From NCBI GenBank assembly GCA_016926535.1, contig JAFGOK010000535.1:1-45830 (forward strand): 45,830 bases of DNA, in the 5' to 3' direction. Shown one piece after another: positions 1 to 45,830 of this stretch. The first letter of the stretch is position 1, and the number at the start of each line of letters is the position of its first letter. Under the pieces are notes generated by a model that worked only from the letters and a program-made list of their open reading frames with translations, was not told where the DNA came from and made no database searches. The stretch comes from Micromonosporaceae bacterium (lineage in GTDB: Bacteria; Actinomycetota; Actinomycetes; Mycobacteriales; Micromonosporaceae). The position numbers and the translations under genes were made by a program.

Positions 1-23
1 ACGCCCCGCGCCCAACCACGCCC

Positions 24-428
24 TCATCCCCGCAGCTCAACCCCAAGATTCAGTGCTCTAGCCGACCCGAATTCTGCGGAACGCAGGTGTTCTGTGGCGA
101 CGGTTTCCAGGCCGGCGCGAATCCGGTTGCGTAGTTCCGCCGCGGCGTTCTCGGAGAACGTGATCGCCGCGAGCCCTGTGACATCGGCCAGCCGGCCGGT
201 GGCCACCAACTCCACGACCCGGGCGACCAGCGCCGCGGTCTTGCCGGTGCCGGCCCCGGCCTCCACGAACAGGGTGCTGTCATGGGCGGTGCGGATCCGG
301 TCCCGCGCGGCCTGGTCCAGCGGCGGCTGCCCTGGCACTGGCCGCGTCGTGGCTGGTGTCTGGGACGGCTGGGGTGTCTGGGGTATCTGGGGTGTCTGGG
401 AGGGCTGGGGTTCGTGGGAGGTGGTCAT
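24..428 (-). pseudogene. UvrD/REP-type helicase, N-terminal fragment (about 134 aa)
   Basis: MTTSHE... start at 428 overlaps the stop of the upstream nuclease ORF. Contains 'LDQAARDRIRTAHDSTLFVEAGAGTGKTAALVARVVEL' (Q motif/Walker A) and 'ITFSENAAAELRNRIRAGLE' (motif Ia), then ends at a stop after 'ALNLGVELRG' with no other helicase motifs. Confidence 0.6.
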
Positions 429-3400
429 GGCCGGCTCCGGTCGGGGATCGTGCCGCTGCCAGTCGAGTCCCGCGGCTCGGGTTGATCCAGCTCCGCCAGG
501 GCGGTGTATGCCAGGACCGATGGATGATGGCGAAGCTGCTCCCAGCGCTGGTCCCGGGCGCTGGGGCAGCATCGGTCGTAGGGGCACCGGAGGCAGTTCT
601 CCCAGCCCGCCCAGCCGAGGTCACCGGGCCGGGCCGGGAAGAGCCCGGCGCGCATGCCCAGGATGGACACCTCCAGCACCTCCCGCAGCCGCTGCTCGTC
701 GGCCGGAGTGATCCAGGCGCCCCGACGCGGTGCGTCCTGCTCGACGAACCAGTACCAGGCCGCCACCGGCGTGTCCGGGGTTCCGTGCCGCGCCCTGGCG
801 GCCAGCGCATACAGCACCAGCTGGATCTTGCGGCCCCGGTCGACCAGATCGGCCCCACCATCCGGACCGTGATCCGGATCGGACTCTGTGGGGATGGCCT
901 CGTACCCGTACCCCTTGCCGGTCTTGTAGTCGACCACGATGAGCCGGCCGTCCTCGGATACATCGACCCGGTCGACGCATCCGGCGAAGGACACCGTCCC
1001 GGCCTGGCCGAGCAGGATCTCCACCGGGGGCTGGCCGTGCCGACCGAACCAGTCCTCGACCGCGATTGGCCACGACCGCTGCCGGGCGCGCAGGTCACTG
1101 TCGACTGCGAGGACCCTGGCCAACTGCCGCCGCAACCTGCCCAGCCGCACCTGCCACAGCAGAGGCCGGCCAGCCCGGCCCGCGGCGGCCAACGCTCGGG
1201 CATGCTCGTCGAGCAGGCCGCGTATCCGGGCCAGATCATCCGACGTCCACGGCTGCCCCGGGGGTTTGACCCCCGGGATGACGCTGCCGAAGAAGGCCTC
1301 CAGCACCCGGTGTACGAGCGAACCCCGGTCCAGCGCCGAGATATGGTCCTCATCGACTGGGTCCTCGGGGGGCTGGACCCGCAGCACATGCGTGAACATG
1401 AACCGCTGGGGGCAGGAAGCCCAGGTCTGCACCGCGGTCGCCGACCAGACCCGGTCCAGGTGCTCGGCCAGCGCGGCCGGCAGGGGTGCGATCTCGCCCA
1501 GCCACGGGCCGAACCGGCCGTCCCGCCGGGCGATCGACGCCTGCCTGCCCCGCTCGTACCGTGGATCAGCACAGGCCAGGGCATCAGCGGCACCGCCGAG
1601 GGCCATCCGGACGTCGTACTCGTGCCCGGACACCGGCATCGTGGCCTCATGCAGGGCCGCAACGAACGACTCATGCCGGGTCAACCACCCAGCGCTCTCG
1701 GCCTCCGGCAGCCGGCGCGGGTCGACCAGTTCGGTCGCTGTGACGGTGCGCTGGCACCGGACAGTGGCGGTCTCCAACAACCAGGGAGCCGGATGCTGCG
1801 CCCGCTGCGCGCGCAGGTCAGCGAGCGGACACGACAGCACCGTCGTCCGGCCCGCGCACAGCGCGGCCAGATAGCTCTGCCGCTCCGCCCGGCGCCGGTC
1901 AGCCAGTAGCCGCATCCCACAGGCCCCGGCCGCCCGGTCGGCATCCCGCAGCAGCGGATCCTCCCGGAGCCGGGAAGGGACCGCGCTCTCGGTCATCCCC
2001 AGGACGATCACCGTGTCGAAGTCGGCGCCGACCAGGTCGTCGAGGGTCCCCACCACCACACCCCGGCCGAGCATCGTCGGGCAGGGGGCGGGGCGGGCAA
2101 GCTCCGACTCGACCATCTGCCGCAGCGTGGCTGGGGTGGGGGGTGGATAGCCGATCCGGTCGAGGTCGGCCAGCCCGCCGAGCCCGGCCAGCACCGCGTC
2201 GAAGGCGTCGCGCTCTGTCTGGATCCTTCCGGTGGAATCGGCGCCCCGGCCCCAATCGGCGCGGACGTCCGAGTCCCCCAGGTACCTGGTCAGCAGGTCG
2301 GCGAGGATCCCCGCGGCCTGGGTCCACGACGTTGCCCCGGCCAGGCGCTCGTGTGCGGCCAGCACGTCGTTCATGAACGACCGGAGTGCGGCCCGATCGG
2401 CCGCATCGGTGCCCTGCCGGCTGGCCGTGTTCGCATCCATCCGGTCGAGTCGCTGCCGCCACTGATCGACCCCGCGCGTGACGCCGGCTGCGACGGCAAG
2501 GCGTTCCCACCGTCCGGCTGGCACCGGTACTCCGGCCGCGTCCACGATCGGGCCGTTGCGCAACCAGGCGACGACCGCCTCTCGGGCGTAGCCTCTGACC
2601 GGCAGATGCAGCAGCCCGATCAGCGTCCGCCCGGTCACGCTGTCGGCCAGCGTCGTCAGCGACGCGGCATGGTGGGGAATGCCCGCAGCGGTCAACTGCT
2701 CGACAGCCAGCCGGGTGTAGGGCACCCGCTGGGCGGCCACCAGCGCCAGGCGGTGCGGCGCCACCCCGTCGGCCAGCCGTTCCAGGATCCGGCGGACCGC
2801 CAGCCGCACCTCCTCCTCAGCATCCGGCGCGAGCTCGACCTGCGCGCCGAACACGGGCTCCGCGGCCGCCCGGGTCCCCTGCGGCAGTAGTCCGGCAAGC
2901 CGCCCGGCCACATCGGTTGCCCCGGGACCACCGACCTCAGCACCACCAACCTCAGGACCGCCGACGTCGGCACCAGCATCCTGCCCGTCATGCGGGTTGG
3001 CGACCACCGGGATGACGGCATGCAGTTGGCCGGTCTGGGACAGTGCCCCAACCAGCTCCCACTCCGCCGATGACAGCCGGCCGAGGGCATACAGCACAAC
3101 GGCGGCGATCGGTGCCACGCCATCCGTGACCACCGCGGCTGCCGCCCGGGCGACGTCCCCGGCATCCGCGAACCCGGAGGCCAGCGCCTGGTACCGGCGG
3201 TAGCAGGCAATCACCTCCGCACCCCGCGCACTGGCCTGCGCGATCCGCTCCAGCGCCGCTTCGTCGGGGCTGGCCTCATCCAGTTCGGCGAACACCCGCT
3301 CCACCAGCCGCGCCGTGCGATGATGCCCGACAGACCGCGCCAGCGGCCCCGTCGACTCCAGCAGACTGAGCCGAACCATCGCCCCCCGCGGCAACCGGGT

Positions 3401-3718
3401 CATCGCAGGCCGGCCCTGCCGATCCAGCACCGGCGCCGCCAGCCGGGCGGCCAGCCGAGGAACCGTGGTAAACCGGACGTTGGCCACCCCGCCCAGTGCG
3501 GCAGCCACCGCCCGGCGGACCGACACCGCCGCGATGTCGCTGGGCACGACCACGTCGACCGGGCTGAGTGGGTCGCCGCGGCGAACCCGCCGGAGTACGT
3601 CCACGAGGGCGCTCAGGGCAGGGGCCCCGAACCCGGTCGTGACCAGACGCCCCGACGATCGGTCCAACGCAGCAACGGGCCTGGTCACCGATCCTCCGGA
3701 CGGACGTGGATCACCCAT
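425..3718 (-). CDS. AddB-like PD-(D/E)XK nuclease of a helicase-nuclease pair
   Basis: 1097 aa. C-terminal nuclease motifs 'ATAVQTWASCPQRFMFTHVL', 'DRGSLVHRVLEAFF', 'GRLIVVDYKTGKGYGYEA' and Cys cluster 'NCLRCPYDRCCP' suggestive of an AddB-type Fe-S staple. No Walker A seen. Confidence 0.75.
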   Translation of the reverse strand: MGDPRPSGGSVTRPVAALDRSSGRLVTTGFGAPALSALVDVLRRVRRGDPLSPVDVVVPSDIAAVSVRRAVAAALGGVANVRFTTVPRLAARLAAPVLDRQGRPAMTRLPRGAMVRLSLLESTGPLARSVGHHRTARLVERVFAELDEASPDEAALERIAQASARGAEVIACYRRYQALASGFADAGDVARAAAAVVTDGVAPIAAVVLYALGRLSSAEWELVGALSQTGQLHAVIPVVANPHDGQDAGADVGGPEVGGAEVGGPGATDVAGRLAGLLPQGTRAAAEPVFGAQVELAPDAEEEVRLAVRRILERLADGVAPHRLALVAAQRVPYTRLAVEQLTAAGIPHHAASLTTLADSVTGRTLIGLLHLPVRGYAREAVVAWLRNGPIVDAAGVPVPAGRWERLAVAAGVTRGVDQWRQRLDRMDANTASRQGTDAADRAALRSFMNDVLAAHERLAGATSWTQAAGILADLLTRYLGDSDVRADWGRGADSTGRIQTERDAFDAVLAGLGGLADLDRIGYPPPTPATLRQMVESELARPAPCPTMLGRGVVVGTLDDLVGADFDTVIVLGMTESAVPSRLREDPLLRDADRAAGACGMRLLADRRRAERQSYLAALCAGRTTVLSCPLADLRAQRAQHPAPWLLETATVRCQRTVTATELVDPRRLPEAESAGWLTRHESFVAALHEATMPVSGHEYDVRMALGGAADALACADPRYERGRQASIARRDGRFGPWLGEIAPLPAALAEHLDRVWSATAVQTWASCPQRFMFTHVLRVQPPEDPVDEDHISALDRGSLVHRVLEAFFGSVIPGVKPPGQPWTSDDLARIRGLLDEHARALAAAGRAGRPLLWQVRLGRLRRQLARVLAVDSDLRARQRSWPIAVEDWFGRHGQPPVEILLGQAGTVSFAGCVDRVDVSEDGRLIVVDYKTGKGYGYEAIPTESDPDHGPDGGADLVDRGRKIQLVLYALAARARHGTPDTPVAAWYWFVEQDAPRRGAWITPADEQRLREVLEVSILGMRAGLFPARPGDLGWAGWENCLRCPYDRCCPSARDQRWEQLRHHPSVLAYTALAELDQPEPRDSTGSGTIPDRSRP

Positions 3719-3837
3719 CCCACACTACGGATTTAAGAAGAGATTTCAGGATTTTGGCCGGCATCCCGCCCATGCCTTGGCCTGGCCGAACACGTCGGGA
3801 TCAGACCACCGACAGCGGGCAGGACCGGTTCGCGCCG

Positions 3838-3891
3838 TGACATGTCCGGCCGCCCGACGCGTCCGGTCGCCTGACATGTCCGGCCGCCCGA
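3838..3891. repeat. 20-bp exact direct repeat in the divergent intergenic region
   Basis: tgacatgtccggccgcccga at 3838-3857 and 3872-3891; each contains the perfect palindrome gacatgtc. Confidence 0.8.
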
Positions 3892-4105
3892 TACGGCCGG
3901 TCCGCTGGTACTCCCGGCGAGGCCCCGTGCGGCGAGCACTCCGCATTTCCAACACAAACGCAGCGTCCCGGCTCTCAGCCCGACGCGTAGGGCGTCCGAC
4001 AGGACGATGTGACCCCAACGGCTGGGGCATCCAACGGCGATCCACCCGGTCCGCCGGGTTCGCGAGCCGATGGCTGGTGACGGCGCTGAAGGCGGGGATG
4101 CCCAG

Positions 4106-7100
4106 ATGTCAGCGACGGCGACCCAACCCATCCTGGATTCCCTGACCAGGGGAACCCGCGTCGACGGGGTCCTCCCCGGCACATCCGTGACCGTGGTCGC
4201 CGTCGAGCCGCACGGATCGGACGCGATCACCCTCACCTACCGGGACGAGGCCGGCGGTCTGGGCGAGACGATGCTGTTCGGGGCGGACCTGGAGCGCCTG
4301 AGCCTGGCAGCGGCCGGCACGACCTGGTCGTTCGACGCGGATGGGGCGGAGTTTCGCCTGGTCGCAGAGGCCCTGCGGATCCGGATGGCCGGGCTGTTCG
4401 ACCAGATGCTCGCGGTGAGCACCAGCGACCTCCAGCCCTTGCCGCACCAGATCCGCGCCGTCTACGGCGACCTGCTGCCGCGCACCCCGCTGCGGTTCCT
4501 GCTCGCCGACGACCCGGGGGCCGGCAAGACCATCATGGCTGGCCTGTACGCCAAGGAACTGGCCCTGCGCGGGGAGCTGGCCCGCTGCCTGATCATCGCC
4601 CCGGGTGGGCTGGTGGAGCAGTGGCAGGACGAGTTGGTGGAGAAGTTCGACCTGTACTTCACGATTCTGACCCCGAGTCTGGTGGAGGCCACCCCCGCAG
4701 GGCACAGCGTGTTCGACGCCCACCCGCTGCTCATCGCCCGGATGGACCAGTTGGCCCGCAGCGACGACTGGCTGGCCCGGCTGGGCGACAGCTCCTGGGA
4801 TCTGATCGTGGTGGACGAGGCGCACCGGATGTCGGCCCGCTTCAACGGCCTGGAGGTCAAGACCACCGCCCGGTACCGGCTGGGGCAGCGCCTGGGCGGG
4901 ATCACCCGGCATCTGCTGCTGATGACCGCCACCCCGCACGCCGGGAAGGAGGAGGACTTCCAGTTGTTTCTGGCGCTGCTGGACCCGGACCGGTTCAACG
5001 GCCGCTACCGGCAGGGGGTGCACACCTCCACCACCCGGGATCTCATGCGCCGTACCATCAAGGAGGACCTGCTCACCTTCGACGGCCGGCGCCTGTTTCC
5101 GCAGCGGGTGGCCCAGTCCCTGCCCTACACCCTGTCGGATTCGGAGAAGGAACTCTACGAGCAGGTCACCCGGTACGTGCGTACCGAGATGAACCGGGCC
5201 CGGCGGCTGGGGGAGGCCGGCGATGTGCGCCGGTCGAACACGGTCGGGTTCGCCCTGACCGTGTTGCAGCGGCGCCTGGCCTCCAGTCCCGCGGCGATCC
5301 ACGAGTCGCTGCGCCGCCGCCGCAACCGCCTTGACGAGCGTCGCCAGGTGCTGATCGCCGACCCGGCGGCGGCGGACCGTTCGATTCCCGATCCGATGCT
5401 GCCAGAACCCCCGGAGGACGACGAGTTCCCCACCGCGGAGGACGAGCGGACCACCGACGAGATCTTCGACGCGGCCACCGCCGCCCGGACCATCGCGGAG
5501 CTGGAGACCGAGATCGCGGCCCTGACCGGGCTGGAACGCCTGGCCCAGCGGGTCCGGGCCTCCGGGCAGGACCGCAAGTGGGTCGAGCTGCGCGATCTCA
5601 TGCAGGACCCGGTCATCCGCGACGCCGACCGCCGGCCCCGGAAACTGATCATCTTCACGGAGCATAAGGACACCCTGCGCTATCTCACCGACCGGCTCGG
5701 GGACCTGATCGGCACGCCGGATGCGGTGGTCGCCATCCACGGTGGGGTCCGCCGGGAGGAGCGCCAGCGGATCCGGGAGCGGTTCGCCAACGATCCGCGC
5801 TGCCACATTCTCCTGGCCACCGACGCCGCAGGGGAGGGTCTGAACCTCCAGTGCGCCCACCTCATGATCAACTATGATCTGCCGTGGAACCCCAACCGCA
5901 TCGAGCAGCGCTTCGGCCGTATCCACCGCATCGGCCAGCGCGAGGTCTGCCGGCTGTGGAACCTCGTGGCCGTCGACACCCGCGAGGGTCAGGTCTTCGA
6001 ACGTCTCCTCGACAAGATCGAGGAGCAGCGCAAGGCGTACGGGGGGCGGGTCTTCGACGTCCTCGGCCAGTCCTTCGCCGACAAACCCCTGCGCGAGGTC
6101 CTCCTCGACGCGGTCCTCTACGGCGACGACCCCGCCCGCCTGACCGCCCTCGAAGAGATCGTCGACGCCGAGGTCTCCCAGGGCCTGCCAGAACTCCTGC
6201 GCGAGCAGTCGCTGAACGCCACCATGCTCGCCGCCGCCGACGTTGAAGCCCTCCGCCGGCAGATGGACGCCGCCAGAGCCCGCCGCCTGCAACCCCACTA
6301 CCTGGAACTGTTCTTCACCGAGGCGTTCGCCCGGCTCGGTGGGCGGATGGCCCGCCGTGAGACCGGCCGCTGGGAGATCACCCACGTGCCCGCCGTCCTG
6401 CGCAACCGCCCCACCAGCAGCGGGCGCGGCCCGGCGATCGTCGAACGCTACGCCCGCATCACCTTCACCACCGACCGGATCCACCTCGACGGCAAGTCAA
6501 CGGCGGTCCTGCTCGCCCCCGGCCACCGGCTGCTGGACACGGTCGTCAACGCCACCATCGAACGCCACCACCAGGCCCTGACCAGGGGCACGATCCTGGT
6601 CGACCCGCACGACCAGGGCACTGACCCGCGCCTGCTGCTCGCCCTGACCGAGGAGATCACCGACGGTACCGGGGCCAGCGTCGCCAAGCGGTTCGAGTTC
6701 CTCACCCTCACCCCCACAGGCGAGCCCACCGCCAGCGGCGCCGCCCCCTACCTGGACGCCGAACCCCTCGACGCGCACTGCACCCCGGAGCAGGCCACCA
6801 GGCTGCGCCAGATGCTCGCCGATGGTGGCTGGCCCCCGGCGGACGTGGCGCGGGCGGCGACAGCCTGGGCCGCCAGCACCGGCCTGCCCGCCTTCCGCCA
6901 GCAGATCAGCGAGCAGACCCTGCCGCTGCTGCGCCGCACCCGCGACGAGGTCGAGGCCCGCCTCACCCAGCAGATCAACTTCTGGCACTGCGAATCGGTC
7001 AAACTCCGCGAGGAGCAGGCCGCCGGCCGGACGATGCGAATCACCCCGGAACGGGCCACCGCCGCCGCCCAGGACCTGGAACGGCGCCTGCAACGGCGCT

Positions 7101-7651
7101 GCGACCGGCTGGACGCCCAGGCCCGGCTGCTGCCAAAACCACCACAGCTGGCCGGAGCCGCACTGGTCCTCCCATACGGGTACCTGGCGGCCTGCGGTCT
7201 TGGCACCCCCGAGCAGGACCCGCAGCGGCCGGACGCCCCCGCGCCGGACGCCCACGCGATCGCCACCGCGGAGGTCGACCGCCGGGCCATCGCAGCGGTC
7301 CTGGCCGCAGAACGGGCCCTGGGCCGCGAGCCGGTCGAGATGCCCCACAACAACCCCGGCTACGACCTCGAATCCGTCGACGCCGACGGCCGCACCGTCT
7401 TCATCGAGGTCAAAGGCCGCCTGCTCGGCGCGCAGGACTTCCACATCACCTACAACGAGGTCCTGCTGGCCAAGAACACCGCCGGCCAGCACCGCCTCGC
7501 CCTGGTGGCCGTCCACCCCGACGGACCAGCCGGCGACGAGGTTCGCTACGTCACCGGGCTGTTCGCCGACGTCAACCTCGGCTCGTTCGCCGCCACCGCC
7601 GTGCGCGGCGACTGGAGATCCACCTGGGATCGCGGCACCCCACCGCACTGA
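4106..7651 (+). CDS. SNF2-family helicase with C-terminal DUF3883-like domain (DISARM DrmD-like / DUF499-DUF1156 associated)
   Basis: 'FLLADDPGAGKTIMAGLYAKEL', 'IVVDEAHRM', 'LLMTATPHAGKEEDF', 'ATDAAGEGLNLQCAHLMINYDLPWNPNRIEQRFGRIHRIGQ'; C-terminus 'NNPGYDLESVDADGRTVFIEVKGR' is DUF3883-like. Confidence 0.85.
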   Translation: MSATATQPILDSLTRGTRVDGVLPGTSVTVVAVEPHGSDAITLTYRDEAGGLGETMLFGADLERLSLAAAGTTWSFDADGAEFRLVAEALRIRMAGLFDQMLAVSTSDLQPLPHQIRAVYGDLLPRTPLRFLLADDPGAGKTIMAGLYAKELALRGELARCLIIAPGGLVEQWQDELVEKFDLYFTILTPSLVEATPAGHSVFDAHPLLIARMDQLARSDDWLARLGDSSWDLIVVDEAHRMSARFNGLEVKTTARYRLGQRLGGITRHLLLMTATPHAGKEEDFQLFLALLDPDRFNGRYRQGVHTSTTRDLMRRTIKEDLLTFDGRRLFPQRVAQSLPYTLSDSEKELYEQVTRYVRTEMNRARRLGEAGDVRRSNTVGFALTVLQRRLASSPAAIHESLRRRRNRLDERRQVLIADPAAADRSIPDPMLPEPPEDDEFPTAEDERTTDEIFDAATAARTIAELETEIAALTGLERLAQRVRASGQDRKWVELRDLMQDPVIRDADRRPRKLIIFTEHKDTLRYLTDRLGDLIGTPDAVVAIHGGVRREERQRIRERFANDPRCHILLATDAAGEGLNLQCAHLMINYDLPWNPNRIEQRFGRIHRIGQREVCRLWNLVAVDTREGQVFERLLDKIEEQRKAYGGRVFDVLGQSFADKPLREVLLDAVLYGDDPARLTALEEIVDAEVSQGLPELLREQSLNATMLAAADVEALRRQMDAARARRLQPHYLELFFTEAFARLGGRMARRETGRWEITHVPAVLRNRPTSSGRGPAIVERYARITFTTDRIHLDGKSTAVLLAPGHRLLDTVVNATIERHHQALTRGTILVDPHDQGTDPRLLLALTEEITDGTGASVAKRFEFLTLTPTGEPTASGAAPYLDAEPLDAHCTPEQATRLRQMLADGGWPPADVARAATAWAASTGLPAFRQQISEQTLPLLRRTRDEVEARLTQQINFWHCESVKLREEQAAGRTMRITPERATAAAQDLERRLQRRCDRLDAQARLLPKPPQLAGAALVLPYGYLAACGLGTPEQDPQRPDAPAPDAHAIATAEVDRRAIAAVLAAERALGREPVEMPHNNPGYDLESVDADGRTVFIEVKGRLLGAQDFHITYNEVLLAKNTAGQHRLALVAVHPDGPAGDEVRYVTGLFADVNLGSFAATAVRGDWRSTWDRGTPPH

Positions 7652-7724
7652 CCCACCCCACCCCGGCCCGGCCCCATCCCATCCCCCCGGGCCGCCCTCC
7701 TGGAGTCGAACGGAGACCATCGCC

Positions 7725-10589
7725 ATGCCAGACACCCCGCACCGCAAACTCATCGAGGTCTCCCTGCCCCTGGAAGCGATCAACCGCGAATCGGCCAGGG
7801 AGAAGTCAATCCGCCACGGCCACCCCTCCACCCTGCACCTGTGGTGGGCACGCCGTCCCCTGGCAGCGTGCCGGGCGGTGCTGTTCGCCCAACTCGTCGA
7901 TGACCCCTCCGCCCACCCGGAGCGGTTTGCCACCGAGGAGGCCCAAGCCCAGGAACGCGCCCGCCTGCACCAGCTGATCGAACGCCTGGTGGTCTGGGAG
8001 AACAGCACCGACGAGCACCTGCTCGCCGAAGCCCGCGCCGAGATCCTCGCCTCGACCGGCGGGAATCCACCCCCGATCCTCGACCCGTTCTGCGGCGGCG
8101 GATCCATCCCCCTGGAAGCCCAGCGCCTGGGCCTGACCGCCCACGCCGCCGACCTCAACCCCGTCGCGGTCCTCATCACCAAGGCGCTCATCGAGATCCC
8201 CCCGAAGTTCGCCGGCCACCCCCCGGTGTTCCCCGGCGCTACTGGGCTGCACCCCGGCGCCTGGCAGGCCGCCAGTGGCCTGGCCGAAGACGTCCGCCGC
8301 TACGGGCAGTGGATGCGCGACGAAGCCGAACGGCGCATCGGCAAGCACTACCCGGACGCCACCCTGCCCGACGGCACCACCGCAACAGTCATCGCCTGGA
8401 TCTGGGCCCGCACCGTGACCTGCCCCAACCCCGCCTGCGGCATCCAGATGCCGCTGGCCAGATCGTGGTGGCTGAGCAAGAAGAAGGGCAAGGAGGCGTA
8501 CATCGTCCCCACCGTCACCGGCGGCCGGGTCCACTTCGACATCGCCCACGACGTGGAACTTGGTCCGCAAGAAGCCGAGGACGGTACCGTTGACCAGCAC
8601 GAGGGTGCCCGCTGCGTCGGCTGTAACAGTGCCGTTTCCTTTGCTCATATTCGGGCTGAAGGCCAAGCGGGCCGCATCAGCCAGCAACTCATGGCCATCG
8701 TCGCCGAAGGCAATCGACGACGCGTGTACCTTCCACCCTCGGCTGTGCATGCCGATATGGCGGATATGGACCCGCCTCGGGACATTCCGCAAGCAGATCT
8801 GCCGGCACAAGCACTTGGGCTCCGGGTGCAAGGGTACGGCATGAGTAAATGGACGCATCTGTTCACCAACCGGCAACTGGTCGCGTTGACGACGTTCAGC
8901 GATCTGGTGGGGGAAGCGCGGGAGCGGGTGTACACCGATGCCCTCGCCGCTGGAATGGTCCCCGGGGAGCGCCTCGAAGCCGGCGGTACCGGAGCCCACG
9001 CCTACGCCGACGCAATTGCCACCTACCTTGGTCTTGTCGTGAGCCGTTGCGCGGACTACTTCTCGTCCATCTGCAGCTGGAACAGTCCCGGTGAGAAGAT
9101 GCGCGACGTCTTTTCTCTGCCGACTCTGTCGATGGTATGGGATTTTGCCGAAGTCAATCCGTTTTCAAGGTCATCTGGAAACTATGCTGCCCACCTTGAC
9201 TGGGTGTACAAGGTCGTTAAGCGGGGATTGACAATTCAAGGCGAGGTTACTCGCGCAAGCGCTTTGGATTACAATATTCCTGGATCAGTGATTTCGACCG
9301 ATCCGCCATACTATAGTAGTATTGGATATGCTGACTTATCAGATTTCTTTTATGTATGGCTACGGCGCACTCTTCGGGATTCCTTTCCGACGCTGCTGGC
9401 CACCATGTTGACTCCAAAGACAGCTGAGTTGATCGCCAACCCATATCGGCACGCGAGTGTGGATGTCGCAAGGGAGTTTTTCAGGCTCGGGTTTGTGAGG
9501 ATACTTGAGTCGGCGCGCGTCACGGCGTCGCGGGAGTATCCAATTGCCATCTACTACGCGCTGAAGCAATCAGCGTCAGATGCATCCGACAAGACTTCGG
9601 ACGGATGGGAGGCGATTCTCCAAAGCATGATCGATGCTCGGTGGAGCATCACGGCAACATGGCCAGTTCGGAGTGAGCGAACTGGCCGTGCGCGGAGTAT
9701 CGGTTCAAACGCCCTGGCTTCGTCGATTGTGCTGGTGTTGCGGCCTCGGCCGGTGGACGCGCCTCGGATCGACCGGCGGGGGTTTCTCAATATCCTGAAA
9801 GCGGAGTTGCCGCTGAAGCTGCGGGAGTTGGAGCAGGGTGGGATCGCGCCGGTGGATCTGCCGCAGGCGGCGATCGGCCCGGGGATGGCGATCTTCACCC
9901 GGTACGCGGCGGTGCTGGACGATGATGGCAGTCCGGTGCGGGTCAGGGCGGCCCTGCAGTGGATCAATCAGGTGCTCGATGAGGTGCTCACCGACCAGGA
10001 GGGCGACTTCGACGCCGAGACCCGGTTCGCGCTGGCCTGGTTCCGGCAGCACGGCTTCGACGCTGGCGCGTTCGGGGACGCCGACAACATCGCGCGGGCC
10101 CGCAACACGGCGGTCGAGGCCCTGGAACATGCCGGGATCCTCACCTCCCGGGGTGGGAAGGTCCAGCTGTATGCGCCAGAGGACCTGCCGGAGCACCCCG
10201 ACCCGGACGCGGGTGGGCGGATCAGCACCTGGGAGGTGGTGGCGCATCTGACCCGGCGGCTGAATGCCGACGGGGTCGGGGCGGCCGTGGAGTTGATGGA
10301 GCGGGTGCCGGCCACGGTGGACCTGTCCGTGGCCAAGGAGTTGACGTTCCTGCTGTTCTCGATTGCCGAGGAGCGGGGGATGTCGAAGGCCGCGGTGGAC
10401 TTCAACGCCCTGGGTACCAGCTGGAACGACCTGGCGCTGCAGGTGCGCACCCGGGCGGCGTCCGGGATCACCGGCTACTACCAGGAGCAGCTGGATGTCC
10501 GCTACGAGCTGGGCGCCGATACCGGGAGTGAGACCCGGAGCCCAGCCAGGCGGCGGGGTGGGCGCCGCAGCGCCGGAGCGGGGAGGTAG
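7725..10589 (+). CDS. DUF1156 domain DNA (adenine) methyltransferase
   Basis: 'RKLIEVSLPLEAINRESAREKSIRHGHPSTLHLWWARRPLAACRAVLFAQLVDDPS' is the DUF1156 N-terminus; 'DPFCGGGSIPLEAQRLG' SAM motif; 'STDPPYYSSIGYADLSDFFYVWLRR' DPPY motif. Confidence 0.88.
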   Translation: MPDTPHRKLIEVSLPLEAINRESAREKSIRHGHPSTLHLWWARRPLAACRAVLFAQLVDDPSAHPERFATEEAQAQERARLHQLIERLVVWENSTDEHLLAEARAEILASTGGNPPPILDPFCGGGSIPLEAQRLGLTAHAADLNPVAVLITKALIEIPPKFAGHPPVFPGATGLHPGAWQAASGLAEDVRRYGQWMRDEAERRIGKHYPDATLPDGTTATVIAWIWARTVTCPNPACGIQMPLARSWWLSKKKGKEAYIVPTVTGGRVHFDIAHDVELGPQEAEDGTVDQHEGARCVGCNSAVSFAHIRAEGQAGRISQQLMAIVAEGNRRRVYLPPSAVHADMADMDPPRDIPQADLPAQALGLRVQGYGMSKWTHLFTNRQLVALTTFSDLVGEARERVYTDALAAGMVPGERLEAGGTGAHAYADAIATYLGLVVSRCADYFSSICSWNSPGEKMRDVFSLPTLSMVWDFAEVNPFSRSSGNYAAHLDWVYKVVKRGLTIQGEVTRASALDYNIPGSVISTDPPYYSSIGYADLSDFFYVWLRRTLRDSFPTLLATMLTPKTAELIANPYRHASVDVAREFFRLGFVRILESARVTASREYPIAIYYALKQSASDASDKTSDGWEAILQSMIDARWSITATWPVRSERTGRARSIGSNALASSIVLVLRPRPVDAPRIDRRGFLNILKAELPLKLRELEQGGIAPVDLPQAAIGPGMAIFTRYAAVLDDDGSPVRVRAALQWINQVLDEVLTDQEGDFDAETRFALAWFRQHGFDAGAFGDADNIARARNTAVEALEHAGILTSRGGKVQLYAPEDLPEHPDPDAGGRISTWEVVAHLTRRLNADGVGAAVELMERVPATVDLSVAKELTFLLFSIAEERGMSKAAVDFNALGTSWNDLALQVRTRAASGITGYYQEQLDVRYELGADTGSETRSPARRRGGRRSAGAGR

Positions 10590-10594
10590 GGGCC

Positions 10595-13500
10595 ATGGCC
10601 ATCAGCAACCGGGATCGGATCGGGCGGGCGTTCGAGCAGCTGGCGCTGGGGCTGGACGCGTTCATCACCCGGGTGGTCGGCCCGGATATCGGCGAGGGCA
10701 AGGACTGGACCCTGCTGCTGGCGCTGAAGGACACCAGCACCGGCAACCCACCCCGCAGCTACGACCGGCGCGATCCTCAGGCGCAGCTACGGATGCTCAC
10801 CGAGAACGTCACCGGGCAGGCCAGACCCGGGTGGTACCCGTTCGACGAGCACCTGTCGAAGGCGGAGAAGAGCCTGGCCTCGGAGCTGCGGGAGACCCGC
10901 AACCGGTGGGCGCACAACGAGCCGTTCAGCGCCGACGACGCCTACCGGGGCCTAGACACCGTCGAGCGGCTGCTGCGTGCCACCGGTGCTGCCCAGGAGG
11001 CTGACGAGGTGCGCCGGATCCGGGTGGATCTGCGGCGGATCACTGCGGAGCAGGAGGACCGGAGGGTGGTGGGTGCCGCGGCAGGGGTGCCGGCGGCGGC
11101 GGTCGTTCCGGTCAACGGCTTGCGGCCGTGGCGGCAGGTGCTGGCCCCGCACCCGGATGTGCAGACGGGGCGGTTCCACGCCGCGGAGTTCGCCGCGAAT
11201 CTCCATACCGTCTCCACCGGGCAGGCCGATGACGAGTACGGCGACCCGGTGCAGTTCTTCCGCCGCACCTACCTGACCGACGGGTTGCGGGATCTTTTGA
11301 CCCGGGCGGTGCGCCGGGTGGGCAAGGACACCAACGCCTCCCCGGTGGTGAACTTGCAGACCACGTTCGGCGGCGGCAAGACCCACTCGATGCTGGCCCT
11401 GTGGCACCTGCTATCGGGCACCCGGCTGCACGAGTTCCCCCAGGAGATGCAGGAGTTGCTGGCCGGGACCAGCCTGGACGAGGTTTCCGGGCGGGTCCGG
11501 CGGGTGGCGGTGGTCGGCAACGAGATCGAGGCGGGTGCGGTCAACACCCGCGACGGACGACCCGGGATCCGGACCCTGTGGGGAGAGATCGCCTGGCAGC
11601 TGGGTGGCGCCGAGGGATACGCGCTGCTGGCTGACGCCGACCGGACCTCCACCAACCCGGGCACCGCGCTGCGGGACCTGCTGCGCCGCCATTCCCCGGC
11701 GGTGATCCTGATTGATGAGTGGGTGGCCTACGCCCGGCAGCTCTACGGGTCGGACGCCCTGCCCGGGGGCACGTTCGACACCCAGTTCACCTTCGCGCAG
11801 ACCCTGACCGAGGCAGCCCAGGCCACGCCTGGGGTGTTCCTGGTGATCTCCATCCCGGCGTCCACCGATGCCGGCCTGGGGGGCGGGGACGCCAACCGGG
11901 TGGACATCAACGACGAGGAGGTCGGTGGGGCCAACGGGCGGGCCGCGCTGCGGGCACTGCACAACGTGGTACGGCGGGTCGCCGACCAGTGGCGGCCGGC
12001 CAACGCCGAGGAGTCCTTCGAGATCGTGCGGCGGCGGCTGTTCACCGAACCGGATGCGGCAGGGCTGGCACACATCAACGCCACCGCCGCCGCCATGGTC
12101 GACTTCTATCGCAAACATGCCCAGTACTTCCCGCACGAGGTGACCGAGGCCGGCTACGCCGAGCGGATCCGCCGGGCCTACCCGGTGCACCCGGAGCTGT
12201 TCGACCGGCTGTATGAGGACTGGTCGACTCTGGAACGTTTCCAGCGCACCCGGGGCGTGCTGCGGCTGATGAACACGATCGTCGGCCAGCTGTGGCGGGG
12301 CGGGGACACCGCACCACTGATCATGCCCGGGTCGGTGCCGCTGTCCAGCGACGCGGTGCTCACCGAGATCACCCAGTACCTGGAGGATGCGTTCAAGGTG
12401 GTCATCGATGCCGACGTCGACGGGCCGGGCTGCACCCCGGCCACAGTGGACGCGGCCAACCCGCTGTTCGGCAAGCGGGCCGTGGCCCAGCGGCTGGCGC
12501 GCACGATCTTCATTGGGGCCACCCCGACCCTGGGTACCCCGAACAAGGGCGTCGAGCGGCAGCGGCTGTATCTGGGCACCGCCCTGCCTGGGGATGTGCC
12601 CGGCAACTACGACTCGGCCCTCAACCAGCTGGCCGACGGGTCGATGTACCTGTATGTCTCCGGGCCGAACCTGTGGTTCGACACCCAGGCCAACAGCACC
12701 CGCACCGCCCGCGACTACGCCAACCAGCTGCACCCGGAGGATGTCTACGCCGAGATCCTGCGCCGCCTGCGCGGCCACCGGCGCGGCGGGGACGACGGGT
12801 TCGCCGGGGTGCACGTCACCGAGGATTCCGGGGATGTGCCAGATGGCGACGAGGTGCGCCTGGTCATCCTGCACCCGCGGCACACCCACCACCGCAAGGC
12901 CGCCGACTCCCCGGCGCTGCGGGCCGGTCAGCGGCTGGTCGAGCAGCGCGGCTCCGGGCTGCGCGCCCACCGCAACGCCCTGGTGGTGCTGGCTGGGGAT
13001 GAGACCCGGATGCGGGAGCTGGACGCCGCGACCAGGGACTTCCTGGCCTGGCAGTACGTGCACGACAACGCCACCACCGCCTTGAACCTGACCCCGGCCC
13101 AGCAGCGGCAGGCCCAGCAGCGCCGCGACCGGGAGGACGAGACCGTCCGGGACCGGATCCTGACCACCTACTGCTGGCTGCTGGTGCCAGAGCAACCGGC
13201 CGGGGATGCCCCGATGCAGCTGCGGGAGGCGCGGGTCGAGGGCTCGCAGGACAACCTGGCCGATCGGGCCGCAGCCCGGCTCCGGTCCGACAACGTCCTG
13301 GTCTGCCAGCGGGCCGCGAGCCTGATCCGGATGGATCTGGACAATGTGCTGCGCACGGTGTGGCGCGACGGCCATGTCGAGGTGGGGCAGTTGTGGGCGC
13401 TGTACACCACCTACCCGTACCTGGCCCGGATGCGCAGCCGTGCGGTGCTGGACGCCGGCATCCTGTCGACCTTCAACGACCCCCTGCACTGGGAGCAGCA

Positions 13501-14062
13501 GGGCTTCGCCCTGGCCGACGCCTACGACCAGGCTGCCGGCACCTACCGGGGGCTGCGGCTGCCCGGCTCGGATCCGGCGCCGGCCCGGTTGGCCGACAGC
13601 ACGCTGGTGGTGCGGCCGGATCGGGCGGTGGAGCAACGGGCCAGGGAACAGGAACAGGCCGGTTCTGGCGGGAGCGTCGGGGACGGGGATCTCGGTGTTG
13701 GCGGGGGAGCGGGTTCGGGGGCGATCTCGCCGGCGCAGGCTGCTGGCGGGCCGATGGTCACAGCGGGGCGGTCCCTGGGCGGAGGAGTTTCCCAGTCTGG
13801 CGGGGCGGCTGCCACGCAGGTCAGGGTCCTGCGCCGCTACTTCGGCAGTCGGAGGCTGAATCGGAGGAACTACGGCGCCGACTTCGCCAGGATCGCCGAG
13901 GAGGTGCTTCAGCAGTTGGCCGCTGCTCCCGGTGTCGAGCTTGACATCCGGCTGGAAATCTCGGCGACCGCCCCGGGAGGTTTTCCCAGCGACACGGTCC
14001 ACATCGTGGAGGAGAACACCACGACGTTGAAGTTCGACCAGTCCGGGTTCGAGCAGCAGTGA
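10595..14062 (+). CDS. Swt1-family HEPN + DUF499 AAA-like ATPase
   Basis: N-terminus 'RIGRAFEQLALGLDAFITRVVGPDIGEGKDW' resembles Swt1-type HEPN; 'TTFGGGKTHSMLALWHLLSG' Walker A; 'AVILIDEWVAYARQLY' Walker B; overall DUF499 architecture. Confidence 0.82.
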   Translation: MAISNRDRIGRAFEQLALGLDAFITRVVGPDIGEGKDWTLLLALKDTSTGNPPRSYDRRDPQAQLRMLTENVTGQARPGWYPFDEHLSKAEKSLASELRETRNRWAHNEPFSADDAYRGLDTVERLLRATGAAQEADEVRRIRVDLRRITAEQEDRRVVGAAAGVPAAAVVPVNGLRPWRQVLAPHPDVQTGRFHAAEFAANLHTVSTGQADDEYGDPVQFFRRTYLTDGLRDLLTRAVRRVGKDTNASPVVNLQTTFGGGKTHSMLALWHLLSGTRLHEFPQEMQELLAGTSLDEVSGRVRRVAVVGNEIEAGAVNTRDGRPGIRTLWGEIAWQLGGAEGYALLADADRTSTNPGTALRDLLRRHSPAVILIDEWVAYARQLYGSDALPGGTFDTQFTFAQTLTEAAQATPGVFLVISIPASTDAGLGGGDANRVDINDEEVGGANGRAALRALHNVVRRVADQWRPANAEESFEIVRRRLFTEPDAAGLAHINATAAAMVDFYRKHAQYFPHEVTEAGYAERIRRAYPVHPELFDRLYEDWSTLERFQRTRGVLRLMNTIVGQLWRGGDTAPLIMPGSVPLSSDAVLTEITQYLEDAFKVVIDADVDGPGCTPATVDAANPLFGKRAVAQRLARTIFIGATPTLGTPNKGVERQRLYLGTALPGDVPGNYDSALNQLADGSMYLYVSGPNLWFDTQANSTRTARDYANQLHPEDVYAEILRRLRGHRRGGDDGFAGVHVTEDSGDVPDGDEVRLVILHPRHTHHRKAADSPALRAGQRLVEQRGSGLRAHRNALVVLAGDETRMRELDAATRDFLAWQYVHDNATTALNLTPAQQRQAQQRRDREDETVRDRILTTYCWLLVPEQPAGDAPMQLREARVEGSQDNLADRAAARLRSDNVLVCQRAASLIRMDLDNVLRTVWRDGHVEVGQLWALYTTYPYLARMRSRAVLDAGILSTFNDPLHWEQQGFALADAYDQAAGTYRGLRLPGSDPAPARLADSTLVVRPDRAVEQRAREQEQAGSGGSVGDGDLGVGGGAGSGAISPAQAAGGPMVTAGRSLGGGVSQSGGAAATQVRVLRRYFGSRRLNRRNYGADFARIAEEVLQQLAAAPGVELDIRLEISATAPGGFPSDTVHIVEENTTTLKFDQSGFEQQ

Positions 14063-14220
14063 GATTCTGCTGGCATACCACTCTACGGATGAGAACGTAT
14101 TTTTCATGATTTTTCTCAATAGCCTATCGTGGAGCAGGATGCTGGATGGCAATGGGTGCACTCGGCCGAGCCGGATGACACCGGCGAGTCAGGGAGAAGC
14201 CGACCTGGAATGTGGTCGCC

Positions 14221-15096
14221 ATGGTCATTTCAATCGAAAACCGCCGCATATATGTCAAAAACGGAACTGTGACTCAGACAGTCAACGTCTGCACCGAGCA
14301 GAACGAGCGCGGCTGGTATGAGCACATCTATCGGATAAGCCAGCCAAATCCATTCGTGGCATCCGAACAGGTCGCGGCCAACCGCACCCTGGCGGAGCTG
14401 GACGCGTGGCTTCTTGGCCTGGGCGCCGCGTATGAGGGATCTCGCAGGGGCGGCAGCGGCGGGGACCGCTCCACGCCGAGAACGATCCCCGCTGTTCCAG
14501 CGCCTGCAGAGGGGGATCCGTGGCTGGAGAATGCCACGCGCGTCGTTGAGGTCGCCATCGATTCTCTGCTCTGGGAGTTCGTGGAACACCCCTACCTCCA
14601 CCGAGTGGAGCACTCCCTCCACACCCGCCTGTTCGGGATCCTCGCAGCCCACCCGGTCTTCGCCCACCTGCTGCCCATCGGCACCACGGGCCGGTGCACC
14701 CAACCAGTCCACAAGGAATGGCCGGAGACCATCGCGAGAGAGGAAAAGGACGGCAGACGCGGCCTTTTCGATCTTGCGATCCTTGGTAGGGAACAGCTGT
14801 CCAGCGCCACTCTGGAACAGTTCTGTGCAGGTAGGATCGACGCAGCAATCGTGATCGAAATGGGCCTGGACTACAGCCTCGACCATCTCAGCGGCGACCA
14901 TGAGAAGCTGCTCAACAGCGGGGTCGCAGCCGGTTTTCTCGTGCATTTCAGTCGAAAGGGCAGGCGAGATCCCGCTGTTGAGGATCTCATCCTCAACCCG
15001 ACCTACCCCGTGAAGACCGTGTATGCCCATCATGGGCCGGATGGCGTCTGCACATTCAAGACCCTCGACTCGCCGGATCTGCAATCACTTGGATAA
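14221..15096 (+). CDS. hypothetical protein, possible PD-(D/E)XK-like nuclease fold, accessory to the upstream cassette
   Basis: About 290 aa ORF. 'VHKEWPETIAREEKDGRRGLFDLAILG...AAIVIEMGLDYSLDHLSGDHEKLLNSGVAAGFLVHFSR' has E/D/E spacing reminiscent of PD-(D/E)XK folds. No family recognised with confidence. Confidence 0.5.
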   Translation: MVISIENRRIYVKNGTVTQTVNVCTEQNERGWYEHIYRISQPNPFVASEQVAANRTLAELDAWLLGLGAAYEGSRRGGSGGDRSTPRTIPAVPAPAEGDPWLENATRVVEVAIDSLLWEFVEHPYLHRVEHSLHTRLFGILAAHPVFAHLLPIGTTGRCTQPVHKEWPETIAREEKDGRRGLFDLAILGREQLSSATLEQFCAGRIDAAIVIEMGLDYSLDHLSGDHEKLLNSGVAAGFLVHFSRKGRRDPAVEDLILNPTYPVKTVYAHHGPDGVCTFKTLDSPDLQSLG

Positions 15097-15227
15097 CCTG
15101 CGGTCCACAGCCGAAGACTGATTCTGGACACCGGGCGAGTGGACGACCAGGTCAGCACGTTGGGGTGGGACTGCACCCCGTGCGTTGCAGGACCTCCGCA
15201 CTCAAACGGGGTCGACATACCGGCCAG

Positions 15228-15923
15228 CTACTTCCAGTGATCAGTGCTGGTGGGGGCGCCCGGTCGAGGTCCACTGTCTCGCTCGGCGTGTCCCACCCGG
15301 CGACGCCGGGGACTGGGGGAGGCGGGCGCCGCGGGCCGAGTAGCGGCCTGCCCTGCCCGCTCGGTGCGGGAGACCACCAGGTATTCCTGGCCGCACTCCC
15401 GGCAGAACGCCAGCGGTACCAGGATCTTGTCCGGTTCTCCGGGCACCACCGTCTGGTACCGGCTGGTGATGTGCCGGGTTCCCGGAGCCTCCAGGCTGAC
15501 GTGGATCTGGTCGTCCTTGGACAGGAACTGGTGCAGCCGGAACGCGAACACCGGCCGCCCCGTGTCCGGGTTCGCCACCCGCGCCCCATCCAGCAGGGTC
15601 GTGCGGATCGCCGCGGCGCACCGGTCAACGGGCTGGCCGGTGAGATCGGCCAGGGTGGCTGCGGCACTGGACACGGTGGTGGGCATCTGGCGGACCAGGC
15701 GTCCGGTGGTCTCATTGGATCGCAGCCCGAACGTCGTCGCACTGCACCTCTGGGGCGTCGCAGGCGTCGCGCAGCCGGCGCACCAGCACCGCGACCCGCT
15801 CCCCGCTTGCTCCCGGCTGCTCCCGCCCACCGCGCCTGATGACCGAGCGGCATTACGGCTACTGGGGCCAACGCTTCGACGCTCAGGTTTCCTATCAAGT
15901 AACTCGATATAGTGAATAATCAC
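15228..15923 (-). pseudogene. remnant of a large DEAD/DEAH-box defence-type helicase
   Basis: 'GRPVFAFRLHQFLSKDDQIHVSLEAPGTRHITSRYQTVVPGEPDKILVPLAFCRECGQEYLVV' is conserved-looking. Other pieces lie in other frames: 'NLSVEALAPVAVMPLGHQARW' (ORF 15152..15898) and 'RRLRDACDAPEVQCDDVRAA' (third frame, about 15721-15780), indicating frameshifts/deletions. Confidence 0.5.
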
Positions 15924-16207
15924 TTAATAGAATTACTTCTCGGTGTATATTGACCTCTGCATTGGTGGGCGGGCTTATGTGGCGTGGCACGCGGTCTGCG
16001 GAGGTGCTGTGGTAGCCGGCGAATTGGCGGTCGCGATGCTGCCCGAGGTGCGGCAGTCTGTCGCGCGACTGGACATCGAGGATACCGATGCCGTGTCTGC
16101 TGCGCTTGCCGAGATACCCGGACGGGTGAATACGAACGGCCTTCTTCGCTGCCGGACCGGCCGCGTTCTCGGGCCGTTGCTGGGACCGGCGGGCGGCTGC
16201 GGCCGAC

Positions 16208-18073
16208 GTGGCCAAGGAGGAGCCGTTGACGAAAACGCGTTCTGAGTCGTCTGCTACTGCCGGTGAAGCAGCGGCAGCCGATTTGGTGGTATTGGCGATC
16301 CCGGGTGTTCAGCGGTATATCGCCGAATCGCGGAGAACGGGAGACCTGGTATCTGCCAGTACCCAGGTAGCGGCCTTGTCAGCGGCGGCAGTCAGCGAGC
16401 TTCATGCGTTGGAGGGTGTCGAGGTGGTCTTCCCCGCGGAGGCCTCCTCGCAGGGCGGCTTGGATTACGGCGGGGTGCCTAACAGGGTGGTTGCCCGTGT
16501 TATCCCCGGTATGGGGGAAGACGTGGCACGCAGAGCGGCGGACGCGGTGCGGAGCCAATGGGCGTCGTGGGTGCGGGAGGTCTATCCCGAGGACACTCCA
16601 CAGGTGCTGGGTTTCCCGGATCCGCAGTGGGTTATGGTGCCGGCCGCCGCTGGTGGGTATTCGGAGCAGTTCGTGCTGGCGCAGTCTGCGTTGGCGGCAC
16701 GTCGGCGGTTGCGGTCGTTTGGGCAACCGTTGGTGAACGGGCGCCACCTGTGCTCATTGTCGGCGCGCTGGCCCGTGCACACCCCGCCGTCGGGGGCCCC
16801 GCGACACCAGCGGGACGAGAAGCTGAGCGTCGTCAACTGGGTGAAGCGCCGTGCGCCCCAGTCCGCGCGGGCGCCCAGGACTCCTTCGACCTATTCCATT
16901 GCCTCAGCGCCCTACCGTGCCGAGGTGCTCCAGCGGCTGGGGGATCCGACGGTTCTGCGATGCTGCCAGGCGTTGTACGCCCAAGCCAGGCCCCTGGAGG
17001 TCCGGGAAGCCCCGGTCGCTGGCCTCGCGGCGCCGGGTCCCGCCGCTGGTCTTGCGGTGCCTGGTCCTGCCGCCGCTATCGGGGAACTCGCAGCCTGGTT
17101 GCGAACGTCGGCGGGGCCATGGGTGCATCCGGATCGCTGGAACGACCTGACGGTGGCCCAGGCGCTGGCGGAGGGCCAGGCGGATCGTGGGCAGGGTCAG
17201 GCCCGGCAGGTCGACGTCAGGAAAGGCCGCCAGGCCGCACATGATCTCAGTGAGGCGATGGGACGTCTGCCGGGTACCCATCTGGCGGTGATTGTCCAGG
17301 ATCTGGACGGCATGGGTAAGTTCATGCGTGAGGATCCGAGTCCGCAGCGCCATCGTCGGGTCTCGGGCTTGCTGTCGACGATCGCCCGGGAGCAGGTCGC
17401 ACTGGCTCGTGGGCAGGTGGACGGGGTGTGGGTGCACGGGGTTCCCGTGTATGCCGGTGGCGACGACCTGCTCGTGCTCGCACCCGCGGCGAGCGCGCTC
17501 GTGCTGGCTCGCGCCGTCCACGACGTGGTACCAGCAGACGATCTGCCGACGGCCTCGTCCGCGGTGCTGTTCTTCTCCCAGGGCGCGTCGCTGCGCCGGG
17601 CGGTCTCCAGCGCGGCGGAGCTGCTGGAGCAGGCGAAGTCGCTGGACGGCAAGCACGGCTTGGCCGTCGGTTACCAGCGGCGTTCCGGCACACGTCATGT
17701 CACGGTCCAGCCGTGGGTGCCTCCGGATGGCCGCACGCGTGCGGCGGAGCTGTTCGAGGCCCTGTCCCGGGCTGGTGGCTACGACCTGTCTCCCCGGTTG
17801 GTCTTTGATCTGGAGCGCGATGTCGGTGAGCTCAACGGGTTGCTTCACGCTGATCCGGGGCTGCTGGACGCTGAGGTCGCCCGGCTGGTCCGGCGCCACC
17901 TGGGGGGACCTGTCGCCGCACGTTCTGCTGACGCGACCGACCGACGCCAGGTTGTGCACAAGGTCCGCGACTTCATTGTTGATCTCGGACGGTCGGAACG
18001 CGGTAGACGGGATAACTTCAATCCGGTGCCCGCAGCCCGGGTCGGGGTGTTCCTTCGGCAGGAGGCGCGGTGA
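16208..18073 (+). CDS. cmr2: Type III-B Cas10/Cmr2
   Basis: 'LAIPGVQRYIAESRRTGDLVSASTQVAALSAA' (Cmr2 palm start) and 'VPVYAGGDDLLVLAPAASAL' (GGDD); first gene of a cmr operon. Confidence 0.9.
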   Translation: MAKEEPLTKTRSESSATAGEAAAADLVVLAIPGVQRYIAESRRTGDLVSASTQVAALSAAAVSELHALEGVEVVFPAEASSQGGLDYGGVPNRVVARVIPGMGEDVARRAADAVRSQWASWVREVYPEDTPQVLGFPDPQWVMVPAAAGGYSEQFVLAQSALAARRRLRSFGQPLVNGRHLCSLSARWPVHTPPSGAPRHQRDEKLSVVNWVKRRAPQSARAPRTPSTYSIASAPYRAEVLQRLGDPTVLRCCQALYAQARPLEVREAPVAGLAAPGPAAGLAVPGPAAAIGELAAWLRTSAGPWVHPDRWNDLTVAQALAEGQADRGQGQARQVDVRKGRQAAHDLSEAMGRLPGTHLAVIVQDLDGMGKFMREDPSPQRHRRVSGLLSTIAREQVALARGQVDGVWVHGVPVYAGGDDLLVLAPAASALVLARAVHDVVPADDLPTASSAVLFFSQGASLRRAVSSAAELLEQAKSLDGKHGLAVGYQRRSGTRHVTVQPWVPPDGRTRAAELFEALSRAGGYDLSPRLVFDLERDVGELNGLLHADPGLLDAEVARLVRRHLGGPVAARSADATDRRQVVHKVRDFIVDLGRSERGRRDNFNPVPAARVGVFLRQEAR

Positions 18074-19371
18074 GTGCGATGACTCGACGGTGGCTGGGAT
18101 TCCTGCCCCGGGACACGGTGATGGTGCGTGACGGTCGGAGCTTCGACGCCGGTCCGGCTGACGGGTCCGGCAACGACGCGGCGGCGGTGGGCCCCTGGCC
18201 GAGTACGGTGGCCGGAGCAGTGACGACGGCGTTTGGCGAGGCAGAGCCCGACGAGGTGCGAGGGCCGGTGCTGGCGCAACGCCACTCGTCCGGGAGTTGG
18301 TCTTCGTACTTTCCTGTTCCGGCGGACGTGGTCACCGTGGAGCGGGACGCCCGCCGTAACGGTAACCGGATACCGGCACTGCGGCTGCGTCCAGCACAAC
18401 TGGGTGCCGCGTCGGCCGGTGCTGTGCCGGCCTGGGACGTCGCGACCGATCTGGACGACGGCCCGAACCTGTTCATGATGCCGCCCGCTGGTCGGGACGC
18501 GGTCGAACCGGTGGAGGGTCTGCTGCCGGGCGATGCGATGGGCGCCTACCTGGCCGACGCGATGGCCGAGGGGGCTGACCTGCGCAGGGCTGGACTTTGG
18601 ACGAAGCCGCCGCTGGTGCCTGAGCGGCGGGTCGGGCTGGCCAGGGAAGCCCGAACCGCGATGGAGGGCTACCTCTACTCGGTGACGCATCTGCGGCCAG
18701 CGGATGATGGGTGGGGTTTCCTTGTCGAGTGCGTGGACGGGGATCACACGACCGGCGTCGCGCCGCTGGGGGCTGTGCCGCTGGGCGGCAAGGCGCGGAT
18801 GGCCGATGTTGAGGTCCTCGGCGGATGCTGCTGGCCTGCGGCCCCGGGGACGTTTCCCGGTGGCCGGGTGCTGCTGTATGTCGCTACACCGGCGGTGTGG
18901 CCTGGTGGGTGGCGCCCCCCGCTTCCAGCGGACGCCCAGCTGGTCGGGGCGTGCGTGCCGGCACCGCTGCCGGTCGCCACCGCGTCGGCGCGACGGGCGC
19001 GGCAGCCTCGGCTTGGTGGTGGCACACGGCCTCAGGGTTTCCTGGCGACGGCGAGGCTCCGCTGGGCGGTACCGGCCGGAGCGGTGTATCTGGTGCAGTT
19101 CCGTTCAACCACCGCAGGGATGGGTGCCGCCGACCGGGCTGCTGCATGGGCGGCTGAGGTGCACGGACGGGCGTTGGGTCCCTCCGCTGACCGCGATCCC
19201 GGTACCGGGGCGGACCGCACCCGGACTGCCGGGTTCGGGGTGGTCCTCACCGGTCGGTGGAGCAGACATGGTGCGACCGGCGGCGACCCGACCGGCGGCG
19301 ACACAACGGCCCGCGACACGACGGCGTCGGCATTGGCAACGCGACAAACCGGAAAGGATCACATGAAGTGA
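18070..19371 (+). CDS. cmr3: Type III-B RAMP protein Cmr3
   Basis: 'RRWLGFLPRDTVMVRDGRSFDAG..' typical Cmr3 N-terminus; operon position between cmr2 and cmr4. Confidence 0.85.
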   Translation: MSAMTRRWLGFLPRDTVMVRDGRSFDAGPADGSGNDAAAVGPWPSTVAGAVTTAFGEAEPDEVRGPVLAQRHSSGSWSSYFPVPADVVTVERDARRNGNRIPALRLRPAQLGAASAGAVPAWDVATDLDDGPNLFMMPPAGRDAVEPVEGLLPGDAMGAYLADAMAEGADLRRAGLWTKPPLVPERRVGLAREARTAMEGYLYSVTHLRPADDGWGFLVECVDGDHTTGVAPLGAVPLGGKARMADVEVLGGCCWPAAPGTFPGGRVLLYVATPAVWPGGWRPPLPADAQLVGACVPAPLPVATASARRARQPRLGGGTRPQGFLATARLRWAVPAGAVYLVQFRSTTAGMGAADRAAAWAAEVHGRALGPSADRDPGTGADRTRTAGFGVVLTGRWSRHGATGGDPTGGDTTARDTTASALATRQTGKDHMK

Positions 19372-20342
19372 GTGGCCAGCGGGAGTACATGCTGTACCTC
19401 TACGCGGAGTCGCCGGTCCACGCGGGGGCGTCCGACGCCGAGGGGGTCTTGGACCTGCCGATCCAGCGGGAGGCATCTACCGGGTATCCGGTGATCTGGG
19501 GACAGAGCCTCAAGGGCGCGTTGCGGCAGGCCGCTGAGGACGACAATTGGCCCAAACCGCTGGTCGACAGCGTGTTTGGCCCTCGGGTCGATGCGGCGAA
19601 GACCGGGCTGGAGGTTGGGCGACTCGTCGTCGGTGATGCCCAGCTGGTCGCGATGCCGGTGGCGACCCTGCGCAGGACGTTTGCGTGGGTTACCACCGGT
19701 CCGGCGCTGGCCCGGCTGGCCCGCAAGTACCGGCGGCTGGGGGTGGACGTGGCGGACACCCCGGTGTGCGCGACTGACGCTGCGGTGGCTGTCGACCAGC
19801 CGTGGAGCGGGTCGGCAGGGGAGGTGTTCGGCCCGGCGATCGTCGCCGTCGACCAGCAACCCAATAGTGATCTTCGCGAGTGGGCGGGGCGGATCGCGGC
19901 GGACGGCATTGGTACCGCCGCTGGCTTGAAGCCGTTCTCCGACAAGCTCGCACACGACCTGGTGCTGGTCGGAGACGACCTGTCCGGGTCGTTGCTGAAG
20001 GAGTGCACGGAGATCGCGGTCCGGGTCCAGCTTGAAGAGCAGGGGAAGACCGTCAAGCACGGGCCGTTCCACACCGAGTACCTGCCAGCCGAGACGGTCC
20101 TTGCGGCGTCGTTGACTCTGCGCGACCCGTCGGCGGCGGGGAAAACGGGCGCCCCGCAGCCTGGCGAGGCCCTACAGTCTGGCGAGACCCCGCAGCCTGG
20201 CGACGACCCTCGGCAGGACGAGGCTCCCGGTCGTCTGCGGCTGTTGCTGGATCATGCGTTGCGGCAGGTCGGCGGGGACGAGACCCTCGGGAAAGGGCTG
20301 GTGTGGTGCCGGCTGCTGCCCGACGAGGCGGGGGTGCGGTGA
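19368..20342 (+). CDS. cmr4: Type III-B RAMP protein Cmr4
   Basis: GTG start overlapping the cmr3 stop; 'LYLYAESPVHAGASDAEGVLDLPIQREASTGYPVIWGQSLKGALRQ'; C-terminal 'GDETLGKGLVWCRLLP'. Confidence 0.9.
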   Translation: MSGQREYMLYLYAESPVHAGASDAEGVLDLPIQREASTGYPVIWGQSLKGALRQAAEDDNWPKPLVDSVFGPRVDAAKTGLEVGRLVVGDAQLVAMPVATLRRTFAWVTTGPALARLARKYRRLGVDVADTPVCATDAAVAVDQPWSGSAGEVFGPAIVAVDQQPNSDLREWAGRIAADGIGTAAGLKPFSDKLAHDLVLVGDDLSGSLLKECTEIAVRVQLEEQGKTVKHGPFHTEYLPAETVLAASLTLRDPSAAGKTGAPQPGEALQSGETPQPGDDPRQDEAPGRLRLLLDHALRQVGGDETLGKGLVWCRLLPDEAGVR

Positions 20343-20785
20343 TGCGCCGGGTCGACCAGGCCATGGCCGAAGCAGCAGCCCGGATGCTTCCTCCGACGGT
20401 CACCTCCCGGCTTCGGACCCGCTACCGGACGTTGCGGGTGATGTGCCACTCCTCCGGGCTGGCTGCCACCTATGCCTATGTCGCCTCCAAGGCCGGCGGC
20501 GACGACGATCTCGCCGAGGCGTACCGGATGGTGCGGGACGGGATCGGCGACGGGCTCGTACGGATCCAGGTGCTCCAGGGCCAGCAACATGATCCGCGAG
20601 TGGTGCTGAAGGAGCTGGGGTCGATGGAGACGGTCACGTACCTGTCCGCGTCGACCCAGATCACGGCGCTGCTGGGGTGGCTCGCGCGGTTGGCCGACGC
20701 TGTGGTCAAGGAGGACGAGGCAGCCACGGCAGGACAGCAGGGCGAGCAGGATTCACCAGGCCGGGAGGATGCCGGTGACGACTGA
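20342..20785 (+). CDS. cmr5: Type III-B Cmr5
   Basis: 'MRRVDQAMAEAAARMLPP..YRTLRVMCHSSGLAATYAYVASKA'; small helical protein in the cmr operon. Confidence 0.85.
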   Translation: MRRVDQAMAEAAARMLPPTVTSRLRTRYRTLRVMCHSSGLAATYAYVASKAGGDDDLAEAYRMVRDGIGDGLVRIQVLQGQQHDPRVVLKELGSMETVTYLSASTQITALLGWLARLADAVVKEDEAATAGQQGEQDSPGREDAGDD

Positions 20786-21842
20786 CCCGTCCGGGGCGCC
20801 CCCCAACCCCGCCACCGCGATGCCCGCGCAGGCGCCCCGGCCGAGCCCAGCGGCGATGCCACCGCGAGCACCCCGCCCCATCCCCACTCCCGCCGACGTG
20901 GGGCCGCGCCGCGATGTGCGACGGCCCGCCGACGCTGGCTCCAGCCACCGGGCGGACCTGCCTTCCCCGGGGCGGGGCAACCGGCCGCTGGTCGACCAGC
21001 CTGGCCCCGCTGCGGGGCCGCTGGGACGGGTGCTGTTCTGCGACCGCAGGGTCGTCAAACCCCGTGCCGGATATCAGTTCGGCCAGGACAGCAACGCGCT
21101 GGTCGTGATGCGTCAGGTGGCGTTCTGCGACCAGAACGGCATCTGGAAGCACGGCAAACAGGCGCTACTGGCATGGGCCCGCGACCACCAGCTCGGCCAG
21201 GACCCGAAACGGCTCGCCGAGGTGGCTGCCCGGCGTGATGCGGCGGTCGCCGCACGGGTCGCCAGCGGCCGGCGGCGTGGCGTCAACGTCATCCACCGGC
21301 GTCTCACAGTGACACCCGAGTGGCGCCTGGTGACCGGGATCGGCGACCGCGCCAACCCGAACGAGATCGGTATCGCCCTGCACGGAACCTACGGCTGGCC
21401 GATGATCCCAGGGTCCACGCTGAAGGGCGCGTCCCGGGCCTGGGCGGGCATGCGCGGGGTTGACGCTGGACTCGTCGACCGGATCCTCGGTCCTCCACCC
21501 CGCAGCGGTGCCCACCACACCGGGACGGTCGACGTCTTGGACGCCTTGCCAACCGGGGCCGCCCCGATCCGGGTGGTCATCGACGGCGTCACCCCGCACG
21601 TGCAGCCCTACTACAGCGGCAAGGCCGCCCCGGGGGAGTGGCACAACCCGGTGCCCAGCGCCTTCCTGGCGGTTTGCCGGGGATCGTTCACTGTCGACCT
21701 GATCGGCCCGGGCGATGACGTGGACAACGATGTGGAGGAAGTCGCGGCGTGGTGTTCTGGCGCCTGCGAGGACCTGGGGATCGGGGCGAAGACCGGCGCT
21801 GGTTACGGATACCTCGACGTGCACGATCTGACACAGGAGTGA
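20769..21842 (+). CDS. cmr6: Type III-B RAMP protein Cmr6
   Basis: 'WRLVTGIGDRANPNEIGIALHGTYGWPMIPGSTLKGASRAW' and 'IGAKTGAGYGYL' glycine-rich loop. Confidence 0.88.
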   Translation: MPVTTDPSGAPPNPATAMPAQAPRPSPAAMPPRAPRPIPTPADVGPRRDVRRPADAGSSHRADLPSPGRGNRPLVDQPGPAAGPLGRVLFCDRRVVKPRAGYQFGQDSNALVVMRQVAFCDQNGIWKHGKQALLAWARDHQLGQDPKRLAEVAARRDAAVAARVASGRRRGVNVIHRRLTVTPEWRLVTGIGDRANPNEIGIALHGTYGWPMIPGSTLKGASRAWAGMRGVDAGLVDRILGPPPRSGAHHTGTVDVLDALPTGAAPIRVVIDGVTPHVQPYYSGKAAPGEWHNPVPSAFLAVCRGSFTVDLIGPGDDVDNDVEEVAAWCSGACEDLGIGAKTGAGYGYLDVHDLTQE

Positions 21843-21845
21843 CCC

Positions 21846-22802
21846 GTGACGATCCACCTGGTGACTGTTGGCACCACGGCCCGCACCTACGTCGCCGACC
21901 CCAGGGGGGAACGGGACCCGATCCCGACGCTGCTCAACGGCAACGGCGATCTCCGGGACCATCAGTTCCTCAGGGTGGACGAGTACCAGCCCCAGCAGGC
22001 CGCCGATCTGCTCCGCCGGCTCGCCGACGGCGGCCCCGACGCCGTTGCGCTGGCGCGGCGGGCCGTGGACGCCGCTGGCGTCGCGATGTGGCCGACCTTC
22101 GCGACAGCCGAGTCCACGACCCTGGCCACGGTCACCGGGCATGCGACGGTCGGGGGCGATGACCTTGTGATCTTGATCGCTACCGACACCGTCCCCGGGC
22201 TGCTGTCGGCTTTCTGGAACGCCGCGCTGTTGCTGCGAGGGGACTTTGGCCGGCTCGACTATCTCGACGATCCGCCCATCACCTGGGACGACCGGGATGA
22301 GCAGCGCCTCAAGGTGCGGGGTCGGCTCCTCGTGGCCCGCATCCGCGGCCTCGACCTGAGCAGAGCTGAAGATCCCGGCGAAGCGATGCGTCGGCTGGGG
22401 CACCTCGGCCGGCTCGTGCTGGAGTCGACCAATGCGGACGAACGAATCGTCGTCCACCCGTCGGGCGGCTACAAGGCCACGATCCCGTTCATCATCGGCA
22501 TCGCCGAGGGCATGCGATCGGTCCGCGTTGCCCAGGACGGGAAGCCACCCCAGGTTGAGGCATCCGTTGTGCACGAGGACAGCAAACCCCCGAGGAAGAT
22601 CGACATGCCGCTGCGGCGGTTCAAGACCGCCTCCGTCACCGCCGAGCTACGGGTCTTCGGGACTTCGAGGAGGTCGACGCTCAAACCGTCTGGCGACGCG
22701 CTGGAGGGTTACGCCTACAACCGGGAAGGCAACCACTGGACGTTGACCCCGTTCGGCGAGGGATTCCTCGCGCTGATCGGCCCGGACGAGGTCGCTCAGT
22801 GA
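21846..22802 (+). CDS. CARF-like CRISPR-associated protein (APE2256/Csx-type)
   Basis: N-terminus 'IHLVTVGTTARTYV' and central 'IVVHPSGGYKATIPFIIGIAEGM' resemble the Rossmann strand and GGYK motif of CARF proteins; C-terminal 'NHWTLTPFGEGFLALIG' resembles a winged-helix tail. Located inside the cmr operon. Confidence 0.65.
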   Translation: MTIHLVTVGTTARTYVADPRGERDPIPTLLNGNGDLRDHQFLRVDEYQPQQAADLLRRLADGGPDAVALARRAVDAAGVAMWPTFATAESTTLATVTGHATVGGDDLVILIATDTVPGLLSAFWNAALLLRGDFGRLDYLDDPPITWDDRDEQRLKVRGRLLVARIRGLDLSRAEDPGEAMRRLGHLGRLVLESTNADERIVVHPSGGYKATIPFIIGIAEGMRSVRVAQDGKPPQVEASVVHEDSKPPRKIDMPLRRFKTASVTAELRVFGTSRRSTLKPSGDALEGYAYNREGNHWTLTPFGEGFLALIGPDEVAQ

Positions 22803-24421
22803 GCATCCGGCCGCAGCTGCCGGATGGGGCCCGGGACCTGGACCCCGATCCGGACCCGCCGGGTTGGGGGTTACTGTCGGAGCTTGCCGGCCGCCTGGCG
22901 GGAGGAGTCCAGCCCGCCGTCGTGGCGGTCGGTGCCGCGCGGATACGGCCGCTGCTCCGCGGCGCACACGTGCGGGACTGGCACGTGCTGGCCAGCGAAC
23001 TGATGAGCGATGGCAGCACCCCGCCAGCCAGCGACGTGTCTGACCACATGGGAATCGTCCTCGCTGACCTGGCCGGCAGCCGCGCCCGTCTGCTGGGCTG
23101 CCTGTACTACCCGCTGGACTGGGCCCGGCAACTCGTGACCGACCAGGGCTCCGGTAGCGCCAGCGATCCGCTCGCCGGCCACAGGTTATGGGCGATGTGG
23201 TGCCAGATGGCCGAAGCCCTCTGGACCGCCGTATCCGGCGAGCTGAAACCTGACGGGCACAGCACCTCGCTGTCGGAGGTTGACCGCCGCCTCTTCCACC
23301 CACTGGCAGCCCGGCTGCGGTTCCTGGTCCTCAGCGAAGCATTCCGGCACCGCGACGACGGCAGCTCGCTGTGGATTCTCCCCGACGACGCCCCCCTTGG
23401 AGGGCAGGCGCCGTTCACCGTCGTGTTCGGCGAGGACAGCTGGTATCTGCTGGTCGCCCGCGCCAGGCAAGCAAGGTGGATCTGGAAGGAGTGCCTCGAC
23501 ACCTTCGAGTCCCACCCACTGCTGTCCCAGGCAACTCCAGACCAGATCGAGCAGGAAATCGACGAGCTCCTGTTCTGCGGCACACGGCCAGCCGGTCCCT
23601 TGCAGATCACCCCGGACCCTCTCGACGGACCCCAGTCCGCCGGTCCGGACGATGTCGCCGTTCGGCGAGATATCGCCGAACGGCACCTGTTACCCCGCTT
23701 CCGGCTCGGCAAGACCCTGCGACTGGCGTACCGCAGCGGGATCGCCCGCACCGACCCCGGGTGGCAACTGTCCTGGGTGTTGCCGGGGATCACGACCGGT
23801 GCAGCTGTGCTCGCCGGGTTCGCACTGATCAGCGGGATCAGCGCCGGAGTGCTCGGCGCCGCAGGGCGATTCGACTGGGCGCTCGCGGCAGCCCTCGGCT
23901 GCTACGCGATGGTCGGCCTCGGCGCGGTGTCGACCGGGCCCATGTTCACGCTGCCCTGGCTGCTGCGCTGGCCGGCCTCCTGCGCGCTTGGGATGCTGGC
24001 ACTGGTCGGTCTCAACGGCGACTGGTGGGCCAAGGCGGCCCAGACCTGGCCCTCGGTGCTGGTCACCGGTGGCCTCCTGGCCGGTGCGGGCTACGGGTAC
24101 CTGCTCATCGAGGTCCGAAACCACCACGTGTGGGGCCGCCCGGCACTGCGCCGGGCCTGCGCTGTGCTCGGTGTCGGGCTGTGGCACGCCACGCTTGTCA
24201 GCCTGGTCGGGCTGATCGGGATCCTGCCCACGTACGCCGAAGGCGGTGCCGGCCTTGCCGGCCTGTTCACCAATGCCCACCACGGGCAGGCGTGCCGCGT
24301 CCTGGTCCTGACCATCGCATGGTGCCTGGCCGCAGGCGTGTTCTCGCAGATCCTCTGGGACGACCGGCCGATTTCGGCGCCGCTGGCCCACGCCGGATGG
24401 CGCGGAGGGAACGACACATGA
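22799..24421 (+). CDS. uncharacterised protein: soluble N-terminal region plus about 6 predicted C-terminal TM helices, embedded in type III-B operon
   Basis: 540 aa. Hydrophobic segments: 'LSWVLPGITTGAAVLAGFALISGISAGVLGAAG', 'WALAAALGCYAMVGLGAVST', 'LPWLLRWPASCALGMLALVGL', 'WPSVLVTGGLLAGAGYGYLLI', 'ACAVLGVGLWHATLVSLVGLIGILPTY', 'CRVLVLTIAWCLAAGVFSQIL'. Start/stop overlap the flanking genes. Confidence 0.8.
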   Translation: MSIRPQLPDGARDLDPDPDPPGWGLLSELAGRLAGGVQPAVVAVGAARIRPLLRGAHVRDWHVLASELMSDGSTPPASDVSDHMGIVLADLAGSRARLLGCLYYPLDWARQLVTDQGSGSASDPLAGHRLWAMWCQMAEALWTAVSGELKPDGHSTSLSEVDRRLFHPLAARLRFLVLSEAFRHRDDGSSLWILPDDAPLGGQAPFTVVFGEDSWYLLVARARQARWIWKECLDTFESHPLLSQATPDQIEQEIDELLFCGTRPAGPLQITPDPLDGPQSAGPDDVAVRRDIAERHLLPRFRLGKTLRLAYRSGIARTDPGWQLSWVLPGITTGAAVLAGFALISGISAGVLGAAGRFDWALAAALGCYAMVGLGAVSTGPMFTLPWLLRWPASCALGMLALVGLNGDWWAKAAQTWPSVLVTGGLLAGAGYGYLLIEVRNHHVWGRPALRRACAVLGVGLWHATLVSLVGLIGILPTYAEGGAGLAGLFTNAHHGQACRVLVLTIAWCLAAGVFSQILWDDRPISAPLAHAGWRGGNDT

Positions 24422-25737
24422 GTTGGTCAACGATCCACCTCCAGGTCACCACCCCGCTGTTCAACGCCGGCCACGATCCGACCGGCGACCAGGACACCGG
24501 GATCCGAGTCTCGTCGATCCTCGGAGCGATGCGGTTCTGGTTTCGGGCCATGGCCGGAGTCCACCTCGGGCCCGACCTCGCAGCGCTGCGCTACTGGGAG
24601 GCGCGCGTCTTCGGGCGAGCCGCCAGCGATACGGCCGGCGGCAACGACCAGGCCGCAGCCCCGATCCAGTGGCGGATCCCCAGGCAACCCCCGGTCACGC
24701 GGCCACCGGTCAGACCACAGGACAAGAAACCCACCTGGCTGCCGTCCTACGGTGTCGAGAAACCTCGTGACCAGGGCGAGGACCGGTGGATCGTCTACCT
24801 GCTGGGCCAAGGGCTCGGCAATCTGGGAGACTGCACGCTCAACCGGTCGTACGTCGAACCGGGTCAGCCCTTCCAACTATGGTTCCGGCAACGCCACAAC
24901 GACCCGCAGGCCCTGGGACTCGCCCTCACCTCGTTGTGGCTGACCTGCGCGTTCGGCGGAATCGGTGCCCGCACCCGGCGTGGGTTCGGCGGACTGCGGA
25001 TCACCGGATTCGAACCGAACGGCCTACCGCTTCCGTCCCCATGGGACGAAACGGACACAATGTCGTTCAAGGCGCCAGTCGAATACTCGGCGCTGACCAG
25101 GCTCATGGCCAAACCGATGGGGCGGTCCCTTCGCGTGTTCCAGAACGCACCCGACCACCACCGCAAACCTGCCACGGTGCACCGGTGGGAAGCCACGCCG
25201 CCATACCCGGTGCTCGGCCTATCGCCCGCCCTCTCCGGTCGGGAGACCACGAACGCCGGCCTCGGGTCGGACACCTTCGCCTCCTGGAACGAGGCCCTCC
25301 AGGCTGCCGGATCCATGTGGCGGTTGTTCCGCGCTTCCGAGGACACCCCCGGCGTGCCGTACTGGCCCAAGGTCAAGACCCCGGAATGGCTCAACACCAT
25401 CAACGGCACCGACGACCGGTTCGCCCTCGGTGCCCTCGGTCTGCCTGTCGGCTTCAAGAAGGACTGCTCGGTGAACGTCCTGATCAATGGGGAGGAAGCC
25501 CGACGGGCGTCGCCACTGTGGATCCGGCCGGTACCGTTTCGCGGCGAGTGGCGGCTGTTCTCCTTTGCGTTCCTCTCGCAGCTTCTGCCGCCGGAGTCCC
25601 ACGGGAATTTCGACGTCCAGGTCCTGCGCGACCAGCGCCCGTCAAAACAGCTGGTCATTCCCCCGACAGCACTGGCGGAGCTGTCCCTGGGATGGCTACG
25701 TACGATCGGCGCCCGACCGCCTGCCGAGGAGCGCTGA
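24418..25737 (+). CDS. cmr1: Type III-B RAMP protein Cmr1
   Basis: 'IHLQVTTPLFNAGHDPTGDQDTGIRVSSILGAMRFWFRAMAG' and 'AFGGIGARTRRGFGGLRI'. Confidence 0.9.
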   Translation: MSWSTIHLQVTTPLFNAGHDPTGDQDTGIRVSSILGAMRFWFRAMAGVHLGPDLAALRYWEARVFGRAASDTAGGNDQAAAPIQWRIPRQPPVTRPPVRPQDKKPTWLPSYGVEKPRDQGEDRWIVYLLGQGLGNLGDCTLNRSYVEPGQPFQLWFRQRHNDPQALGLALTSLWLTCAFGGIGARTRRGFGGLRITGFEPNGLPLPSPWDETDTMSFKAPVEYSALTRLMAKPMGRSLRVFQNAPDHHRKPATVHRWEATPPYPVLGLSPALSGRETTNAGLGSDTFASWNEALQAAGSMWRLFRASEDTPGVPYWPKVKTPEWLNTINGTDDRFALGALGLPVGFKKDCSVNVLINGEEARRASPLWIRPVPFRGEWRLFSFAFLSQLLPPESHGNFDVQVLRDQRPSKQLVIPPTALAELSLGWLRTIGARPPAEER

Positions 25738-25738
25738 C

Positions 25739-26506
25739 GTGCCGAGCCGGTGGCAGATTCGCCTGCCTGGGGTCGATGCGGCGCGGGTGACCCCGGAGCA
25801 GGTGCACGCGGTGGTGTCGGGCTGGTTCGACGCGACGGCCGAGGCACACCAGCAGCGGCGGAAGGCGTACTCGGTGTCGATGCCGCAGGTGGCCGACGGC
25901 TCCACGGTCATCGAGGTCGGGCTGGTCGATGACGGCCTGGTCGATCGCCTGTTCGCGGGCGCTGCGCGGGGAACGCGGCTGCGGTTCGGGTCGCAGTGGA
26001 CGGTGCTTGGCCGGGACCCGTACCAGACGGGCGGGATTCCGTGGGGCGAGCTGAACAGGCCGTCTGCGGCCACCGCGTGGGGTTTGCGGTTCGTGACGTT
26101 GACGACGTTCCGGCGGGGCAACGCGTTCACCCCGAATCCGGGGTTGAAGCCGATCCTCGGTGGGCTGCGGCAGGTGTGGAAGACGTGTGCCCCACCGGAC
26201 ATGTCGCCGCTGGTGCTGAATCTGGCCACCGAGCCGGTGTGGCTGACCGCGATCGAGGTCTCCAGCCGGATCGTGCGGGTTGACGGGCGCATCGTGTCGG
26301 GGTTCACCGGCCGGCTGCGCCTGGCCTGCGATGCGCCGGCCGAGGTCGCCGGGGCGGTGGACCGGCTGCTGCGATTGGCCCCGTACTGCGGGGTCGGGGC
26401 GTACACGACCCGAGGGTTCGGCACGGTCCGCCTTGAAACGCCCAGCACCGCACGCCAGGCGGTGCCAGCCGTGCCAGTTCAGTCGGCGACGCCGGTGGCA
26501 CGGTGA
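25739..26506 (+). CDS. cas6: CRISPR RNA endonuclease Cas6 (type III-B associated)
   Basis: GTG start; RAMP-like 'RWQIRLPGVDAARVTPEQVHAVV..'; C-terminal 'APYCGVGAYTTRGFGTVRLE' glycine-rich loop. Confidence 0.8.
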   Translation: MPSRWQIRLPGVDAARVTPEQVHAVVSGWFDATAEAHQQRRKAYSVSMPQVADGSTVIEVGLVDDGLVDRLFAGAARGTRLRFGSQWTVLGRDPYQTGGIPWGELNRPSAATAWGLRFVTLTTFRRGNAFTPNPGLKPILGGLRQVWKTCAPPDMSPLVLNLATEPVWLTAIEVSSRIVRVDGRIVSGFTGRLRLACDAPAEVAGAVDRLLRLAPYCGVGAYTTRGFGTVRLETPSTARQAVPAVPVQSATPVAR

Positions 26507-26507
26507 C

Positions 26508-28382
26508 ATGGGCACCCTACTGGCGACCGTCGCCACCGAGACCGCGCTGACCGAGGCGTGGCAGGACCTCCTCGCAAACGACGAGGCCGACGGGCAGTTG
26601 ACGGTCGGGACCCGCCGGTTCGCCGCCGACGCCCCAGCGGAGATCGCCCGCATGGCCGTTGAGCTGGCTGAGGGCACCTACCGGCCAAGGCCGCTGGCCT
26701 GGGTGGTAATCCCCAAGTCGTCGGGCGGCAGCCGCGACCTGCATATCCCGCCGGTACGCGACCGAATCGTCGAGAAGGCCATCGCTACCGTGCTGACCCC
26801 GATCATCGATCCGCTCCTGGGGCCAGCGTCGTTCGCCTACCGGCCGGGCCTCGGGGTGGCCGACGCCGTGCAACGGGTCGCGCGGCTACGCGACGAGGGC
26901 CTGGCCTGGGCGGTCCGCACCGACATCGACGACTGCTTCCCCACAATCGACACCGCCCGGCTGCGTCGCTTGCTGCAGGTGATGGTCTCCGACACCGACC
27001 TGCTGGCGATCATTGACGCGCTGCTGACTCGCCCGGTGCGCGATGCTCCGGCGCGGCACCGGCTGCGGGGTCTGGCGCAGGGCAGCCCGCTATCCCCGAT
27101 CCTCGTGAACCTGGCCCTGGAACAGGTCGACGACACCGTCCGGGCCGCCGGGTTTCCGTTGGTGCGTTACAGCGACGACCTGGCCATCCTCGCCTCGGGC
27201 CGCGACGAGGCATGGGAAGCCCTGCGCGTTGCGGCCGACGCGGCGAAGGAGATCGCGATGAGTCTCGGCGAGGACAAGACCGCCATCATGTCGTTTGAGG
27301 AGGGCTTCTGCTTCCTCGGCGAGGACTTCGGCCCTCGCTACCCACCGGTGGTCGACACCCACCGGATCGTCGGGCCGGCGGCGAAGACCGTCTACGTCGG
27401 GATGCCCGGCGCCGGGGTGCGGACCGAGGCAGGGCGGATCGTCGTTGAGTCGCCCGATGACGCCGAGTTGCTGTCGGTACCCTCCGGACACGTTGAACGG
27501 CTGGTGCTCTTCGGCCCGGTCGGGCTGAGCGCCGGAGCCCGCTCCTGGGCGCTGACCAACCAGGTCGAGGTCATCCTGGCCTCCCGCCGTGGCGGGTACC
27601 TCGGGCAGCTGTCCGGCGACGGCACCCGCCGGGTCCACCGGTTGCGGGCGCAGCTGGCGGCGGCTGACGACCCGATCCGGGCGGCGGTCCTCGGTCGGGC
27701 GATCGTGGCGGCGAAGGTGGGCAAGCAGATCGTGCTGCTGCAGCGCCAGACCCGCCGCGGCCCGCACGAGACGCTGACCCATGCGATCGCCGCGATGCGG
27801 ACCCTGGTCGGGATGTTGCCCGATGCGACGACCCGTGACGAGATCATGGGGGTTGAGGGTGCCGCCGCCCGGGAGTACTTCACCGCGCTTGGGGCGCTCA
27901 TGCCCGAGCCGCTGCGGTTCGACGGCCGTTCCCGCCGCCCGCCGCTGGATGTGGTCAACGCCGCGCTGTCGCTGGGGTACACGATCCTGTGCGGCGAGGC
28001 CGTCGCCGCGCTCGCCGCGGCGGGCCTGGATCCGGCGATCGGGGTGCTGCACGCCTTGGCTGACCGGCGTCCCAGCCTGGCGCTGGATCTGATGGAGGAG
28101 TTCCGGCCGCTGGTGGTTGACCAGGTCGTGGTCGAGGCGGTCAACAGCGGTCGGTTGAAGCCAGAGCACGGCCGTGTCGATGAGGGGCGTGCTGGGGTTC
28201 TGCTGACCAAGGCCGGTCGGCGGGCGATTGTCGACGGTTATGAGCGGCGGATGCTGCGTACCACTCGGGGTGCGCTGGCGGGTTTCGCCGGTAGCTGGCG
28301 GCGGCATCTGTACCGGCAGGCCCAGGTGATGGCGGCTTGGGTCGACACCGACACCCCCTGGACGGGTCTGTCATGGCGATGA
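26508..28382 (+). CDS. Reverse transcriptase-Cas1 fusion
   Basis: RT motifs 'PKSSGGSRDLHIPPVRDRIVEKAI', 'FAYRPGLGVADAV', 'VRTDIDDCFPTID', 'LAQGSPLSPILVNLAL', 'VRYSDDLAIL', then Cas1 'LSVPSGHVERLVLFGPVGLSAGARSWA', 'VEGAAAREYF', 'IGVLHAL', 'LALDLMEEFRPLVVD'. Confidence 0.93.
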   Translation: MGTLLATVATETALTEAWQDLLANDEADGQLTVGTRRFAADAPAEIARMAVELAEGTYRPRPLAWVVIPKSSGGSRDLHIPPVRDRIVEKAIATVLTPIIDPLLGPASFAYRPGLGVADAVQRVARLRDEGLAWAVRTDIDDCFPTIDTARLRRLLQVMVSDTDLLAIIDALLTRPVRDAPARHRLRGLAQGSPLSPILVNLALEQVDDTVRAAGFPLVRYSDDLAILASGRDEAWEALRVAADAAKEIAMSLGEDKTAIMSFEEGFCFLGEDFGPRYPPVVDTHRIVGPAAKTVYVGMPGAGVRTEAGRIVVESPDDAELLSVPSGHVERLVLFGPVGLSAGARSWALTNQVEVILASRRGGYLGQLSGDGTRRVHRLRAQLAAADDPIRAAVLGRAIVAAKVGKQIVLLQRQTRRGPHETLTHAIAAMRTLVGMLPDATTRDEIMGVEGAAAREYFTALGALMPEPLRFDGRSRRPPLDVVNAALSLGYTILCGEAVAALAAAGLDPAIGVLHALADRRPSLALDLMEEFRPLVVDQVVVEAVNSGRLKPEHGRVDEGRAGVLLTKAGRRAIVDGYERRMLRTTRGALAGFAGSWRRHLYRQAQVMAAWVDTDTPWTGLSWR

Positions 28383-28657
28383 CCACTCTGATCAGCTACG
28401 ACGTCTCCGGCGACACGGCCCGCGCCCAGGTGGCCGCGACGCTGCAACAGGTCGGGGACCGCATCCAGCGCAGCGTGTTCGTCTGCGTCACCGAACCCGG
28501 TGAGCTTCCCGAGGTCGAGGCTCGGTTGCGGGAGATCATCGATCCCGACACCGACGCGGTCCACATTGTGCCGCTGTGCGCGGCGTGCTGGGACAAGGTT
28601 ATCGTCCTCGGGCAGGCAGAGGTCCAGCCCGCTTGTCTGTACTGGGCGGTATTGTGA
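28373..28657 (+). CDS. cas2: Cas2 (type III-B adaptation module)
   Basis: 'TTLISYDVSGDTARAQVAATLQQVGDRIQRSVFVCVTEPGELPEVEARLREIIDPDTDAVHIVPLC'; overlaps the end of RT-cas1. Confidence 0.9.
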   Translation: MAMTTLISYDVSGDTARAQVAATLQQVGDRIQRSVFVCVTEPGELPEVEARLREIIDPDTDAVHIVPLCAACWDKVIVLGQAEVQPACLYWAVL

Positions 28658-28894
28658 TGCCGGAGCGTTCAACGGCCGCCAGTGGCCAGTTGCATCAGAT
28701 AGCGAAGGTAAACAAAATAGTGCAATTTGGACTGCGGTTGGCGATCTTGTTTTTGAGGCGTCGGTTGTGCAAGCCTGCGACCAGCACAAACACCGTCAGA
28801 CGTGGCGCCCACCATCCGCTCCAGCCACGTCGCATCGTCGGCCGTGCAACGGCCCCACATCTCGCCTGCTCACGGCCGCCGTAACGACGGATGG

Positions 28895-29432
28895 GTACAG
28901 AATCACCTCACGCCAAAGGGCGTATAGAAACCCACCATCGGGCAGTTTTTGTCGTGCTTGTCGTTGTACAGAATCACCTCACGCCAAAGGGCGTATAGAA
29001 ACTCGGCACCGTACCGCTTGTGGCGTATTTCTGTCCTGTACAGAATCACCTCACGCCAAAGGGCGTATAGAAACCAGGTGCTGCCGTGAAGTCGCTCGGG
29101 TAGTCGCTTGTACAGAATCACCTCACGCCAAAGGGCGTATAGAAACGGCGCTGTGCGCACGTACACAAAGTTCGTGTACTGGTACAGAATCACCTCACGC
29201 CAAAGGGCGTATAGAAACCCTCCACTGGTGTTGCTCCCCGTGAAGCCAGCCAGTACAGAATCACCTCACGCCAAAGGGCGTATAGAAACAGGAGTAGAAC
29301 GCGAAGAAAGTTGTAGCCATACTTAGGGTACAGAATCACCTCACGCCAAAGGGCGTATAGAAACTCTTACCTGAGCCTACCTACGTGCGAGATAGTCCGG
29401 TACAGAATCACCTCACGCCAAAGGGCGTATAG
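28895..29432 (+). CRISPR. CRISPR array 1 (leader-proximal segment): repeats 1-7 plus the 5' 33 nt of repeat 8
   Basis: 37-nt repeat gtacagaatcacctcacgccaaagggcgtatagaaac at 28895, 28966, 29038, 29110, 29182, 29253, 29328; interrupted copy at 29400-29432. Confidence 0.98.
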
Positions 29433-31003
29433 CGGTCCTCTGTCGTGATCGGGTGGTAGATCGCCGTGTTGAGCGCTATACGTGGTGTAGTGGCTTCTGA
29501 TCGCGCTGGGAGGTGTGTCATGGTCACGCCACGTCTGCCCGTCGATCCCGTTGCGGCCCCGGTGGAGACGTACGCGCTCCAGTTTCGATGACCTGTTCGT
29601 GTCCCGGGCGCAACGACGGGGTTTCCGCGACTACCTGGTCGGTCTGCTGCGACCGAGAGACCGTAACAAGACGCTGACCTGTCTGGCCAACGTGGAACCG
29701 GGACCGGGTGCCCAGTACCGGGAGATGCAACGCTTCCATCAGTTCCTGTCCGACTCTCCCTGGGATCACGAGCGGATCAATACCCGGCGGATCGGGATCC
29801 TGATCGGGGATCCCGAGTTCACCCCGCACCCGATGGGGGCGCTGCTGCTGGACGACTCCGGCGACCGCAAGGCCGGACACGCCACCGCGCACGTCTCACG
29901 GCAGTACATCGGCTCCCGGGGCGGGGTCGAAAACGGGATCGTGGCGGTGTCGACCACCTGGGCCGATGACCGGGTCTACTACCCGCTGCACGTGGTGCCC
30001 TGCACCCCGGCGTGCAGGCTGCCGCTGGGCCGGGTCGATCCCGCCTTCGCCACCAAGGGCCAACTGGCCGCCAGCCTGATTACCAAAGCCCGCGACCTGG
30101 GGATCGTGTTCCGGGCGGTGGTCGCCGACAGCTTCTACGGCCCCTCGGAGTCCCCGAGCCTGGCCAAGGCCCTCATCGATACAGGGGTGCCGTTCGTGTT
30201 GGCCCTCAAACCCCGTCAGGAGATGACGGTGGCCGCCGGTGAGCCGACCACCCCCGCCGAGGCTGCCAGGCTGCGGGCCTGGGAGGGCCCCGACCGGCCA
30301 GGACAGTGGCAGCGGGTGATCCGCACCTACCGCGACGGGCACACCGAGACCTGGTGGGCCACTGATGTCCCCATCGGCCCGTATCGGATCTACGGGCCGC
30401 TGCGCCTGGTCGTGGTGAGCACCGATCCGGCCACGCTGCCGGGGACCAGCACCTGGTACCTGGCCACGAACCTCGCCCACCCCGATCTTCCCGGGGCCGC
30501 AGAGTCGCCGTTCCCACCCGCCACCTACGCGGAGATCACATTCCTGTATGGGCTCCGCGGATGGATCGAGCAGGACTACAAGCAGGTCAAACACGAACTC
30601 GGGTGGGCCGACTTCCAGGTCCGCTCCGACCACGCCATCCGCAGACACTGGACCCTGGTCAACTGCGCCTTCTCCCTGTGCTGGCACGACGACGACCATG
30701 TCCACCCACCAACCACTGACGACGGAGACGGGGACGGAGATGATATGGATGACGGCCGCGGTGTCACCCTGGAACCCGACGCGTCACCGCAGCCTCGGCC
30801 GCCGCGCTCCTTGCCCGCCAGCCTCCGTCGCGTTCGCAGCTGCCTGGCCCCAGCCCACTACCTCGAACGCATCTGGCACGCCTGGACCACCGCCCAGATG
30901 CCATCCGAACTGGTCAAACTGATGGATGCGCTGATGGCAGGACATCGGCTCTGCCTCTACGTCCCGCCATGACCCAACACCACCCGATCACGACAGAGGA
31001 CCG
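29433..31003 (+). mobile_element. IS701-family-like insertion sequence (1571 bp)
   Basis: Perfect 25-bp TIR: left cggtcctctgtcgtgatcgggtggt, right end accacccgatcacgacagaggaccg. Flanked by the 4-bp direct repeat atag (29429-29432 / 31004-31007). Confidence 0.95.
29515..30972 (+). CDS. IS701-family DDE transposase (N-terminus possibly frameshifted)
   Basis: 'GALLLDDSGDRKAGHATAHVSRQYIGSRGGVENGIVAVSTTWADD', 'FRAVVADSFYG', 'LYGLRGWIEQDYKQVKHELGWADFQVRSDHAIRRHWTLV'. Confidence 0.85.
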   Translation: MSWSRHVCPSIPLRPRWRRTRSSFDDLFVSRAQRRGFRDYLVGLLRPRDRNKTLTCLANVEPGPGAQYREMQRFHQFLSDSPWDHERINTRRIGILIGDPEFTPHPMGALLLDDSGDRKAGHATAHVSRQYIGSRGGVENGIVAVSTTWADDRVYYPLHVVPCTPACRLPLGRVDPAFATKGQLAASLITKARDLGIVFRAVVADSFYGPSESPSLAKALIDTGVPFVLALKPRQEMTVAAGEPTTPAEAARLRAWEGPDRPGQWQRVIRTYRDGHTETWWATDVPIGPYRIYGPLRLVVVSTDPATLPGTSTWYLATNLAHPDLPGAAESPFPPATYAEITFLYGLRGWIEQDYKQVKHELGWADFQVRSDHAIRRHWTLVNCAFSLCWHDDDHVHPPTTDDGDGDGDDMDDGRGVTLEPDASPQPRPPRSLPASLRRVRSCLAPAHYLERIWHAWTTAQMPSELVKLMDALMAGHRLCLYVPP

Positions 31004-31299
31004 ATAGAAACTCGGTACCGGCGGCAGCCCTGCGGATGCGCTCGATATGTACAGAGTCACCTCACGCCAAAGGGCGTATAGAAACTTGCGGTTGGCCCCC
31101 ACCGGATTTGGGCCCGAAAGTACAGAGTCACCTCACGCCAAAGGGCGTATAGAAACGGTCCTCGTCGGTATCCCACTCCAGGGTGCCACGTACAGAGTCA
31201 CCTCACGCCAAAGGGCGTATAGAAACGCCTGCTGCGGGCGCGGGCCATAGATGGGAGCGGGTGTACAGAGTCACCTCACGCCAAAGGGCGTATAGAAAC
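31004..31299 (+). CRISPR. CRISPR array 1 (leader-distal segment): 3' end of repeat 8 plus repeats 9-12
   Basis: atagaaac (31004-31011) completes repeat 8; repeats gtacagaGtcacctcacgccaaagggcgtatagaaac at 31049, 31120, 31190, 31263. Confidence 0.97.
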
Positions 31300-31369
31300 C
31301 TCGCTGGCAAGCGGGCAGGAGTGGTTGTGCTCCATGTACTAATAGAAATGCAAATCTGTTTATGACTTA

Positions 31370-31876
31370 TGCTGTCAATGTTTCGAGTCCCGCCGTCTTG
31401 AAGTAGCCACGCACGATGTCTGGGAACCCCAGAAGCCGTCGGGCTCTGGCGAGGATTCTGGCTTCCATCTCGGCTCGGGCGCGGGTGGAGTTTCATCCGA
31501 TATCATCCGCTTTGGCGTCCCGTCAGACGAGTTCGTCTGGGTTGAGCTCTGGCGAGTACGGAGGCAACCGAAGGATCCGCAATTGCCCGTCCTTGCCGGC
31601 CAGGTGCTGCTGGAGAGTCTTCGAGCGGTGGTACCCGGCGTTGTCGACGATTAGGAAGACTGGACCGCCCACCTCGGCGAGTAATTTGTCATAGAATTCG
31701 GTGTATGTGCCGGTGTTGCAACGCCCGTCGATGAGGGCGAAGAAGCTCAGGCCCCAGCCGTTGATCGCCGAGATCATGTTGACCGTGGACCGATCGTCGG
31801 CTGTGTGCACAACTGGAGTCCTTCCAGTCGGCGACCAGGTACCTCTGACACCGTGAGATTCGTAGGTTGGGTTCAC
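31370..31876 (-). pseudogene. IS630-family transposase C-terminal remnant
   Basis: 'ESHGVRGTWSPTGRTPVVH...SAINGWGLSFFALIDGRCNTGTYTEFYDKLLAEVGGPVFLIVDNAGYHRSKTLQQHL...LRLPPYSPELNPDELV' (DDE_3), then a premature TGA; an Arg-rich tail 'NSTRARAEMEARILARARRLLGFPDIVRGYFKTAGLETLTA' continues after a second stop. Confidence 0.75.
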
Positions 31877-32013
31877 TCGAAAGGGGTATCGATCGGCGTT
31901 GCTCGACTGGACTGCGCTTCTTTAGGCTTCTCCGGGGCCGAGGTTGGCGGCACTTTTCGCAGGGGCCTTGGCGATTGGGGCGCATGGCGTCGGCGTCGTC
32001 AGGGTGCTTGACG

Positions 32014-32085
32014 TGCCCAGGTGGGGCATCGCAATGCTGGACTGCGTTTCTGCAGGTCATCATCCCTTCAGGGATGTGGCGTTTT
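32014..32085 (+). ncRNA. candidate crRNA-like element (degenerate repeat - short spacer - degenerate repeat), CreA/CreR-like
   Basis: psiR1 32014-32035: stem tgccc/gggca followed by tcgcaat (array 2 repeat: stem followed by cgcaac). psiS 32036-32054. psiR2 32055-32075: gtcatcatccct-tc-agggat, same 6-bp stem as the array 2 repeat, with a divergent 3' tail and a T-run. Confidence 0.4.
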
Positions 32086-32187
32086 TGATCTCGTTGTTCG
32101 TCCACTTGGTACATAGCAGTTTCTGTCGGTGTCGGCTGGTAGTCCTACTCCGGGCGGCGAGACAGGTTCATGCCTGGGGAGGTATGT

Positions 32188-32877
32188 ATGCGGTTCTATG
32201 TGGATGTCTCTGCCTCGGCTGGTGAGCTGCCCTGGAAATACGTCCACGGCGCGGCTCACGCGGTGGTCTACACCGTGTTGGGGGCCGACGCTCCGAAGCT
32301 GGCCGAGCAGCTGCATGAGCACGGGTGGGCGGAGACCTCGCTGCGACCATTGGGCGTTTCGCCGCCGGTGTTCAGCGGCGCACCGCGCAAGCCAAGTGTC
32401 TACGCGACCTCGGGCAGGGGCCGTCTGTGGTTCGGGTCGCCGATCCCCGAGCTTGCGGCGGCGCTACTGGCCGGCGTCACCAGGCGAGAGCGGCTGCAGT
32501 GGGGGCCGCTGACCCTGACCGTCGAGGGCACGAAGCTGGAGGTTCCTGCGGAACCAGTGGATTCGGCGCTGCTCACCTGCTGCACCCCAGTACTCGTCAA
32601 GGCTGACGGGGGCCGCTACGTCCTGCCGCAGGAGACCGGATTCGTCGAGGCGTTGTCCGCGAACACTCAGCGCAAGGCTGACCTGCTGGGGCTCCCCGGT
32701 GATGTGGACCTTGAGGTGGTGACGTCCGGTCCACGCCGCGCCTACGAGGTGTCGGGAGGGACACGGTTTGGTGCGACCGCGACCCTCCGAATCCACGCTG
32801 ATCCACGACTGATTGCCGCGCTGCGGGAGTGGGGCCTTGGCATGGGGAACATTCAGGGATTCGGATGGGTTCGGTGA
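32188..32877 (+). CDS. cas6: Cas6 (type I-B-like system)
   Basis: 'MRFYVDVSASAGELPWKYVHGAAHAVVYTVLG', 'PIPELAAALLAGV', C-terminal 'RLIAALREWGLGMGNIQGFGWVR' (G-rich loop). Confidence 0.85.
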   Translation: MRFYVDVSASAGELPWKYVHGAAHAVVYTVLGADAPKLAEQLHEHGWAETSLRPLGVSPPVFSGAPRKPSVYATSGRGRLWFGSPIPELAAALLAGVTRRERLQWGPLTLTVEGTKLEVPAEPVDSALLTCCTPVLVKADGGRYVLPQETGFVEALSANTQRKADLLGLPGDVDLEVVTSGPRRAYEVSGGTRFGATATLRIHADPRLIAALREWGLGMGNIQGFGWVR

Positions 32878-34319
32878 ACCCGGCCGGTTCGGCCCCGGTG
32901 ACGCTGACCGCGCATCCGCTTCAGCGGTGCGGGGCCTGGGCGATCGCCGTGCTCGCCGAGCGGGCAGAACCAGGCGATGTGAGTCCAGCGGACCTCGACG
33001 CGGTCGCGGCGCGCCTGGTCGAGGACGTTCTGGCAGCGTCGTGCCTGCCGAAGAACGCCAGTAGCCCGGACTGGTGGAAAGTCCTGTTCGCGCTCTATCC
33101 GAATGCGAAGGCGACGCACGCGTCGCGCTCGCGGGACGCACAGGTGCTGCGGCCGGAGGTGTCCGACCTGTTCGCTCCCGAGGAGGGCAGTGTCCCAGGG
33201 CTGCCCTGCACGTTCTGCTCGGCGCCGGCGTCGCGACGGTGGGCGAAGTCGAATCTGCCGATGTTCGACTCGAACAAGGCCCTGAATACCCTGCCCCCGG
33301 GATTGGACGGATGGCCGTTGTGCCGTGGTTGCCGGGTGGCGATGTGGGCGCTGCCCTACGGGGCGTGGGTCACCCTGGGCTCTGCGACGGTGCTGATGTG
33401 CGGAAACCCTGAGGTGGAGCGCGCTTTCGTCGAGCGCAACGTCCGGCGTGCCCGGCGTATCCAGCAACTGGGGATGACTGGGGTGCCAGCCGATGCGTGT
33501 GCGGAGACGGTGACGCTGGCGGCGCTGCGTTCGGTTGCCGGTGACGTCCCGGTCGATGCGGTCCTGTGGTCCTTCAAGAACGACAACCAGGAGCCGTGGC
33601 TGCGGGTGACCGGGACTCGGCAGGCGGTCGGTTCCCTGCTGAGCCGGATCGAGTCCCACCCCGCACTCCGCGACGGCTGGAGACGGCTGCGTCGTGCGCT
33701 GGGTCGCCGCGACAAACGGGTCGGCGGGTACTCCGCGATTGCGAGAACGCTGTTCAACGAGGAACAGCAACGTGCCGACCGGCTACTACAGGTGCTCAGA
33801 AAGGAATTCGCCACCCCGCCCAAGGATCCGGCCGCTGTGGACGGATGGCGACGCCTGGCGCGCGCCTATCAGGAGGAAATGTACGGAATGGATGTCGAAC
33901 GTCTGGTCCCAGCCCGCCAACTGCTGGCCACGTGGATCCTGTCCGAACGCAACCCGCGTGGCCGGTTCAACGAGTATGACAAGGTCGCGACGCGTCCGTA
34001 CGACCTGGCCGCGCTGTTGAAGGGCGCCGCGGCCCGTCTGCTTCGCGACGGTCACAATCCGCCGGACATCACTGGGGTCCTGCCCACGCTGCTGTCGGCA
34101 GGCCCGGACGGCTGGCGGTTGCGGGCCCAACTGTTCTTCGAGGTGGTGGCCGAATTGGTGGCTGCGAAGGCGGCCATCGGTGCCAGGCCGGACGACGAGG
34201 ACCCCGACGACGCCACCGTTGACGCCACCGACACCGCCGTCGGCCACACCGACGACGCCACCGATGGCGAATCCGAACGGCTGGAGTTCGAACCCGATGA
34301 GGAAGGAGCGTATGCCTGA
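32865..34319 (+). CDS. cas8: Cas8 (Cst1/Cas8a1-type) large subunit of type I-B/I-A Cascade
   Basis: Two zinc-binding pairs 'CTFCSAPASRRWAKSNLPMFDSNKALNTLPPGLDGWPLCRGCRVAMWALPYGAW' typical of Cst1-like Cas8; operon position between cas6 and cas7. Confidence 0.75.
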   Translation: MGSVNPAGSAPVTLTAHPLQRCGAWAIAVLAERAEPGDVSPADLDAVAARLVEDVLAASCLPKNASSPDWWKVLFALYPNAKATHASRSRDAQVLRPEVSDLFAPEEGSVPGLPCTFCSAPASRRWAKSNLPMFDSNKALNTLPPGLDGWPLCRGCRVAMWALPYGAWVTLGSATVLMCGNPEVERAFVERNVRRARRIQQLGMTGVPADACAETVTLAALRSVAGDVPVDAVLWSFKNDNQEPWLRVTGTRQAVGSLLSRIESHPALRDGWRRLRRALGRRDKRVGGYSAIARTLFNEEQQRADRLLQVLRKEFATPPKDPAAVDGWRRLARAYQEEMYGMDVERLVPARQLLATWILSERNPRGRFNEYDKVATRPYDLAALLKGAAARLLRDGHNPPDITGVLPTLLSAGPDGWRLRAQLFFEVVAELVAAKAAIGARPDDEDPDDATVDATDTAVGHTDDATDGESERLEFEPDEEGAYA

Positions 34320-35380
34320 TGGCATACCTGGCAGGCAAACTCGTGCTGGCGGTGACAGCGGGTGCGCCGAACAACGGCAGGGGAGAGGCGACCACCGGCC
34401 GCGTCAAGAAGGCGCAGATCCGTCAGCAGACGTATCCGTATGTGTCAGCGCAGGCCTTCCGGCGCTGGCTGCGTGACTCGATGACCGATGCTGGCATGGA
34501 AACCTCGCCCACCCAGCGGGTCGGGAAGAAGGAAGGCAAGGCGCAGAAGGCCACGACCGCAGCCGACCCGGTGCGCTACGCCGACGATGACCTGTTCGGC
34601 TATCTCAAGGCGACAGCCAAGGCCGACGACGCGGCCACGACCCTGCGCGATACCCCGTTCATGATGGGCACATTGCTGGCGGTCGAACCGGCGCGGCCGA
34701 CCGAGGATTTCGGGGTGATGTCGCGGGGCATCGACGAGCCGGTGCTCCATGCGCACGAGTTCTACACGGCCGACCTCGCCGCGCCGTTCCTGCTGGATCT
34801 GCCGCGGATCGGCACGTTTACCCTGCCCCAGCAACGAGGCTCCGGTCGGGCCAACTACCTGACCGCCGAGGCGGCGATGCAGGCGGCTGCTGCGGTGAGT
34901 CTTGGCGCGCAGGTGATCGTGTTCCGGGGCCAGGACGCCGTGCGGCTGCCGATCGAGATCCGCCGGGACCGGGCGGCCCTCGTGCTCGAAGCCCTGGCGG
35001 CGATCTCCGGTGGCGCGAAGAAGAGCATGCACTACGGCGACCGCACCCCGGCCATGCTGATGCTGGTGCCCATGGCCGGCGGCGTCAACCCGCTCGAATT
35101 CACGATCGGTGGCGCCGAAGACGGTTCTGGCCTGCAGGTCCGCGCCGATGCCTTGCGGGCGGAGCTGCGCGCCTGGCACGACCAGTGGCAGGCGCCGGTA
35201 CGGGTCGGCTGGCGGCCCGGCTTCAAGGAGATCACCCGCAAACAGTTCGAGGCAGATCTCGCACAGGAGATCAGGGACGGGCAGGTACGGATCGATCACC
35301 CGCGCACGCTGCTGCGGGATCTGGCTGCCGAGCTGCGCGCTGGTGAACACGACGCCTGGTTTGACGACCCCGCCCGATGA
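34319..35380 (+). CDS. cas7: Cas7 (Cst2/DevR family)
   Basis: 'AYLAGKLVLAVTAGAPNNGRGEATTGRVKKAQIRQQTYPYVSAQAFRRWLRDSM' and 'SGGAKKSMHYGDRTPAMLMLVPM'. Confidence 0.88.
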   Translation: MAYLAGKLVLAVTAGAPNNGRGEATTGRVKKAQIRQQTYPYVSAQAFRRWLRDSMTDAGMETSPTQRVGKKEGKAQKATTAADPVRYADDDLFGYLKATAKADDAATTLRDTPFMMGTLLAVEPARPTEDFGVMSRGIDEPVLHAHEFYTADLAAPFLLDLPRIGTFTLPQQRGSGRANYLTAEAAMQAAAAVSLGAQVIVFRGQDAVRLPIEIRRDRAALVLEALAAISGGAKKSMHYGDRTPAMLMLVPMAGGVNPLEFTIGGAEDGSGLQVRADALRAELRAWHDQWQAPVRVGWRPGFKEITRKQFEADLAQEIRDGQVRIDHPRTLLRDLAAELRAGEHDAWFDDPAR

Positions 35381-36111
35381 CCAGCGCATCTTCGGCCAGC
35401 GCACCTTCGACGAGCGCATCTTCGGCGGGCTGCTCGGGCGTCGACGCCGTGCGGGTGGAGCTGTTCGCGCCGATCGCCTCGTTCCGTGATCCGATGGTTC
35501 CCGGGCTGACCCGTTGCCTGCCGGTCCCTCCACCGTCCTGTTTGCGCGGCATGCTGGCCGCGGCCAGTGGCGCCCCCGCTGAGGCGGTGGCCCTCGGGTA
35601 CAGTGCCTGGGCCGCCGGGTCCGGAGTGGACGCGCAAACCTACCACCCGATCGCGTCCAACGGTTCGAATCCCTCGATCCGGGGCAGGGTTCGGGCGATC
35701 AAGGGTGGGATGACGCTCAGGGATCGACCATTCCTGGCGCATCTGACGGTGACCCTGTGGATCCCCATGCCCGACGGGGAGCGGCTCGCCAGCGCCCTGC
35801 GGCGTCCCGTCTGGGGGCTTCGACTCGGACGCAGCGAGGACCTGGTCCATGTCCGGTCGACCACCCAGGTGCGGTTGCATCCCGCCGAGGAGGCGCACGT
35901 CGGGCACGCCTTGGCCCCGGTGGGCGGCCACCGGGCCGGTACCGCGATTACGGTGCGGATGGCCGAACGCATCAGCAGCGATCGACTGGTCACTACTTAC
36001 GGCAACTACCTGTGGAGTGCCGAACCCATCGGCCGGGTGCCGGTCGTCGGCGCGCTGCGCGACGGCGACCAGGCCGTCTGGCTTGATCACCCGCCGCAAC
36101 AGCCACGATGA
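35377..36111 (+). CDS. cas5: Cas5 (Cas5t-like)
   Basis: 'VRVELFAPIASFRDPMVPGLTRCLPVPPPSCLRGMLAAASG' and 'RPVWGLRLGRSEDLVHV'. Confidence 0.85.
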   Translation: MTSASSASAPSTSASSAGCSGVDAVRVELFAPIASFRDPMVPGLTRCLPVPPPSCLRGMLAAASGAPAEAVALGYSAWAAGSGVDAQTYHPIASNGSNPSIRGRVRAIKGGMTLRDRPFLAHLTVTLWIPMPDGERLASALRRPVWGLRLGRSEDLVHVRSTTQVRLHPAEEAHVGHALAPVGGHRAGTAITVRMAERISSDRLVTTYGNYLWSAEPIGRVPVVGALRDGDQAVWLDHPPQQPR

Positions 36112-38516
36112 CCACTGAACCAGGCAGCGACCGGCTCCTCGACCAGCTGTGGGCGAAGTCGGCTCGCCCCACGTCACCGCCGGCACCCGGCCACCGGGCG
36201 GAACGGCTGACCGAGCACTGCCGCACCACCGCTGATGCGGGCCGCCTCATCGCCGCCCGCATCAGCGGCGCGGGAGTCCTCGCATCATTCCCACGATTCT
36301 GGCCGCTGGTCTGCTACGCCTGCCTGCTGCACGACGCGGGCAAGATCGCCCAGGGTTTCCAGCGGCAGGTCCACCCGGGCGGCGGCCGGTGGGGCGAGCG
36401 GCACGAGGTGCTGTCGCTGGCCTATGTCCAGCTGCTCACCGGGCACCTCGATTCCGACGAGCGGGCCCTGGTCGCCGCCGGTGTCGGGTTGCATCACCGG
36501 TGGCTGCGGTCCGCCTACGGTACCGGAGCGCTCCGTGACCTGTATCCGCCGACGGCAGCGTGGGAACGCAAATTCGGCTATGACCCCCACTCGCCGCCTG
36601 GGCAGCCACACGGGCAGGTCCCCGTCGGCTGCCATGACGCCCTCCTCCACTGGTACGCCACGCAGCTGGGCCTGGACATCCCGCCCAGCGGCGGGGCCAA
36701 GCTGTGGCAACGCGCCCGTGACCAGTTCACCGAACTCCTGGATACCTGGGACACCACGGTCTGCGCCGAGACGGGCCTGCTCGCGGTGCTCTTCCAGGGC
36801 GCGGTCACCCTCGCCGACCATTCGGCCTCGGCGCACGTCAGGTTGCAGACCCACCTGCCACTGCGACGCGACTACTGTGACCGGCTGCCCTATCGGCCCC
36901 ACCCGCACCAGCAGGCGGCATCCGAGACCGAGGGGCACCTGATCGTGGTGGCGCCCACCGGTTCGGGCAAGACCGAAACGGGCCTGATCTGGGCGGCGCG
37001 ACAGCTGTCGACGATGCCCGGACAACCCCGGGTCGTCTGGACCCTGCCGTACCGCGCTTCGATCAACGCGACCGCCAGGATCTTCACCCGCACGCTGCAA
37101 CCGGCGCCGGGGGAGTCGGCACCCGAGATCGGCATCCTGCACGGCGCCGCAGCCCTGACCGTCCTGGCCGACGCCGTCAACGACGCCTCCACCGCGACTG
37201 CCGAAGCAGCGCGGCAGGCCACGGCACGCACCGGAGCCATGCGACTGTTCGCCCAGCGATTCCGCGTCGCCACCGCCTACCAGCTCCTGCTCGGTGCCAT
37301 CGCTGGCCCGAAGTACTCCAGTGTCCTCCTTGAACAGGCCAACAGCCTGGTGATCCTTGACGAGTTGCACGCCTACGACCCGCAGACCTTCGGCAGGATC
37401 TGCGCTGCGATGCGACTATGGGAGCAGCTGGGAAGCCGCGTCGCGGTCCTGTCGGCCACCCTTGCCCCACCGATGGTCGAGTTGATCCGTCAGACGCTGG
37501 ACCAGCCGGTTACGGTGCACCGCGCCCCGACGGGCACCGCACCCGATCGCCACCGACTCGTCCTCGACGAACAACCGATCACCGATCCGCGCAGCCTGGA
37601 CATTTTCCGCCGCTGGCTGGTGGCGGGCCACAGTGTCCTCCTGGTCGCCAACACCGTCGCCACCGCGCAGGAGCTCTATCGCATGCTGGCACCCGACGCC
37701 CGGCATCCCGGCCGGGCCGACGACCCCGATGCGGCGATTCTCCTGCATTCTCGGTTCCGGGGCCGTGACCGTAACGCGATCGAGCAGCGGCTCCTGGCCC
37801 GCCATGGCGAACGCCAGCCACACACCCGCCCCAGGCGCGGTGGGCTGGTCGTGGCGACCCAGGTCGTCGAAGTGTCATTGCGTCTGGATTTCGACCGAGG
37901 CGCAACCGAGTTGGCGCCCATCGAAGCCGTGGCGCAACGCGCAGGCCGCGTCAACCGGCTCGGCCTGCATCCCGAGGGGCCCGTCGAGTACCGCGTCCAC
38001 CGTGGTGACGACAGACCGTACGACCGGCAATCCCTGGAAGCGGCCTGGAATGCGTTGCGTGCTGCGCCAGGGCCGACCATCTCCGAGCAGACCATCGACA
38101 CCTGGCTTTCCCTTGCCTATCAGACCCCCTGGGGAAAGGGGTGGGACCACCGTGCCAGGGAAAGCCGGGACGCGTTCACCCGCGATTTTTTGACCTTCAC
38201 CGATCCGTTCACCGATCGCGAAGAATATGCCAGAGGACTGCGGGAATCCTTCGACACAGTCGAGGTTCTCCTTGAGCAGGACCGAAGCGAATACCAGCGA
38301 CTCACCGCTGGCCCCGACGGGCATGCCCTGCTGGGCGCGGATCTCCTGATCCCGATCACCTACCGGCAGTGGCAGCGGATCGGGTCCAGCGCGGGGGCCA
38401 TCGGGAAGGACCGTCATATACCAGTGATCGACGTTCCATACAGCGAGGAAACGGGCCTTCAACTGGATGCGGCCCGCCCAGCGACCACCTCACCCTCCAC
38501 GGAGACCATCTTGTGA
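36108..38516 (+). CDS. cas3: Cas3 HD nuclease-helicase
   Basis: HD 'CYACLLHDAGKIAQGFQRQ', Walker A 'IVVAPTGSGKTETGLIWA', 'LVILDELHAYDP', 'ATQVVEVSLRLDFDRGATELAPIEAVAQRAGRVNR'. Confidence 0.95.
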   Translation: MTTEPGSDRLLDQLWAKSARPTSPPAPGHRAERLTEHCRTTADAGRLIAARISGAGVLASFPRFWPLVCYACLLHDAGKIAQGFQRQVHPGGGRWGERHEVLSLAYVQLLTGHLDSDERALVAAGVGLHHRWLRSAYGTGALRDLYPPTAAWERKFGYDPHSPPGQPHGQVPVGCHDALLHWYATQLGLDIPPSGGAKLWQRARDQFTELLDTWDTTVCAETGLLAVLFQGAVTLADHSASAHVRLQTHLPLRRDYCDRLPYRPHPHQQAASETEGHLIVVAPTGSGKTETGLIWAARQLSTMPGQPRVVWTLPYRASINATARIFTRTLQPAPGESAPEIGILHGAAALTVLADAVNDASTATAEAARQATARTGAMRLFAQRFRVATAYQLLLGAIAGPKYSSVLLEQANSLVILDELHAYDPQTFGRICAAMRLWEQLGSRVAVLSATLAPPMVELIRQTLDQPVTVHRAPTGTAPDRHRLVLDEQPITDPRSLDIFRRWLVAGHSVLLVANTVATAQELYRMLAPDARHPGRADDPDAAILLHSRFRGRDRNAIEQRLLARHGERQPHTRPRRGGLVVATQVVEVSLRLDFDRGATELAPIEAVAQRAGRVNRLGLHPEGPVEYRVHRGDDRPYDRQSLEAAWNALRAAPGPTISEQTIDTWLSLAYQTPWGKGWDHRARESRDAFTRDFLTFTDPFTDREEYARGLRESFDTVEVLLEQDRSEYQRLTAGPDGHALLGADLLIPITYRQWQRIGSSAGAIGKDRHIPVIDVPYSEETGLQLDAARPATTSPSTETIL

Positions 38517-39016
38517 ACGGCGACGAAGACGACATCGGCGGAGTCCACATCAAGTACCTGCTGCACTGCCACCGCCAACTCTGGCTCTACAGCCGCGGCT
38601 ACCGTCCCGAATCCCGCAACGAGGACGTGGCCTTCGGCGAATCCGTCAACGACACCACCTACCGCCGCCACCACGAAGTCGATCTCGGTGCTGCGAAAAT
38701 CGACTGGGTCACCGTTGGCGCCATCGTCCACGAGACGAAATCCTCCCGCCGACCCTCACCCCAGCACGACGCCCAAGCCCTGCACTACTGCCTGCTGCTG
38801 GCCCGCCGCAGCATCACCGTGCGGGGTGCGCACGTGCACTACCCCCTGATCCGGCGTACCACGAAACTCGCCTGGGACACCGCAGCCCGACGATCCGCCG
38901 AGGCGACCGAGGAACACGCCCGCCGGGTCATCGCCGCCGCCACACCCGCCGCCCGCCTGCCCCGCAGCAGTTGCCGGGGCTGCTCCTACCTCGACTACTG
39001 CTGGGGTGAATCATGA
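38513..39016 (+). CDS. cas4: Cas4 nuclease
   Basis: GTG start overlapping the cas3 stop; 'IKYLLHCHRQLWLYSRG', 'VGAIVHETKSSRR', C-terminal 'CRGCSYLDYCWG' Cys cluster. Confidence 0.92.
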   Translation: MNGDEDDIGGVHIKYLLHCHRQLWLYSRGYRPESRNEDVAFGESVNDTTYRRHHEVDLGAAKIDWVTVGAIVHETKSSRRPSPQHDAQALHYCLLLARRSITVRGAHVHYPLIRRTTKLAWDTAARRSAEATEEHARRVIAAATPAARLPRSSCRGCSYLDYCWGES

Positions 39017-39993
39017 GTGCCGCAGGACGCTCCTACTGGCTGACCGAGCCATGCCGGATCCGGCGCGAGGACAACAGCATCCGCATCGAACGAGCCGACG
39101 GAGCACCGGTCCGGATACCGATCACCGACATCCGTGACCTGGTCACCTTCGACCACGTCGACCTCAACACCGCAGCCGTCTCCCTCCTGAGCAGACATCA
39201 GGTGGCCGTGCACATCCTCGACCACTACGGCAACTACGCCGGCATGCTCGCTCCGGCAGAGGACATGGCCTCGGCGCACGTGATCCGCGCCCAGGTCACC
39301 CTGACTGGTGATGATCACACCCGCTTGAGCGTCGCCCGCGGCCTCGTCACGGCGACTGCCGCAAACGTCGCCTGGGCGCTGAACACCGACCTGCTGGACG
39401 AACCCCTGCGTCGGCTTCCAGACCAAGTCGCGGCGTGCACCTCGACGGGCGATCTCATGGGGATTGAAGGTAACTTCCGACGTACCGCCTGGGGTGTTCT
39501 CGACACCCTGCTCCCGCCCTGGCTGCGGCTTGACGGACGTACCCGGCGACCACCCAGCAACGCCGGCAACGCCTTCATCAGCTATCTCAACGCGATCACC
39601 TACGCCCGGGTGCTCACCGCAATCCGCTGTACCCCTCTGTCGCCCGCCATCGGGTTCCTGCACGCCGACACCGACAGACGGCGCAACACGCTTGCCCTCG
39701 ACCTGGCCGAGCCGTTCAAGCCCTTGTTCGCGGAACGACTGCTGCGCCGCGCCGCCGCGCAGAAGACCCTCACTGCGGGTGATTTCGTCAGCGACGTGCG
39801 AAGCGCCTCGCTGAGCCCCGCCGGGAGGAAGAAGATCGCCGTGATGGTCCGTGAGGAACTGGCAACAACCATCTATCACCGCGCGCTGCGCCGGAAGGTT
39901 TCGTATGAGGAGCTTTTGCACCTTGAGGCACTTAAGGTGGTCCATCTCTGCCTCGAAGACCAGCCCTACAAGCCGTTCCGGCCGTGGTGGTGA
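39013..39993 (+). CDS. cas1: Cas1 integrase (type I-B-like)
   Basis: 'YWLTEPCRIRREDNSIRIER', 'LMGIEGNFRRTAW', 'IGFLHADTDRRRNTLALDLAEPFKPLFAE'. Confidence 0.95.
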   Translation: MSAAGRSYWLTEPCRIRREDNSIRIERADGAPVRIPITDIRDLVTFDHVDLNTAAVSLLSRHQVAVHILDHYGNYAGMLAPAEDMASAHVIRAQVTLTGDDHTRLSVARGLVTATAANVAWALNTDLLDEPLRRLPDQVAACTSTGDLMGIEGNFRRTAWGVLDTLLPPWLRLDGRTRRPPSNAGNAFISYLNAITYARVLTAIRCTPLSPAIGFLHADTDRRRNTLALDLAEPFKPLFAERLLRRAAAQKTLTAGDFVSDVRSASLSPAGRKKIAVMVREELATTIYHRALRRKVSYEELLHLEALKVVHLCLEDQPYKPFRPWW

Positions 39994-39996
39994 ACG

Positions 39997-40260
39997 GTGT
40001 TCGTCATTCTGGTCTACGACACGGCTGCGGAAAGAAACCCGGCCGTGCTGAGAACCTGCCGTCAGTACCTTCACTGGGTCCAGCGCAGTGTCTTCCAGGG
40101 CGAACTCTCTGCGGCGCAGTATCGTAACCTGAGCGAGGCCCTCCGGCGGCAACTCGACCTGAGCTACGACAGCATCCGTGTCTATGCCATCGGATCACCC
40201 CACCTTGTGCAGATCGAGGCATTCGGAGCCGAACTTGGCCATTCAGATTCAGTGCTCTGA
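39997..40260 (+). CDS. cas2: Cas2
   Basis: 'MFVILVYDTAAERNPAVLRTCRQYLHWVQRSVFQGELSAAQYRNL' (GTG start). Confidence 0.93.
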   Translation: MFVILVYDTAAERNPAVLRTCRQYLHWVQRSVFQGELSAAQYRNLSEALRRQLDLSYDSIRVYAIGSPHLVQIEAFGAELGHSDSVL

Positions 40261-40349
40261 CCAGGGCGGATACACAACCGCCGGATTGCTGCAGAAGCTC
40301 CCCGAAACGGCGTGCGAGACTGGGGCCTGACCTGCGACTTAAGGCTCGG

Positions 40350-43300
40350 GTCGATCATCATCCCTGGAGGGATCGCAACTCCAGCTGAAGGCCATGGCCA
40401 AGCGCGGCTTCGTGTGTCGATCATCATCCCTGGAGGGATCGCAACTGGATCGACAATCCGGCTGTATGCCGTGGCCGTCATGTCGATCATCATCCCTGGA
40501 GGGATCGCAACACGTATCCACCCTGGCGGTTGCTGACAGCGTAGTAAGTCGATCATCATCCCTGGAGGGATCGCAACCGGTCGGCAAGGGCATATCCGAC
40601 ACCGGCGTCGACATGTCGATCATCATCCCTGGAGGGATCGCAACGATCTCAACCCAAGCCCAGCGCGTCACCTGGCCAAGTCGATCATCATCCCTGGAGG
40701 GATCGCAACGTGGGCAGGTGTTGTGCCTGGTGAATGCGTAGCCGCGTCGATCATCATCCCTGGAGGGATCGCAACGTCTTCCGCGCCCCAACGGGCATGG
40801 TCACCTGATGTCGATCATCATCCCTGGAGGGATCGCAACATGATCGTGCCGAGGCGCTGGTCGCGCTGATAGGGGGTCGATCATCATCCCTGGAGGGATC
40901 GCAACATGGTTTCGATGATCGCGACCCACCGGGACACCATTGTCGATCATCATCCCTGGAGGGATCGCAACCGGAGCGCCTGGGTACGGGCGCGGCGGTG
41001 GGCGGGTCGATCATCATCCCTGGAGGGATCGCAACACGATCGAGGTCTGGTTGACGGCCTGGATGACGGGAGTCGATCATCATCCCTGGAGGGATCGCAA
41101 CACAGTTACTTTCTGTTACGAACAGTGGTGGTGATGATGTCGATCATCATCCCTGGAGGGATCGCAACGAACCTGGCAGTCCGTTTAATGTCCGCCAACC
41201 AGTCGATCATCATCCCTGGAGGGATCGCAACGCGGTGCGTTTCAGCACATTGAACTGATCTTTCATGTCGATCATCATCCCTGGAGGGATCGCAACTGGT
41301 TCAGTTGCTCAATCAACCCGTAGTTGATCACGTCGATCATCATCCCTGGAGGGATCGCAACCTTGGCAGCCGTTTCGGTTCGGACACGGAGTAGGCCTGT
41401 CGATCATCATCCCTGGAGGGATCGCAACAAGTCAAAATCCACTGTGGTTCCCCTCCCGTCTAGTCGATCATCATCCCTGGAGGGATCGCAACACGCGCGC
41501 TCGGCCTCGCCGGAACCCGCCTCGTCCCGTCGATCATCATCCCTGGAGGGATCGCAACGACCTCGGTGCGTGTCTCCGCGTACTGCTCCACCAGGTCGAT
41601 CATCATCCCTGGAGGGATCGCAACACGATGATCAGCACCAACACGTTTGCCACCGTGGGCGAGTCGATCATCATCCCTGGAGGGATCGCAACACGTTGGC
41701 CGATCCATCTGGGGTGAAGATCATCAGGTGTCGATCATCATCCCTGGAGGGATCGCAACGTCCACACCTGGGTGCCACCACGGGGCTCGTTAACATGTTG
41801 ATCATCATCCCTGGAGGGATCGCAACGGGTACTCGCCGAGGATCCGCAGCACCCGGGCACGGGTCGATCATCATCCCTGGGGGGATCGCAACACCCATAC
41901 TCACTGGTCATCCTCAGCTGCGGCTCGTCGATCATCATCCCTGGGGGGATCGCAACGCGATGCGGTGCCCGAGCACCCTCCACGGGTGCTGGTCGATCAT
42001 CATCCCTGGAGGGATCGCAACGGTTGTGGATGTTGACCGGTTTGTTGCACGGGCGTGGTCGATCATCATCCCTGGAGGGATCGCAACCCGGAGTCGCGGC
42101 CGTCTGGCTCAACATGCCATATGGTCGATCATCATCCCTGGAGGGATCGCAACTAAGCAGACGGTCCGACCGCACCCCACACGTAGGGCGTCGATCATCA
42201 TCCCTGGAGGGATCGCAACGCGAGGGCTGACATCTTCTCGGACTGCTCATAGGCCGTCGATCATCATCCCTGGAGGGATCGCAACGGTGGGAGTCCCCAG
42301 CAGCCTGGGGCGCAGCGTGAGGTCGATCATCATCCCTGGAGGGATCGCAACGTAAAACGAGAATTTCTGATAGTGCATTTTCTCACTGTCGATCATCATC
42401 CCTGGAGGGATCGCAACGTGTAGGTGTGCTGACGTACGGGGATCCTGGGCATGTCGATCATCATCCCTGGAGGGATCGCAACGCGTCCGGCACGATGCCG
42501 AGCGCGGTGGCTGAGAGGGTCGATCATCATCCCTGGAGGGATCGCAACCCCGCCCACCGTTAGCGGCAGCGTTACCACCAACGCGTCGATCATCATCCCT
42601 GGAGGGATCGCAACAGGTACCACAGGTCGGCGCGGCTGAGTCGGTCTGTTGTCGATCATCATCCCTGGAGGGATCGCAACGCATTAGTAACGACCTGGAT
42701 CGCCGCAATGAACAAGTCGATCATCATCCCTGGAGGGATCGCAACACGCGGGTGCGTATGCCACTACGCACCCGCATAGGGGTCGATCATCATCCCTGGA
42801 GGGATCGCAACAGCGATGAAATCCTGCGGTCCCATGTGCTCATGAGCACGTCGATCATCATCTCTGGAGGGATCGCAACGCGGGGCAACCACCCCACGTG
42901 GCGCCGGCACCCCGTGTCGATCATCATCCCTGGAGGGATCGCAACGCGAGCGTTGCGGTTCCTGATGCTGGCGCGGTGCCTGTCGATCATCATCCCTGGA
43001 GGGATCGCAACCCTACCTGGCGACCATCAGCGGCCCGGCCTGCGACTGGTCGATCATCATCCCTGGAGGGATCGCAACGTGGTCTTCCCGGTTGCCTTGA
43101 TCATTGTTCCGTTGTCGATCATCATCCCTGGAGGGATCGCAACGCGGTCCCGGTCCGCTGGGTTCTGTTTGGAGCTCTTGTCGATCATCATCCCTGGAGG
43201 GATCGCAACATCAGGACCACCGTGAGCGCGTAGCACAGCAGCATGTCGATCATCATCCCTGGAGGGATCGCAACCTGGTCACAGCGGTGAAGGCCTCGCC

Positions 43301-45713
43301 GATGGCGATGTGTCGATCATCATCCCTGGAGGGATCGCAACATCCATCGCAACCACGCTGGCCCGAGCGAACTCTGGTCGATCATCATCCCTGGAGGGAT
43401 CGCAACGCTTCTTTGGACATTTCGGCGATGATCCATTGGAGTCGATCATCATCCCTGGAGGGATCGCAACGGGAGATCGGCGACGAGACAATGCGCCGCC
43501 GTGCTGTCGATCATCATCCCTGGAGGGATCGCAACCCGTTGCCGTAGCCCCAGCCGCTGCCGTTGCCCCAGGTCGATCATCATCCCTGGAGGGATCGCAA
43601 CAGGAGATCCTGGAATTCGACCAGGTCCTCGTAGTCGTCGATCATCATCCCTGGAGGGATCGCAACACGATCTCCCCCTCGTTGGCGGTGTCGTCGAGGG
43701 TCGTCGATCATCATCCCTGGAGGGATCGCAACGTGACCAACTGGCGGATAGCCTGACGGATCGGTTCGTCGATCATCATCCCTGGAGGGATCGCAACCCG
43801 ATCTCGTGGGCGGCGATCCGTGCCGCGCTCCGCGTCGATCATCATCCCTGGAGGGATCGCAACAGGATGGCACCCGTCGGGTCGACGTCGATGACCTCAT
43901 GTCGATCATCATCCCTGGAGGGATCGCAACGCCATCCCGCCGGCGGCCGAGCAGGCCACGTTGCTGGTCGATCATCATCCCTGGAGGGATCGCAACAGGA
44001 GCACGGGCACCGGTTCGGACTGACCCTCGCCGTCGATCATCATCCCTGGAGGGATCGCAACAGGGGGAACCAGCGGTGATCGGCGACGGCACCACGGGTC
44101 GATCATCATCCCTGGAGGGATCGCAACCGGACATCATGGGGGCGGACCGGCGATGATGCTCGTCGATCATCATCCCTGGAGGGATCGCAACACGCGCGCC
44201 GTGGCACCGGGCCTGAGAGTTGCCTTCGTCGATCATCATCCCTGGAGGGATCGCAACGCGAAGCCCAGAAGGACACCTGACTTAGCCCGCCCAGTCGATC
44301 ATCATCCCTGGAGGGATCGCAACCCGAACGTGACCTGGCGTGGGACGGCACGGCCGCTGGTCGATCATCATCCCTGGAGGGATCGCAACTCGTTCACTAC
44401 GGCGGCTCTCTGCCAGGTACAGGAGGTCGATCATCATCCCTGGAGGGATCGCAACGTGGACCTGATTTTGATGTCGGTCACGGCTGTTCCTGTCGATCAT
44501 CATCCCTGGAGGGATCGCAACCCGTCGGGGAACCCGCTGCTGTTCGCGGTGAACCTCGTCGATCATCATCCCTGGAGGGATCGCAACAAGGCTGGGCCGA
44601 TGAGTCGGGCGGCGTGGGCGGAGGTCGATCATCATTTCTGGAGGGATCGCAACCCGCAACGTACCCGCAGTTCCGGCACATCAACGGTGTCGATCATCAT
44701 CCCTGGAGGGATCGCAACGGGATCTCCACGTCTTCTCCAACCACCACGTACATCAGGTCGATCATCATCCCTGGAGGGATCGCAACCCGACACCAAACCA
44801 CCAGGCTGCCGCTCCTGGCCACGTCGATCATCATCCCTGGAGGGATCGCAACTCCCACTGCTGAGGCGTCACGCTGTCTTTGAGGTACGTCGATCATCAT
44901 CTCTGGAGGGATCGCAACATGTACAGGCACAGGGTTCGGAAGATTTCGGCGTCGTCGATCATTATCCCTGGAGGGATCGCAACCACGGCCCGAACGGGAT
45001 GCACATGGCAGCGGGGTCAAGTCGATCATCATCCCTGGAGGGATCGCAACGGTGAACATGGCTGAGAGATAGTCGGCGTATCCACGTCGATCATCATCCC
45101 TGGAGGGATCGCAACCACCACCTGCCTGACTGCTGCTAGGCGTCTCTGGGAGTCGATCATCATCCCTGGAGGGATCGCAACATCGCGTTCGCCACAGCAA
45201 CGACCGAGTTCCTTGCCGTCGATCATCATCCCTGGAGGGATCGCAACGGCAGGTGGGTGTCCCCGGCACAGCCGATGCCGTTCGTCGATCATCATCCCTG
45301 GAGGGATCACAACCGGCGCATCCCGCGAGTTCTTGCAGCACTATTTTTTGTCGATCATCATCCCTGGAGGGATCGCAACCCCATGATGTTGGCGGGGATG
45401 ACGGTGGATGGTCCTGTCGATCATCATCCCTGGAGGGATCGCAACTAGTGGCGGAGTACGCGGGTGAGGTTGTTCCAGCCGGGTCGATCATCATCCCTGG
45501 AGGGATCGCAACCCGATCTCGTTTCTGGCGATTTTCGTGTTGTCTGCCGTCGATCATCATCCCTGGAGGGATCGCAACTACACCTGGCAGCCGCTGTGTG
45601 GTGGGCACCGGGCCTGTCGATCATCATCCCTGCCTGGAGGGATCGCAACATCAGCATGGCTCCGCACCAAGCGCACCGTTGGCTGTCAATCATCATTCCT
45701 GGAAAGATCACAG
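40350..45713 (+). CRISPR. CRISPR array 2: about 82 copies of a 30-nt repeat, about 81 spacers
   Basis: Repeat gtcgatcatcatccctggagggatcgcaac (stem atccct-gg-agggat, 3' tail cgcaac), spacing about 65-67 bp, counted by hand. First repeat 40350, last full-length repeat 45616-45649 (4-nt insertion), degenerate terminal repeat 45684-45713. Confidence 0.98.
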
Positions 45714-45830
45714 CGTCTGCCCCTCCCAGGCGGCCGGTACAGCAGGCGGCTGGCTGGATCTGGCTCGGTCTGGACGAAACCGTTGGCGAGATACCCGGGG
45801 AGGAGACGTTCGTCGCGGGCGACGGCGGCG

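What the first reader, a model, noticed from the sequence alone, without database searches (positions are those of the whole stretch)
31899..32085. Candidate CreA/CreR-like crRNA regulator upstream of the type I cas operon, with a matching target inside a promoter-like site
Seen directly: upstream of cas6 (32188) lie two degenerate copies of the array 2 repeat. psiR1 (32014-32035: tgccc-aggtg-gggca-tcgcaat) keeps a hairpin and the 3' handle-like 'tcgcaa'. psiR2 (32052-32075: gcaggtcatc-atccct-tc-agggat) matches 19 of the first 24 repeat positions and none of the last 6. The roughly 19-nt segment between them (ctggactgcgtttctgcag, 32037-32055) matches 31907-31925 (ctggactgcgcttctttag) at 16/19, with the first 10 nt perfect. 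That site sits exactly between ttgctc (31899-31904) and taggct (31923-31928), which have -35/-10-like spacing (18 bp) and a typical actinobacterial -10. Homology does not extend beyond these 19 nt, so a simple duplication is less likely. Established knowledge: CreA/CreR RNAs are degenerate mini-CRISPRs near cas genes that guide Cascade to a promoter through a short seed match, repressing a toxin RNA (CreT) or cas genes. Inference: this is such a module, with the 31929-32013 interval a possible creT.
Basis: partly seen in the sequence, partly recalled or inferred. Interest (0 to 1): 0.85.

Follow-up and report, generated by a model that had tools for sequence, protein, structure and literature searches.

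The report
crRNA-like guide upstream of cas operon
In front of a bacterial CRISPR immune operon lies a worn-down one-spacer CRISPR whose guide matches a promoter-side site just upstream of itself, and a distant relative keeps the same guide and target, so the immune system probably uses it to switch down its own production.

Summary
Upstream of cas6 of a type I-B operon (actinobacterium, probably Micromonosporaceae) lie two oppositely degenerated repeat copies around a 16-nt psi-spacer. This psi-spacer matches a unique site about 130 bp upstream. The decisive new evidence is Mangrovihabitans endophyticus, another genus of the same family. It carries the same module at the same place: handle ATCGCAAT plus guide GCTGGnCTGCG, with the target on the same side. 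The surrounding DNA is otherwise not alignable. The two guides differ first at positions 6 and 12. Guide and target in Mangrovihabitans disagree only at 6, 12 and 18 within the first 19 nt, the positions that Cascade flips out. Both targets carry 5'-TCG, a functional PAM of an actinomycete I-B system and the flank of the best protospacer candidates. The degeneration pattern is that published for creA genes. Nothing supports a creT toxin: in Mangrovihabitans only about 40 nt separate target and psiR1, with no short closed ORF. Cas6 follows about 60 nt after psiR2. The best reading is a CreR-type autorepressor of the cas operon. It is a new member of a known kind, found in 2 loci; the other I-B loci examined lack it. 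Promoter, transcript and repression are inferred.

The parts
31903..31905 (+). PAM TCG (CTCG conserved with Mangrovihabitans)
   Evidence: TCG functional in S. spinosa I-B (PMC12231136); flank of protospacer candidates
31906..31921 (+). Target (protospacer) of the psi-spacer, ACTGGACTGCGCTTCT: matches guide positions 2-11 and 13-16, mismatch at 1 (G:T wobble) and 12
31899..31928 (+).
31867..31880 (+). TGGGTtCACTCGA block, also present 27-28 nt upstream of the CTCG PAM in Mangrovihabitans; possible promoter or regulator element
   Evidence: sequence print; inference
32006..32035 (+). psiR1: degenerate repeat, hairpin TGCCC/GGGCA plus 8-nt handle ATCGCAAT (7/8); predicted Cas6 cut between 32027 and 32028
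   Evidence: cut site inferred from the 8-nt handle rule
32036..32051 (+). psiS, 16-nt guide GCTGGACTGCGTTTCT
32052..32081 (+). psiR2: degenerate repeat, first 22 nt 17/22 (3' handle), last 8 nt 2/8; hairpin 32061-32076 with a T-run after it, may also terminate
32188..32877 (+). cas6, first gene of the I-B operon
32829..40260 (+). cas8-like (32829), cas7/Cst2 (34319), cas5 (35377), cas3 (36108), cas4-position gene (38467), cas1b (39013), cas2 (39997)
   Evidence: cas8- and cas4-position genes had no family hit and cas2 was not scanned; all three named by position and conservation in relatives
40350..45714 (+). CRISPR array 2, about 80 copies of GTCGATCATCATCCCTGGAGGGATCGCAAC, the parent repeat of psiR1/psiR2

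Best explanation
A crRNA-like regulatory RNA of the CreR kind. A transcript from the promoter region around 31870-31930 carries psiR1-psiS-psiR2; Cas6 cuts it into a small RNA with an 8-nt 5' handle, a short guide and a 22-nt 3' handle. Loaded on type I-B Cascade, it binds TCG plus the matching site at 31903-31921 by seed pairing alone. This is too short or too mismatched to call in Cas3, so Cascade sits on the promoter or first transcribed bases and represses the transcript that holds the guide and the cas operon. The loop would relax when Cascade is titrated by crRNAs or inhibited. Shown: anatomy, conserved guide/target pair, 5+1 mismatch pattern, PAM match, uniqueness of the target, operon order. 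Inferred: transcription, processing, repression, and that the repressed gene is cas rather than a toxin.
For: Same module upstream of cas6 in Mangrovihabitans. Guide plus handle perfect only in these two of 12 family genomes tested; among 399 genomes of the order the only perfect handle-T-guide copy is our own. Flanks not alignable while the 19-nt handle-guide block is 18/19 identical. Guide/target mismatches at 6, 12, 18. Null tests. Target unique in each genome. TCG PAM. psiR1/psiR2 divergent degeneration as published for creA. The guide matches no array spacer (best 11/16). No closed mini-ORF in the creT interval. Short psiR2-to-cas6 distance in the relative, same strand, no consensus promoter seen between. 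Short spacers repress without interference in a I-B system (PMC10989794).
Against: Only two loci; M. antibiotica and other relatives with cas6-first I-B operons lack it. Guide position 1 is a G:T wobble in the window, and position 1 was essential in H. hubeiense CreA. psiS is 16 nt in the window, where repression by a designed 16-nt spacer was weak in H. hispanica. No consensus promoter was found at the target either. A separate cas promoter downstream of psiR2 (32085-32170) is not excluded in the window, and a T-run after psiR2 might end the guide transcript before cas6.
Confidence: 0.63

Rival explanations
1. CreTA: the guide represses a small toxic RNA (creT) made from the interval between target and psiR1; loss of Cascade releases the toxin.
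For: Same guide architecture as CreA; RNA toxins are poorly conserved and some creT genes lack a recognisable ORF.
Against: Interval 31922-32005 versus about 40 nt in Mangrovihabitans, no convincing sequence in common, no closed mini-ORF with rare codons; cas6 follows directly downstream.
Confidence: 0.15
2. A decayed one-spacer array that happens to match a nearby site, no longer functional.
For: Both repeats degenerate; most relatives lack it; the window match alone has a chance of about 3e-4 per position.
Against: Guide and target both kept in two genera while flanks diverged, with changes at 6 and 12.
Confidence: 0.1
3. The two similar boxes are a direct repeat bound by a protein regulator and psiR2 is just a terminator.
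For: Hairpin plus T-run at 32061-32085; two direct boxes upstream of an operon.
Against: One box is fused to a near-exact 8-nt crRNA handle in both species; box mismatches fall on positions 6 and 12; psiR2 in the relative keeps repeat sequence without a T-run.
Confidence: 0.07
4. CrePA-like: the guide represses a nearby protein toxin.
For: CrePA uses the same guide logic.
Against: The upstream window gene is a DDE_3 transposase fragment on the other strand and no such gene abuts the target in the relative; the gene downstream on the same strand is cas6.
Confidence: 0.05

Closest known systems
CreR (crRNA-like autorepressor of cas operons, type I and V-A)
   Same: crRNA-like guide near cas, target near the presumed cas promoter, cas operon directly downstream, no toxin gene
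   Different: Known to me only through reviews here (PMC12737573, PMC12948488); the primary paper was not held. Found here in actinobacterial I-B; repression not shown.
CreA of CreTA (H. hispanica and H. hubeiense type I-B)
   Same: psiR1-psiS-psiR2, 8-nt handle kept in psiR1, first 22 nt kept in psiR2, seed pairing at 1-5 and 7-11, PAM at the target, target upstream of the guide
   Different: No creT found; cas6 lies directly downstream; guide position 1 is a wobble in the window copy
Francisella scaRNA/Cas9 repression
   Same: Degenerate-repeat RNA repurposes a CRISPR effector for repression
   Different: Different effector (Cas9, type II), target elsewhere in the genome

Membership tests
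CreR | crRNA-like RNA gene with degenerate repeat(s) at the cas locus | tested here: met
CreR | Guide partially matches the promoter of the cas operon with a PAM | tested here: inconclusive
   Match and TCG PAM met; that the site is the cas promoter is inferred from layout
CreR | Represses cas transcription through Cascade, relieved by crRNA or Acr | not testable with these tools
   needs expression data
CreR | Not coupled to a toxin gene | tested here: met
   no closed ORF or conserved sequence in the interval; an RNA-only toxin is not excluded
CreTA | Two divergent psiR flanking psiS with seed match (1-5, 7-11) to a promoter | tested here: inconclusive
   Repeats and seed match met (10/10 in Mangrovihabitans, 9/10 plus one wobble in the window); that the target is a promoter is inferred
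CreTA | creT between promoter and creA (mini-ORF with tandem rare codons in the two characterised groups) | tested here: not met
   interval about 40 nt in the relative
Canonical CRISPR mini-array | Two near-identical repeats with a normal-length spacer | tested here: not met
   psiR1 versus psiR2 11/30; psiS 16 nt versus mostly 34-38 nt spacers

The most novel reading that the evidence does not exclude
A CreR lineage special to actinobacterial type I-B systems in which the guide sits inside the 5' leader of its own cas mRNA, so that Cas6 cutting of the leader both makes the repressor and trims the cas transcript, giving a direct Cas6/Cascade-level sensor.
Probability: 0.3. Interest if true: 0.65.

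Novelty: new member of a known kind. Interest (0 to 1): 0.52.

Why it matters
It gives a testable RNA-guided autoregulation circuit in actinomycetes, where a 2025 review (PMC12231136) lists few experimentally studied CRISPR systems. The two-genus pair is a clean natural example of a Cascade seed footprint (5+1 periodicity) under selection. It also shows how such elements can be found: handle conservation plus a nearby match that ignores every sixth base.

Tried and rejected
Single-sequence Cas6 scan of genome contigs found nothing; the alignment scan found 8 loci. Family I-B loci L046-L048 scanned for ectopic repeats: none like this (that script stopped with an error before L049 and L050, whose regions upstream of cas6 were read). 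Streptomyces L023/L025: one repeat-like element with handle at -82 of cas6 but no target in 10 kb, not counted. 24 cas6 loci from a class-wide sample: no convincing guide/target pair outside arrays. Second near-match in Mangrovihabitans (C1:90339) lies in what reads as a coding stretch, apparently chance. Spacer search in phages for the first half of the window spacers: no match. Rfam: no hit. A coding explanation of the conserved block (SQCWxA in frame in both species) was rejected because the variable bases 6 and 12 are first-codon, non-synonymous positions.

Full report
OBSERVATION. The window holds a complete-looking type I-B operon: cas6 32188, a cas8-position gene 32829, Cst2/Cas7 34319, cas5 35377, cas3 36108, a cas4-position gene 38467, cas1b 39013, cas2 39997. 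It is followed by an array of about 80 repeats GTCGATCATCATCCCTGGAGGGATCGCAAC.

ANATOMY. psiR1 (32006-32035) keeps only the last 8 nt, ATCGCAAT (7/8), behind a hairpin; its first 22 nt match 7/22. psiR2 (32052-32081) keeps the first 22 nt (17/22) and loses the last 8 (2/8). psiR1 and psiR2 share 11/30. That is the published signature of two-repeat creA genes, whose psiR1 gives the 8-nt 5' handle and psiR2 the 22-nt 3' handle (PMC8501985). The exact psiR2 core is found in the whole 4.9-Mb assembly only in array copies, an array remnant on contig C471 and here.

RELATIVE. A family-wide Cas6 search (355 genomes) gave relatives. One, G026, identified through its contig length and sequence as Mangrovihabitans endophyticus, carries the same module upstream of cas6. 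Its psiR1 is 14/22 + 7/8 and psiR2 18/22 + 3/8 to its own repeat. The handle plus guide ATCGCAATGCTGGnCTGCG is identical apart from position 6. In register, the 19-nt handle-guide block is 18/19 identical while blocks 60-120 nt away are at background, and the rest of the intergenic DNA does not align convincingly. Cas6 is 57% and Cas7 79% identical, so the guide is kept far better than unconstrained DNA. The family is called Micromonosporaceae because its named members are Micromonospora, Plantactinospora and Mangrovihabitans; the window genome itself is unnamed.

GUIDE AND TARGET. Mangrovihabitans: matches at 1-5, 7-11, 13-17 and 19; mismatches at 6, 12, 18, then loss of match. Window: matches at 2-11 and 13-16; mismatches at 1 (G against T on the paired strand, a wobble), 12, 17, 18. 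Every sixth base of a crRNA is flipped out in Cascade and does not pair (established knowledge). In H. hubeiense CreA, positions 1-5 and 7-11 are needed and 6 and 12 are free. By arithmetic, three mismatches among 19 positions all falling on the three multiples of six has a chance of 1/969. The target (TCG plus matching seed) is unique in each genome.

CHANCE. Any window position finds an equally good partner 60-200 nt upstream in 12 of 37,179 cases; a Markov null gives 68 of 200,000, and 0 of 200,000 for the Mangrovihabitans level. Outside arrays, the Mangrovihabitans locus has no other 10/10 core match.

PAM. Both targets have 5'-CTCG. The type I-B system of Saccharopolyspora spinosa accepts TCG, CCG, TCC, TCT and CCT (review PMC12231136). 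The best protospacer candidates found here (32/36 in G088; 33/38 in Arthrobacter phage Bauer for an M. antibiotica spacer) are both flanked by TCG. These are few and imperfect, so they count as weak support.

WHICH GENE IS REPRESSED. Target, guide and cas6 lie on one strand in this order in both species. In Mangrovihabitans about 40 nt separate target and psiR1 and about 60 nt separate psiR2 and cas6. No short ORF closes between target and psiR1 in either and no convincing sequence is shared there. A creT of the known mini-ORF type is therefore not supported. The simplest layout is one promoter near the target that drives guide and cas genes. A second cas promoter at 32085-32170 in the window cannot be excluded.

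DISTRIBUTION. Other family I-B loci, Streptomyces and a class-wide sample lack the pair. The element is therefore sporadic, and the conclusion rests on two loci.

VERDICT. A real crRNA-like regulatory guide (my estimate about 0.85), most likely a CreR-type autorepressor of the cas operon (0.63). New member of a known kind. Primary CreR papers were not available, so membership is judged against reviews.

Noticed in passing
window 29400-31050: An IS701-family element (transposase 29515-30972, ends CGGTCCTCTGTCGTGA / TCACGACAGAGGACCG) sits inside a repeat of array 1, with ATAG on both sides like a 4-bp target duplication.
   Followed up: no
window 25487-28382: A second CRISPR system with a separate Cas6 and a reverse transcriptase-Cas1 fusion next to array 1.
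   Followed up: no
window 45616-45714 and L051 (G000:C471): The worn end of array 2 (repeat with an insertion, then GTCAATCATCATTCCTGGAAAGATCACAGC) recurs with small changes on another contig, as a second array remnant.
   Followed up: partly
L023 and L025, about 100 to 74 nt before cas6: Two Streptomyces I-B loci keep one repeat-like element (CTCATCACC...GTCGCAAT, GTCGGAAT in L025) just before cas6; no matching target was found within the locus.
   Followed up: partly
L080, -339 from cas6: A solitary repeat-like end CTCCCTGGAGGGATCGCAAC upstream of cas6 in another I-B locus, without a target match.
   Followed up: no
window 31867-31880 and L045 about 10783-10795: TGGGTtCACTCGA is shared at nearly equal distance upstream of the target in both species; possible promoter or regulator site.
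   Followed up: partly
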